DNA of 64,000 bases from a virus: positions 1-64,000 of IMG/VR virus record IMGVR_UViG_3300045125_000073; one strand, given 5' to 3'. Shown here one piece after another: positions 1 to 64,000 of the stretch. The position numbers and the translations under genes are program-made. Every line of letters starts with the position of its first letter. Position 1 is the stretch's first letter. The notes under the pieces are model-generated. The model had not been told where the DNA came from. It did no database searches and worked only from the letters and a program-made list of their open reading frames with translations.

Positions 1-140
1 CATGGAGTTACTTTGGTTAGCGACGGAGCAAATAGGGACGGAAGAAACTGGGTCTTCCGTGTGTGACGCTTTGCCGTCCTTGTAATAAATCTCGGCAATA
101 GTATCACCAAAACAGTGTACTGCAGTGTAAATTCAGCCAT
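1..140 (-). CDS. Unknown protein, N-terminal fragment cut by window edge
   Basis: I do not recognise this gene. It begins with an ATG at 140 that overlaps the stop of the DUF1599 gene upstream, the same short-overlap spacing used throughout the window. The initial frame reads MAEFT. Restoring one base near 125-128 opens a frame that runs to the window edge without a stop, containing HCFGDTIAEIYYKDGK. The rest of the protein lies outside the window. About 46 codons are visible and no family can be assigned. Confidence 0.45.
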   Translation of the reverse strand, partial: MAEFTLQYTVLVILLPRFITRTAKRHTRKTQFLPSLFAPSLTKVTP

Positions 141-453
141 GCTTTTTGTCTTTTAGGTAGGAGTGCAGTAGTACCATGTAGTTGATTACATCTACTATTG
201 TATCCTCAAAAGACTCGTTGGCAACCTCAAGTTTGCCTGATTCCATAAACGAAGACAGACGGCTCATCTTGTCGGTTACACGAACCAGAAAGCCTACTTC
301 GGTTGGGCAAATACCTATGGCTTCCACACGTGTAAAATTAGCAAACGGTTCCACACCGTTCTTGCCTGCATAGTCTGCGTTCTTCTTTTTCATTAGTTCA
401 CGGGCCATGTTGCATAACATCTCGTGGTTACGAATTAGGTCATCTCGTGTCAT
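133..453 (-). CDS. Nucleotide modification associated domain 1 (DUF1599) protein
   Basis: An intact 106-residue protein of the DUF1599/Nmad1 type. The visible family features are KNADYAGKNG near residues 25-35, a central RVTDKMSRL helix and a C-terminal ED-VDVINYMVLL helix. The family is all-helical, is common in phages and has been linked by gene context to modified nucleotides; its reaction is not settled. The start overlaps the dUTPase stop by four bases (ATGA), so the two are probably translated together, which suggests a shared role in nucleotide-pool handling. That role is inference. Confidence 0.8.
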   Translation of the reverse strand: MTRDDLIRNHEMLCNMARELMKKKNADYAGKNGVEPFANFTRVEAIGICPTEVGFLVRVTDKMSRLSSFMESGKLEVANESFEDTIVDVINYMVLLHSYLKDKKHG

Positions 454-966
454 CCGCTTACTCCTGTTGATCCAAATCCACCGTTACGACTGGTCTTTTG
501 TTCGGGCTTAAGTTCGGTAGGCTCAATACTGTACTGAAGTACAGGAACCATTTCTCCTTGGGCGATACGCTCACCGTTGTGGATATACAAATTTTCACTG
601 GAAACGTTCAGCACCATGATATGAGTTTCTGCACGTAATCCCAATCGATAACGCCTTCGGCATTAGCCATTACCAATCCTTGCTTTAGGCAAGGCCCGAA
701 CGAGCGTGGACTCGTAGAGAATGGTCTTGGGGGATATCAAAAATCAATCCTGTGGGAATCAGCAATCGTTGACCAGATTCAATCCGAATGTACCGATCTT
801 CAGGAGTTTGATGAACGGCAACATTGCATTCACGGTTATTTTTACAGTAACCGCGTACCTGAAAAATACCAGTACCAAGATACGCTTTCAGATCAAAACA
901 TGCCGATCCTGGTGTTGCAAATACTGGTGATTGAGAATCTGGATGAACTTTATAGTACTTCAGCAT
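450..966 (-). CDS. dut: dUTP diphosphatase (frame-broken)
   Basis: Hydrolyses dUTP to dUMP and pyrophosphate, keeping uracil out of phage DNA and feeding dTMP synthesis. All five motifs of the trimeric dUTPase family are present: ATPGSACFDLKAY (motif 1), HARSGLA (2), NAEGVIDWDY (3), NGERIAQGEMVP (4) and the C-terminal GGFGSTGVSG arm (5). A Cys-containing insert (RGYCKNNREC) sits between motifs 1 and 2. Motif 3 lies in a frame gap: single missing bases near 667 (TT shortened to T) and 640 (CC to C) split the gene, and restoring them gives about 171 residues. These look like sequencing errors because every catalytic motif survives. Confidence 0.9.
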
Positions 967-971
967 TTTTC

Positions 972-1001
972 ATAATATACAACAAAAAAATCAAAAGTCA
1001 A
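972..1001 (-). promoter_or_regulatory. Sigma-70-like promoter upstream of dut
   Basis: On the minus strand TTGACT (996-1001) is followed after 16 bases by TATATT (974-979), close to the bacterial -35/-10 consensus. It lies in the only real gap between the fibre genes and dut. It would let host RNA polymerase transcribe dut and DUF1599 early, independently of the late tail genes. This is a motif match only. Confidence 0.4.
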
Positions 1002-1002
1002 A

Positions 1003-1332
1003 TTATAAACTGTAAGATTGAACTAAATCACACGCTTGTGATCTAGTTTGTTCATTTCCATCCCAAACCACAGCTTGAATTGCAATTTCTAAATTATTAG
1101 AAATTGTTCTAATTTCTTGAATTTTTTGTTTTATTTCGTTTGTTTCTTGTTCTGACAGCAATCCTAGAGCAGCATTCCTTTGTTTATATTCTGGTGCTGT
1201 CTGCAGTATTAATTCTTTGGCACGTTCTCGTACATGATTTAATTGAAAAGTTACACATTCAGAAAACACACGAGTGTCTACAACAGTAGTAGAACCGTCA
1301 GGGTGGTGAAGATACTGTTTACTAATGTTCAT
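1003..1332 (-). CDS. Small protein, possible tail-fibre assembly factor
   Basis: An intact 109-residue protein, mostly helical by composition. The central PEYKQRNAALGLL segment resembles the Y-K-Q-x-N-A-x-L-G pattern seen in small phage fibre-associated and fibre-assembly proteins; this is resemblance, not a proven relation. Its ATG overlaps the stop of the large fibre gene upstream (ATGA, 1329-1332), so the two are translationally linked. A role as chaperone or tip protein for that fibre is plausible from position alone. Confidence 0.55.
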   Translation of the reverse strand: MNISKQYLHHPDGSTTVVDTRVFSECVTFQLNHVRERAKELILQTAPEYKQRNAALGLLSEQETNEIKQKIQEIRTISNNLEIAIQAVVWDGNEQTRSQACDLVQSYSL

Positions 1333-3979
1333 ATAAACTCTCCGTTATAAAAAATACAAGGATTAGCTGGTCCTTCAACGTTAGCAAAAGTGGTTCCCTG
1401 TGTTGCTGCTAGAGTAAAACCACCTTGTGGGCGTCGCAATCCGTCAACTGAAGCCTGACCTATGGGAGAACCGCTTGTGGGGGTCATCCACTTCATTCTA
1501 ACCCCTAAACGGCCTAGTAGCTGTTAAGCCTGCAGCACTAAATGTGATTGCTAACCAGTACTGACCGGGATTTACGGTAGTGTTTACTCCCTGTTACTCG
1601 TTGAGTGGTGAAAGATCCTGTGGATAATGTAGTTGCAGCACTTCCGTATAAACGATTTCTGGGATACCCGTAATCGTCAGAATCGTATAAACCTACCATG
1701 AACGATCCGGTATTTCCTCCACCACCACTGGCGTTTTGGTGTCCTATAGCTGTTATTCGTATTCTGTTTGCTATAAATATAGGAGCAAAATACGCATCAT
1801 TAGCTGTTGGAGACGTGCCTATTGGGGCGCTCATGTTTGCCCAACCTGTAGGAATTATATCGAATCCTGAAGTTAAACCACACCATTCTAGTCTGGTGTA
1901 GCCGCCTACAACTCCTTGAATAGCGTTTACTTTATTGGAAAAAGTAACACCACCGGACGCAGAAATACCAGCAGTTGCCCTCAATAGACTGGTGAATGTT
2001 GCTCCTGCTGCAGACACACCGGCACTAAAATTAGCCACAGAACTAAACGTGTTTACGCCTGTAAACGTTTGTGTGGTTGCTAGTCCTGCTAACGTTGTAT
2101 TGAATCCACCAGGTAATGTTACCGTTTGCGTTCCTGCAGCAGTTGATGGATATAAAAACGTTTCTGATCCGGATATATCGTCGTAAAAGTATATTTCATT
2201 TAAGCCATATGTGGTCAAATTCATTCCATTTGTAACAGTTTGGGATGATGTAAAATTGTTGTCCACATCAGTTCGAGCTATATTGGTGACGGCACCGGTG
2301 AAGCCGTTAACAGAAGACACTACATTCCCTGTAATATTTCCCAAAACAGAAAGAGTAGACCCTGCAGGAATTGTTGTGGTTCTTGACAGCGTGGCTCCTG
2401 CAGCACTAATGCCAGAATTAAAAGTTTGTACGGGGCCAAAAATATTTGCTACACTGGTAGTTACGCCAGTAACCGCTCCAGTTAGACCATTAAACGAAAG
2501 AACTCCGGTATTCACCAGAGTGATGCCCTTACCACCAGACAGGACACTCATACCTGTACCGCCGGATACAATCAGGACCCCGGTAAGACCGTTAACAGAA
2601 TTAACACCAGACACAGCACCGGTAGCTCCGTTAAACGAGTACACCAACGGTAAAGTGGAAACAGACTTGTTTTCCCATCCGGTAACTCCGTCCACGTAAG
2701 CTAGAACTTGAAAGTCTTGTGGTGATGTTATGATAACGTCTGTAAGATCGTCCAGTGTTAACGATACGGAACCACCACCACTGGTAGTGCTTCTAAAGCT
2801 GCCTGACTGTAAAATAAGGGCATCGCTTGAGTTAGACAGATTGGTTGTTCCTGCCCTTACAATCAGGTATCCTGCAAAGATTGCGTTTGTACGTGTGTTT
2901 TCAATTTCTGTAAACTGTTCCAGATTGATGTTGGCTGCAGCGTCCGCAAGGCTGTTGTACAATGCTCTACCGTAATACACTCCTAACAGTGTGGGAGTGT
3001 TGGGGTAGTAAAACAACCGTTGAATACTGTACTTTCCACCCGGAGCAGTTTGTAGTGTACCAGAACCGTTGTCGTAGTTTCCAGGATCTATAACGGTCTG
3101 ATTGGGAACTGTTATGAACGTGCCTGCAGTAGCTCCTCTGTAGTATCGATAAAAAATACAGTCTGTTTGTGCAGGGTCGGACACAACACTAGGATTGTCT
3201 GTGTCGTTAATCCAGTTTCTTCCCAGACTAAACGCTTTTCCTGAAGACCTGTTTAGTTTTAAGTTTGCTCCGTTAGGAATAATGGTGTGACCTGAAACTT
3301 TTATGGGGCCGAATGCACGTATAAACTGTTCGTACTGTTTGTCTGTGGCGTACGCAACGTTAGGATTGGTTCTGGCAAGATTGATGTACGCTCTGGACGG
3401 GTGGAGCAACTGACCGATAATTATGTTTTCTTCCAGTTGCTCGTCTGTGTAATACTCGGTTCTTTGGTGGAGTACTCCTGTCTCGTCAATGTAGATCCAT
3501 GTGGTATCGTGAGTTGCAAGATACGTTAAAGTTATACCTGTTTGACCAGGCCAAGTAACGTAATTAAACAGTGGAAACGGTCCTGATGTGAAACCTGAAC
3601 CTGAAGCGTGTATCTGTCCTTTTCCTCCAGTGATATCAAACTGTGCGGTATTACCTGCGTTTATAGACAGTATACCGCCGTACAGTAAACCTGTTGCCAG
3701 ATTTGACGCGTATATGTTTCCACTGATACCGTAAAGAGTGTCCGGAGAACTAATGGTAAAGGTACTACCTGTTAAGGTTATGTCTATAAGTTGTCCTGCA
3801 GATATACCAACAGAACCGGTTAATCCGTTAAATCTGGCAACACCTTCCACATTAGCGGTCAGGCCGTTAAACGTGAATACTTCGTATTTGTCCCATGCGG
3901 AACCGTTCCACCGCCAACGAATACTCTGGTACTCGTAGACCTGACCAATAGTTGGGCTGGACGGAAAGTTTATTGCCAT
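1329..3979 (-). CDS. Large repetitive tail-fibre protein
   Basis: About 880 residues. The N-terminus reads PSSPTIGQVYEYQSIRWRW, a start widespread in phage fibre proteins. The body carries repeated short units of the form [FV]NGLTGxVxGV, at least six copies, and GISAxGATF units typical of trimeric beta-structured fibres. The open frame reads to 1538, but the real C-terminus continues in other frames after indels near 1595 and 1505 (visible pieces NPGQYWLAITFSAAG and MKWMTPTSGSPIGQAS) to a TGA at 1329. The same NGLTG module occurs in the collagen-like fibre at 7566-8756. Probable role: receptor-binding distal fibre. Confidence 0.75.
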
Positions 3980-3990
3980 GGTTCAGAGGC

Positions 3991-6887
3991 TCACCAGAAC
4001 TTCAAGGTTCTCCACATTTCTTGACCTGTATGACGCATGACGTACAGATACGTCAGGTCATCTGCAGTTTTAACAATCTCAAACTTGTTGCTTAAGGTTG
4101 CAGTGTTGTGAGCATACGGAATAGAACCCGCAATGTCTACCTTGAACTTGGCTAAGTCAAGCACATACATGCGGTTGGTGGCATCCTTTGTGAAATAATA
4201 CGAGTCTACTCCATCGTACACAAACATAGAACCAGTTGTAAGAGTTACAGAGATGGGTGTAATAAACGGAGAAATTTCCCATGTGGATGTGGGGATGTCA
4301 AATATATCAAACAGGTTGGAACCACCACCACGTGGAGAGATCATCCACCGCCCCTTCTTAGCGGTATCAGACAACCCAAACAACCACTTGATGTCGGTTC
4401 CCGTGCTTCTTGCAGGGGGTTCGTATATCGCAATAGTAAGTGGATGTATCGTTTGATGTAAGTGCAGGAATTGTTATTACGGTTGCTGTATTTGATGTTA
4501 TTGCTTGCTCTACTGTGGCTGTGCCAGCAGATGAAGATGCTGTTCCTGCAATATACCGTATTCTTTTTCCTGCCAAATAATTTACAGGAAAGTTCTTGTT
4601 GGCATCGGTAACGGTTGTCGTGCCTGCTCCGGTAGTCACTATTCCATACGAGTCCATGATTTCGTATTTGGAAGTAGCATCAGGTGTGGCAACACCCCAA
4701 GACGCAACAGTAAGCGTGGTGGCACTATTACCTGTAATCACCGCATCATTACCCTCGCCTGTTCCTGCAACAACACGAACACGGCAATTTAGGTATTGAT
4801 TGTTTCTCCAATTTTTCGTGCTGTCAACCAGAGTTGTTGCGGTTCCTGAAGTTGCCCATCCGTTAGGAGAACGCTCCGCAACTTTGTCTATACTCATAGC
4901 ACCAAACGGTCGTGCTTCTTGAATCACATAACGAGACTGCCCGTTTGTCATTGTTGAAATTGCCGATGCCAAAGTTAGAGTAGTTGCAGTATTTGCGGTA
5001 ATGCGTCTGCCACCCAAGGTTGTGGCTGATGTTCCTGCTGTCTGAACAAACACAATTCGTCCAACATGCTCGTTTGTATTCCAGTTTTGAGTGGCGTCTA
5101 CAATCAGGATGTGGTCAAAGAACTTGCAGCCGTGGGACTTTGTGTTGCAGCAGTATTTGCAGCAATACTAAAAGTGGTTTGCGATGCTATGCCTATGATT
5201 GGGAATATGGCATTGAATGTGGTTTCGGTTGCACACCCTGCAATAGTAACAGATTCTCCGTGTCGGAAATCGTGATTTACCGCAGTTACCACATTTCCCA
5301 CCTTTCCAACAGTTATGGTGATGGTAAGGCTTGTACCGCTACCACCTGTGGTGTTGGTTGAGCCTGCGGAATAACCGCTACCTGATGCCGCAAGTTGTAG
5401 ACCGGTTACAGCACCAGTAGAGCTAACAGATGTTACATACGCTTGACCGCCGGAACCTGTTGTGGAACAAGTTACTAGATCTCCAACAACATAATTGGAA
5501 CCACCAGCGTTTACTGCTACAGTCAAAATTCCGCTCGCAGAATATGTAATGCTTGTTACAGCGTATCCTTCGTGTGGTGGACCGTAAGATAATGTAACAC
5601 CAGAAGCAGGAGTGGCAGATATCTGTCGGGCAACACCAGAATCAACGATGGGTGCACTTGACCACAAATCCTTTTCCACAGAATATTGAAACAGGGCAGA
5701 AGAACCGTTGCCAGCCATCCATATCTTATCGGTATCGCCGTATATGGCATAACCTGATGTGCTGTCGGGGGTGATGTCCCACTTGTGGTCAACATAGAAA
5801 GTGTCCGCAGTATGAGCGGCAATTCGTCTGCGTTGACCTATTCCTTTGCCTGACACGATTCGTATCTGGTGGTTTGCGTAACGGTCGTACTCGTAGGTTG
5901 CTCCACTATGCACCAGTGTTTTTGCAGCAGCCGAAGACGCAGTAACACCACTAACAAATACGCCGCCCGCCTCACCTGTACGGTCAATAGCAAAATCGGT
6001 TCCAAGTGCAGCACCGATGTGCATTGGACCAATAGGAGTTTTGGTGAACCAACTGTCTAACAGAATATCGTAGAACTGCCAAGACGCAAACGGTGTTGTT
6101 GATGCTGCTGAAAGCAACCATATTCCGCCTGTCATAATTTGATAGACTGAACTTTCGTCTGGTGTAACCGTCCAAGACGAGTCTACAGTAAGTTGAGTAG
6201 ACTCTATCACAAAATGCGTCTGCGAACCAGCAGTCGTAGAAGGAACTGCAAACGGAGCCACCGCAGAAAATCCTGTGTTGTTGAACGAATCAACCGCTTG
6301 ATGGTTGTTGTCGGCAAAATACAATGTAGTAGTGTCATTGTATAGAATTCTGCGTATCTGTGACTGGACCATTGTTAAAGATAAGGCGAACATTGTATCC
6401 GTCCCATTGGTTTACTCGCCATTTTTTGGTGGAGTCACCAATACTTGTTGCACCTCCAGTGGTTGCCAAGCCGTTATCGTGAATGACACCATCAGAAACA
6501 CCCGTAATCGTTCGCTCTTGTCCTGCTCCTGTTCCTAAAATAATTCGGATTTTATTGCTTATACACACATTACCAAGCCTGCCAAGACCACCAACGGTGA
6601 TGGTGTCTGATGTTGCACTAATAGTGTGTCCTCTACTACCCGAGTATGCTGCGTATTTTGCTGCTACTAGAGTGACTGGAGCAATGTTGGGTGCGGCACA
6701 CTCTTGCCACGAATCGCTGTAGGTATCGTAACGCCACATGGCTTGACCCACAATGTAGTACATGTATCGTGCCTTCTCGTCTGAAGATACCATGCAGGCT
6801 GTGCTGCTTGTTGCTGTGGGTGCAGGACGAAGCCATTCAAATACGGGTTGATCTACTTGTTGTTTTAAAAGATTTGGTTACTGCCAT
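3991..6887 (-). CDS. Giant repeat virion protein (adhesin or fibre-like)
   Basis: Four overlapping open fragments join into one protein of about 965 residues starting at ATG 6887, behind an AAGGA ribosome site. Frame breaks lie near 6860, 6370, 5080 and 4375. It contains several copies of a beta-rich unit with the pattern GxGxGQxRxI-xx-TAxTxxV-xxxW-xxxPDxTSxY, for example GKGIGQRRRIAAHTADTF and GTGEGNDAVITGNSATTL. Similar units occur in uncharacterised virion proteins of marine T4-like phages. Other stretches such as MWRYDTYSDSWQECA resemble kelch or propeller-like blades. Function is unknown; position among fibres suggests a surface-exposed tail part. Confidence 0.65.
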
Positions 6888-6900
6888 TGTGTTTCCTTAA

Positions 6901-7540
6901 TTATGAAAATGTTAGTTTAGAGCGTATGGCGGAGGCGTAGCAGGCTTGAGCATCGTTTGCTATTCTCCAAAATTGATGCACTGGGCCTCTCCATTATTGA
7001 GGCTGTGCTTTGTGTTGCTAGTGGTGTATGGATTTGCTGAACTGTTTGACATGGTTTGAGTAGCAATACCATTGCTAACCGTATAAGTTCCTGATGCACT
7101 AGCCGTAACCGTTCCTGACACCGGCAAAAGTGCCTGCCAGATCGGTTGTTGCGATTGCACTGCTGACGAATAGCGTCTATGGTGATTCTTTGACGCTGGT
7201 TTAAGTCTACAACGCTGTTAGACTCTAAAATCTTGTTCATACGACGGAGCAGGTCGTGTAAAGACTCGTCTTTAGATTCCACATCCAAGAATATTTGGAG
7301 CACATCGCTGGCACTATGAGAAGTGGTGTCGTATGTTAGAGTTAGTGTGTTATTGTTAAAATTGGTAGCACCTGTTGCGGTATCAGCAAAATTGTAGATA
7401 ATGGTGTTTCTGGTTACGTTGGTGATCAGCAGAATATTAGAAAGAGTTATAGCTCTAGCCAAACCTGAAAAGGTTACGGTTTTGGCACCAGGATTAAAGG
7501 TGTAACTGCCTGCTGTATCTGTTCCTAATAGTTGTTTCAT
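6901..7540 (-). CDS. Virion structural protein
   Basis: About 213 residues with an N-terminal beta-rich half (MKQLLGTDTAGSYTF) and a helical centre (LHDLLRRMNKILES). The C-terminus reads VHQFWRIANDAQACYASAIR after repair of indels near 7165 and 6965. The helical segment followed by a short conserved tail ending in LTFS suggests a coiled connector. A T4-type late promoter motif lies just upstream. No specific function can be given. Its neighbours are fibres on both sides, so a tail location is likely. Confidence 0.6.
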
Positions 7541-7562
7541 CTAAAAAATACTCCTGTAGTAC

Positions 7563-7570
7563 TATTTATA
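7563..7570 (-). promoter_or_regulatory. T4-type late promoter motif
   Basis: An exact TATAAATA on the minus strand, 23 bases upstream of the ATG at 7540 and followed by a GGAG ribosome site. This is the T4 late consensus read by the gp55 sigma factor, and a gp55 homologue is encoded at 43788-44384. It overlaps the stop of the upstream fibre gene. Confidence 0.55.
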
Positions 7571-8736
7571 GAGCTATACTCATGGCTATCACAAAAGCTT
7601 TATCTACTGATCCTGCTGCCTGAGTGTTAGTAATTGTTAAATTTTTTCCGGATTGTGTCAGGGTTAGTTCCTGTACCGGCTACCAGATTTACGCTTCCAG
7701 TTATTCCGTTCACAGAATTTACCAGATTGGGAGCGTACACGTTGGTGCTGAATGTAGCACCAGCGAATCCCATTTGTAGAACCACAGTTTCATCCAAGAA
7801 ACCGTCTAAATCTCCGTCTGTATCTGTGGCAGCATTGAATGTGAATACTGGAGGCGGATCAACATCAGACGTTTCTGGTGTATCAAAAACTGCTGTGGTA
7901 ATTTTATTGCCGTTAATTGCATTTACGGAACCGTTTAGAGTTCCGCTAAATGATGTTGCTGTTACAGTACCACCGGTTTGGATACCTGTAGTTTTTATTC
8001 GTGTGCTGTACGTTGCTCCCGTTGCATCGTATAAACCTATCAGTACATCTGATGCTGCTGCAGTTGGATCCGTGGTATACGAAATGGTTAGAGGAACTTT
8101 GTTTTCTGTGTTGCCGCCTTCTACAGATTCTGTTGAAGGATTGTCCAGATACGTTTGTGTAGTGTTACAGGAACAGTAAAATTCTTTGATGGTAGTCCAG
8201 AATCTGCCAGATCTAATTTACCAAAAGTAACTGATCCTGTTGGTCCTGAAATGGGGCCGTTGAATGTGGCACCCGATGCAGAAATACCCGCAGCAAATCG
8301 TTGAATTGCTGTAAACGTGTTTGCTGCAGATGTGGTAACACCAGAAACTGCTCCCGTCAATCCGTTAAAGGATATTACGTAATCACCAACAGGTCCTGTT
8401 GGTCCGGTGTTTCCTTGAATACCCTGAATACCCTGAATACCTTGAATTCCCTGTTCGCCTGTCGGTCCAGTAGGTCCGGTGTTTCCTTGAATACCCTGAA
8501 TACCCTGAATACCCTGAATACCTTGAATTCCCTGTTCGCCTGTCGGTCCAGTAGGTCCGGTGTTTCCTTGAATACCCTGAATACCCTGAATACCTTGAAT
8601 TCCCTGTTCGCCTGTCGGTCCAGTAGGTCCTACAGATCCACCACCACCGCCTCCACCAATAATCTCTATGTCTACCTGTTTGCCTTTACGAGTAACAGTT
8701 ACTCCGGCACCTTTAAAGTTAAGATCGTTAACAGAT

Positions 8737-8756
<20 letters not shown>
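7566..8756 (-). CDS. Collagen-like tail-fibre protein with GIQ repeats
   Basis: About 397 residues. Residues 1-35 form a small beta head ([18 protein letters not shown]) and a poly-Gly hinge. Then comes a Gly-X-Y domain of three blocks of (GIQ)4-5 joined by [11 protein letters not shown], and after that an [11 protein letters not shown] unit and GISASGATF beta region as in the fibre at 1329-3979. The C-terminal part ([13 protein letters not shown], then [18 protein letters not shown]) is recovered across indels near 8165 and 7660. Gly-X-Y runs form collagen-type triple helices in phage fibres. The start overlaps the previous collagen gene. Role: extended fibre shaft. Confidence 0.75.
8386..8632 (-). 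repeat. Tandem 9-bp repeats encoding (Gly-Ile-Gln)n in three blocks
   Basis: On the minus strand near-identical 9-base GIQ codon units are repeated 4, 5 and 4 times within three long direct repeats of about 75-85 bases. Near-identity at the DNA level, and not only at the protein level, indicates recent expansion by slippage or recombination. Copy number may vary between phage particles. Confidence 0.85.
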
Positions 8757-9558
<802 letters not shown>

Positions 9559-9562
<4 letters not shown>

Positions 9563-11717
9563 GGATTAGCCAAAGTATGTAGACTAATATTTCGTGTGGA
9601 TCCTAAACGATTCATTACAGAAACATTACCACTACCTAATACCACATTTAATTTTCCGTCTGTTGATGATGCTGTGCTAGGATGTACTACAATATCGGCT
9701 CCTGTAAATCCTGCAGGAATATATGTGTTGCTAACACCATTTTGCGCAAAAATAAATGTTGCAGGATGACCCCAATTAGAAGTGATCATACGAATTTTTC
9801 CTGCACCGGGTTGCCCGCACGAATTAAATGTGTGGTATGGTGCATTGTTTTGTAATTCCACAGTTTGAGAACATGTGCGTTTCCTAGTTCAGAGTCGTCT
9901 GTTAGTTTTCCTATTCGTGGAATAAAAGATTTTTGTGTGTTGTGGCTAGCAACAGCATCTCCTAAAGGAGAAGACAATGAAATTCCTATATTAACATTAT
10001 TGTATGCCGAAACATTTCCCTCGTAAGTTACTAAACTATCAGGACTTATTAGGTGTTTAACGGTTTTAGATGTTGCGTGAATATTGTTTGTTATATTAAA
10101 AATATTTTTATAAAAACCTAAAATACCGTCACCACCTTGACCAGATAAAACGCAAAAGTTTTACCTGCAAAATCTCCTATTTCAGTAATCATGTTATCGT
10201 GTATATTATAAAATACTTTATTATTATCAGACGGGGTGAGTGTATTAACTTGACCAAAGAATTGAACCGTTCCTCCTATAATTTTATTTCCGGTAACAGT
10301 AACCAGAGAATTAAAAGGATCTACAATTTTTGGAGAAAAACGAGCAGCAAAAAAGCTAGTAAGAACTCCAATATTTTTGGGAACATTGTTCAAAACAACA
10401 TTGTCTGCAATAGTAACAGTTTTAGTGTTTCCCGCTTCACCTGTGGAACAGTCTATAACAGTAGATAAAGAATTAATAGAACCATCATTACTAAATGGAC
10501 TACCTCCTCCCGCTATTTGATCGTATATGAATATATTATTGCTCAAATTCACTGCAGTTAGCGCTTGAGCATTAACTTCCGCAAATCCTGTTTGTAGTGC
10601 TGGAATATTTCTGTAAACAACGTTATTCATAAAAGAAATCATGTTTGATTGAATTTTTAATGATCTTCCTTTACAATTTCTAAAATGATTATTTGATATT
10701 GTTGCAGAATATAACGAATACTTACTGGGATCCTCATCCAACCCACCTTATGAGAGTTATAGCATCACAATCAGTATTTTTAGGATCATCTCCAAACTCA
10801 TTGTTTGTTATATTTTCAAAATAGCAACCGGTAATATTTACGTGTCTGTTTACTTTTGCGTTGGGTGGAGTTCCTATACTCGTAAATAAAACTCCTGCAG
10901 TTGTTCTGTTTCTGGGTGCTCCACTACCCTGATATCTTGTGTGATTAATAAATTTACAGTTATGAATATTTGTAAACAAACTGCCACCGGTGATTATTAG
11001 TCCTGCATTAGTATCAGAAGATGTGCCGTTCGATGTTCCGGATTTGGTGTTTTTAAAAGTGCAATCAGATATTGATATTAGTGACCTTTCTCCTCCTCCC
11101 TGATCTACGATTTCTAAAGGACATTTTGCTTTATTGTTACAATCAAATTCCAGACCATGTATGGTTATATTTTTTGCAGTGTGGGAAAAAGTAAATAAAG
11201 ATTTTCTAAGACCCCAATTAAATCTTGAATATTCATGAATATTTATTTTATTAACATCACAAGAAGCTTTAGGGTCGGAGCAAGGAAGGGGTTCGTATAA
11301 AATTTTAGCTTTATCACCAAACATAAAAACTTGAGCATTAGGACCATTTCCTGCATTTGTTATAATGGCTGTGAATTGGGATGATTCGTTATGCGCAGCC
11401 TCAGTCATTCTGTAAACACCGGGAGGAAAGTATAAAGCATAACCTTCGTTTATAATATTTGCCGTTATTCCTTTGCTGCTGATTCTAACCGATGAAGTCG
11501 GTTTAGCATCTAAAGCCGCTTTTATAACGGCAGTATCGTCTGTTACACCATCACCTGCTGCAGACAATCCATTAAATACACATCTTTAATGGATATAATA
11601 TCTCTTACCGGAGGTCTACAACCGTTGTTTATATAATTTAAAAGTAATTCCCTGATTAGTTCTAGTAAACCAAGTTTCTATAGTATCTGAAGAATTTAGT
11701 GGATTCAATATAGACAT
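9559..11717 (-). CDS. Tailspike 1, right-handed beta-helix (pectate-lyase fold)
   Basis: About 720 residues. A short N-terminal anchor ([17 protein letters not shown]) is followed by a Pectate_lyase_3-type entry ([20 protein letters not shown] then [12 protein letters not shown]). A long beta-helix follows, with rungs such as [25 protein letters not shown] and [14 protein letters not shown]. The C-terminal cap ([16 protein letters not shown]) is shared with the next gene. Frame breaks lie near 11640, 11575, 10738, 10130 and 9865. Such proteins usually bind or cleave host surface polysaccharide. I cannot identify catalytic residues or the substrate. Confidence 0.75.
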
Positions 11718-11723
11718 TAAAAT

Positions 11724-13709
11724 TTATCCCATAGTGCTTAATGAAAATGTAAACGGACCACCTGCAAGTCGGTTTCGTATAAACACATCACCACCGTTCA
11801 ACACAATATTTAATTTTCCATCTGTGCTGGTAGCCAGTGTTGTATCTGTTTGAAACACAATATCAGAACCCTCAAATACTTTTTGATGAGAACCGGGGCC
11901 ACTTGTTCTATTTTGAACGTACATCATAGAAGCGTTATTTCCAGAAGTAGATGTGAGTAATCTGAATTTACTTCCGTTAGAGTCCCCTCTTCTGGAAACT
12001 TGTACCAAGGATCATCTTTACTTAGGGTAACACTTTGTGTTGCGATTACTCCACCAGCACCGGTGCTATCCGAATCAGCAATCATGCCTATTCGGGGTAT
12101 CAAAGAGGTGGTTGTATTTCTAAAAGTTTCTGCAGTTATACCTATATTTACATTGTTCATACCAGAAACTTTAGCAGGATATGTGTCCATTCCATTATCT
12201 GTAAATGAACTTATAAAGATGTTGTACCTTTTACCTTTTGCATTTATATTGTTGTTTATTATAAAATTATTTTGCGAAAATGTAGATCCATCGGCGCTAT
12301 ACAAGAACGCACACGTTAAACCGTTTATATCGGATATCTCTTCAATCATATTATCTGTGATTGAATAGTATGTATTACTATCGTCTCCGGCTTCTTTTCT
12401 GTAAGTAGAGGCCGAACCAAAAACCTTAACAGGGCCTCCAATTATTTTGTTTCCTTTTACGGTAACAAATAGTGGATTGGTTCCTACTGCAGAAAAACTT
12501 CTACCCATTTGAAAAAATGTGTTTAAAACTGCTCCAGCAGTTTTGGGAACTGTTAATAAAAAAACTGAATTATCTGTGACTGTAGCGTATCTTGATTCGT
12601 GTTTTTTATTGTAGAATAAGGACTTATGCAAGACGAACCTCCGGTTATAGAAGATCCTCCTTCATGGGTAAAAGGACTGGCACCGCTAGTGGTTGGATCG
12701 TAGACGAAAACGTTGTTAGATACTATTCCACCAGAAATCTGACAGTTTATATCACTAAATCCTCCCCAGATTGATGGTATATTTCTATAACACACATTAT
12801 TAGTAATAACTGCTGAATCCATCTGTATTTTAATGCTTCTTCCTTTACAATTTCTGAAATGATTATTGGTTACTGTGGCTGAGGACTCTCCATATGTGAC
12901 TCCTTCTCTTGTCCATACACCAAACACAGCAAGACCGTCTGCATCCACATCTTTTCTGAAGCCCCCGAGTCTTCTGATGTGATTGTGTCGAAATAACATC
13001 CAGAAACATTTACGTGTTTGTGCCATGTTGGAGCTTGTTTTTGTTCCGGATCTAATAATAGCCAATCCATTAGATCCTGCTACAGTCGGTACTGCTACAC
13101 CAGCTTTTCTGCTAATATTCTTAAAAACAGAATTAGTTACGTTTGTGAATTTTGTGCCACCACTGATCATTAATCCCCGACTTCCAGTAACTCCAGGAAT
13201 TTGGCCTGCATCACATGTGTTAAAGAGCCACACCTGTCCACTTCTACTGTGGAAGTAAAAAAGAAGTAGCTTCTTCTAAACGAACGCAAGAATTTGCTTT
13301 ATTGTCTCCGTTAAATTGCAGTCCTTCCATTTTTATATCTTTTACCGTCAAGCACAATATGGAACATTTGCGCACAGGTTCTACCTGATATTATTGTAGC
13401 ATTATCTCCTTTAATGTTTGTGGAAGCTGTAAGTATTTTTACTATCTGCCTTCCAAGATTATCGATGGGAGATCCTGTTACTCCTAATCTGTATATTCCG
13501 TTTGGAAAATATAATACTTTGCCCATTGCGGCCGTAAATGCGGCACTTATTCCTGTAGTATCGTCTGCTATACCATCTCCTTTGGCACCGTAATCTTTAA
13601 CAGAGATTAAATCTCCATTAATATTATTGATTCTGCCAACTATTTCGTTGGTTTTATTATACCAATCTTGAAATGTATTTGTTCCGGTTAATAATTTAAT
13701 ATTGTCCAT
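11724..13709 (-). CDS. Tailspike 2, right-handed beta-helix (pectate-lyase fold)
   Basis: About 660 residues, a paralogue of the tailspike immediately downstream. The N-terminal anchor LLTGTNTFQDWYNKTNEI is a common attachment sequence in marine T4-like fibres. It is followed by a textbook Pectate_lyase_3 entry (VKDYGAKGDGIADDT then KVLYFPNGIYRL). The beta-helix rungs [14 protein letters not shown] and VCYRNIPS match the paralogue closely, as does the cap TDGKLNIVLNGGDVFI. Frame breaks lie near 13300, 13240, 12600 and 12000. Likely a receptor-binding depolymerase or adhesin. Confidence 0.78.
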
Positions 13710-13714
13710 ATAAG

Positions 13715-13722
13715 TATTTATC
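13715..13722 (-). promoter_or_regulatory. Possible T4-type late promoter motif
   Basis: GATAAATA on the minus strand, one base off TATAAATA, between the stop of the giant Fn3 protein and the tailspike start. Only about five bases separate it from the ATG, so a transcript starting here would have almost no leader. That weakens the case. Confidence 0.25.
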
Positions 13723-13730
13723 TGTTAAAT

Positions 13731-16700
13731 TTAACAAGACCAAGTTGTATTAGGCGCAGTAAATCCGCTACGAGCAGCTAGAATTGTAAAATCATCGATC
13801 ATTATTCTACCTAAAGATATACCAGAAAGTTTTGATATTTGAATATCCCATGATGGAAATCTGTTTGTTGGAGCTGTAAATATAGAAGAACATCCTGTGT
13901 TTACAGGTAGAAGTTATGCTGTTAAGAGTGTATGCTCCATAATTTCTAATTTGAGGAGTTTCTGTTGGTATAACAATAGCTTGGTTTTGTCTGAATACTG
14001 TGGAGTTTATCTGAGTTATTAGATTAACTTTAGTCTCATCGTGTACTGCGCCTCCACTAAGACCTAATCGTATGTCTAGTGCATAACTTTTTGTTTGTTG
14101 ATTGAAATCTGAACTATTAACAGAATTTTTGTGCTTCTAGTTCCAACCAATAGTTTAGATACTTGTATTGGTTGTGTGGATGTGAATGTCATAGTTACTC
14201 CAACATAATCACAGGTGTAACCACCGTCTATAAAATTTTGTCCTATGGGGCCAGTCCATCCCACATTCCATACTCTATTATTTGTATCAGAAATGGGTAA
14301 AATTGTTATACCCGGATCTGTTCCAGAAGTTGCTCCAGTATAACCAATCAAGAATCTATAATAAATTCTATCTGTAGGACCACTGGCTCCAGAACATATA
14401 CCACTTATTCCTGCAAAATCTGTTATTCGTATGGTTGAAGATACTTTATTGTACGGTTCATACGCTCAACTTTATTCCTCTTGTTACTTTACCTATCTGA
14501 TACTGATAAAATACTGAAGGACTAGTTCTATAATCTGCCTCTGGATTGTATTCATAGCCCCAAGAGGAGAACCTATTCCATTTTGAACCAGAGTAAAATT
14601 ACCAGAGGAAGCTGTTAAAGACCTTATGTTATAAGAATTAGTAAGATCCATAAACAAAGATCCACCAGTATTACCAAAAGATACTCCAGTTATAATTGCT
14701 GGTCTTGGGAAACTTGGTTTTTTATATTCGCCCAACTGCATTCTATTATGGCCTGCAGCATATTTTTCTTCAAAAAAACTGTTCTAGCTAGTACTACCAT
14801 CGTTTCGTATTTCTCCTGCTTCTAACAGTATTACAGCATCGCCCATATAGGCAGACAAGTGGCCTTCGTCTCGATGTGCTTTAGCATCAAATCGACCAGC
14901 ACCTTTACCCCATATACCAAAATAAACGGTTTACTAGTCAACGTTAACTGTTTATTAGTTTCTGGATCATATCCTTGATTCGGATCAGTGCTCTGTTGAT
15001 CTGGCATGACGAAATCAGTGTCCCAGGTAAATGTTTGATCGTCTGGGAAATAATTTCCTCGGTAGTAGGATCTGTACGGCTTAACTCCAGGAGTTTCTGG
15101 CGTATTTTTTAAGTTCATAAAAAAATAATTATTCATTCCTTTAAAGCTGCCACCCCAATACCTTTTATAAATTCCTAAACTCTCAGCTAAAAGCAGAACC
15201 GGGCGCGCCTCTTTCCGGATATTCTGAACCCAAAACTGCACCATGATATAAATCAATTCCTGCAATACTATAAACGTTTCCAGCACTATATTGATCACCA
15301 TTAACACTACCACAATTTATAATTAAATTGTTAGGCATGATACGACTGTGAAACCATCGCCACGCATTGTTTATCCAATGAGAATACGAAACACCGGCTC
15401 CGCGTTTTGTTACATTGTGTCCCAAAAGCCTTCTGTCTCCCATATTTTTCTATGTCTTGGAAGCAAATATAAAACTTCAGGCATTGCTACTACCGCATAA
15501 GCCCATCCCTCGGGCCATACTCCTGCTCTTTCTATTGAAGGATCAGAATCTAAAACACGCTCAAAGAATCCAGCTAAAATTTCTGTTAGGTGTATTATAA
15601 CATTCTGATAGCTGTCTTTTCTAAATTTGTTTCTGCATGCTCGTATAAGTACATTGCTGTTTTTATTACTACAACACAATTGCTCTAACCATTGATTAGA
15701 TGTAATCATCCCAAGATTATCTAAATCCCCTGCAGTATGTACACATCGTATTCAAGACGTGACCAATTTGCGTACCAAGGTCGTTTTTCCCATGTTTGCT
15801 TAACGTGAGAATACAACTCTTTAGTTAATAACATTCTAACATCTTTAATTAATTGGTCCCAGGATGGATCGTCTCTGTAGACGTTGGCCACCAGAAATCT
15901 TCTGGTGGACGATCAGACGTGGCTCCCGTCAACAAATATAATACATCCGTTAATGCGTCTCGACCAACGTGGTCATATATTGATTCTCCTGATCTGCTGT
16001 CCACCCTTGTGGAGACCGGCGTTTACGTTTACGCCCAATCCCAGATCAAAATCTACTGTTGCTCCTATAGGACCAGAAGAATTCTAATACCTCCGGATCT
16101 ACCACCATGGGTTACAGGATCATTGGTCCAAGAAAAGGTTATATTTTTATCCACGCTGTTAAGTGGTCTGGTTATAGGATAGTGAGATTTTAATTCTGTT
16201 AATATTATTTTTATTTTTTCTAAAATATCTTGATTAAATATTCTTGTTTGTACCTGTTTTATATAAACCAGGATTTGCTGTTCTATCTGCTATAACAGAA
16301 TTGTTGTGTTGTAGTAAAAATCTCCAAGCTATAGCAATGTCAACCAGTTGTCTGTATATTCCATTATATGTTGTATGTAAAAGATCAACTTGACCTAGAT
16401 TATACAGTACTTATTTCTAGAATTAGCCCATACTATGGTATTCGCAGCATCCCAATCAGATACACCAGATTTCCAATCCGATGAGGTTTAGAGTTTAAAT
16501 CATTAAACGAGTAGTGTCGTACGTATCGATTAGCTGTCCCGCCTCTTAGTGTGATTCTTTTGTTCCGTCTAAAGCTACCCACCATGCAGCAGGATCGTAT
16601 TTTTGTATTAATTGCTCTACAACACTATTTACTGCATTTCCTGGAGCCCCTTTAATGCCGTAATAATAAGACGTTTCGTGATAATTATTAAACATATTTG

Positions 16701-19700
16701 GCCCATAGTTACTGAAATATTTTTGCCAAATATAGCAGTTAATCCTTCAATTACTTCTTTCTTTATGTTTGTGGGTCTGTATTTTATATCTCCAGTCCAT
16801 GGAGTCAATCTTTTGAGGAGCAGGAACAAAAGTTCCAATTTACCTTTTTCTCTATAATTATCTTTTGTTCCTTGTGTATACTGTAAAACTTCAGAGGTAC
16901 TCCTTCAACGAATCCAGTGTCAGTATTACCGTAGTTGCTGTCTCCCAAGTTAAAAGAAGATTTTATTGCATAAGTGTATCCGACTCCAACAGATGCTGTA
17001 GTATCAAAAAACTCGTTATTTGTCACAGTTCCTAGTAAAGTAATTCCAGTTTCTGTATCAAAATTCAAACCAGTAAATACTTTGTATGAACTTGCTAAAG
17101 GCAATTTGTATTCCACTAATTCTAACTTTATCAGAAAACCACCTTTGATGTGCTTACACCTTTGGATGGGGATTAACATTTCTCCACCTCTTCAACTGGT
17201 CCGGTTTTATTTGTTTCATAAACTAAATCTGGCAATGCAGCAGACACATAATAGTCTTTTGTGGATCCTTGTGGTATGGTAGTGTCTGCAAAAAATGTAA
17301 ATCCAGTTGTTCCTCATTTTATTTGTTTTAGAACCAGAGTATATTCTATACTCCTGTGCGCCTGTTACTTTATTCCAAGATAATAAAATTTTATCTGAAT
17401 ATGTTCCATTAGATGCAGTCAGCCCCTACTGGAGCTTCTAATCCAACAAAACCCAAAACAATATTACTAAACGTGCTGTCTATAGACGCATCACTAAAAG
17501 CGGTAACAGCATATTGGAATGTTATTCCTGGATTTAGACCGGCATCGGTATCTATAAAATTAGTAGAATTAGCTGTTGTTAATCCCGATAAAGGATTGCC
17601 TCTATAAATTTTATAGTTTACGGTTCCTTGTGGTGCATTCCAGGACAGAACAATTCTGTCGCTAAAGGTCCCTTGTGATGCAACAAGACTAGACGGAGCA
17701 GCTATTCCTTTCCAACCAAAATCACCGATACTTCTAGGGCCCTCTCCTGCTAAATTAAAAGCAGAAACTTTATATTCAAAAGTTTGTCCAGGAAATCCAG
17801 AAACATCATCTAAAAATGTATTTGTAGTATTTTGAACCGTTTCGACACCTAAAGAATTTGTTTTATAAACACTGTAACCACTAATTCCCATTATGGTTAT
17901 TGGAGGAGTCCATGTAACTAAAACTTTATCTACAAAAGAACCATTTGATGCTAATATTCCTGATGGAGGCGTTTCTGGAGCTAATTGAATCACTGAACCC
18001 ATGGCAATAGGGCTGTATTGCACTATCTCCTAGAGTACATGATGCTTTTACTGCGTATTTACGCGTTTGACCGTATACAGCATTGATGTCTGTGAAAGAA
18101 AAATTAGAAGTTACTCCTAAAAGTTGAGCGGTTGTATCTGGATCTAAATATACTTTATAACCAGTAGCTCCACTCACCGGAGACCACGATAAATTTATCC
18201 TATCAGATAAATTATTAGATGCGGTTAAAATACTAGGAGCTGTTAATTTCATCCACCCAGTATTACCTTGACTTTGAGATCCTATTCCTGCAGAGTTTCT
18301 GGAAGCTACTGTATAATTTATTAATTGCCCCGGAGAAGGAGTATGGTCTATAGTTTCGTTTGTGGTTGCTCCAATTTGAGTTCCGTCTGCAAATACAATA
18401 TAACCACTTATTCCTGATACACTATTCCATGTAATATTAACTTTATTAGTAAATGCGCCATCGGAAGCGGATACTCCTGTTGGAGGATTTGGTAAAGAAA
18501 CAGGAAATCCCGTAGAACCTATATCGATGGGAGAAAAATCACTATCTCTAAAGAACAAGACGCTTTTACAGCATAAGCAAAAGTAGTGCCTATTGGAAGA
18601 CCGGAGTCAATGAATTGTGTTTCTGTACTTATTGTTCTTGCTAAAAAAGATAAACTGGTGGGCGTTCCTTTAAATATTTTATAAAAATTTGCTCCCTGTG
18701 AAGTAGACCAATTTAATGTAATTTGTTGAATAGCTGCTTGTTTAGATGCATTTAAGCTAGAAGGCGGCAAAATATTTACCCAACCAGTGTTTCCAGCACT
18801 TTGGTCCATCTCCTGCATTATTAAATGCTTTAACTTTATACTCAAAACAAATACCAGCAGGAGGAGTGTCTATAAAACTAGTGTTCTGTGTAACGCCTAA
18901 TAAATTATTGTTTTTAAATATTTTATAACCACTAATACCCTGTATACTTGTTGCCGTGTTCCAATTTATTATTATTTTATCAGTAAATATACCATCAGAT
19001 GCGGACACTCCGGTTGGAAAATTTTCTGGTGGTAATTGGGCAATAAACCCTGTATCTTGTGAACTAAAATCACTTTCGCTTAAATTGCTTACTGCCTTTA
19101 CCTTATATGTTATTATTTCACCGTATGTTACACCAACATCATCATAACTAATACCACTAATAGTTTGGTATTCTGTTGGTGATGTTCCTTTGTAGATTTT
19201 ATAAGAAGATGCACCATCTGAACTGTTCCAGTTTAAGCGAATCTTGTTTGTATATAAACCATCTGATGCTACAAAATTAGATGGTGGATTTAATTTTAAC
19301 CAACCAGAATTAGAAAAAGTTATCGGGCCTTCTCCACTTGAATTTACGGCTCCAATTCCATAAGTGTAAGAAACGCCTTGAATTGCTGTTGTATCTATAA
19401 ATTCGGTATCTAATATATTGGTTGCTATTCTGTTTGTTGAAGTGTCTCTATAAATATTATAATAAAATATAGAATTTACCGGAGTCCAATTTACTCTAAT
19501 AAAATTAGTAAATTCTCCAAATGAAGCTGTAACTCCTGTGGGAGCTTCTGGTGTTGTTGGTTGAATTAAAACACTTTGAATGTTACTAAAGTCACTGTCG
19601 CCAAGAGCACAAGAAGCTTTAATTTTATAATTATATGCAACTCCTTCTTTTATATTTTTATCGCTAAAAAATACAGAACTAGTTGCACCATATAAAGAAA

Positions 19701-20231
19701 ATTGATCTATTGCTGGAGCAGTCGCTTTATATATTTTATATCCTGTTGCTCCTTCTACAGATAACCAGTTGATTAGTATTTCTGGAGGAGACGTTTGTAT
19801 TATAGAGGATATTATTGGTTCTGATAATTTTTCTCCAACCAGAGAGTGTTACCGGTTTGCTTCTATACTCCAGACCGTCTAAATAAACAAAAGTTTTTAC
19901 CGAATAATTTGCTAATTTACCGGGTTGTTGTATATTATCTTGAAAAAAAGTATTTGTGGTTGTAGCTATTTCTTGTGTATTATTTTTAAAAATTTTATAA
20001 CCATCAACACCAGAAACTGCATCCCAAGATAAAGACACATTATCTTTAAAAGATCCGTTAGAAACAGTGAGACCAGAAACTAATAAATCAGTTTCTAAAA
20101 AATTACCAAAAGTTTCTAATATAAAAAATGTATTATTTTTTATTATTTTAATTGAAGTAATAACACCCAGTCGGGCTTGTTTGGTCTCCAACAATTGCTA
20201 CCAGATCTGGTACCAATAATTTTAATTTCAT
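13731..20231 (-). CDS. Giant Fn3-repeat tail protein with lyase-like C-terminus
   Basis: About 2,170 codons starting at ATG 20231 behind GGAGGAGAT. After a short N-terminal region come about twelve fibronectin type III-like repeats spaced about 267 bases apart (roughly 89 residues). Each shows the pattern DGxFTDKIxLxW...GxxGYKIYK, for example VSLSWDAVSGVDGYKIFK and INLSWSPVSGATGYKVYL. From about 16850 the protein changes character: an alpha-helical, Trp-rich part (ERAGVWPEGWAYAVVAMPEV, SHWINNAWRWFHSRIMP) precedes a beta-rich part with KAHRDEGHLSAYMGDAVILL. That order resembles heparinase II/III-type lyases. Dozens of indels interrupt it. The lyase assignment is tentative; the Fn3 assignment is firm. 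Probable role: long side fibre that degrades surface polysaccharide. Confidence 0.7.
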
Positions 20232-20530
20232 ATCTCCTCCTTATCGATAGCAGAAGAAGATAAATTAGAATTTATAATTATTTGTGATCTTTCTAAATTA
20301 TACAAATATTCTATTTTACTTTCAATATCCTTGTAATAAGGATCGCGTGTAAACGCGTCCACTCTTTGTATATTTAAATTTTCTTGTTCTATAACTACAA
20401 GTTGTAATTTAACGGGTATTAAAAATTGTTTACTTGTTTTTTTTAAAGTAAATAAAAATACCTGTTTTGATGGTAATTGTTTTATTTCTGTAGAACTGAT
20501 CAGATCTGGTTGTCTTATTTTGAGTTTCAT
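20228..20530 (-). CDS. Unknown 100-residue protein
   Basis: Intact. It begins MKLKIRQPDLISSTEI and is rich in Lys, Gln and Ile, with no signal peptide or membrane segment. Its stop overlaps the start of the giant Fn3 protein (ATGA), and an immunoglobulin-like virion protein lies just upstream. I do not recognise a family. Position suggests a small structural or assembly partner of the Fn3 protein. Confidence 0.55.
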   Translation of the reverse strand: MKLKIRQPDLISSTEIKQLPSKQVFLFTLKKTSKQFLIPVKLQLVVIEQENLNIQRVDAFTRDPYYKDIESKIEYLYNLERSQIIINSNLSSSAIDKEEI

Positions 20531-20547
20531 GGAAATTGTAAAATACG

Positions 20548-20955
20548 TTATTCAGGTTTTACATCCAATCTTCCTCCCAACAAAACTTCAGAATAAGAAG
20601 TACCAAATTCTAAACGTAAACTATAAAATTGTTTGCCAACCGGTAAAGAATTTGTGGTTTCTTTATCTAATTCTATCAGGATACCACCAGTTATACCAGA
20701 ACCCGTATAGTTTGTATTTAACTGTATTCCACCAGAAGAAGCGAGTATTCCTTGTGAATTTGGACCGGTATAACCGTATCTTGCTTCTCCCAAACTAGCT
20801 TTTGCTAGAGGATAATCTGAATTTTTATATCTTTCAACTTTAAATTCTGCTGTATACGAAGATAAGTCTACAGGCGTATTATCGTCTTGTAAAAACTGAA
20901 CCCATGTAGTAAAAGTGGAATTTTTGTTTAAATTTAGGTCGTATTGAGCTGACAT
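20548..20955 (-). CDS. BppU-like virion structural protein
   Basis: Intact, 135 residues. The opening MSAQYDLNLNKNSTFTTW, then DDNTPVDLSSYTAEFKV and the ending GGRLDVKPE, follow the pattern of the N-terminal immunoglobulin-like domain of phage baseplate upper proteins (BppU_N-like), which often stand alone in marine T4-like phages. It would sit on the tail or baseplate and connect fibres. This is a pattern-based assignment without an alignment. Confidence 0.6.
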   Translation of the reverse strand: MSAQYDLNLNKNSTFTTWVQFLQDDNTPVDLSSYTAEFKVERYKNSDYPLAKASLGEARYGYTGPNSQGILASSGGIQLNTNYTGSGITGGILIELDKETTNSLPVGKQFYSLRLEFGTSYSEVLLGGRLDVKPE

Positions 20956-20971
20956 ATACAGTATATATTAA

Positions 20972-22218
20972 TTATCGGCTGACAGGTTTTCGCTCCTTAA
21001 ACTTCTTTTTGGGTAAATGGGCGGGGAAAAGTGGCTGGTTTATGGTCTTTTTTTCGCTCTGTTTTTGAGCTTGTTCGTCCATTTGTTTTACCATTTCCAT
21101 CTGGTTGGTTTGTTCAAAACATCTAATATATTCGTTTAAATTATTTTGTACTCTAGCAACTTCATTTTCCGGCAGACGATTTTCTAACAGGAGTTTTTTG
21201 CATGCAGAATAACCCATATGGGGCTTGCCTGCATAAAATGCTGTAGATCCTATTTCATCCAAAATTCCGTATTTGTATACATCTTCAGAACACGAATAAA
21301 ATATCGTCTTGGGGATACGGAAGATCTGCTGCCATTTTTGCGTATAGGAATCCTAGACGAGGATGGCCCATAAGTCTATAAACTCTGGCAATTTGGTGTA
21401 GAGGCTCGGCCCTGAATGGACGAATTTCCCAGGCTTCTAAAAATGCTTGTTGTATTTCAATCCACGGCTTATTTTGTAAACCACGGCACATTCCTATACG
21501 GTAAGCGGCGTAGAATTGTTCTTCTTCCCAACCACCCATTTCTACACGCTTTTTATACGCTTCTTCTGCTTTATCCCATTGTTGGGAATCAAAATAACTC
21601 TGGGCAAGATAGAACTGATAACGAATATTATCGGGTTCTTTCTTTAGTGCTTCTTCTAGAACTTCTGCATCCTTTTTGTATTTTTCTACAGGAGTTATAT
21701 CTTTGTTACGAGCACCCAAGGTACGAGCAACAACTGCGTAATCTCTTTCTAATTTTTCCAATATTTGGTTGTCTGTTGTCTATAGTTGGGTATTCGTGTA
21801 GTACTCCAAGATACTTCCAGTCTCTTCCAGTTCTAAAAATCTGTGTTCTCCACCAAACAAAGTCTTGTCTACGGAACTTTAAAGCGAATCCGTCCACTTC
21901 TTGTGGTACATTTATTGGAAACTCAAACTTTCCTTCCACAAAGTCATCGGCATCAATCATCCATGCCCACTCAGCTTTTCCATCACATAACTGTAAAGCT
22001 TCGGTTCTATTATGGCCGAATCCTTCCCAAGGACGTTCATGTAGTTCTCCGGGTATGCCTTTTTCTGCAAAATAATTTCGTATTAGATCTTGAGTTCCGT
22101 CTGTTGAACCGGTATCAACAATAACCCAATAATCAATATATGGGTGAATAGAATCTAAGCACTCTTTGATAATGTGAGTTTCATTCTTAACGATCATTGA
22201 TAAGCATAATTTATGCAT
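20972..22218 (-). CDS. GT2 glycosyltransferase with C-terminal TPR domain
   Basis: About 415 residues in three open pieces, with frame breaks near 21755 and 21280. Residues 1-160 are a family 2 glycosyltransferase: MHKLCLSMIVKNE, the nucleotide-binding VDTGSTDGTQDLI, and MIDADD as the DxD metal site. Residues 180-350 carry tetratricopeptide-like helices (NIRYQFYLAQSYFDSQQWDKA). This GT2-TPR architecture is widespread in bacterial and phage surface-glycan loci. It is the last gene of the island and overlaps the epimerase gene by eight bases. Confidence 0.85.
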
Positions 22219-23002
22219 TAATTAAATCTCCGTTGCAAAGCATTTTGTATACATTATATATGCCTGATTGTAAACCTATTGTTTTTATAGGCATATAATG
22301 CGACTCTCCACAATAAAACTCTAACTTGTTTTTGTTGTCTATAATAATAGGAACTCTATATGAATCCAATTCATTAATAAAATCAGCAATATTTGTGAGG
22401 GTAAATTTTTGTTTATACGAACAATTAATAGTTTTATGTAGAGACTCTTCTTGAATATAATAATCTACCAACTCTATTAAATCTTTCATATAAAAGAAGT
22501 CCATGATTTTGTCTGTATGAACAACTATTGGCTCTTTATTAATGTATCTACGAATATTAGCTTTAATAAATCTAGTGTTTAATTCGTTTTCATCAAATGT
22601 TGCAAAAACACGAAGATTATAAAATCCTGAGTTTTTGCTATAGAATGGGCTATTAGTTATTTTACTCGCACCATAGTAACTGTCTGGGGCAAATATTTCT
22701 GCTCCGGAACCAAATGATATAAATTTTTTAAACTGGTGTTTATTCGCGTACAAATTATTGTACATAGCTATATTATCTTGAACTACTTTAGGAGTTTCTG
22801 GAACTAAGCGATTACCGCCAGTTATAGCTGTGTGGATAACAACGTCATATTCTCGTTCGTGAAACCATTCACATGTTTGATAATAATTGGTTAAATCAAA
22901 ATTACTGCGGGTTACAGTTGTTATCTGATATTTAGTTTTTAGTTGATTGTAAATACTTTTAGCAATATAACCATTACCACCCGTTATTAACACACTTTTC
23001 AT
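22211..23002 (-). CDS. NAD-dependent sugar epimerase/reductase (extended SDR)
   Basis: Intact, 263 residues. An N-terminal Rossmann motif (LITGGNGYIAKSIYNQL) and the active-site YGASK (Tyr-x-x-x-Lys) place it in the extended SDR family acting on nucleotide sugars. It is immediately downstream of the thiamine-diphosphate enzyme. In yersiniose-type pathways a reductase follows such a carboligase, so this could be the C-branch ketone reductase. That role is inference from order, and 4-epimerase or 4-reductase activity is equally possible. Confidence 0.8.
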   Translation of the reverse strand: MKSVLITGGNGYIAKSIYNQLKTKYQITTVTRSNFDLTNYYQTCEWFHEREYDVVIHTAITGGNRLVPETPKVVQDNIAMYNNLYANKHQFKKFISFGSGAEIFAPDSYYGASKITNSPFYSKNSGFYNLRVFATFDENELNTRFIKANIRRYINKEPIVVHTDKIMDFFYMKDLIELVDYYIQEESLHKTINCSYKQKFTLTNIADFINELDSYRVPIIIDNKNKLEFYCGESHYMPIKTIGLQSGIYNVYKMLCNGDLINA

Positions 23003-23048
23003 AAATTAAATACATCCGATATAAACATATCTGTTAGATCGCCTGGAA

Positions 23049-24736
23049 TTATTCTTCCTCAGAATCTATACCTTTATGTACAACTTTTTGGTTCATGTTT
23101 TTCGTATGGGTGTGTAAATAATTCACAAATAACAGGTCCCTTGTGTGTCATTATTTTTGGTAAAATTTTATCATATTGGTCATTAGTTTTAACACAAAAA
23201 TATTTAATTCCATATGCTTTGCTTATGGCTTTAAGGCTGGGGAAGCTAACCCCACTATCTTTTCCTGATGCTACTTCCTTTCCACCAAAGAAAGATTCTT
23301 GTGTTATTTTAATCGATAAATACCCATCATTGTTAATAACAAATATTTTCATTGGTAGTTGGTGATGAACTACAGTTTGCAATTCTTGTATATTCATTTG
23401 TAGACTTCCGTCACCTTCGATACATATTAATTCTTTATTGTCTACAAAACTAGCTCCTATAGCCGCAGGCAAACCATAACCCATACTAGCACAACCAACA
23501 TTTGTAAATAGTCTTTTGGTTTTCTTTTAATTTTAATCCTTGTAGTGTTACTACGTGTGCAGAACCATCACTGGTTATCACAGGAAGATTATCGCAATAA
23601 TTTTTTAATCTATCTATAAAATAATAGCTGCTGGCAAAAGTTTTCATATTAATATGTTTGTCATAAACATACTTTTGAGTATTTCTTAACTCAAGAATAT
23701 ATTGTCTCCATTCTTCTATATTAGCATATTTCATTACAGGAATAGAATTTAAAAAATTCTCCTATATCTGACACTATTTTAAGATCTATTTTAAATTTAT
23801 GTTTATCTATTTCGTTTTCGTCTATATCAATGTAAATTTTTTAGAATTAGGAGAAAATCCCGGTATATTATACCCAGTCATTTTAACATTCAATCTAGAT
23901 CCTAATATTATTAATAGATCTGCTTCTTGAACTATTTTATTTGAAGTTAATTGACCTAATATTCCTATTCTACCAGCATAATATTGATACGTATTGTCTA
24001 CACAATCTATACCAGAATGTACGCCTGTTAAAACAGGTATACCTGTTTGTTTTAATAACTTATCAAAGATTTCGTAACTTTTTGATAAACGAATTCCATT
24101 ACCAACAAGAAATACAGGCTCTTTTGCTTGCTTGATAAGTTCTAAAAAATTATTAATTTGTTCTATTGAAACATTCTTTTGTGGTTTTTGTTTACATCAT
24201 ATTGTTTTAACTCGGATAGCTTTACTATTGCTCCCTGAATATCCAAAGGTATATCAATCCATACAGGTCCTGGTCTACCAGTTGTAGCTATATCGTAAGC
24301 TTTATTCAGTTCATATAATATATCATTTTTATCTTTAATCATAACAGCATACTTTGTCATTGTTTTTGCTGTTGATATAATATTAAATTCTTGATCACCT
24401 ATTTGTCTACAACCAGTGCCCTCGGATGTTTGTGATAATGATACTTGACCGATATAAAAATAATAGGAACGCTATCCAACCAAGCACCCAAAACCCCCGT
24501 GAGAGTGTTTGTTCCTCCTGGTCCTGTTGTTACAACACAAGCACCAACGTCTTGTTTTAATCTTAGCATAACCTTCAGCAGCCATTGCTGCTGCTTGTTC
24601 GTAGAGAAATATACTTTAGTGTTTTTGCTTTTCCTAATGAATCTCATCAAGTGAATACAACCACCACCAGAAACAGTAAAAACATGATTTATATTTTTGA
24701 TTCCAAAAACTCTACTACAATATCAGATACTTTCAT
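23049..24736 (-). CDS. Thiamine-diphosphate enzyme, acetolactate-synthase-like
   Basis: About 560 residues once frames are joined; the start MKVSDIVVEFLESKNINHVF overlaps the HAD gene. The N-terminal domain keeps the catalytic Glu region NEQAAAMAAEGYAKI and GACVVTTGPGGTNTLTG. The middle has GRPGPVWIDIPLDIQGA. The C-terminal domain has the ThDP-binding GDGSLQMNIQELQT...NNDGY motif. Breaks lie near 24600, 24450, 24165, 23850, 23735, 23485 and 23085. In a sugar locus such enzymes can add a two-carbon unit from pyruvate to a keto-sugar (YerE type) rather than make acetolactate. That substrate is inference. Confidence 0.85.
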
Positions 24737-25120
24737 GGGTAAACTTTTTTAAATCACTTAGTGCTTGATTCCAATTTTGGAATTGAATTGCTTTATCATC
24801 AATATAACAAATACATCTAGGTTTTTCTGCTGTTATATCTTTTATGTATTCATTTAATTCATACTTTTTAACCATTCCCATATCAATTCTGGTCCTGTTT
24901 TTCCGTTTATAAGTGGTCTATCTTTCTTTGCTTTAGCTGTGTAGATTACTATATGATACTTTTTTGAAAGTTTTTTTATCGCGTCAATAGAACCCTCAAT
25001 AGGACTTCCATATATTGTCCCATCGTGATAACCTAACTCAAAACTATGGATAACTCCATCAAAATCTATAGCTATAGTTTTTGCTTCTTCTTCTTCAATT
25101 TTTTTCTTGTATTCATTCAT
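24723..25120 (-). CDS. HAD-superfamily phosphatase
   Basis: About 130 residues with one indel near 24870. Motif I is IAIDFDGVIH (Asp nucleophile), motif II VIYTAK, and motif IV is CICYIDDKAIQF. It is a compact, capless HAD hydrolase. In glycan loci such phosphatases dephosphorylate a sugar or 2-keto-sugar phosphate. Both ends overlap neighbours (ThDP enzyme downstream, aldolase upstream), so it is part of a tightly coupled set, perhaps acting on the product of the aldolase. Confidence 0.8.
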
Positions 25121-25914
25121 GGTTTATGGATTGATTTATTCTATCTTGAATCATTTGGATGCGTTTAATATCTTGAGACGCAAGAGTAGTATAATATTCG
25201 TGTTTACACTTAAGCCATTCATATTCAAACATTTGGCCTTTTGAAAGGGCTCTTGGTAGATTTTTTAAAGCAACTGATGGATCGTATATTGCATAACGTG
25301 TTTCAAATTTATCAAGTAAACCTTCAGAGTGAAGTTTCTTTAAGAAAGAAAGAGAATCTGTAGAAACAGCTCCACCCAAACACAATTTTAATCCTTTTTC
25401 TTTAACTTTAACAAATACTTTACGCACTAATGAATATATCTCATCGCTATTGACATATGTTCTATCTTTCTCCATAGAAGAAACCAGATCTACTCGACCA
25501 ACAGTAACTCCATATAAACTGTCAACTTCAACTATGTTCAGCATCTTTTCGATGTTGTTTACTGCGGTTATTGTTTCTACATTTATATTTAAGTGTATAG
25601 AACTTAAAGAATCATTTGGAATATGTGTTTTGGCTGATTGGATAAACTTTTAAGACCAAATTCAGACTCTACCATAGGAGCCACTAATCCCTTGACTCCT
25701 ATGATCAAAGAATCTTTATAATATCTCTAATCGCCTCTGGACCACCTATTTTAAGTGTCAGTTTAGTTTTAGCTTGATTACAAATTTCTTTTAGGCGAAC
25801 AGTTTCATTAAATAATGCTCCCTCATCTTCAAAAGAAGTTTTAATACCAATAAGACCTTCATTTTCAATGAGATCAGTTAAAATTTTAACGCATTTAAAT
25901 TCTCTGGTGTTCAT
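25113..25914 (-). CDS. HpcH/HpaI-type aldolase or citrate-lyase-like enzyme
   Basis: About 267 residues in two pieces; single A losses near 25705 and 25640 break it. The core GVKGLVAPMVESEFGLKKF carries the E in the MVES-E motif of the PEP/pyruvate-binding aldolase family. KLTLKIGGPEA at the front and VDSLYGVTVGRVDLVSSM behind complete the TIM-barrel signature, with the GRVDL Asp a metal-ligand candidate. Family members join or split pyruvate and an aldehyde. Its pairing with a HAD phosphatase and a ThDP enzyme suggests a dedicated carbon-chain-building step; the substrate is unknown. Confidence 0.7.
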
Positions 25915-25917
25915 GGT

Positions 25918-26582
25918 TTATTTTTTTGTTATTATTGCTGTAGCATATGCATTTTGAACATCGACATAGATTTCTATGCCAGATATATTATTTTCTAAGT
26001 ACTCTTTTCATCGAGGCAACAGGTGCTCGGATTCTATTTTACCTGTTTCTTTAAGTTTGTATATTAAATTATAAGTCTCATCGTTTCTAATACAACAAAC
26101 TGGCTGATTTGGAATCGACATATCTTCTAAAATATAATAACCACCAGATTTAACATATTTAAAAAGCTGGCCCAAAGATATGATTTGATGGTGATGTTCA
26201 TGTGAACCGTCTTCTAATATAAAATCAAATTGTGTATTACCAAATGTTTTATACATATTTTGTAAATCTATTCTATTACCTTGGTCGCCTTGAAAGAATT
26301 TTATCCTTTCATTGTTTTTTATAACAGGATGAGTTGACATATCTTTGATATCAAACGTGTAAATATACGCTGCATCAAAGTAATCTTTCCACATATTTAC
26401 AGACTGACCACCATCAGAATATTCCATTTTTATTCCAATTTCTAACATTCGAATGGGTTCTTTCTCCATTTTGTTAAAAGTACATCATAAATTGGAGCAT
26501 ATCCGTGACGAGATGCGTTTGGAAATTCAGTTCCTTTATCCGTACCGTATAAATTTGCTAATTGATCTAATGTTTGTTTCAT
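25918..26582 (-). CDS. Class I SAM-dependent methyltransferase
   Basis: About 222 residues; the inferred start MKQTLDQLANLYGTDKGTEF joins the main piece after one missing A near 26470. RMLEIGIKMEYSDGG is the SAM-binding motif I, and FDFILEDGSHEHHHQI is a motif typical of cephalosporin-hydroxylase-like and sugar O-methyltransferases. The C-terminus is recovered near 26005. It probably methylates a sugar hydroxyl or a glycan end. It lies between the dehydratase and the aldolase genes with gaps of under ten bases. Confidence 0.75.
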
Positions 26583-26589
26583 TGTTATT

Positions 26590-27537
26590 TTACCATATAA
26601 AATTATTTTTATAATACTCTACTACATCCCTTAAAGCCATCTTAAAGTTTATTTCGGGATTCCATCCTAATCTTTTAAGTTTATCATCATTCAAAGAATA
26701 TCGCAAATCTTGTCCAACTCTAGAACAAGACATATCAACATAATCATTTACATCAAAAGTATCAGTATTTTTTATGATTGATATAATGTCTTTAACGGTT
26801 TGTATATTTGATTGTTCAAAGTCACCAGAAATGTTGTATATCTCATTTTTAACACCACTCTCAATAATTTTTATTATTGCATTCGCGGTGTCTTGTGCGT
26901 GTAACCGTTCTAATTGAGTTCCATTGTTGTGTAGGGGTATTTTTCTATTTAGATTAAAATACTTACATACTTTTGGAATTAATTTTTCTGTGTATTGACC
27001 AATTCCGTAGTTGTTTGTGGGTCTAACAATAACGTATGGAACTTTATGAGTTCGTGCCCATGCTAGTATTAACATGTCTGCTGCAGCTTTAGTTGCTGCA
27101 TATGGGTTTGATGGTTTTAATATATCGGCTTCAGTGTGAGCACCTTCAACAATGTCACCATAAACTTCGTCTGTACTAAAATGTAATAGAGTAGGTACTG
27201 CTGTATTTTTGTCTATAGTTTTTTATTAACTTTAAAATATTATGAACACCGTTTATATTGGAATAAATAAAATCATCACTATTAGCTATGGAATTACCTA
27301 CATGAGTTTCAGCAGCCGTATTGATAATATAATCGCAATCATATAAAAATTTAAGGTCATTTATATCACAATGAACAAATGAAAATTTTCGTATTGATTA
27401 AATTCTTTTAATAAATCGTCATTTGCTGCGTATGTTATTTTATCTACACCTTTTACATACCAGCCTTTTTTTAAACAAAGTCGTGTTATATAAGAGCCTA
27501 TAAATCCTAAACACCCTGTTACATATACTATTTTCAT
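26590..27537 (-). CDS. NDP-glucose 4,6-dehydratase-like SDR enzyme
   Basis: About 316 residues in three pieces (breaks near 27380 and 27225). N-terminal Rossmann motif TGCLGFIGSYI, then NTAAETHVGNSIANS, the signature FSTDEVYGD of RmlB-type dehydratases, and the catalytic YAATK. The C-terminal half (VRPTNNYGIGQYTEKLIPK, DLRYSLNDDKLKRLGW) is intact and typical of dTDP-glucose 4,6-dehydratase. It would make a 4-keto-6-deoxy sugar nucleotide. Whether it uses dTDP-, CDP- or UDP-sugar cannot be told here. Confidence 0.85.
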
Positions 27538-27538
27538 T

Positions 27539-28270
27539 TTATCTGCTCCAAAAAGTTGGTTCTCCTATAATTCTGGGTGCACAGTATTTATTTCTCAGAA
27601 GTTTGTGTTTGTATTTTATTATCAAGTTGTAATATTGTTTTAGTGCACATTCGTAGATATATGCATGAAAATTATCAGTATAATTATACCAATAATCGTC
27701 TATTGCATTGTAAAAATTTGTTTTAGTTTCTAGCTGTTCTTCTGATCCAGCAGTCCATATATCAAAAATATACGGATATTTCCCGTCGTATGCTGTTTTG
27801 GGTATCAATAAATTTGATGAATTTAATTCATTTATATCTAATTTAGAAAGATAATTTATATCTAATCTAGTAGAAAAATACTTATCATATTTTTCATATT
27901 GTCTGGCCATTTCAAAAGCCTTTAAACTACTTTCTAACATATTTTTTACACCCAAATGAGAATTTGGTATATGTTTATTGTATCTTGACTTTAAATAGTC
28001 TGTTCCCCTATCTGTTTCCACTATTATGTGTTTTGGATTATATGATTTTTTAATCCCTTCAAAATCTATAGTTTTTGAAGACTTTTCTTCAAGGACCCCT
28101 TGTGTTTGATCTTCCCATCCATTCCAGTGTGAACCGCTTTTAGCATTAATTCTATCCCAGGTGTGTATAAAAATATCACCCGGAGCAACAGAATAAACAT
28201 TATCAAAAAAATTTTGATAACATTGTTCCCATGTTCTGGAATGGCCGTGAAAGATATAGGCTATTTTCAT
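27539..28270 (-). CDS. Unknown island protein, glycosyltransferase candidate
   Basis: Intact, 243 residues (MKIAYIFHGHSRTWEQCYQN). It contains DIFIHTWDRINAKSG, FSTRLDINYLSK and IGEPTFWSR. The short beta-rich start, scattered Asp residues and its place between two sugar-modifying genes suggest a glycosyltransferase, but I see no clear DxD site or family. It is neatly packed, one base from the dehydratase gene. Clean reading of 732 bases shows that not all genes here are error-hit. Confidence 0.6.
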   Translation of the reverse strand: MKIAYIFHGHSRTWEQCYQNFFDNVYSVAPGDIFIHTWDRINAKSGSHWNGWEDQTQGVLEEKSSKTIDFEGIKKSYNPKHIIVETDRGTDYLKSRYNKHIPNSHLGVKNMLESSLKAFEMARQYEKYDKYFSTRLDINYLSKLDINELNSSNLLIPKTAYDGKYPYIFDIWTAGSEEQLETKTNFYNAIDDYWYNYTDNFHAYIYECALKQYYNLIIKYKHKLLRNKYCAPRIIGEPTFWSR

Positions 28271-29140
28271 TAAGTATTCTCATAATATCACTATTTTTAT
28301 AAAAGTCAACTAATTTATGTATAATAGTTTCAACAGAAAATTTATTTGTATAACCATAAGACTTAACTTTTTTATATCCAAATAAGAATGTCTAACCTGG
28401 ACTATATTGTGAAATTGTGTTGGTTGGATGTCTATTATCTTAGAACTAGAGCCCGAATAATCTATGGCCTTTTGTATGAGATCTCCAAACATGAACGGCT
28501 CACCACTGCCTATATTAATGATCTCATTTACTGGAGCATGATCTATACAGTGTTTTATTGCAGTACATACATCATCAACGTAAATATAATCTCTTAAAAC
28601 TTTACCACCATAATAAAGTTCTACATCTTTATTTTCAGTTATTTGTTTTATAAGATATTGTAGAGCATTTTTCTTTTTAGAGATTTTTAGATCACCTTCT
28701 CCCAATACATTAGCTAGTCTAAAAATTCTATATTTTATATTGAATGTTTGGCAAAAAGATATCAGTAATTGCTCTGCACAATATTTGGTTATAGAATAAA
28801 ATCCTGTAGGATTGCATTTAGAATAGTCTTCTCTAAATGGAATTTCATTATTTTGGCCGTACACAAACCAAGAGCTAACAAAATTAAAAACTATATCTTC
28901 ATTTTTAGGAATGTTTTCTAAAACATTCATTAGCACTTTTAAATTGGTGTCTATGTCTATATGTAAATTTTGATGGATATTATAATTATCAACTGTACTT
29001 ATTAAGTACAAAATATTATTAGTTTTTGGTTTATAATCTGTTTTATCTAACTTTATTATTTGGTCGGAGTATAAATTACAAAATTTAGATCCTATAAATC
29101 CAGAACCACCAAACACTGATATTTTATCAATATTGCTCAT
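28270..29140 (-). CDS. NAD-dependent epimerase/dehydratase (extended SDR)
   Basis: About 290 residues. Rossmann motif SVFGGSGFIGSKFCNL, substrate-binding SSWFVYGQNNEIPF, catalytic YSITK (Tyr-x-x-x-Lys), and RDYIYVDDVCTAI in the C-terminal domain. An indel near 28385 shifts the last 40 residues, and the intended stop is probably the TAA that overlaps the next ATG (TAATG). Likely a nucleotide-sugar 4-epimerase or reductase, the second of three SDR enzymes in the island. Confidence 0.8.
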
Positions 29141-29977
29141 ATTTTATCCCATGGTGCTTAAACCAGTTATTTACATCTAGTAAATGATACTTATAATCTT
29201 GTTTTAATTTATTATATTCCAATTCTAATAGTTCGTAGCTTATGATGGACCAATCATCAATTAAAATCATAGGAAAATTTTTAGCATAATATGTATTCAT
29301 CGCAGATGTTTCTACTACAGGAATCGCACCAAAATATAAAGATTCCCACACTCGATGTGTGTCTTTTCCGTTTCCTGGAGGACATATTATAAATTTATGA
29401 GTCTGTAAAGCTTTATAGTAATCACCAACATCATTATAAACCGTTTTAGTATTTAATCGGTCTGATATTATTTGTTTTATTTTTGTTCTCTTCTTCTGGA
29501 TTTGTTTCTATATTAAAATTAGAATAAAACAAATCCATCTCTATTATCTGTTATAGTAAATTGTTTTAGATGTTCGGTTTCAGATGCTTCAGATCTCCAA
29601 GGAGGAACTAAACCAATAGGCAACGGTGTCATTATCTCGTCTATTGTTTCTGCATTTTGTGCATACCATTTTTTTATATTTTTAGGTACTGGTGGTATAT
29701 AACTAAATTTATTGTATCCACCATGAGTAGAGACCGAATGATCATTGTCCCCTGATATTAAAATTATATCTGTTACATCAGAATTATTTAAATAATTAAA
29801 AAGGTTAGGAAGATATGTACTCCAGCAGTATATGGTACAACCATTAAAAATGTCTTTTCTTTTATTTGATTTTATATACGGAACACCATCATTACGAACA
29901 AAAACAACATCACATCTGTCAGCATAATTTCTAGCGTTTAGTGTTGTTTGTGGTATTGTTTTTACATGAGTAAACAT
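29127..29977 (-). CDS. Exostosin-like glycosyltransferase
   Basis: About 283 residues in two pieces, with indels between 29355 and 29520. The join region reads IICPPGNGKDTHR then VWESLYFGAIPVVE, the C-terminal exostosin-family pattern (CPxGxGxDTHRxWEaLxxGxIPVV). The N-terminal part has LISGDNDHSVSTHGGYN. Family members transfer sugars in cell-surface or capsule polymers. The start follows the stop of the DUF5672 gene directly. Confidence 0.75.
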
Positions 29978-30648
29978 TTATACAGATTCTAACAGTTTTA
30001 ATTTATCTTGAAATTGTTGATAAAAACCATCATGATCGCACATATTTTTTGATCTCCTCTACCATGAAATCCAAAACAATTATTTAAGTCAAAATCACAT
30101 TCTGGTATTCTAGATTCTAATGAAAATCTCATAGCAACTTCAACAGGAGCAAATTTACAACCGTGCTGTTCTAGGGCATTTTTATAACGAAGACATATTG
30201 TTCCGTCTTCATGCCCCTGTGAATCCATATAACGACAAAGATTAATTAATTTTTTACTTCTTAAACTGAACCCACCATTACCTACACGATTAATTTGACC
30301 ATAATTTTTCCATGGCGCACCGATATAATCGTATTCTAAAAATCCATCATCCCATAAATGAGGATTTATAACAAATCCATCATCGTGAATAGTAAGACAA
30401 TACTCTGTGTCAACGTACTTATACAGTTCGTGTAACATAAATTGACTATAGGTATCGTGTGTTAGTTTTGGTATTTCTTGATAAATTATATCATCCGGCA
30501 CATTAACTGGTTTGATGTGTGATAATAGCATATTTTTTGCAAAATCTATATGCTTAGTACTATATTTTATAGCTTTTAATCCTATATCAGGATTTACACC
30601 ATCAATACAAATTAAAGTTATATTTTTTAATTGTATCTTATTGCTCAT
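29978..30648 (-). CDS. DUF5672-type glycosyltransferase
   Basis: About 222 residues. The motifs EYCLTIHDDGFVINP, YDYIGAPW and RVGNGGFSLRSKK are those of the DUF5672 family of predicted glycosyltransferases, and CFGFHGRGDQ follows. One missing A near 30045 shifts the last 20 codons; in the right frame the protein ends KLKLLESV followed by TAA and the next ATG. Its sugar donor is unknown. Confidence 0.8.
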
Positions 30649-30663
30649 AGATATTTACCAAAA

Positions 30664-31353
30664 CTATTTTTTAAGAACATCTATTCTATTTTTATTTGGT
30701 ACTCCAGTAATATGAACAAGAAATGATTCTGGTGTCCACGGTTCTGGAGGATCTGGTCTACCATCCCATATACCTCTATACAATTCTTTACTAGGTATAG
30801 AATTTAAAAATCTGTGATCTAATATTTTAATTGTATCTCTACAGGGAGTTTGGAGCATACATTATATTAAATGTAGTTTGTTCTTCTCCCCAGTGATTGT
30901 TATCAATAACATATTTTCCAACAGAAAAAATGTAGTTATTAGTTCTTTAGTTCTGTCAGTATTTTTTAAAATAAAATTTCCAGTACTAAATGAATGTTTT
31001 CCGGGCCAATCCCAAGATACAAATAAAGAGTAGCGTTCGTTTGTGATGTCTTCTATTTTATATTCTGGGTTTGTTATTAACGCATCTCCGTCAATCCACA
31101 TTACTGTATCGTAATATGATAACATATCAAAACATCTTAATGCACGTAGAATTCCTAGATTTGTTGATTTAAATATGTTGTTTCTATCTTCTCCCAAAGA
31201 TTTTAAACATAATAAATCATACCCATGTTTTTTTGCGTATCTTTGTTGAGACGGATACGTTAAATCGTGTACTTCTTCATAAGTATTATCTAAATCAGAA
31301 GAAGTTTTTAAACAATCTGTAGTACCAGTTATTAGTAGAATTTTATTTTTCAT
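30664..31353 (-). CDS. GT34-like galactosyl/mannosyltransferase
   Basis: About 229 residues in two pieces joined near 30890-30920. MKNKILLITGTTDCL starts it; TVMWIDGDALITN is the DxD site; SFSTGNFILKNTDR and, after frame repair, NNHWGEEQTTFN and FLVHITGVPNKNR follow. This order matches the GMA12/MNN10 (GT34) glycosyltransferase family. The start overlaps the 3-dehydratase stop by four bases. Confidence 0.7.
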
Positions 31354-32669
31354 TTTTTATTTTTAAAAAAATCATCGGTTATTTGTTCGATATAATCTAG
31401 TTGCTCTCCAGTGATTACTGGACTAGTTCCTAAAAAGAAAGTATCTGTTGTTACTTTTCTAGCATTAGGATACTTTGTAATGACTTCTTGTGGGTTCATC
31501 ATTCCAGAATACGCTGGTTGTAACATGATGTTGCCAGCAAAGTATGGTCTTGTTTGAATCTTATTGCTTTCAAAATGATCCACAATATCTTTTCGTTTAA
31601 AAGGAGCTCCGTCTTTAATAGTTATTGCAAAAGCAAACCAAGCTGGTTCTGCGCCTTCTGTTGCCTTTGGAAGTATTAGATAGTTTTCATATTTAGAGAA
31701 TATCTGTGTAAGGCGTGCATGATTGGCGTTACGCATCTCAATAATCTTTGGTAGCTTCTTTATTTGTGCAAGCCCCATAGCTGCTTGCGAATCTGTTGGC
31801 TTAAGATTATAACCAATTTCATCGTACACATACTTGTGATCAAAGATCTCGTCAGGCAAAGCTGGAAGCCAGTTAGAAAAACGTGTCTTACACATACCAT
31901 TCTTCAAAAGATTAGCTTTTTGACCAACACAATAGCAGCCACGGCCCCATTCTCTAAAACTTCGCACTACCTTTTCTTGATGCGGAGTATTACATGCTAT
32001 AAAACCACCTTCGCCCATGGTAATATGGTGAGCAGGATAAAATGAAAAACTAGCAAATTCTCCAAAACTTCCTAATGGTTTTCCTTTATAAGTAGAACCC
32101 AAAGCATCACAACAATCTTCTAGAAGAATAAGGCCGTATTCATTAATGATTTCCATTAAACGATCCATGTTTGGAGGATTGCCTAATACGTGAGCGAAGG
32201 TAATAACTTTACAACCTTCTTTAGCTCGCTGTTCTACTTGATCTAGATTAAGATTTAGTGTATCTAGATCTATATCAACAAATACCGGCTCAAATCCCAC
32301 CTGAAAAATAGGATTAATAGTTGTTGGAAATCCTGCGATAGGAGTAATTACCTTTGTGCCTTTAGGAAAATTAGTAAGGCGTTTAGATGTAAGAGCTGAC
32401 ATCATTAGCAGATTTGAGCTACTACCACTATTAGTCAGAATACCAAAATTTTTATCAACTAAACGAGGAAAGATCTGTTCAAAACGGATGCCGTTTTCTC
32501 CAAGAACTAACCACCCCTCTAGTATAGTTTTAATAGATTCGGTATACTCTTCGGTATCAAAATACGGTCCAGCGTATTGAACCCAATCTTTACCAGCCAC
32601 CCATTTTTTTGCTGCGTGTTTTTCGTTTATAAATTGTTCTACTTGTTTTAAAATATTTTCCATACTCAT
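31350..32669 (-). CDS. rfbH: E1/RfbH-type NDP-4-keto-6-deoxysugar 3-dehydratase
   Basis: Intact, 439 residues, of the DegT/AHBA aminotransferase fold. The usual PLP lysine is replaced by histidine in SFYPAHHITMGEGG, the hallmark of 3-dehydratases (RfbH, E1, ColD type) that use PMP. Cysteines follow the pattern C-x57-C-x1-C-x12-C, starting at EDCCDALG and ending in GCYC and MCKTRF. E1 uses C-x57-C-x1-C-x7-C for its [2Fe-2S] cluster, so a cluster is likely here with a longer last gap. It would remove the 3-OH of a 4-keto-6-deoxy sugar nucleotide. The reductase partner (E3/RfbI) is not in the window. Confidence 0.88.
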   Translation of the reverse strand: MSMENILKQVEQFINEKHAAKKWVAGKDWVQYAGPYFDTEEYTESIKTILEGWLVLGENGIRFEQIFPRLVDKNFGILTNSGSSSNLLMMSALTSKRLTNFPKGTKVITPIAGFPTTINPIFQVGFEPVFVDIDLDTLNLNLDQVEQRAKEGCKVITFAHVLGNPPNMDRLMEIINEYGLILLEDCCDALGSTYKGKPLGSFGEFASFSFYPAHHITMGEGGFIACNTPHQEKVVRSFREWGRGCYCVGQKANLLKNGMCKTRFSNWLPALPDEIFDHKYVYDEIGYNLKPTDSQAAMGLAQIKKLPKIIEMRNANHARLTQIFSKYENYLILPKATEGAEPAWFAFAITIKDGAPFKRKDIVDHFESNKIQTRPYFAGNIMLQPAYSGMMNPQEVITKYPNARKVTTDTFFLGTSPVITGEQLDYIEQITDDFFKNKK

Positions 32670-32670
32670 A

Positions 32671-33504
32671 TTAATGAATTCCCATTCCCCAATCGTTTAG
32701 ATTGGGAATATTATATTCTTTAATCATTTGTTTAATATACTGATACTTATAATTATCACTGATATTTTGCCGACTGTAAATTAAAGGATCTACTTTTAAA
32801 GGAAAAGAAATTTCTGCGTATTCCCAATTAAAATTATTTACAGACGCATCATAAGCAGAAGCTGAAACAGTTTCTGCATTAAATTTTATTCGATTTACAT
32901 AGTCTGTAATTTTCCAATAATATTGTTTTATAGCTACTGCTTTTTTATCTAACCATTGAAGATGTGCTATAAAAAGATTTGGTGCTTGAATTACCGCTTG
33001 ATTTTTTGGAACTGGTAGATGTTCAGAGTGCATCTGGGCAGATTTAAAAGATATCTTATTTTCATAAGAACCAATTCTATCTTTTAGATTATGTCTCCAT
33101 GGACCGTCTATTCTTATTTTATTTTTATCTGTGTATTGGATCCATTGTGCATGGATTAATGTATCTTTGTTTTGCTCTAGAATTGACTCTAATTGATCTT
33201 TGTTTAAGTTTCCATCTAGATATTCATCCGCATCTAAACAGATAATATGACCAGAATGTTTAAAAGCTTCATCAAATAATCTTTGTCGTATATTTGATTC
33301 TACAGATAATTCGTTTTGATTTTTATTTGTTCTAAGAACATTTAAAATATTATATTTTTCTTTATTCTCTAATAAAAATTCATAGGTTCCATCTGTGGAG
33401 TCATCATCCATAAAAATAAAACCATCAGCATATGTTTGCCAATGTGGAATCATTTCTTTTAAAAGAAATAATTCATTTTTAATTAAAGTAATTTGAATGA
33501 TCAT
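32671..33504 (-). CDS. GT2/GT92-like glycosyltransferase
   Basis: Intact, 277 residues. ITLIKNELFLLKEMIPHW then FMDDDSTDGTYEFL and HIICLDADEYLDG give the nucleotide-binding and DxD-type sites of a GT-A fold transferase. The later FIAHLQWLDKKA motif resembles GT92-like enzymes. It starts five bases from the fucosyltransferase-like gene's stop and ends two bases before the 3-dehydratase start, consistent with one transcript. Confidence 0.78.
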   Translation of the reverse strand: MIIQITLIKNELFLLKEMIPHWQTYADGFIFMDDDSTDGTYEFLLENKEKYNILNVLRTNKNQNELSVESNIRQRLFDEAFKHSGHIICLDADEYLDGNLNKDQLESILEQNKDTLIHAQWIQYTDKNKIRIDGPWRHNLKDRIGSYENKISFKSAQMHSEHLPVPKNQAVIQAPNLFIAHLQWLDKKAVAIKQYYWKITDYVNRIKFNAETVSASAYDASVNNFNWEYAEISFPLKVDPLIYSRQNISDNYKYQYIKQMIKEYNIPNLNDWGMGIH

Positions 33505-33508
33505 AATA

Positions 33509-34341
33509 TTAACAGCTCAGTATTCTATTTAGGAGAGGTTCGCAATATTTTTTAGCTGTTTCAAAATTAAAATTAATTTTTTCTATATTAGAATAATAAT
33601 AGTCTTCAGTATAATTTGTTATAAGAATGTTCTCTGGATTTATCCAGTAACTGGTATCAAAATATTCTGATACGTTCGGACAACCCCAATATATGGGAAT
33701 TGTTTTTGTTATTAAACAATCTATTAATTTTTCTGTAAAATAATTAGGTTCGTTTGAACTTTCGATAACTACAGAATACATCGAATTAAAAGATGTATTT
33801 TGTTATCATTTGGAAGTGTTGGTGTGTTTGGTATAGGAAATCGTGTGGACGAATAAAAGTTTAATTTTGTTTTAATTTTGTTTTTATTATTCCAAATAGT
33901 ATGGCGGATGTTGTATCCTGGTTTCCCTGTCAGGGATCCGCACACCATACTAATACTATTTTCTTTTACAAGCTTACCTAAATCTTCAGTAAATGTTCCA
34001 ATAGAGTCTGGGTGATGTGATGATTTATTTAACCATGTGGTTCCGTATGGCTGTTTTACCGCATGAGAACACTTCTCTAAAATTTTAGGATTAGAAGTTA
34101 TAATTTTAGTGTAATAGTGCTGATTAGTAATAACATGATCTGCTTGCTCTACCCAAGCAGATGTTGTTGGTTCATTAATATTAACGAATATTTTATGTTT
34201 TGCATCAGAATAAAATTGTACCGGTCCCCCTGGTCTAGAATTTTTACCAAATCTGGTAAAATGAATTTCATATGATTCTGGCAGATCAGGTAAAGACTCT
34301 GGTGATATAAGATAATCAGCGTTAAGAACAAGCGGTTTCAT
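33509..34341 (-). CDS. GT10 fucosyltransferase-like enzyme, first copy
   Basis: About 277 residues in two pieces with one indel near 33785. The C-terminal half has the GT10 signature: YSVVIESSNEPNYFTEKLID then TIPIYWGCPNVSEYF. The N-terminal half (WVEQADHVITNQHYY) fits the acceptor domain of alpha-1,3-fucosyltransferase-like enzymes. It overlaps the next GT10 gene by four bases. Bacterial relatives add fucose or related deoxysugars to O-antigen. Confidence 0.8.
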
Positions 34342-35201
34342 TTTATAATTTTATCAAATAAATATTCGTCTGCTAGTTTTAGATCCTTAACAGCATTAAA
34401 ATTATTTGTGATTGCTGTTAATTTTGAATCGTATACTTGTTTTGATAAACTTTGTAATATCTCAGACTCTTTATTTTGTTCTAAAAATATTATACCATCT
34501 GGATCAAAAAAGTCAAAAATCTTTTTTGTTCCACAATAAACTGGAACTGTGCCTGTTGCAAAACAGTCTGTTATTTTTTCTGTCCAGTACGAATCGTAAA
34601 TACCATTTTCAATAACTATACTAAACATGTACTCTTTGATACCATTTAATTTAGTATTCCATGGATTTCTTGGATCTGTTACTGTTCTCTGAGTACCGTG
34701 TGCTCCACCAAATACATCTAGATCAGCATCCAAAGCAAGTCTAGCAATCTGATGTCTGTATACATGTCCTTCTGTTGCTAATTTAGGAGAACAAAACATA
34801 GAACATAATTTTGTTTTTTCGTATATTGCCCAGTCTTGTTTTGGAACCCACGGGTAATTACTACCACTTGGGCAAAATATAAAATTAGAATTTAATTCTA
34901 ATAACGATTGGTCGCAAGTAAAAATTTTATTATAATAATTATTAAATAGTATTTTATGATTGTGGATTAAAAAATTATAAACATCTGGTACTATGAATCG
35001 AGACTCACAAACCCACCCGTATCTTTTTTCTTTAGGAATAGAAAGATCTGGTTGATACATCATACCACGATCTATGTGTACATCCCAATCTCCCTTTTCT
35101 GAAGACCAAGTAAAATTTGTTGGGGTTATATTTGAACAGGACGAATAGTTTGTGTCAAAAGGAGCACCTATTGCTCTTACTTTGTGCCCGGGCTTTGCCA
35201 T
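34338..35201 (-). CDS. GT10 fucosyltransferase-like enzyme, second copy
   Basis: Intact, 287 residues. FSIVIENGIYDSYWTEKITD and GTVPVYCGTKKIFDFFDPDG form the GT10 donor-binding signature. The N-terminal half has DWDVHIDRGMMYQPD and FIFCPSGSNYPWV. Sequence is well diverged from the first copy, so this is an old duplication or separate acquisition. The unreduced gene shows the island is still under selection. Confidence 0.82.
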   Translation of the reverse strand: MAKPGHKVRAIGAPFDTNYSSCSNITPTNFTWSSEKGDWDVHIDRGMMYQPDLSIPKEKRYGWVCESRFIVPDVYNFLIHNHKILFNNYYNKIFTCDQSLLELNSNFIFCPSGSNYPWVPKQDWAIYEKTKLCSMFCSPKLATEGHVYRHQIARLALDADLDVFGGAHGTQRTVTDPRNPWNTKLNGIKEYMFSIVIENGIYDSYWTEKITDCFATGTVPVYCGTKKIFDFFDPDGIIFLEQNKESEILQSLSKQVYDSKLTAITNNFNAVKDLKLADEYLFDKIIK

Positions 35202-35813
35202 TCTATTAAATCCTCACTCATTCCTAGATTCTTTAATGCTTGTTTCTTTGAATCAACATCAGCCAGCCCCATCACAATATAACTGTTTTCGTTGCCATCT
35301 CCGGGCCATACACAATATTCTGGGCCTAAAATTTCATAACAAAACCATCTTTTTGATAAAAACTATGAAGAATTCCAACAAGAGCTTCATGATCAAACCA
35401 CTGTCCACTTGCTGCCATTTTTCTAGCTAAAAATGTCCAATGCTGTAAAAATTCTAATGATTTTGAATTAAATGCAAAATATATGGGAGAAGCTTTTGCT
35501 GCATGTAATTTATTCATAGAGCATGCTACCGCTAAATCAGTATTGCCCTCAAACAAATCAAAAACATGTAGTTGTTTTCTTACGTCTGAATCTATATCTA
35601 GCCAAACAACAGGCTTCTGTTTTTCTATTAATAATTTGTAAATAAATTGTGGTTTGCTTAAACAGTTTTGTTGATACGAACCCAATGATGTTTTTCTCGT
35701 ATATCGTATGGTACACGAAGAGCATCTAACTGTTGCTTTAAACGTTTTGCGTGATCGCTATAGTACGTTTTTCCGTCTATATCACTATAAAAAGAAATCA
35801 CTTCAGTTTTCAT
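35177..35813 (-). CDS. Predicted nucleotide-diphospho-sugar transferase
   Basis: About 212 residues. After a start MKTEVISFYSDIDGKTYYSD, the motif VVWLDIDSDVRK supplies the DxD metal site and FNSKSLEFLQHWTFLA follows, as in nucleotide-diphospho-sugar transferases. Indels near 35690 and 35335 split it. The corrected C-terminus reads YVIMGLADVDSKKQ-like sequence and ends EWQSPGTK at 35177, overlapping the second GT10 gene. It is the first gene of the island, two bases downstream of regA. Confidence 0.7.
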
Positions 35814-35815
35814 GG

Positions 35816-36220
35816 TTAAGAGTTTCCTATATGATATTTAGGCACAAGTTGCCAGTCTTTCTTTTCTTTATGCGGAATAATTTTTAGTTGAGCTAAAGAA
35901 ATAATAGGAGAAGTGTATTCTTCTGAATCTACAGCCTCTACTAGCCCCCATTCCACGAGAAGTTTTACAATCATGTTACGATCGACCCAGATCTGTATCA
36001 TCTATATCTGTTTCAAGACCATCCAGATCTAACATTTCTTTAAAGTGCATAATAGCGTATCGTCCACGCTTGTGGAGGATGTGGCAACTTTGATACAGCT
36101 TTTTTCTTTCTTAGACGATACACCCATTCGGGTAAGAGTCTCTTTAACCTTGAGGAAATCGTCTTTAGTTTTTAGCCGAACTTCCACTCCAAGGCCATCA
36201 AAAATATCTTCGGGTTCCAT
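35816..36220 (-). CDS. regA: RegA translational repressor
   Basis: About 134 residues. DDFLKVKETLTRMG near the N-terminus, MHFKEMLDLDGLETD in the centre and the C-terminal LVEWGLVEAV...WQLVPKYHIGN match T4 RegA closely. RegA binds ribosome sites of early mRNAs and represses their translation. Indels near 36110 and 36005 break the frame. An extra N-terminal MEPEDIFDGLGVEV is longer than in T4, so translation may start later. Normally gene 43 (DNA polymerase) follows regA; here the glycan island follows. Confidence 0.92.
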
Positions 36221-36258
36221 AATAATCCGCTTTCATTTAAAATTTCAGTAACACGGAA

Positions 36259-36654
36259 TTATTTAGGAATTTTAGTATTTGTGCCACCCTGATCCAATAG
36301 GTCAGAAATTACTTTCCAATCTTGTTCGGAAATCAAATCCATAACCTGTTTGGCCTTGGTATGAGAATAACCGTATAGTGTCTTTAATGCGTCTATACGA
36401 TCATTAGACTCGTCCTTGATCCATTTACTGAACCGTTTACGAGCTCGGGCAGACACCCGAAGAAAGTCGTACTGAAGCTTTTTACCCAGACCTGGTAGAC
36501 GATTCATTTCGTTTGCCAGAAAGATGGTATCAGAAAAGTACGAAAGACCGCGATTAGCTAGAAACGGATTGTACTCCCGTTCACACCCGGGATCTTCGTC
36601 CATAAGTGGAATTTTTGTTTGATTTATGGAATTTAAAAAGTCAAACGGATTCAT
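36259..36654 (-). CDS. 62: Clamp-loader small subunit gp62
   Basis: Intact, 131 residues. MNPFDFLNSINQTKIPLM, NRGLSYFSDTIFLANEMNR and RKRFSKWIKDES follow the marine T4-like gp62 pattern, which is shorter than the 187-residue T4 protein. With gp44 it loads the gp45 clamp. Its stop lies about 40 bases before regA, matching the T4 gene order 45-44-62-regA, except that a methyltransferase sits between 44 and 62. Confidence 0.88.
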   Translation of the reverse strand: MNPFDFLNSINQTKIPLMDEDPGCEREYNPFLANRGLSYFSDTIFLANEMNRLPGLGKKLQYDFLRVSARARKRFSKWIKDESNDRIDALKTLYGYSHTKAKQVMDLISEQDWKVISDLLDQGGTNTKIPK

Positions 36655-37216
36655 TATAATTTCCTAGCAGCCCAAGACATTTCAAATCCGCCCATAATCA
36701 GTTCATTTGGTTTATTAGCAAAAAATTCATCCACTGCCTTTATTACTCCCGGCCAACCATGAGAGTAATCGTGGCCGCAGAAATATCCACCACTTTTTAC
36801 TTTAGGATACCACAACTCTAAATCTTCTTTAACGGCTTCATATTCATGAGCAGCATCAATAAAAATTCCATCTATACTATTGTCTGCAAACAATTGAGAC
36901 GCTTCTTTAGAAGTCATTTGTAAAGCTTTGAATTTGTCTCCAACTGGAGCTAAATTTTTTTAAATTCTTCAAACAAAGTATCATTGATAACTGCTGTCTC
37001 GTTTTTATGCTCGTCACTACCTTTCCAAGTATCAACCGCATAAATATTAAAATTTTTATTGTTATTAATTGTTTCTACAATAAAATACGATAAACTTTTT
37101 CCCTTCCATACCCCAACCTCAACAAATACTCCATTTTCGGGTAGTACTTCTACTAATTTAGTATACAATTGGGGAAAAGTAAACCACCCTTCTAAATTTT
37201 CATAAAAATGTTTCAT
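36654..37216 (-). CDS. Class I SAM methyltransferase inserted between genes 44 and 62
   Basis: About 187 residues with one indel near 36955. MKHFYENLEGWFTFPQLY starts it; GVFVEVGVWKGKSLSYF is the SAM motif I; IDGIFIDAAHEYEAVKEDL and CGHDYSHGWPGVIKAVDEFF follow. This is the Methyltransf_24/TylF-like group, common in surface-glycan loci. It overlaps gene 62 by one base and interrupts a pair of clamp-loader genes that is contiguous in T4. A sugar or small-molecule substrate is likelier than DNA. Confidence 0.85.
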
Positions 37217-37242
37217 AATGTATTATTCCTTAAATTTATAAA

Positions 37243-38204
37243 TTATTCTTTAAACTCGCAGTTCATCATCAGTTCCACCATAAACGCACACAGATTAATC
37301 TCTTGATCGGCCACAAACGCAGCTCTTGTATTGGTACTCGCCAATAACCACAACCGCCTGAGGAATGCTCTTGGGGTCTAGATGCTCGTATAAGCCATCG
37401 TAGACCTTCCTAAACACGTCCTGAGGGCTGTTGTCTAGATTGTTGGCTACCCATTTACGAATCTCTGTAAAGTTCTTGGTCTTGAGGAACCCCATCAGCT
37501 CCTTGATATTGAGTTCTCCAGCCGTACTAAGAATTCCGATATCAATAACTCCAGCAGCAGAGTACCGTTGGAGTTCATTCAGAGTACGACGAAAATCTGG
37601 AAAATATTTGACCACGACCTTGGACAGTACCTTGAGATCATACTTCAATACCTTCTTCGTCCAGAATACCTTGGCAACGAGTTAGGAACTGTTTTGCCAG
37701 TTCGGGGCGTTCCTTGGCCGGGAAGTTAAAATCAATAACTGTGCAACGAGAATGAATAGGCTCAATGATACGGTTCTTGTAGTTACAGGTCAAGATAAAC
37801 CGACACGTCTTGGCAAACTCTTCAATAGCTCCTCGAAGGGCAGGCTGAATGCTCTGGGCGTTGGAGTAATCAAACTCGTCCAGAATAACAATCTTTTGCT
37901 TGGCTCCTTCTGACAAAGACACCGTACTGGCAAACTGCCTGATCTTGGTTCGTAGAGTATCAATATTACCGTCTTCAGAACAGTTGATCAGGATGTAGTC
38001 TGCACCTAGTTGAGTACACAGAGCCTTGAGCCACGGTAGTCTTGCCCATACCGGGCTTACCTGCTAGGAGCAGATTAGGACATTCCCCAGATTCTACGAT
38101 AGCATTAAACGTATCCTTGAGATCTTGGGAAGAACGCAGTGATCAATGAGTGCAGGACGGTACTTCTCTACAAGAAGACCGATAGAATCGTTTGCGGTTA
38201 GCAT
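37243..38204 (-). CDS. 44: Clamp-loader large subunit gp44 (AAA+ ATPase)
   Basis: About 320 residues, matching T4 gp44 (319). MLTANDSIGLLVEKYRP starts it; the Walker A lies in a damaged stretch near 38060-38080; the Walker B region is KIVILDEFDYSNAQSIQPAL, sensor 1 RFILTCNYKNRIIEPI and the Arg finger PIHSRC. The C-terminal part has FRRTLNELQRYSA. Indels near 38140, 38050, 37640 and 37330 break it. It opens the gp45 clamp with ATP at primer ends. Confidence 0.92.
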
Positions 38205-38205
38205 A

Positions 38206-38893
38206 TTATCCCTTGTAGGTGCTGCTGGCATCCATAGCCACCCAATACGTCAGCGGACGACTGGCGTGTGTAAACTGACCAATTACGCTCTTGGAAAGAG
38301 CAACACGGTAATCACCGTCTAGCATCTTCATGTTTTCCATCTTGAAGTTAAACGAAAACTCTGCTTCGTTCTTGTTTTCACCAACCTCAATAGAAAACAC
38401 GTTACAAGTTGGATCCTTGAGATCACGAACCACGGCCATAACACTTTTCATTATCGGATACAAAACACAAATCCGGATTGCCCAGAACTGCTGCTGCTCG
38501 TTGAAGTTCCTTGAAGTCATCCGCAGTAAGATCAAACTCCACTGCTGATTCGATCTTCTTAATGCTCTTGGTTGGATACGAAAGAAGCTTGGGATCAGAG
38601 TAGTAGTACTTCACTGTGGAACCACGAGTGCCAGTGATTGTCATGTATTTGTCTTCAAACGTAAACTCCGGTTCTTGAAATAGAGAAATTACACCAAGAA
38701 GCTTGTTAAGATCCCAGATACCAAATTCGGTGTCAAAAGATTCTTCAACTTCCACCTCTGCCATAATATTCTTGGTAGGAGACATTGTTGTAATCTTCGA
38801 CCCGGCCTTTACGTACAGATTAGAATTAATACCACTGAAATTCTTGAGAATGTTCAGGGTGTCCTTAGAGATTGTTGTTGCCGCTTTAGTCAT
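38206..38893 (-). CDS. 45: Sliding clamp gp45
   Basis: About 228 residues, as in T4. ISKDTLNILKNFSGINSNLY, EVEVEESFDTEFGIWDLNKL, NPDLCFVSDNEKC and the C-terminal RPLTYWVAMDASSTYKG are clamp-family features. One indel near 38440 splits it. It forms a trimeric ring that tethers the polymerase and, in T4, also activates late transcription with gp55 and gp33. It stops two bases before gp44. Confidence 0.93.
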
Positions 38894-38908
38894 AATATAA
38901 ATTTCCTT

Positions 38909-39094
38909 TTATTTATCAAATCGTTCAAAGTTTTCAAAATCTTCATTATCTGGAATGTGTCCATGGCGCAGATCATTCAACCATCCGTTTTGGTTTGGCT
39001 TGCGTCCACGCTTTTTCTTTCTTCGTGCAGCAGCTTCTTTTTGTTCGCGCCTCCAACGTTCGTATTCCGATTCAGGTTCTGGTGTATACATCAA
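38909..39094 (-). CDS. Small basic protein, unknown
   Basis: Intact, 61 residues, starting by ATGA overlap with the RNase H stop and ending 16 bases before gp45. The centre is strongly basic (EAAARRKKKRGRKPNQ) and the C-terminus acidic and aromatic (NEDFENFERFDK). The RGRKP patch resembles an AT-hook, so DNA binding is possible. No family is recognised. Confidence 0.6.
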   Translation of the reverse strand: MMYTPEPESEYERWRREQKEAAARRKKKRGRKPNQNGWLNDLRHGHIPDNEDFENFERFDK

Positions 39095-39936
39095 AACTCC
39101 TCTAAATGTGGCATAAGAGTCTTCAGTTTATGGTCAATAAAATACTGAAGCAGCTTATCTCTGCCTTTTCCTTTCTGAGATTCATAAGTTTCTAAAATGC
39201 GATCTTGTAGATCTTGGGGTACATTACTCATATCGATCAGAGTGCTATTCCTAATATATTTAGGATCTGTATAAAATGAAGACGACTCAGAATCTTTCTT
39301 TAATTGCTCGATTCGTTTTTGTGTCATTCGTGCCTGACGTTTACCGTCTATAACAAACGTATCATCATCACTCAACATGTTGGGAATACCATCGCTTGAG
39401 TCGCCACCGATAACGTGTTCAAAAAGAAATCCTCGTGGATCAGCACACGTAAGATATTTATCTGTTGTAGGGCCGTATTGACTAACATTTGGAAAAATTT
39501 GTAGCTGTTGAAAGTCTTTATCGTTTGAAACAATTAAGGATCTTTTCTGTTTGTGAATACGTCTTGCAAAGTAGTATAGATGACATCATCCGCTTCTGCT
39601 CCTTGCAGTCTAATACTGGGATACGGAAAGACTGTCTTTAATTTCTTCACGAAGAGTGTCTAGCACATCAAAAACTGCCTTCCACTCTTCTGCTTTTTTG
39701 CCGCTTGTTGCTTCTTGCGATTTTGCTTTGTAATACGGAAAAAATTCACGTCGCCAATAGTTATTGCCATCATTACAGAGAATCATTTCTCCGTATTGAG
39801 CGAAACTTTGGTGCGGTATTTACGGTAAGTATTCAGGACGGTGTGGCGGATGTAATCTTCGTTTAGAGGCTCGCCATCTTTAGATGCCTGAAAAATATTT
39901 GCCAGAATAATCTGGTTATTGTCGATAAGTACACAT
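39091..39936 (-). CDS. rnh: RNase H / 5'-3' exonuclease (T4 Rnh type)
   Basis: About 282 residues, broken several times between 39380 and 39936. IDNNQIILANIFQASKDG carries the first metal Asp; NYWRREFFPYYKAK is the bridge region conserved with T4 RNase H; SNDKDFQQLQIFPNVSQYG and HVIGGDSSDGIPNML give the other Asp residues. The intact C-terminal piece ends PHLEEF. It removes Okazaki RNA primers. The exact start is uncertain because of an indel at the first codons. Confidence 0.82.
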
Positions 39937-39966
39937 GTTTTAAATATACCACATAAAATACAGAAG

Positions 39967-40290
39967 TCAAAAGATTTGTACCCATTGTTCAGAATCTGTG
40001 TCTTTAATGTATTTGTACAATTCTTCCAGTATCGGGATTATACCACTCATCTCCCTGAACTACACGAGATGGATGGGGTTATGAAATTAAAAAATGTAAC
40101 AGTTGTTCCATTTCTTTCATTAGAAAGTGGTTCCCAACCTGATCCTTTATGTTCTGGAGATTTACAAAGATCTGGATTTCTGGTTGCAATATATGCTTCT
40201 CCGTTTTTATATACAATATCACCTTCTGTGTATTGGAATACAGTTTCCGGATGTATCTGTTACTCTAAAAATTACAGGAACATTAGCCAT
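39967..40290 (-). CDS. Small virion-type protein, frame-broken
   Basis: About 107 residues that can be read only by joining three frames: MANVPVIFRVTDTSGN, then EGDIVYKNGEAYIATRNPDL and GWEPLSNERNGTTVTFF, then GDEWYNPDTG and ELYKYIKDTDSEQWVQIF. The phrases VYKNGEAYIA and GDEWYNPDTGxLYKYI recur in fibre-associated proteins of marine T4-like phages. Its place among replication genes is unusual. The ATG overlaps the stop region of the upstream gene. Confidence 0.55.
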
Positions 40291-41023
40291 TAAGAATTTC
40301 CTTAAATTCCTCTAAGGTAGTTATCATTTGCTTAATTTTGCGTTTACCAAGGAATGAAAACCCTTCTTTAAGGTCTACGTCTTGGCCTTTATATGCTGTC
40401 TTCAGTTCTTTAATATGAGGATCTAATACTTTAGCAAGACGCTTATAGTGTACTGGTTTGATACCCTCACCACGAAGCCATTCTGTGTGATCCACATTTT
40501 TTAGACCATCACGTATTGCCAAATCGTAAAAATGATCAATACGGCCTTCAATTACGGCCATGTATTCTATGCTTTTCTTTAGAATACGCTCTTGAACATT
40601 TACCTTTTCCTTATTAGGATCTTCAACCTTAGCTGGACGAACTAGACCTTGATGGATAATCTGATCTACATTCTTCTTGATCATATCCAACGTTTCAGGA
40701 CGAAGTTTGCCTCCCAAATTCATGATTCGGCAACGACTGCCAATGTACATAAACTCCATAGCATTGATATCGCATGCTGCAGCCGCCTTGATATCTTTCT
40801 TTGAATAATTGTTTTTCATCATCCAATCGATGACCCAAGGCTTGCACATATTATTGTCGCAAGAATAACTGTACCAGTTAATAGCCCGTAGGATCTTGGT
40901 ATCATATTCTTCTGGTGTTAACTTGTCTGCATCCTTCCATACAGGCTCGCTACCCATAATTAACGAGTCTACAGAATCTCCCCTACCGATACGGCGTGAC
41001 ACCTTTTTCTTTTTCTTTTTCAT
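40283..41023 (-). CDS. Conserved phage protein next to gene 46
   Basis: Intact, 246 residues. A Lys-rich start (MKKKKKKVSRRIGRG) is followed by ILRAINWYSYSCDNNMCKPW, NVQERILKKSIEYMAVIEGR and GKRKIKQMITTLEEF. It is helical and basic, with four scattered Cys residues. It overlaps gene 46 by four bases. I know of similar genes next to gene 46 in marine T4-like phages but no function, and recombination or nucleic-acid binding is a guess. Confidence 0.7.
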   Translation of the reverse strand: MKKKKKKVSRRIGRGDSVDSLIMGSEPVWKDADKLTPEEYDTKILRAINWYSYSCDNNMCKPWVIDWMMKNNYSKKDIKAAAACDINAMEFMYIGSRCRIMNLGGKLRPETLDMIKKNVDQIIHQGLVRPAKVEDPNKEKVNVQERILKKSIEYMAVIEGRIDHFYDLAIRDGLKNVDHTEWLRGEGIKPVHYKRLAKVLDPHIKELKTAYKGQDVDLKEGFSFLGKRKIKQMITTLEEFKEILNG

Positions 41024-42750
41024 ACAATTCTACTGAAGTTCTTTTTCTTGTCAAATTGAACAACGTGATTGAATCTATCTAGTAGTTGGTCCGTCTTATG
41101 GCTGATCACATAAACGTTTGCACGAGCACCAAAACTAGACAGCAGTTTCATCAGCTCATCCACTCCACCACTGTCCAAACTGGAATCAAATACTTCATCC
41201 AGAATAAGCAGATTAGTATTGACACTGTTCTTCAACTTTGCGATCTCTCGCCATGTCAGAAGCAGTGCCAGATCGATCCTCATCTTCTCGCCTTCGCTAA
41301 ACGATTCGTAACAGAACTCGTCACGATGGCGGCTCTTGATAACTTCATTAAACTCCTCGTCTAGATGAAAATTTGCGTAGAAGTCCATGTTGTTCAGATA
41401 CTTGTTCACGTACTTGTTGATTAGTGGAATATAATATTTCACAATCTTAGCTTTGATTCCACTGTCCTTGAACAGGAATACCAGTTTATCATAAGAACGA
41501 AGCGTGTCAAGTGCTTTTTGTTTTTTTCTAAAAGTTTTCCTTGTTTAGACAGCAGATCAGAAAGACGATCTTGTGCTTCTTGAATTTTAGCTTGAGTATC
41601 TGCAGTTTCTACAACAGTCAGCATCTCTTGATCCAAACGTTCATTAAGTTTGATCAGAGACTCCATGGTTTGTTCTTTTAGCAGAAGCTTTGATAATTAA
41701 GTCATTAAGTTTATTCTGAACAGACGTGACTCTTGTTCAGATTATTTTTAGACATATTGATGGCTTCTTTTATACGGTCCAACGAGCGACGGTGTTCTTG
41801 GGCCTTCTCAGACTTTTCTGAGATTACTGTCTCTTTGTGTTCTTTGCTGATGGTCTGCTTACAAGTTGGGCAACTGTGGTTTTTCTCGAAAAACTGGATG
41901 TCTGTCTTGTACGCTTTCAATGGTGTTCTCAAGTTTAAACAACACAATCTGCTGCTTCTTGAGTTCCGCATTAATCTGATCTCCTGGTTCAATTTCCGTC
42001 TCTAGTTCTTTCATGGACTTTTGAAGAGTTTTAATTTCTTTAGACAACCCCTTAATTGTCTCGGTGTTTTCTTCCAGAGTCTTTTTACGATCCGCCACAC
42101 GATCTGAGGTATTGCGCTGGTACGACTCTAACTACCTCTTTGGTTGCATGATACTTTCTCATTTACCAATAATAGCTCAGACTCTACAGCTTGCAGGTTG
42201 CCTTTGGCAGTGCCTATTTTGGTTTTCAGAACGCCATTCATCTCTGAGAAAATACCAATGTCTAGAATATTCTCAATAACAAGACGGCGATCTGCAGGTG
42301 TTAACTGCATAAATGGAATAAACGAAGACGAACCTAACACAACCACCTGAGAGAATGTCTTGTGGTTCATGCCCACAATTTGTTCTTCTAGAATCTTCTG
42401 GTAGTCTTTACTCTTAGCGTCTTCGTTTACTAGTTCATCGTCTTTATAGATTTTAAATACTTTGGGTGATAGACCACGAACGACTTTATATTCTGTTTTT
42501 CCAATACTAAATTCTAGTTCAACAACACAGTTTTTCTTGTTGATGCTGTTTACCAGTTGAGGAATGTTCATGTTACGGAACGGTTTTCCGAACAGCGCAA
42601 AGCTAGATAGAGTCTAGAAACGCAAACGATTTACCGTTGCCATTAGAACCGCACACAAGAGTTGTGTTGTTTTTATTCAAGTTAATTTCAGTAAATGTAT
42701 TACCGAAAGAACCAAAGTTTTTAAAACGAACCAGTCTTGAATGTTATCAC
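41020..42750 (-). CDS. 46: Recombination endonuclease subunit gp46 (SbcC/Rad50-like)
   Basis: About 575 residues (T4: 560), starting with GTG at 42750 inside the overlap GTGA with the gp47 stop. Walker A is CGSNGNGKS; a coiled coil with the zinc-hook NHSCPTCKQTIS lies in the middle; the ABC signature FSEGEKMRIDLALLLTW and Walker B NLLILDEVFDSSLD are at the end. Breaks lie near 42610, 42160, 42090, 41915, 41730 and 41550. With gp47 it resects DNA ends for recombination-dependent replication. Confidence 0.92.
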
Positions 42751-43791
42751 TCTAAACTCTCCATATAAATTTCACGAACAATATTCTTTAACTCTTCTTT
42801 ATTGTCCGATTCCATACCATCGATCTCTCGGTTAATTGAGGTTGAGAGTATCATCAGTAATATCCAATTCTGGTTCGTCTCCAGCCCTTTTCACTAAGAT
42901 CTTCAATAATACTAACACTGGCTGGTTCCACAGCATACAACGAATCCAGGAACTGGTCAAATTTTATTTCACTCTTTTTTTCGTAAACTATTACCTTTAC
43001 GTAAGTTCCTTTATATTTGAGCCGGATCAAAATCCTGAATTAGTGTACCGTTTCTCCATTCAATATTGTGAAATATTTTCATTTGTATTTTGTATAAACT
43101 GTAGTTCTCGGGTTTCTGTGTCTAAAATATGAAACCCTTTGGTTTCATTTGTGTCTACAATGGTCATCTGATATTGGGTGCCTGTGTAATGCACATTTCC
43201 TTTGGAACTCTTTCTTGTGAAAATGGCCGGACAGCACCAGATCAAATTTCTCTAGGAACTTGTCGTCCATGCCCTCACCAAACTTTACACCAGGCATTAC
43301 TTCGTATCCAGTTAATTCCAAATGGCCTGCAAGAATGGTTGCTTTAGATATCAGCAATCTTTTGCATAAATGGTTTTTGATTTTCTTCGTTGATCCACGG
43401 TACTAGTCAAAATAGACGCACCATTAAAACACACTTCTGTGACATCTTCGTATAGATGAAATGATGGATGGCATCCACCAAGAACTTCTTTGGGAGAATT
43501 CAGGCGATTGGTATTCTTGTAAAACACATCGTGATTACCAAGAATGCAGTGAAGCTCCACGCCATTCTTATCAAACCATTCAATAAACCGCTTCTTGGTG
43601 TGGTGAAGTGTATTAAAGTTAATAAACTTACGCCTGTCAAACAGATCACCCAGATGAAGAACTTTGGTAATTCCATGCTCTTTGAGATACGGAAAAAACT
43701 GGTCTTCAAAGAACTTTAAGAAATGATTTAAAAACAGTGGAGAATCTCCACGTGCCCCAAAATGGGTGTCACTAATTACTGCAATTTTCAT
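42747..43791 (-). CDS. 47: Recombination nuclease subunit gp47 (SbcD/Mre11-like)
   Basis: About 347 residues. MKIAVISDTHFGARGD holds the first metal ligands (D, H), VLHLGDLFDRRKF and ILGNHDVFYKN the next ones, and LVLSGHFHKKE the last. These are the Mre11 phosphoesterase motifs. Frame breaks lie near 43360, 43230, 43070 and 42890. The C-terminus ends EIYMESLE with a stop overlapping the GTG of gene 46. It reads in frame with the upstream sigma-factor frame in this sequence. Confidence 0.92.
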
Positions 43792-44384
43792 GATTTCTTG
43801 ACGACGCTTTTTGCGTTTCTTTGGTTCATACTTTTCAATATCACGTTCAGAAATGCTAAAATGTTCGGTTAATGCTTCTCGTTCATTTGATTTATCAAAA
43901 TAATTTTCTTTAAACCACTTGTGTAGTGTACCATCATCCATGTTTTCTGTCAACTTAAATTTTATATATGCTTGTTTTTTTCGCGTTCTATTCGTCGTAA
44001 GAAATGCGTAATATATTATTTGAGTAAAATATGAAAATGGATTTTTTGATTTTCTTGGATTAAAGTTATGAGCGTACATCAAGCAGTTTTCTATTCCGTC
44101 ACCAATCATTTCATCCTTGTACGGATAATTCATAAAATTAGATTTAGAACATAATCGTTCTGCTATTTTTAAAAACAACTTCCAATATATTCTAGAAACA
44201 GGAGGTCGTTCATCACCACTATCTTCTGCTTCGCGTATTTCTTTTTTCCATTTAATCATTTCTGTCTAAAAACTTGTTTGTTGTCAACGTAATGATCGTT
44301 ATTTAATTCTTTTTCTACTATTTTTTCTATTTTTTCTTCTGTTATTTTTTTCTTAACTTTTTTAGTTTTTCCACTTGACATCAT
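43788..44384 (-). CDS. 55: Late sigma factor gp55
   Basis: About 198 residues. A Lys-rich N-terminus (MSSGKTKKVKKK) is followed after one indel near 44270 by KWKKEIREAEDSGDE, then DEMIGDGIENCLMYAHNF and KNPFSYFTQIIYYAFL. This is the sigma region 2-like core of T4 gp55. It directs RNA polymerase to TATAAATA late promoters, which do occur in this window. Its stop is expected at the ATGA overlap with gp47, but in the sequence as given the frame continues straight into gp47. Confidence 0.9.
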
Positions 44385-44431
44385 GTAAAATTCCTGTTAT
44401 AATATATTGTCTGAGTAAAAAAAGAATTAGA

Positions 44432-44656
44432 TTAACGGTAATCGTCTGAAGAAGGATCGGCATTCCAATCCGTCCAGTCGTTACCTAGATTCTTTTTACC
44501 TTTCTTATTACCCGTAAACTTATTGGGATGCATTCCTTCACCATTTTCATTGGTGATTTCATTTATCATTTCACCAAATTCTTTTCGACTCAGCAATCCT
44601 GAGCGAAGAAGTTCTACGATTACTTCTGGTGAAAATACCAAGTTCATAAACACCAT
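44432..44656 (-). CDS. Small protein upstream of gene 55, gp33 candidate
   Basis: Intact, 74 residues: FSPEVIVELLRSGLLSRKEF in an N-terminal helix, then a polar tail (NKKGKKNLGNDWTDWN). Its position beside the late sigma gene makes it a candidate for the small late-transcription coactivator gp33, but the sequence is not recognisably T4 gp33. A 45-base gap separates it from gp55. Treat the role as unknown. Confidence 0.5.
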   Translation of the reverse strand: MVFMNLVFSPEVIVELLRSGLLSRKEFGEMINEITNENGEGMHPNKFTGNKKGKKNLGNDWTDWNADPSSDDYR

Positions 44657-44697
44657 TTTATCATCTTTTCGAGGTTTTGCAAGATTCTTTTAAGTTA

Positions 44698-45133
44698 GAA
44701 TCTGTCTTCGGGCATATTCATCATTTCTTCTAACATTTTCTCTAAATTTTGTTGAATGCATAGCGAATCATGTTCCGTAAAGAGGTGGAAGGGCTTCTTG
44801 TTGTATTTGGAGTATACAGGTCTGAGCTTTGGCAATTAAATTTATCTTCTTTTTTAATTTCATTTTCGTATAAAAATGCTACATCTTTTGATGGTTCTAA
44901 CAAGGTAGTAACAGAATCTTTAGAAATAATTGTCTGTCTATCAGAAGAAAGAATTAACCAGTTTTTAAGCATAAACAGCTCTTTCATATTACCAAACAAA
45001 TCATGAGAAACCATTGATTTTAAACACCATAGGACGATGTAATTTATAACTACCGTCTTCTGGTTCGTGGTAACACCAGCTAATCAGTTCTTCACCCGAT
45101 TTCATTTTGATTATTTTGTATATGTTTTGTCAT
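44698..45133 (-). CDS. Conserved phage protein downstream of uvsW
   Basis: About 145 residues in three frame pieces: KMKSGEELISWCYHEPEDG and YKLHRPMVFKIN, then LFMLKNWLILSSDRQ, LLEPSKDVAFLYENEI, and the tail ILEKMLEEMMNMPEDRF. Indels near 45105, 45015 and 44748. The SGEELI...RPMVF...W...LEPS...LYENE pattern recurs in short proteins of marine T4-like phages. Function is unknown. The ATG at 45133 overlaps the uvsW end. Confidence 0.55.
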
Positions 45134-46636
45134 TGGACTCCTTTGGTAACTGAATAGACACAATCTTGTAAGGAAAGCCTTCATTAGTATATATTTTAAA
45201 CGTGCATCTAAATGATGCATACCGTGGTTTACATGTAGCTTTTATAACATAAGATCATCTGCAATATCAAACAATTTCATGTGTTGTTTTGTTTCACTTT
45301 TACGTAAACCTCTGACCTATTGATTGTAAAACTCGAACTACAGATTTAGATGGAGACGCAAAAACAATGTTGTGAATGTTCTTAATATTTATGCCTGTGC
45401 TACATGTACCGTACGAAGCTAATAAGAACCGAATCAGATCCTTTATCAACAGCTTTTCGTATTTGTTCACGCGACTCTACTTCCGTTTCTCCGTGAATGA
45501 AATACACAGGTTTGTCTAGTTCTGATCTGTAACAGTTCATGAAGTGGTTTACCTTGCAGTTCTACAAAGTTGAACAGAACTAGTGTATTACCTGGTAATT
45601 TTTTACATAGATTTTTTAATAAATTCGTTTACGTCGATGGATTACTTACAACCCAACGAATCTCGTCCACATACATCATTTTTTTGGTTGTTTGAATGTC
45701 TTCAGGACTGTACTGAAGTTGCAAGCAGTCAATACTAATTTGCGACAACAGATCCTGATCTATAAGTTTTTTGGTTGTTGTGGTGTGATACGTTGGACCA
45801 AACAGCCCCTCAATTACCAGTTTATGTGTTTGGGTACCGTCTAGTGTACCGGTTGTACCTATTCTGTATTTGGTTTTTTTAGCCTTACTCATGATTGAGG
45901 TTAGTGACTTGGCTTTAAACAAGTGGCACTCGTCACCAAACACTCCAATAAAATCGTCAAAATACTCGTACGGCTGATTGTAGATGCTTTGCCACGTGGA
46001 AATAATTATTCTTTTAGTGGAGGTTTTGTCTTTTCCGGACATCACAGTATGAATATTTCGATCCGCCTTCCACGTGTCTTGTTTGGAATAATCTCGAAAA
46101 TCTGCCAACATCTGGAGCCACCAGGCTGGTTGTTGGAACAATTATTAGTAGTTTTCCGGTTGGGTTTTGGTCTAGCATCCAGCGACACAGCAGGTAGATC
46201 ATCATAGACTTACCGGAGCCCGTAGGAGACACTAGAAGGGCCCTAGAACGCTCTAGGGCGTGTTGTACGGCCTCTATCTGGTAGTCGTAGGGTTGGACAT
46301 GCGTTTGCCTCCTGCAGATAGGGGTAAACCGTCGTATAAACTCCTTGACCTTTTCTGGATTTAGGATATCGTATGGGGCAGGAATATGCTCCCAAGTGTA
46401 CCCACTGATCTTTAGCAAATTTAACTACGTGGTCTATAAGACCTGCATATATAGTCTGGGTGTACAGATTAAACAAGCGAATTTTACCGTCCCAGAGACC
46501 GTTTTTTAAATGCAGGGGTGTATTGAAAATTAGGAACAGTAAACGTAAAGTATCCGTTCAGCTCTTTGGCTAAAGAACGATCACAATCTATTTTTAAATT
46601 AACCGCATCCGGTTGTGTGATCGTAATGTCAGCCAT
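45131..46636 (-). CDS. uvsW: UvsW helicase
   Basis: About 500 residues (T4: 503). After MADITITQPDAVNLKIDCDR come QPYDYQIEAVQHALERSRAL and the Walker A LVSPTGSGKSMMIYLL, then IIVPTTSLV, FGDECHLFKAKSL as Walker B (DECH) and RIGTTGTLDGTQ as motif III. The C-terminal helicase domain, 45140-45630, is shattered by indels, yet NTLVLFNF and LFDIADDLML remain readable. It is an SF2 helicase that unwinds R-loops and migrates branches, moving replication from origin to recombination mode. Confidence 0.9.
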
Positions 46637-47083
46637 TACACTCCTTGGGTAAATTTAAGCCAATCTATGATTGAACGAATTTGCCATTGGCGATTGTTTA
46701 CTATTTTAACAACATCTTCCAGATAATTAACCTTTTCTTGTTGAAAATTTACTTTTTCAGATGCTTTGATATAATCGTTAATCAGATTCAATCAGTCTGG
46801 TCTGCTTCAGTTTTTAAGAACGTTTAGTTCAAACGGTTCCCAACCGAACTGGTGATCAGCTCTTCTTTGCTCATGCGGCCTGTATAGTATAACCATTTAT
46901 TTCGACGAAGTACAGACAGCTCACTTTCCATTCGTTTAAGCTTTAAGTTTTTCGTCCATATACATAACCAGATATTTGTTATGAATTTGTGGAGTTCTGG
47001 ACGATTCGGCGTCTAGAGCTGTTTGATCTATTTCTAGATCTTTTTTAATCATATTTTTTAATTCATCCAAGATTCATACTCAT
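46636..47083 (-). CDS. uvsY: UvsY recombination mediator
   Basis: About 146 residues read across three or four indels. LDELKNMIKKDLEID, IHNKYLVMYMDEKLK, LRRNKWLYYTGRMSKEEL, and YIKASEKVNFQQEKVNYLED then RQWQIRSIIDWLKF match T4 UvsY (137 residues). It loads the UvsX recombinase onto single-stranded DNA coated by gp32. The stop overlaps the uvsW start (TAATG), as expected for coupled uvsY-uvsW genes. No long open frame shows it, because of the breaks. Confidence 0.85.
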
Positions 47084-47097
47084 ATTATACACTAAAT

Positions 47098-47596
47098 TTA
47101 AGGAGTTTCAAGTCTTTCTATAGTATATCCTGTATGTGCAAACTTAACAGTAGCAAGAGCTTCTGTTGATGTTGGTGTATTTACTGAAAACTTTATTCCA
47201 CTTACTGTTTGTGGAAATACATGTTTAAATTGTACTTTAATTTTTGGTTTGTACGAACTGTTTGTTATTAATAATGTAGCACCTGATGTTTTTTGAGAAT
47301 ACGGCAGAGTGGTATGGTCTGATATGTAATTACCAGTAGTTTGTATCCATTCGTGTAATTCTAACCAATTCTTGTAAATCTTCGTCTACACGAAACGTTA
47401 ATTCCAATTCTTCAAATCTAAACGCACCTGTTGGAATTTTTACAGGATGACCCAGATTCGTGGGTTGGTCTGCTACACCAAATGCTATTCCTGGAAGGTT
47501 TGCTGTTTGACAAAAGTAAACCATGTTTGGTACTTTATCCAATATAAATTGAAAATAATTTACCAGCAAAACATTATGGGTTTCTGGTGTTGCCAT
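47098..47596 (-). CDS. Second tail-tube-fold structural protein
   Basis: About 165 residues, with an indel near 47350. NYFQFILDKVPNMVYFCQTA then NLPGIAFG and FRFEELELTFRVDEDLQEL follow the gp19-like tube fold: a beta-sandwich with a strongly conserved FxxxNxPG stretch. The C-terminus YKPKIKVQFKHVFPQTVSG completes it. The true tube protein gp19 is at 54485-55133, so this may be a tube initiator (gp54-like) or a baseplate tube protein. It lies just past the gp23 terminator. Confidence 0.65.
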
Positions 47597-47610
47597 AATA
47601 ATATTTAGGT

Positions 47611-47644
47611 AAACGAAAAGGGCTCCCTTTTAGGGGGAGCCCTT
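47611..47644 (-). terminator. Rho-independent terminator after gene 23
   Basis: On the minus strand the hairpin GGGCTCCC (47635-47642) pairs with GGGAGCCC (47620-47627), extended by AA/TT, with a short loop. TTTTCG follows at once. It stands 27 bases after the major capsid stop. An eight-base, mostly GC stem in an AT-rich genome is strong evidence. The stem also has a weaker U-tract on the other strand. Confidence 0.85.
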
Positions 47645-47670
47645 AACGTTAGGTTTAGTTACGGTTTAGA

Positions 47671-49158
47671 TCAGAGACCGAAACCGGTGTTGCCGTGGAG
47701 GTTGTTAACGGCGAAGATGCGGTAGTATTGATTGCCGCCGACAGTGTCTGATGTCAGTGCTTTCTAGAGAAGGGGTTAGCTACCATGCCGTAACGAGTCT
47801 TGAAGCCGATCTTGGGTTGGAAAGTGTTTTGATCGACTGCACGTACCATTTGTAGCGGTACGTATGGGCAGTAGAACACGCCAGCGTCGTATGGGCTTGC
47901 ATCCACGATAGCCTACCAGGGCAGAAGTTTGCACCTAGAGTGGCGTATGGATCGATATAAACCTTGAACTTACCGTTGAGGATACCAGCAAAGGTGTTGC
48001 CGGTGTCATCGACCTCTAGTTGAGGTTGTAGGGCAGGGGTGAGGTTTAGGAAGCCACCCATGGCGAGAGCTGAAGCAACGTCGCTTGAGCAAACAACGAA
48101 GTTACCCTTACCACGGCGAGTTTCCTTGGCGATTACGTTGGCTTCACGTTCAATTTGGAACATGAGACCACGGAAACGTTCGGCACTCCAACGACCGTCT
48201 GAGTCGGTGTTGAGATCGTATACACCGGAAGTAGTCAAGATCGGTCTTGTTGTGCAACCGGCTCTTGAGCATTGCGGTATAGAGTGTAGATTAGCTCGCG
48301 GTTAATTTCGCTTAGAATTTCGGTGCTAAGGATGTTAGCAAGTTCGCTCTCAGCGTCGAGACCGTGAACAGCCTTGAGGTCTTGAGCTAGTTCAGTGGTG
48401 TACTCAGCCTTTAGAGCACGAGTACTGAGCTTCCACTGCAAGACGCTCAATGCTGAATGCCATTTCGTTGAAGGCCTTGGTGGATCGAACCTAAGTTTTC
48501 AGCATCGCTAGTAAGCATACCACGGAAGTGTGTTCATGTTAAATGCAGCTAGTCGCGGATACCAAAGTTTGGACCTTGGACTTACATCCGCCGCTGGTTA
48601 CCACCTGTAGCACCGATGGGGTTGATACCACCAGTAGCAGAGAATGCAGCACCACCAGAAGTATTACCAGAACCACCGAACTTGAGCGTATAGCTTCTTG
48701 GAAAGAGCTTCACGGCCTTGCCCGCCAGCAGAACCAGCTACATCGCCGCGTGTGCCTTGACCGGTGTAGCGACTACGCATGGCGAAAGATGAGGCCGGTT
48801 GGTGCACTCATTGGTTGTACGCCAGCAAGATCGTAGGCCATTAGGTTTGGCATGCTACGACGAACTAGGCTGATTAGGATAGGATCGTAACCTGCGATGC
48901 TTGCTGAGCAGCTGCACCAACGGTTCCGCTACCACCGGTATTGCTGCGGCATTGCCACGCCCATGGCAGTTGTTTGGACCTGTCTCAGCAAGATATTGCT
49001 CACGGAGAGCTTTCTCTTGATTCTCTAGTAGCATAGCAGTGCACTTCTTCTTGTAACTGTCGTGAATTTCTGGAAGTGCCTCGTGATTTAGTAGAGGATT
49101 CCATTTTTCTACGAGAGTATCGTAGGGGGTTGTGTTTGCAAAAGTCCATATTTGACAT
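47671..49158 (-). CDS. 23: Major capsid protein gp23
   Basis: About 480-495 residues, starting ATG 49158 behind AAGGAG. The intact stretch GVYDLNTDSDGRWSAERFRG, LMFQIEREANVIAKETRRG, NFVVCSSDVASALAMGGF and YIDPYATLGANF is the core of the HK97-fold T4-like capsid protein. The N-terminal part (HDSYKKKCTAMLLENQEKAL) and middle (GGINPIGATGG) are split by many indels. The stop follows GNTGFGL. It forms the hexamers of the head shell after cleavage by gp21. Confidence 0.93.
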
Positions 49159-49184
49159 TTTAAGTTTCTCCTTGATTTGTAATT

Positions 49185-49192
49185 TATTTATG
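49185..49192 (-). promoter_or_regulatory. Late promoter motif of gene 23
   Basis: CATAAATA on the minus strand, one base off the T4 late consensus, 27 bases before the gp23 start and in front of its AAGGAG ribosome site. It lies in the short gap after gp22. A separate late promoter for gene 23 matches the high capsid demand and the strong terminator behind the gene. Confidence 0.45.
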
Positions 49193-49194
49193 GT

Positions 49195-50131
49195 TTAGTA
49201 AGTTTTGGTTTGACGAGACAGAGCGTTCATGTATACAGACATAGGACCTTCAGATACGTCTCTGAAACGTTCTTTTGTTCTGTAAGTACTTCTGGTTCTT
49301 TAGCAGCTACAGGAGCAGCTTTAAGATAGTTTTCTTTAAGAATAGTGAGTTTGTTTTGGAAATCTTCTGCACTGTTGAATTCCACACTCTCGGCTAGTGA
49401 TGCTAGTCTCTCAGCGTCAACGTGTGACATATCAGCAACAGTCTCTAAGAAAATTGCGCGGGCTTTGACCTGCAGTGATTTCGTTTAGTTTAGCTCAACA
49501 TTATTCTTGATTTGCTCGTTGAGGGCTTCTTCAAGTTGGACTGTTCTCATTCAAACAGATCTTCAAGAACGTCGTGCTTCTTCTCGGGAACTTCGATGTA
49601 GTGGGTTTCAAAAAGATTCTTGAGTCCACCGATAAAGCTCTCAGCGATTTCGGTGCGAATACCAGCTTTCAACAGCAAGCTTGTTTTCTTTTAACCACTC
49701 TTCTACAACGTAGTTGAGATACTCGTCTAGACGGGTAGCAAGTTCGTTTACAGTTTTGCTGACTTCTTGTTCTAGATGATTGCAGCACTTTCACGAAGAA
49801 CGTCTTCACGAATAGCAGCGGTTCTTTCGTTTAATGGCAGCTTCAAAAACTACTGAAGCTTTAGTTCATAAACTCTTCTGAACAGATTTTCGCCACCGAA
49901 GAGATTTTGAAGGTGCTCATTACGCTGGTTTCAGATTTTCTTCTGTTACAGGAGCGGCAGCAGTTGCGGGTGCTGCGCCACCTGAGCTTGAGGCTAGCTT
50001 GATTCTTAGCAGCAGCTCCTTCAACAGCACTGGTGTCTAGTGTGCCTAAGAAACGAACCACGGCCAGATGCGTCCATGTCACCTTTTCCGGTGGCATCCA
50101 TTACTACGGGTTTGTTTTGTGCTTTTTTCAT
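49195..50131 (-). CDS. 22: Prohead core scaffold gp22
   Basis: About 312 residues, with heavy frame damage. Start MKKAQNKPVVMDATGKGDMD; middle pieces RTAAIREDVLRESAA, KAGIRTEIAESFIGGLKNLF and VPEKKHDVLEDLFE; the last intact part DAERLASLAESVEFNSAEDF, then, after a frame shift, VSEGPMSVYMNALSRQ. Helical, charged and placed between gp21 and gp23, as in T4. It forms the internal scaffold cut by gp21. Gene order is the main support. Confidence 0.85.
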
Positions 50132-50152
50132 ATATTTTTCCTAATACTAGTT

Positions 50153-50160
50153 TATTTATA
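50153..50160 (-). promoter_or_regulatory. T4-type late promoter motif
   Basis: Exact TATAAATA on the minus strand, 22 bases upstream of the gp22 ATG at 50131, within the gap after the unrecognised gene. A plain match to the late consensus at the expected distance. Confidence 0.6.
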
Positions 50161-50229
50161 TTTTAATAAATTTTAACAATTTGATACGTTTTATCTACGG
50201 CTTCCAGCTCTAGGATCTAAGAACGCTTT

Positions 50230-51386
50230 TTAAAATAGTTCTTCACCCTCATCGGCTAAAGCTTTAGTGTACGATTTTAATAACGGAACGAGCTCAACTC
50301 CTGCTACTGCGCTAACAGATTTTGGAATTTTAGGAGCCATGCTTGCGGCCAGTCCTGCTCCTCCACCCAGCACAGTTTCTAATTCCAGGAAGAGCTGCAA
50401 TACCAGCCGCAACTCCACCTGCTGCTCCTAATAGATTACGATAGTGTCTGACGATATTGTTGTTCTGATTTTCCGTCCCAACCAAGAGCACCTACACGAC
50501 CACTAGCCACCTGAAGCTACTTGTTGATGGAGGAATTACAGCAAGACTATCGCCCAATTAGGGCTTTCTTCTTTTTGCTTTCCTCCGCCAGCTCCACCAT
50601 TGCTCCTCCTGGTATTTTACCACTTTTGGGACGTAACGATTGTTGGAGTTTTGTTGGTGTTACTCCATCTGGAGTTGGGCTATACGGTCCTTGACGGTGT
50701 TGGAGTAGGTTTTTGGTTGATGGGACCACCGGGTGCCCAATGGCAATTTGGGAAACGGGTTGCTGGGGTCGAAAGCATCGCTTAAGTAGTGCTTTTAATC
50801 TCGCTTGGTCTAAACTGCATTTTAATTGTACTCTTCACCAATAGTCCGCGCTCCTTTATTCATTTTATTTACAAACTCTCCGTGATTGCTACGTGTAGCT
50901 GCTTCGTATTTTTGTTGTGACTGTCGGTAACGCTCTGGCTGAGGTCGTGTGTCATCGCTGGTTGTGCTTCTGGTTGAGCACAGGCTTGAGCTTGCAGGTT
51001 GTGTGTCATATGGCTGTGTATTTGAGGTGGCGGCTTGGATTTAGTCGTGTGGCGTTACTGGTGGAACATCCTCTGGTTTGTTCCGTCTGGCGTGGGAACT
51101 TGTATTCACCTTCTGCACGAGTCAGCAGAACCACCAAGTTGACCATGGCAAAGGAGACGGTCTGTTAGTATTAAATGTGGCTTGTGTTGACTTTTGTGTC
51201 CGGTTCTGGTGCTGTTGTGAGTTTGCTGTTGCAGGTGCTAGAAGTTTTTGTTGAGGCTTTATAGTGCCCACCAAACAATTTAAGCTGAATCTGTTTTGTT
51301 GTGATTAGCTAACACCACCAAACACCAAAGGATTCTGGTTGTTTGTAACTACGGCTTCAGCTAAATGTCTAAAATCCAACTTTCAT
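50230..51386 (-). CDS. Unrecognised Pro/Gln- and Gly/Ala-rich protein between genes 21 and 22
   Basis: About 385 codons between gp21 (ATGA overlap at 51383-51386) and gp22. The start, after one indel, reads RHLAEAVVTNNQNPLVFGGV; then Gln/Pro/Thr-rich linkers (SQQHQNRTQKSTQATF, TPDGVTPTKLQQSL). The C-terminal piece, open for 62 codons, follows a Gly/Ala-rich hydrophobic run (GAAGGVAAGIAALPG) and ends KSYTKALADEGEELF. At least eight indels lie here, so details are uncertain. Low-complexity linkers plus a hydrophobic C-terminus suggest an internal head or ejected protein, but I do not recognise a family. T4 has no gene here. Confidence 0.45.
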
Positions 51387-52035
51387 TTTAATTTCTTCAA
51401 GAAATCTTCAAACAATTGATTCCTTTGGATTCTAACTGTCTGGCAGACGCTACGAGACAGTTCACGATGGTACGCATCAATTTCTTTTTCTACTAAAATG
51501 CCGTTATTCCAAATCCATTCTTTACCTTCCATAATACCGTTAACAAACGCATTAGGAGCAGAAGGATCTGCAACAATATCTACAGCAGAAAGCATAAAAT
51601 CTGGTTGAACTTCATTATAACCGTTCTTATTGTTTTAGTGAACCCATACCACGAGTAGACACGCCTAAACGAGCACCTTCACTAATAAGATTTTTTACAA
51701 TCTCGCCCATAGGGAGTACTCATTACTTTAGCTTTTCCGTACACATCACTACCATTACAGTTTAATTCTTTAATAATAATAGCAACACGATCCAAATTAA
51801 CTGTAGGACCCGATGGATGATTCAGTTCACCAAAAGCACGACTGTTGTTTGACGTACTCTTTAGTGTAACGAGCAACTTCATTGAAAAGTAATGTGTTTA
51901 GGATACATTCTTTTGTTTCTGATTGAGGGTGTCCGCTTGCATGAACGTCCCCTCAATAAAATAATTTTTACTACCATCGCACGAAGCTTCGGTTAAAAAT
52001 TCTACCTGCTCAACTGTTTCGGTTATTAACTTCAT
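51383..52035 (-). CDS. 21: Prohead protease gp21
   Basis: About 217 residues. KLITETVEQVEFLTEA at the start; ELNHPSGPTVNLDRVAIII holds the catalytic His; STRGMGSLK the Ser; and MLSAVDIVADPSAPNAFVNG and EGKEWIWNNG are the family's C-terminal signature. Indels near 51925, 51830, 51710 and 51640. It cleaves scaffold and capsid proteins during head maturation. Start overlaps the acidic core protein stop (TAATG). Confidence 0.92.
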
Positions 52036-52404
52036 TAGTCTTTCTCGTCTTCTTCAGATTCTTCGAATCTAGTTTCCTCATCTTCTTGGTCTTCGGACTC
52101 ACTTTCTTCTTCTTCCTCAGATTGCTTCCTCGTCCTCGGTTTCTTCCATCATCTTCACTGCCTCCATTTAGAAGCCCATTCGAGTTGATGCTTTTTCCCA
52201 ATCCAGAAACTTCACCGTCTTTATTCTTATCTGCCTTTTCAGCATCCCATTTTTCAAAAAGGGTAGGAGCGTATTCATCAAATTTAGTTTCCAGAGCCGA
52301 AGCTAAACGTCGATTTAATTCATCATTAATTGCAGTTTTAGCTTGAGCTAAATTTTCATTACTATTAAACCGATTAATGATGTAATGTTTTTATTGTCTT
52401 CCAT
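52035..52404 (-). CDS. Prohead core protein with acidic tail (gp67-like)
   Basis: About 123 residues. A helical N-terminal part (SALETKFDEYAPTLFEKWDA) is followed by a Gly/Asn stretch (GKSINSNGLLNGGSEDDG) and, after an indel near 52120, an acidic C-terminus (EDQEDEETRFEESEEDEKD). An acidic tail and position between portal and protease genes fit the T4 gp67 core protein. Overlap with gp21 is TAATG. Similarity is compositional. Confidence 0.65.
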
Positions 52405-52413
52405 GGTTATTCC

Positions 52414-52815
52414 TTATTTTTTATATTGAGCTTTGGCAAGCTTTAAAGATCTATTAAATGCCTCTTGTGATTCAAATAAGAGTTTTTAATCTTTCTTTGT
52501 TATCATTATTTAGATTTTCATATAATTTAGATACCATTTTAGCTTCTTCTTCTGTAAGAATCCCCATATTTCCGTCTTTGCTTATAGGTACTTTCTGGTA
52601 TAAATGTATCTTTTACTTGTGATGGCGCTACTGGTTGTTTTTCTGGAGTATTAATGTGTTGTTCTAATATTTCAAGTATTTTTTTACTTTCTTCTTTATA
52701 AATTTTTCTATTAAACCAGCAAGCCCGATATCGTAGCTCTTCTTGAAGAATTGCTTTAAACTTATCCGGCGTGGCCTCTTAATATCATTTCTACCAGTCT
52801 TTTTGTTATACTCAT
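52414..52815 (-). CDS. Prohead core protein (gp68-like candidate)
   Basis: About 133 residues. MSITKRLVEMILRGHA, then FKAILQEELRYRACWFNRKI, ESKKILEILEQHINT and the C-terminal EEEAKMVSKLYENLNN and SLKLAKAQYKK across two indels. It is a helical protein in the gp20-gp21 interval, where T4 carries genes 67 and 68. The ATG overlaps the portal stop. The gp68 label rests on position. Confidence 0.55.
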
Positions 52816-54438
52816 TGCTGTGGTTCTTCTTCAGTTGGTGTTTCTTCCTCTGGTTCTTCCACCAAGAAAGCATCTGCTGATACTGTTGCATTTCTTGATT
52901 CTCGATTTGTTTCATGAGTTCTCTGTTTATCTGAGCATCAATTTCCAGTATTTCTTCTTCGGTTTGCTTTAATAAATTCTTTACTGAATGTACTCGTTAG
53001 AGATGAGAATCTGCCTATAAACGGAGTTAACTGCCGCTATTATATCTATTCTTTCACGTAGATATATCGTTATTTTTTAGCTCCAGTAAAATACGAGTCG
53101 TTATTAAACCGGAAAGTAATATCTTGAGATATACGATTCCAGTCTTCTTCGGTCATTATTCCTTTTAAGATTAACTTGGGTTCTTAGTGATATCTAAGAA
53201 CATTCCACAAAAGCGGATGGCGTAGACCTGATCTATAAATTTATTGAACCGAACTTCGTCGCGTGTGATTTCTGCAGAATCGCCCCATGTTAAATCCGCT
53301 TTCGCCCATCATACGCGATAAGAGGAATACTTAATGCACGGAAGAGTTTTTGTTGTAGATACAATACGTCTTCCATCTGGCCAAGATTTTGGCCTGCCGT
53401 CTAGAGTACTAATTCTCAGTTCCACGCCCACCTTCACGACGAGGCATCCAAAAATCTTCAAGCATGCTCATATGGTTTCGTTCATCTCTAATTTGACCGG
53501 TAGCAGTGATCGTAAATGATCTTGTTACGATAACTGATTCATAATCTCTCGCAGATACTGTTCGGCTTTTTGTTTGGGAAGATTGGCCTACGTCTACGTA
53601 AAATATACGACGTTCAGGAGCACGAGATATGCGATAAATTAGCAACAGCGTCTTCAATCTGACGCAAGCAGGTTTAAGTGGCCTTACTACCTTTTGCAGA
53701 TATCCCACTACATCGTTTGGTAGCAGAATCTACTATACCTGGAATGATCGCAAGCAACAGTATCTGGTGCTATCTTTCCAACCAGTACCTGATGTTGGGA
53801 AACTGCATCCTTATCGGTATCGGTGTAAACATAATACTCTTGGATACTCTTTTCCAGGAGCAACAGGTCCTACTCCACCGTAATACGATCTGTCCTTTTC
53901 ACCACCTTTGCGAATCTTTTTTAATCTTTACGGGATCAAATCGGTACCAATTCTGTGATGCCTTTTCGTAGATCGTTTCTTGTCTGTCTCTTCATAGTAA
54001 AATAGTTTCAGAATCAATAATACCATCGTCGAAATATGTCTGTAGCTTTTATTAGAGAAAAATCTAACAGTTTAAGTATATGATTAAACTCCAGAGTATA
54101 CTTTGGTCTTGATTGTTTCTGAAAGATTTACATGGTCTAAATTTAATTTTACTGGCTTTCTGTCTTGGTCTAACACAACATTGCTTCATTCACAATATCT
54201 TCAATTGCAGCATCTACTTCAGGATACAAGCGCCATTGTGAACGGTAGGGGCTGTTGAATCATCCATTCGGTTTTCGTCGCGGATTGCTCCGGAGAAATC
54301 CACGTATGTACCAAGACTCCACCGGTTTCTAACACACGCAAGAACCGTCATACGAGTCTGGAGTAATAAACATCCTTATTCTCTACAGCTCGTGTTGTTT
54401 CTTTTACCGATAGAAAAACCAAACAGTTCTAATTCCAT
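52812..54438 (-). CDS. 20: Portal protein gp20
   Basis: About 540 residues (T4: 524), among the most frame-damaged genes here. MELELFGFSIGKRN begins it. The best open part has RISRAPERRIFYVDVG, then GQIRDERNHMSMLEDFWMPR and REGGRGTE, strictly conserved in T4-like portals. The C-terminus reads KQTEEEILEIDAQINRELMK and ends with an acidic PTEEEPQQ tail. It forms the dodecameric DNA gate at the head vertex. Confidence 0.93.
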
Positions 54439-54484
54439 ATATTTACACCTTAAATAGTATGCCTATTTCAAAATGAGGAAACAC

Positions 54485-55133
54485 TTATAAAGCATAATAG
54501 CATATCACGGTAACACCAAAAGTTGCTATAAATGATATTGTCTTGCGCCCTTGTCACAGTTTCTATTGTTGGCCCAACTACTATAGGCGGCCAGCAGTTG
54601 TGAGAAGATACAAAATCTACGAATGATAGTAGCAGCACCATTAGTATCTGGTTGCTCTACAGTCCATGCAGATCTCACCATTACCACGTTAGTCTGTTTG
54701 AAAAATGTGCAGATGGATCATTTGGATTTGTTGTACAGTATTATTTACGTGCGAATTTATACGTTCACTCCAGTTGGTGAAATGCTTTATATAAATTTAT
54801 TCCACCTAGAAGAATTGTGGATTTTCATCTAAAACTGTTGTTATATTCCACGGACTGCTGAAGATTCTGTCTCCGGGATACGCACGGTTCTTCCTCTGCT
54901 GGTTTATGGGTATTCCACCAACCTGGCAGATCCCGGAACTGAAGCACTTCGCACGTAGTATGTACCACCACCATGCTAGCAAGATCCGTGTTTGCTAGAG
55001 ATCCGCTATTCTATATTACTCTACCTAGTTTTCCACACACCACACACATTTCGGTAATTTTTAAATCGGTTTAGTCTGGTTCCGCCGCCAAATTGCGTTA
55101 TAAAAATCTGTTGTTAGAGTGGTCGTTAGCCAT
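54485..55133 (-). CDS. 19: Tail tube protein gp19 (frame-shattered)
   Basis: About 216 codons, with no open piece longer than about 40 residues. Joined pieces read MANDHSNNRF, FGGGTRLNRFKIT, RVRIPGDR-like PGDRIFSSPWNITT, FTNWSERINSHVNN and IETVTRAQDNII then FIATFGVT. The P-G-D-R stretch with a following W and the FxNWSExIN segment are gp19 features. It polymerises into the DNA channel inside the sheath, and lies between 18 and 20 as in T4. Confidence 0.7.
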
Positions 55134-55144
55134 GCAAATCCTTT

Positions 55145-56343
55145 TTAGCTAGTAAATATTTGTGATTCTGTTGTGTTTATGATTGTTATTTGTATTTGTT
55201 TCAGCAGCAAATACTGGTTGAACATAAACGTCTGCAACAAGTTTGTTTTCTTGAACCACAGAAGCTGGATTGTTTATTTCATTACATACAATTTTAAATC
55301 GGTCCAACGCCATTCTGAAATGTTAGATTTTCTAAAATTGTTGTTGCATTATTCACAAATCTTTGTCTAGTGTTTGCATTGTTTATTTCGCTATAAAAGA
55401 CTTTGAGCGACTTTTAACAGTTCTTTCTTAAGATATGAAACCATAAGCATTACGTTAATTTTATCAAGATAGTTTAGAGAACCGGTATATGCTGTTTGAT
55501 TTCCAAAGAAAAAGGTTCCTTCTCCAGGAAAGTTTTAACAGGGTTAACTCTTCCATTTAATAAATTAACAGAGTCTGATTCAGAGAAATTTTGTTGTAGT
55601 GACAGTATTCCTTTGATTGCTCCTCTATTTTTTCCAGCCAGGAGGTGCCCATATTCTCGCATCTCTGTGCAGATCTTACTAATACATCCCGCCACATCCG
55701 GACTAAGATTAGCCTCTCGTATAGTGACAATGTTGTTTATTCCTGCTGTAAATTCTTTCCTTCCGGCTACGTAAATAACATGTTCACTTCCTGTTGTATA
55801 TACCGAAATCCGACACGTGATTATCGTATGCTTGAGTTAATGGGGTTGTTGTATTTTATTGTTATTACCAATAATAGCAACACAGTCTTGTCTAGTAGTA
55901 GCAATATTTACAGCTGCTCCAGAGAACACGTATTACCGGCATCAAAAATAGCCTGAATATCGACTAAATCTTTATTGTGTAATGGAGTACTAGACGCGCA
56001 GAATCCTCCACCGTTTATAAAATAATGATCACCAGTAGAGCCGGTTCCACCAATATAACACTTGCCTCCGTATAGTAAATAATTGTGTACTGCCCACCAC
56101 TCACCAGCCCAAGATCCTGTAGGACCGTTCAGTATAGCCTTTTTGGTTTAGTCTAGGCTAGCCATTCATTATAACTTGCTGACGTTTATAAGACCTATTT
56201 CTGTTTCTGAATCTACCATTTGTACCAGTAGTTCCTAGAATTGGAATTAATCCATTATAAGAAATAACTCCAGCAACCAAAGGAGATTGAGGATCTGAGA
56301 CAGAACCAGACGTAAACAGTGATGCTGATGTGTTGACTGCCAT
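55145..56343 (-). CDS. 18: Tail sheath gp18, short form
   Basis: About 400 codons. Start MAVNTSASLFTSGSVSD; then WAVHNYLLYGGKCYIGG, HVIYVAGRKEFTAGINNI, DVAGCISKICTEM, AIKGILSLQQNFSESD, LLNGRVNPVKTF and FFFGNQTAYTGSLNYLD, and near the end KIVCNEINNPASVVQ, LVADVYVQPVFAAET. These C-terminal features are those of contractile sheath proteins. At about 400 residues it is much shorter than T4 gp18 (659). At least ten indels occur. It contracts to drive the tube into the cell. Confidence 0.82.
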
Positions 56344-56373
56344 TATTTCTCCTAAAAATCAAATTTTCTACAA

Positions 56374-56381
56374 TATTTATA
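56374..56381 (-). promoter_or_regulatory. T4-type late promoter motif before gene 18
   Basis: Exact TATAAATA on the minus strand, overlapping the stop of gene 17 and 31 bases before the gp18 ATG at 56343. An AGGAG ribosome site follows. Sheath is made in many copies, so its own late promoter is expected. Confidence 0.6.
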
Positions 56382-58098
56382 TTTTTAAAAGATTAGGCTC
56401 TGAATCCAGTTGTCGTCGCTCTGTTGGTTTAGTTATTTGTGGATCATATTCTTCTACATCATCAATTCCGAATATAAATCCAAAACTAAACCAGTCATCT
56501 TCTTCTATTTTTTTAATTTCTCCCTCAAATAGTTCTTTTCTGTATGTCTATATTTGTGATTTCTTTAAAATATGATTGTTTAGTTAACCATGAAAACAGA
56601 ACTAAACACATGACAAATCGTCATGTATGGCCGTCATCTGCAGCAAAGAATTCCATTTATGCAACAAAAGATAAGCAATTCTTTAATAACATCTTCGTCT
56701 TGTATTAGCAGTTTATCTTGTTCTATAAGACTTTTTAATATAGAACATCCTAGTTTTTTAACAACAGCAGTTGTTCTAACACCCAAAAGAGTTTCATCCT
56801 CGGCCAAATCCACCATTTAAAACCATACCAGATCTTCCTTTATTCATACTGGTTAGTAGATTATCGTATTCTAAATCGTAATGTAAAATATCTGCAACTT
56901 GTCCACCAATATCATTAACTTCTACTAACATGTACGCATTGTTATATTTTTTACCCAAAGCAGATAATATTGTAGGAAGTAACATAGGAGAAATAATATT
57001 ATTTCTATATTTTGCTACAATTCGATACGGTGCTTCAGTTATATCAAATACTACAGCTGCACTATAATCTTTACCTTGACCTCTAGAAGTATCTACAGTC
57101 ATAGCATATACTCGATTTTGGTTTATGGCTCTTCGTATATCGATAAGCCCTTCTTTTGTTATGCATGAAGGGTGTTTAGGCGACTAAGAACGTGCAAGTT
57201 TGATGTAGAAATCAATGTATTAGACGAACCAATAAAATCACAATCGTATTCACTTCTAAACTTTTGTTCGCCACCAGAACCACCACCCAATTGTTTAATT
57301 GTTCGTTCTTTCCATTTGTGATCACGAAGCGGACCACCAGGATATAATGGAACTTGGTTCCAATGCACTTCTATTGGAACATATTCGTTTCTTCCGTCTT
57401 CTCCCCGTTTTCTGATTGGCTCCTTGCCATAAACTGTAAAACATGTTTAAACCGTTTGGAGTCGATACAATAATAACTTTAGTTGTTTGACCAGAAGTAA
57501 TAGTAGGATATACAGAGCTAAAAAACTCGTCTGCAACATTAGGCGGAACGTGTGCAAACTCATCTAAAAAGATAACGTTGTATGAACCACCACGGACAGC
57601 GGAAGCAGATGTAGCAGATGCCATGACTCTAGATCCGTTTTCTAAAGCTGATAGAAGTTTTGTTCCATTCTACCACACCATGTTGTAACCATTTTGGTAA
57701 GATACTCATACGCTTCTTTTAAGCGTTTCATAATTTCTATGGCGGTTTTTAATTTATTTGCTAGATATTGCAATATTAACGTTTTGATTAAATATTAAAT
57801 AATGAACCATCCACGCAACAGCTAGTTGTGCTTTTGCCTGTTTGTCGTGGTAGTTTTGCAATAACATATCGATTATTTTGAATAGTATTTACAATATTTT
57901 CTTGATAATCGTATAAGCTCAAATGGCTCTAAGACCTTTATCAAGTGTTACAATTTTAATATATCTTTTAATAAAATAGACAGGATCATTCGAGCACTTA
58001 ATGTACTCTTCAACTTGTTCTTTTGTAAATTCTATCTGAGTACCAATCTCTTTAAGATTGGGATTGCCAAGATAACCTGTTTTCTTTTTATATCCCAT
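56377..58098 (-). CDS. 17: Terminase large subunit gp17
   Basis: About 574 residues (T4: 610). The N-terminal 57 residues are intact (MGYKKKTGYLGNPNLKEIGT). The ATPase Walker A is LPRQTGKSTTVAWMVHYL and Walker B VIFLDEFAHVPPNVADEFF, with STPNGLNMFYSLW as coupling motif. The nuclease domain shows MTVDTSRGQGKDYSA and MLVEVNDIGGQVAD with metal-binding acidic residues. Indels near 57920, 57800, 57640, 57400, 57150, 56815 and 56620. It pumps DNA into the prohead and cuts the concatemer. Confidence 0.93.
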
Positions 58099-58131
58099 TG
58101 TCTAAAAATTTCTGGCTGTCTAATGCCTTTA

Positions 58132-58531
58132 TTACTGACTACGATCTTTGTTTATAAGGTCTTGCAATTCACTGGTAGATCCAACATATATGGAATTGTT
58201 TGTTGTATGATTTACTTTTATGTCTTCTTTTTTGCTTGTTTTGTTTTTTGATATAGATCAATAAGATCTTTATTCATTTCTGATACGGTTTTTAATAACT
58301 GCCCAAGAACTTCATAAGCTCGTGGTGAATCACCAGCTTTTGCTACTTTAATATTTCATCTATAGCAACAGAACCATTATCAATTAGTCCTTTGATATTA
58401 TCTCGAACATAATTAAAATCACCATCTAGACTAATACCGTGTTACGTTATTTTGTTTTTTATAATCTCTGTTGGTTCAGATGATTTAAAAGGTATTCCTA
58501 AATTTTGTGAAATAATATCAGAAGATTCCAT
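58132..58531 (-). CDS. 16: Terminase small subunit gp16
   Basis: About 132 residues: MESSDIISQNLGIPFKSSEP, then GDFNYVRDNIKGLIDNGSVA, KAGDSPRAYEVLGQLLKTV and SEMNKDLIDLYQKTKQ. Indels near 58435, 58355 and 58235. The D-F-x-Y-x-R-x-N and PRAYEVLxxL motifs are those of T4-like gp16. It recognises concatemeric DNA and stimulates gp17. The order 15-16-17 is as in T4. Confidence 0.85.
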
Positions 58532-58539
58532 ATAATTAT

Positions 58540-59237
58540 TTATCCGGTTAATACCAAATACAGTCAAAGTAATTCCAGCAGAATCTATGGATCCAAAAAT
58601 ATTCATATCTACATTTTCAATCTGATAACTAGTATCTATTTTTCCAAATATGTAAGATTTAGCTAGAAATTGATATGTACTAACAATAAATCTTCTAGTA
58701 GTAAAATCGCCTTCATATTCTTGAGTTAATTGCTGTTAACTAATACTAATAGGAACATCTACTTTTTGTTGTAATATCATTCATTTTGCATTGATACTAC
58801 AAATTCGGGAGAAAAATATGGTAATATTTGTTCCATTATTTGTAAATTTTCTTCTAAATTTCTAGTATAAACGTTTACAGTAAAATAAAAAGTTATAAGG
58901 AACTTCTGAATATGAATAACGATGTAGTATTAGATTCCGATATCGTGCCTTTTTCTTAAGTTTTTTATTTAATTTTCTAGTAGGATCGTATACCAAACCA
59001 GACAAGCTCAAAAGACATTCTCGGCAGACTTATTTGAATACGAGTTTTATCACTGATAGAACTAGGTTCGAGTTAATCGTTTTAATAAATTTTTCTTTAG
59101 TAGAATAAGTTAAAGGAACAGTTATTAGATCTTATTATTATTATTTTCATATTGTTCTATATTGTACGCCATTAAATAAGACTACCAAAACCAATAACTA
59201 ATTTTCGTATAGAATCGTTTTTATAATGAGTAAACAT
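58540..59237 (-). CDS. 15: Tail completion and sheath stabiliser gp15
   Basis: About 232 residues read across many indels: MFTHYKNDSIRKLVIGFGSL, VPLTYSTKEKFIKTINSN, ISLPRMSFELSGLVYDPTRK, LQIMEQILPYFSPEFVVS and TRRFIVSTYQFLAKSYIFGK. The H-Y-x-x-x-S-I-R start and LPRMSFE stretch are characteristic of gp15 in marine T4-like phages. It caps the finished tail and joins it to the head through gp13 and gp14. Confidence 0.82.
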
Positions 59238-60186
59238 TAGTAATTTCCTTCAGAAAATGGGTCAGTTTCGGTGAAATCAAATATATCTAATTTTATATTT
59301 TCTACTTCTAATTCGTCATTATCACCTAGTGGTGCTTCCATCTTCACTATTTTAAGAACCAGTTGACTGCTAGTACCAAGATAATTAATGACATTACATT
59401 CTATACCGCTGTCTACGCCCTTTATGGTATCATTATTGGTACCTAAAACGAATAACTCCATCTATATTGATTAAACTAACACTTGTTGACCGTATGTTAT
59501 TAATATTGCGACAAATGCAGTAGCCTGTTGCATTTTCTTCTAATGCAGCTCCTCCGGTTTTGTTTATAACTTGATACACCTTTTCTCCGGGATAAAACAG
59601 ATGTGCAGTTAACCCCTCCAAGATCGTATGATACAGAATAAATGCTAGGATATTCTTTATTTTCTGTGTTGGTTGCGTCTATATCAGTAGTTCCTGTATG
59701 TAACAGTTTCTTCGATTATAAGTGAACAATTCGCAGGTTAATTTATAACAAATACAATTTTCCGTGTTGATAAAATGGATTTTCGTGTTCTACGAAAGTT
59801 TATTTCAAACATAGATTTAGATAAAGGGAAAATAAACTAAATCGCCTTCTCTAGGTCTTGTTATTGTCGGAAATCTAGTTTGAATTTCTTGTATAAATCG
59901 TTTCTTTAGATAGAGTTAAAAATACATTATCTTTAATTTCTATACCAAATTTACTAGCTATATCTCCCTGACCCTGAAATCCAGTAACAGAATCAATATA
60001 CATTTCTATAGGGATTGCATTTTTATAATTAACTTGTTTTCCTTCACCAAATATTTTATCTATTTCAACAATATTTCTGGGAATATAATACATTTCTCTG
60101 CCCATTGTTTTTATAATTTCAATGGTCAGATCTTCTGTTAGATCTTGTTCTCCAGAATAATCTTTAAAATAAGGATTTGTTGCCAT
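59237..60186 (-). CDS. 14: Neck protein gp14
   Basis: About 316 residues. MATNPYFKDYSGEQDLTEDL, GREMYYIPRNIVEIDKIFG and KFGIEIKDNVFLTLSKE match gp14. After a break near 59880 come TRPREGDLVYFP, then a FYPGEKVYQVINKTGGAA beta domain and the intact C-terminal piece ending FTETDPFSEGNY. Breaks near 59880, 59820, 59650, 59530 and 59455. It forms the neck collar that seals the head and takes the tail. Confidence 0.85.
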
Positions 60187-60187
60187 A

Positions 60188-60996
60188 TTAACCTGTCATG
60201 AAATTAACTGGCAGTTCGTATTCGCGTTGCATTTGTTGTTCTATTATTGCTATTTCATTGATTTGCTTCTGCATATATTTGACCACCTCGCATAATAACA
60301 CCACCAGGTAAAGCAACACCATCAAACTTAGCCATATTTGCTCCCCATTGACGTTTAATTAGATGCGGTTAAGATATCGTTTTAAATAACGATCATTAAA
60401 AATTTCTGTGTATTTTTCTGGATTTAGATGCAGCATATGCCCATATACAAATCCAATCTCCTGCTTTTGTTTCCTCACCCCAATTCATGTCTAGATATAA
60501 ACGATTGGTTACTTTACTGAATACTACAGCTTTTTCTGGTTGAAATAGGTCTTGTATTAATTGAATGTATCGTTTTAGTGGCATCGTATGCATGCAAGAC
60601 CCATAGAATGTACACCACTAAGATTTCTATTAATACCAAAGTAATCGGTTAATGCTAATTGATATCGAATATCAAACATGTTGATGTTGGTAAACGGACC
60701 AAACTGCATTACTTTAACAACAGAAACTATTTCTTTACCTGTTGGTCCATCTACTTCATTTGGAGAAAGTATATCTTCAGTATTAATATATCCGATTTGT
60801 GATATCTTCTGCTGTTAATTGATATTTAAAGAATACCTTTTCAACACCATCAAAATGGCGTTCAGTAAAATATTGAAGAGCATCGTCTAAACGATCTTCT
60901 GCCTGTTGCCAATCTACGTTTATTTCGATAACCGGAGAACCCAGTTGTCGTAAACGCGTATTCTATGATTGCTTGTCTTGAATTTGGTGTTGCCAT
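60188..60996 (-). CDS. 13: Neck protein gp13
   Basis: About 270 residues. NSRQAIIEYALRQLGSPVIE and IEINVDWQQAEDRLDDALQY start it, then QYFTERHFDGVEKVFFKYQL, INMFDIRYQLALTDYFGINR, VVFSKVTNRLYLDMNWGEE, and the C-terminal AKFDGVALPGGVIMRGGQIY and QMQREYELPVNFMTG. Indels near 60955, 60795, 60590, 60440 and 60265. Clear gp13 by the conserved RQLG-PVI and WQQ-EDRLDDAL segments. It sits between portal and gp14. Confidence 0.88.
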
Positions 60997-61013
60997 AATA
61001 CTTCTCTTAACAG

Positions 61014-61021
61014 TATTTATG
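61014..61021 (-). promoter_or_regulatory. Late promoter motif before gene 13
   Basis: CATAAATA on the minus strand, 17 bases upstream of the gp13 ATG at 60996, in the gap after the Cys-rich gene. One base off the T4 late consensus. It is followed by a weak AGAGAAG ribosome site. Confidence 0.4.
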
Positions 61022-61027
61022 GCATTT

Positions 61028-61601
61028 TTAATTTAAGGATGGTGGAGGTTGCTGTTCTTCTTGTCCGGAACTACTCTGCTGGGAGGGATCATCTGGTAGT
61101 GTACAGGAACATTCATTACATCATTGTAATCGGGATATTTTCAATATAATATCGTCTGGTTATTGGTTCATTTGCTTCGTCTGGTTTACTGGGTTTGATA
61201 ATTAATAAATCCAGGCATATTTAGCGGACAGTTTAATCTAGGATAATCTAATTTACTGTACTCTTCTCCTTGAGCCATTAACCACGTTCTGGGCTTGTCT
61301 CCACAACCACAACCACCACAAAAATGTTTTCCTGGTGTTGTAGCTTTCTTTTAGATGTTCACATGGAGGAAGCTCACCACCTAGTATGCTGATTACCAAA
61401 ACAACTCAAGAACACGTAGCTGTTTTGTTGCTTTGTTTACTTTAGTATTAGTAAATGCCACGAGACGCTAAAGCCGTAGCAAAGCTTTGAACCATTCCCA
61501 TCTTTTGTAGAAAGAATGCTTTGTGTTTCTTGAGCTAGGAGTTTCTGGTTCTAAACTCCGGAGCGTTGTTTTGGTTGATTTTTATTGCATCCACATCCCA
61601 T
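61028..61601 (-). CDS. Cys-rich, probably zinc-binding phage protein
   Basis: About 190 residues. The start MGCGCNKNQPK is followed, across several indels, by KVNKATKQLRVLSCFGNQH, then HFCGGCGCGDKPRTWLMAQG, LDYPRLNCPLNMPGF and EPITRRYYIENI. The paired CxC and CxxCxC clusters suggest metal binding. Similar proteins occur next to gene 13 in marine T4-like phages, with no known function. The context suggests a head- or neck-associated part. Confidence 0.55.
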
Positions 61602-61617
61602 AATATATACTCCTATA

Positions 61618-61755
61618 TTATATAGTAATAATACACAATATTTTTAATAATTTATTAGACGTATTAATTTTCCAAATATATTCGCCTAAACAATCGCACG
61701 CCCAACCTTTTCGTGTTTTTCTTCCAATAATATTTTTACCGTAATCTGCTGACAT
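61618..61755 (-). CDS. Small 45-residue basic protein
   Basis: Intact small gene: MSADYGKNIIGRKTRKGWAC, DCLGEYIWKI and a hydrophobic end LLKILCIITI. It contains a CDC pair (WACDCLG). It starts ATG 61755 just after the stop of the upstream Cys-rich gene. The short hydrophobic end might be membrane-active, but it may also be part of a broken longer frame. Unknown. Confidence 0.4.
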   Translation of the reverse strand: MSADYGKNIIGRKTRKGWACDCLGEYIWKINTSNKLLKILCIITI

Positions 61756-61757
61756 TG

Positions 61758-63035
61758 TTATTTTGTTGTAGTGTACATAAAAGACACGTCTCCCATGTGA
61801 ATATTTGTTTGTCCGTTTGATGTAAATGTGGTAGATGACATATATTCAGTGTCTAAACAATGGTTTGAATTTATCCGTAGAATAATTATATGATATATTT
61901 TTAAAGTAAAATGCCAAGTTCGTCTTGACTCGGTATATACCAATCTATTAAATCCTCTAGTCATCAGTAATAATCTCTAACGAGCATCCATCAAGAACAT
62001 TTTTGTTTACGATCCTCTAGTTCGAATATGTGTTGTAGTACCCATCATACACAGAAGATCCCACAAGTGTTAACGTGTTCATCTGGTTGCATTACACGAT
62101 GAACTCTCCGTAGTCTTCATTGCTGGCTAACCAATACCCACGCTTTTTCTTTTAGTTCCTGGCTCCATCAGCCTCGCGCCTCATAATCGGATGATACTTT
62201 GTGGCCAATGCACTGCCGTATACGGTAGAGAACCTACAGGTTATAGTAGGAGGTACCAGGCTTGAATATGCCAACAAATATTCCACCCTGATACTGATCT
62301 CCTACATTTGGTAGTTTGTCAATAGGATTTTGTGATATAGTTAATTTTGATTTGATTACGTTTTACGGTGTTGCCTTCTACTTACTTCAGAGTAATATAT
62401 TCCTTGAGCATGGAGACAACACCAATACACGACAAAATACCAGAAATTCCTGGAGGAGCCCAGACATCCACCGTTACATTCGTTTCTTACGGTGTTTATA
62501 GAACAATCAACCGTATCTGGCATTGTTCAGCACTTTGTTGTACAGCAATTACCGTAAATATTTTTAATATCGTAACAATTACTGATTATCATTAGGATTG
62601 CAGTTATTAGAAATATCTTCTACAGTAATCTTTACACCATTACAAGCAATATTACCGCCTGCATTTGAACAAACTTCTCCAGGATAAAAAGAGTACGGAA
62701 GACCTTCTACTTCTCCTTTATTGGAGTTCTGCGCATTCTTGTTGGGTATCGGTGGTTTGCAGGTTTGATAATAATAATTATCTGCCTTTTCCCAGTAACA
62801 ACAAGCCCCAGACTACAGGAGCAAGAAATGGATTTGCAGCACAAGGAGCATCAGTAGGACAGTTTACTGATGTGGTTTCTCCAGGTAAAAAATACCCGGT
62901 TCTATTCGAACAATCTGCTCTTGTGATATCTGCGATGTTTGGTCCACAACAATAACCTGTCGTAGTTTGCCCTACGACACCACCTAAAGCCAACGGAGAA
63001 TATTCTTGTATTCTGGATCTAAATTGTATGGACAT
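61758..63035 (-). CDS. Large Cys-rich virion-type protein
   Basis: About 425 codons, badly broken. The start MSIQFRSRIQEYSPLALGG is followed by Cys-rich units: TTGYCCGPNIADITRADCS, GYFLPGETTSVNCPTDAPC, SFYPGEVCSNAGGNIACNG and, in another frame, NCYDIKNIYGNCCTTKC. Then comes VGDQYQGGIFVGIFKPGTS and RGYWLASNEDYGEF; the C-terminus, 61758-61964, ends GDVSFMYTTTK. Cys-rich repeats with a conserved FYPGE phrase point to a disulphide-stabilised or metal-bound surface protein. Function unknown. Confidence 0.5.
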
Positions 63036-63036
63036 T

Positions 63037-64000
63037 AACAATCCTCCAACGAATTACAGAACAACAAGTTGTTAGTGCAGTCTATATTAGCACAAACACC
63101 GTCTATATTTTTACTTTTTATGAGAACATTATCTAATGAGAATTCGTCTGAAGTATCAGGAAGTCCCGCAATAAATTGTTGTGAAAGGTTTTGCTCTAAC
63201 AGTAAATATTCTTGTAATAGAACGCGCATCTGACTGTCTCCATTTACTATAACATTGCCCTGATCGTTTAATATATGTTTACAACAACTCTCATCTTAAA
63301 TACAATTTTAACTATATTTTCTCCGTTTACACGAGGAGCCCATTCTGATGCTACAGTCGGTGTAAACACCAAAATTTTGCTGGTACCGTGAAAGTTGTAT
63401 TGATGATTTTTAGAATGCAATATTTGTTGTTGTTCAGGGTTAACTTTCAGTATTATTAGCATCTCCAGCAGCATTTAAATCCTTTAACTAACCACCCTTC
63501 TAAGATAACTGATTGTATCTGTGGATAAAGTCCTTTTTCTATATTTTTGTTTAATACTATGTTTGGGTAAATAGTTACGGTGGAAGCTGTTCCGTCTGTA
63601 TGAATTATTCCTTGCTAACATTAGGATTGCTAACAATTGCAGGCATTGCTGTTACAGAAGATACACCACTCGAAAAAGATACACTGTTTACAATATTTGG
63701 ATCGTGAGTATAGATGAGCATTTATCATAGGAACTTCTTATACTTCCTACACCGCCAAGAATACCACCTAATTGAGAAAGATTATTACCGGTAAAGATAA
63801 ACACAAGACTCTACCGTATAATATTGATCATTAATATTTCCACGATTCATGAAGATCAAACTGGAAAGGAACTTGAAGAAAATCCTTTGTAATAGTGAAC
63901 CCCTTCACCCGGATTCACGAATTTTATAAACCCGTCTTCACTATCCAAAACTCTCTGCCCAAGTGTCGTTAGGAATAACAGTGAAGTTGTCTCCAGGACC
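63037..64000 (-). CDS. Virion-type protein, N-terminus outside window
   Basis: At least 320 codons; the 5' end lies beyond the right edge. Pieces: DNFTVIPNDTWAES, DGFIKFVNPGEGVHYYKGF, QLGGILGGVGSIRSSYD, THDPNIVNSVSFSSGVSSV, IYPNIVLNKNIEKGLYPQIQ and TSKILVFTPTVASEWAPRVN, then DEFSLDNVLIKSKNIDGVCA and the end NNLLFCNSLEDC. Its stop overlaps the next start (TAATG). Beta-rich, structural in style, about six indels. Not recognised. Confidence 0.45.

Follow-up and report, generated by a model that had tools for sequence, protein, structure and literature searches.

Does the long tail-fibre-type gene of this phage end in an enzyme that would cut acidic polysaccharide? The question comes from a preliminary description of the window (the whole stretch of 64,000 nucleotides analysed here, part of an 88,811-base IMG/VR record), which saw in positions 13731-20231 a giant tail protein joining twelve Fn3 repeats to a heparinase-like lyase region. 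The phage of the window is marine-type and T4-like, with a gp55/gp47 region closest to methylophage Melnitz, pelagiphages, and cyanophages. The boundaries given for the gene proved exact; no strand had been named, and the gene lies on the minus strand, starting with an ATG at 20231 that is preceded by the Shine-Dalgarno sequence AAGGAGG and ending with a stop at 13731-13733 (Table 1).

The stop-to-stop fragments imply about 25 frame changes across this gene. The whole contig is error-rich, with frameshifts throughout and few long ORFs, and because they occur contig-wide (gp55/gp47 being an example), those of the fibre gene are most likely sequencing errors. A pseudogene was rejected as an explanation of the broken frame, since frameshifts also break housekeeping genes of the window. 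The late sigma factor gp55 and gp47 are read as a single ORF at 43351-44259 on the minus strand, a sign of such errors. The fragments of the fibre gene were joined by hand solely for searching; the joined sequence stands behind the library and protein searches with the window head and, in part, behind the motif and hhalign comparisons, while the key head motifs all lie in literally translated fragments. Moreover, a profile of the head from four intact relatives matched the raw, unmodified window in five segments (E = 7.5e-61, 9.8e-19, 3.3e-9, 1.9e-8, and 1.3e-6), and the homology of the window gene, which is far beyond chance, is therefore independent of the joining.

It is very improbable, in our view, that the locus holds no working gene, its frame being decayed or misassembled, or that its product is a secreted enzyme and no tail protein. 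The frame changes of the window copy would fit the former, and the tail location is itself a prediction, but intact orthologues are present on four other IMG/VR contigs (1,677 aa at a contig end, 2,038, 2,043, and 2,524 aa), and the gene sits, in the window and in its relatives, within a tail fibre and spike cluster comprising a pectate-lyase-like spike and a collagen-like fibre. From this neighbourhood we infer that the fibre protein is probably carried in the virion.

Table 1. Features of the fibre gene and its neighbours (window positions; L-numbers are related virus contigs).
Feature	Position	Strand	Basis or remark
Whole stalk-plus-head tail-fibre-type gene, ~2,150 aa if read through	13731..20231	minus	Frameshifted fragments; orthologues in L084, L086, L093, and L082 in the same gene order
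N-terminal piece, MKLK(I/L) start common to relatives	20151..20231	minus	Weak beyond the first residues
Stalk, twelve Fn3 repeats	16904..20080	minus	Pfam fn3 in three fragments; HMM from L082 repeats; DNA repeats
Lyase-like head module, ~1,000 aa	14079..16800	minus	Profile of four intact relatives; hhalign to heparinase II/III
GMITSNQ, candidate charge-stabilising Asn position (Asn238 in PL33)	15692..15712	minus	Alignment, register uncertain by 1-2 residues
PEGWAYAVVAMPE, EGxxY motif with candidate catalytic Tyr (Tyr291 in PL33)	15476..15514	minus	Alignment
SRIMPNNLIINCGS, matches FNFADS segment of heparinase-like proteins	15306..15347	minus	Alignment
KAHRDEGHLSAYMGDAVILLEAGE, metal-site-like motif, Lys at the expected catalytic His	14811..14882	minus	Alignment
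AAGHNRMQLGE, HN motif, last metal-ligand position	14727..14759	minus	Alignment
Conserved C-terminal cap (FPSWD...GISLG...), kept when the head is exchanged	13734..13913	minus	42-55% identity among L082, L084, L086, L087, and the window
Conserved small gene upstream, 135 aa, possible fibre-assembly/attachment protein	20548..20955	minus	Same place in relatives
Next gene, pectate-lyase-like beta-helix tail spike, frameshifted	12553..13709	minus	PF12708, E 4.9e-10 for 13311-13709

In the stalk, Pfam fn3 (PF00041) exceeded its curated cut-off in three separate open fragments (E 8.6e-10, 6.5e-6, and 1.9e-10). With an Fn3 HMM derived from the repeats of an intact relative, exactly 12 repeats were counted, two of them split by frameshifts, in agreement with the number first proposed. 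Their spacing is about 250-280 bases with a mean of about 265, in line with the period near 267 bases estimated earlier, and the general layout of a long Fn3 stalk followed by a C-terminal enzyme-like module was likewise seen correctly. The DNA repeats of the stalk (16900-20100) also show a super-period of about 530 bases, corresponding to two domains. Adjacent Fn3 repeats alternate in type, the DNA repeat returning every second domain.

Relatives of the gene were found in two stages. Related virus contigs came first, through the aminotransferase next to it, and in one of them the corresponding slot contains an ORF of 2,993 aa that matches the window gene at about 49% over its final ~80 residues; the C-terminal cap then led to L084, L086, and L087, and the head to L090 and L093. 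Further scans added no member of the head family beyond those already found. Scans of viral sequences with window fragments, for which poor patterns had been chosen, retrieved no relatives, a DNA-level search of phage records with the fibre gene gave no match, and the head protein found no relative among phages, plasmids, and genome_contigs.

The slot shared by the relatives is flanked on one side by a glycosyltransferase/TPR gene and a gene of ~140 aa, and on the other by a pectate-lyase-like spike or a collagen-like fibre gene, and what fills it varies considerably. The proteins of L084 and L086 consist of Fn3, TIG, the lyase-like head, a second domain, and the cap. In L082, Fn3 is followed by a beta-helix (PF13229, E 5.9e-9; weakly GH141_M, 0.0047), RCC1 repeats, another domain, and the cap. 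L093 (1909-9480) has about ten IPT/TIG repeats and no Fn3, followed by the lyase-like head and another domain, without this cap, and L087 (9854-10246) encodes a 130-aa protein that consists solely of the cap and an N-terminal piece of MKVKI type, with neither stalk nor head. Because same-slot relatives differ in this way, the comparison demonstrates, at the level of sequence, that the stalk (Fn3 or TIG) and the head (lyase-like or GH141-like beta-helix) are swapped while the ends are largely retained, and this points to an exchangeable tool for processing sugars. In L084 (8615-10279) and in L093 (7993-9480) the head is followed by an extra domain of ~500 aa; the two domains differ, and neither has a Pfam match.

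As for the head, the sequence KAHRDEGHLSAYMGDAVILL quoted in the preliminary description is literally present at 14882-14823, and the Trp-rich, mostly helical-looking sequence described ahead of it was also seen. Neither the stitched window head nor any of the intact relatives matched a Pfam family, even when E-values up to 1-5 were allowed, and PF07940 was absent from the contig in a Pfam scan. The head matched nothing in PHROGs or among PDB sequences, and a profile search of the PDB retrieved short chance matches to glucosidases and nothing else. AlphaFold models of the whole head and of its beta part had pLDDT values of 27 and 28, respectively; from such a shallow alignment they were uninformative, with most helices towards the start and the strands after them.

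The head family was compared by hhalign with a profile that combined seven heparinase II/III proteins, taken from plasmid records, with three sequences of solved structures in the form printed by HMMER. The head core aligned to this bacterial profile with a score of 33.2 (E 0.0013, probability 18%), above 150 column shuffles (at most 25.4) and the reversed profile (12.9). L093 alone scored 35.0 (E 5e-4), where 220 unrelated phage ORFs reached at most 24.4, and single head members scored between 20 and 35. Overall, the E-values of 0.0005-0.002 come with scores above all shuffles and background ORFs, yet with a probability of only 15-30%. The alignment pairs, in collinear order, SNQN with NNW, EGWGY with EGxxY, NFGS with NFADS, K-x-(N/H)-x-D-x-G-H with H-x-H-x-D-x-G, (E/D)-x-G with D-x-G, and GHN with HN; the D, E/D, and HN motifs are collinear in all members, with small slips in single-sequence alignments. 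The head is thus likely to be distantly related to the heparinase II/III superfamily, as far as sequence comparison can tell. The kinship proposed at the outset is supported in part, by the collinear profile alignment and by particular residues (the EGxxY Tyr, D-x-G, E/D-x-G, and HN), at no better than an hhalign E near 1e-3 and the low probability just given.

These same results bear on the alternative that the head has a new fold of no relation to these lyases, helical at first and then beta, perhaps that of some other hydrolase, whose likeness to heparinase II/III would be a chance convergence of short motifs. The lack of a library match, the low hhalign probability, and the low-pLDDT models are all compatible with this alternative, which we nevertheless regard as unlikely: the score exceeds all shuffles and the 220 background ORFs, the register is the same in five proteins, and both the order and the spacing of the motifs are right.

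The residues of the putative active site can be judged against the families PL33 and PL35. The conserved residues in the active site of PL33 are Asn238, Tyr291, His444, and Tyr470 (PMC11848413). For the PL35 GAGase II, the catalytic residues are Asn192, Tyr246, and His401, and the metal is enclosed by His403, Asp405, Asp421, and His457 (PMC12088678). The EGxxY Tyr is kept in all five head members (EGWGY or EGWAY), although in some single-sequence alignments the match is shifted here by a few residues; residue 291 in the PDB sequences printed is this Tyr, and one deposited variant (8r70-8r72) has Ala. The candidate Asn column, whose register is certain to ±1-2 residues, holds Gln in the window and Asn in the relatives (SNQW versus (S/T)NQN). 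At the position of the catalytic His (His444 of PL33, His401 of PL35, His406 of PL21), the motif alignment places Lys in 5/5 members, and the second Tyr (Tyr470 of PL33) is missing from all of them. Of the catalytic His and Tyr on which the preliminary description had made its reading depend, the Tyr is present and the His is replaced, a mixed result. In the metal site, the Asp and the last His are kept, the second Asp is Glu or Asp, and the first His, encoded at 14874-14876, occurs only in the window, being Asn in 4/4 relatives. The distance from D to E/D is 16 in the head, as between Asp405 and Asp421 of the PL35 GAGase II. The His of the HxD strand, a candidate for the catalytic His, was rejected, as it sits at a metal-site position and is Asn in the four relatives. 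The D-x-G-H motif (14859-14870 in the window; also L084, L086, L090, and L093) ends in an invariant His, at a position occupied by Ser or Thr in the lyases used for comparison, and this residue could substitute for the missing catalytic His.

Since the catalytic His is Lys throughout and the His first picked lies at a metal-site position, the cutting of acidic polysaccharide put forward in the preliminary description is best taken as a prediction. Phage fibres often bind without cutting, and the head might be a degenerate lyase that has kept the fold and the metal-site loop and serves on its stalk as a polysaccharide-binding lectin. The Lys at the His444 position, the loss of Tyr at the Tyr470 position in 5/5 members, and the Asn replacing a metal His in four of them would agree with such a loss of activity. 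Nevertheless, the putative acid/base Tyr and the candidate Asn are retained, few stretches of the head family are better conserved than the catalytic loop, and the PL33 His has been proposed only to activate the Tyr (PMC11848413), so that we find a non-cutting head somewhat doubtful.

The explanation that we prefer, with moderate confidence, is a modular virion fibre or spike in which an Fn3 stalk carries a very divergent heparinase II/III-type head that would bind and split acidic polysaccharide. Besides the evidence from the head itself, the beta-helix and RCC1 repeats that occupy this slot in L082, and the pectate-lyase-like spike encoded next door, speak for it. The short N-terminal piece would attach the protein, the twelve Fn3 domains would form the stalk, the ~1,000-aa head would combine an alpha-toroid with a beta-sheet part as a far-diverged member of the heparinase II/III (alginate/GAG lyase) superfamily, and the ~80-aa conserved cap would form the C-terminal end. 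The head would most likely bind the acidic (uronic-acid) surface polysaccharide of the host and split it by beta-elimination, with the EGxxY Tyr as acid/base, the Asn stabilising the carboxylate, and the metal site holding the active-site loop; the Lys, or the invariant neighbouring His of D-x-G-H, may stand in for the usual His. More tentatively, the head family may represent a virus-only new polysaccharide-lyase family, a toroid lyase with Lys or a neighbouring His in place of the catalytic His, carried on a fibre with exchangeable payload, in which T4-like phages would exchange entire enzyme heads while the N-terminal piece and the C-terminal cap both stay constant.

Toroid lyases form an established class of enzymes, and phage depolymerases are overwhelmingly beta-helices. 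Beta-helix tailspike lyases such as LKA1 gp49, the K5 lyases, and HylP would have in common with this protein a virion-type polysaccharide depolymerase on a tail protein, but the head shows no beta-helix match. The next gene of the window is of that ordinary kind; for the fibre gene itself, an ordinary beta-helix spike was rejected. The heparinases and alginate lyases of PL12, PL15, PL17, PL21, and PL39, likened to the head by description only, would share the proposed superfamily fold and acidic substrates. Also among the closest known systems are the PL33/PL35 GAG lyases (8r6z-8r75, 8khv, 9o3q; PMC11848413, PMC12088678) and Pfam Hepar_II_III_C, which the head resembles in the helical-then-beta order (by sequence likeness), the EGxxY Tyr, the order (H/N)-x-D-x-G ... 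(D/E)-x-G ... HN, and the 16-residue D to D/E spacing. In contrast to them, the head has Lys for the catalytic His, lacks the second Tyr, is much larger (~1,070-1,110 aa), stands on a phage stalk, and gives no significant library match; in L084 the head covers residues 415-1487 of an ORF of 2,043 aa.

The alpha/alpha-toroid fold has been reported in phage proteins by DepoScope, in silico only, in 11 of 984 depolymerase-fold hits (~1%) and without further description (PMC11326577). A "new type of T4-like side fibre" is nevertheless a fair term for the architecture. The head family would share with the DepoScope proteins a toroid-type carbohydrate-degrading fold in phage; the search of public phage records gave no match to it. 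The literature searched, of incomplete coverage, yielded no heparinase-like lyase in a phage tail. What appears to be new, relative to the libraries searched, is a sequence family on an exchangeable stalk-and-head fibre. If the reading is true, a toroid-lyase family on a long Fn3/TIG stalk would bring into phage host recognition a class of enzymes that has been little studied, and could provide new tools against the acidic polysaccharides of aquatic bacteria or algae. Moreover, fixed ends with a swapped payload (lyase-like, GH141-like, or none) would make host-range evolution by whole-domain exchange directly testable.

The surroundings of the gene display further features. A relative of the small upstream gene weakly matches phrog_3304, 'L-shaped tail fiber protein assembly' (E 0.0065), for LtfC the E-value is 0.043, and an orthologue of the spike comes after the stalk gene in L082 and L085-L087. 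Near the fibre genes lies a glycan-building island (22211-35201, minus strand) with NAD epimerases, a DegT-type aminotransferase, a TPP enzyme, a methyltransferase, and glycosyltransferases; the aminotransferase has more than 200 relatives in viral contigs, the best being 74-95% identical. An 813-aa tail-fibre-like protein is encoded at 1538-3979 (minus strand), whose residues ~95-390 resemble Streptomyces and Stenotrophomonas phage tailspikes (27-32% identity), a likeness that is odd for a T4-like phage. Finally, collagen-like repeats are found at 8121-8756 (minus strand), comparable to the collagen-like fibre gene located downstream of the spike in the relatives.
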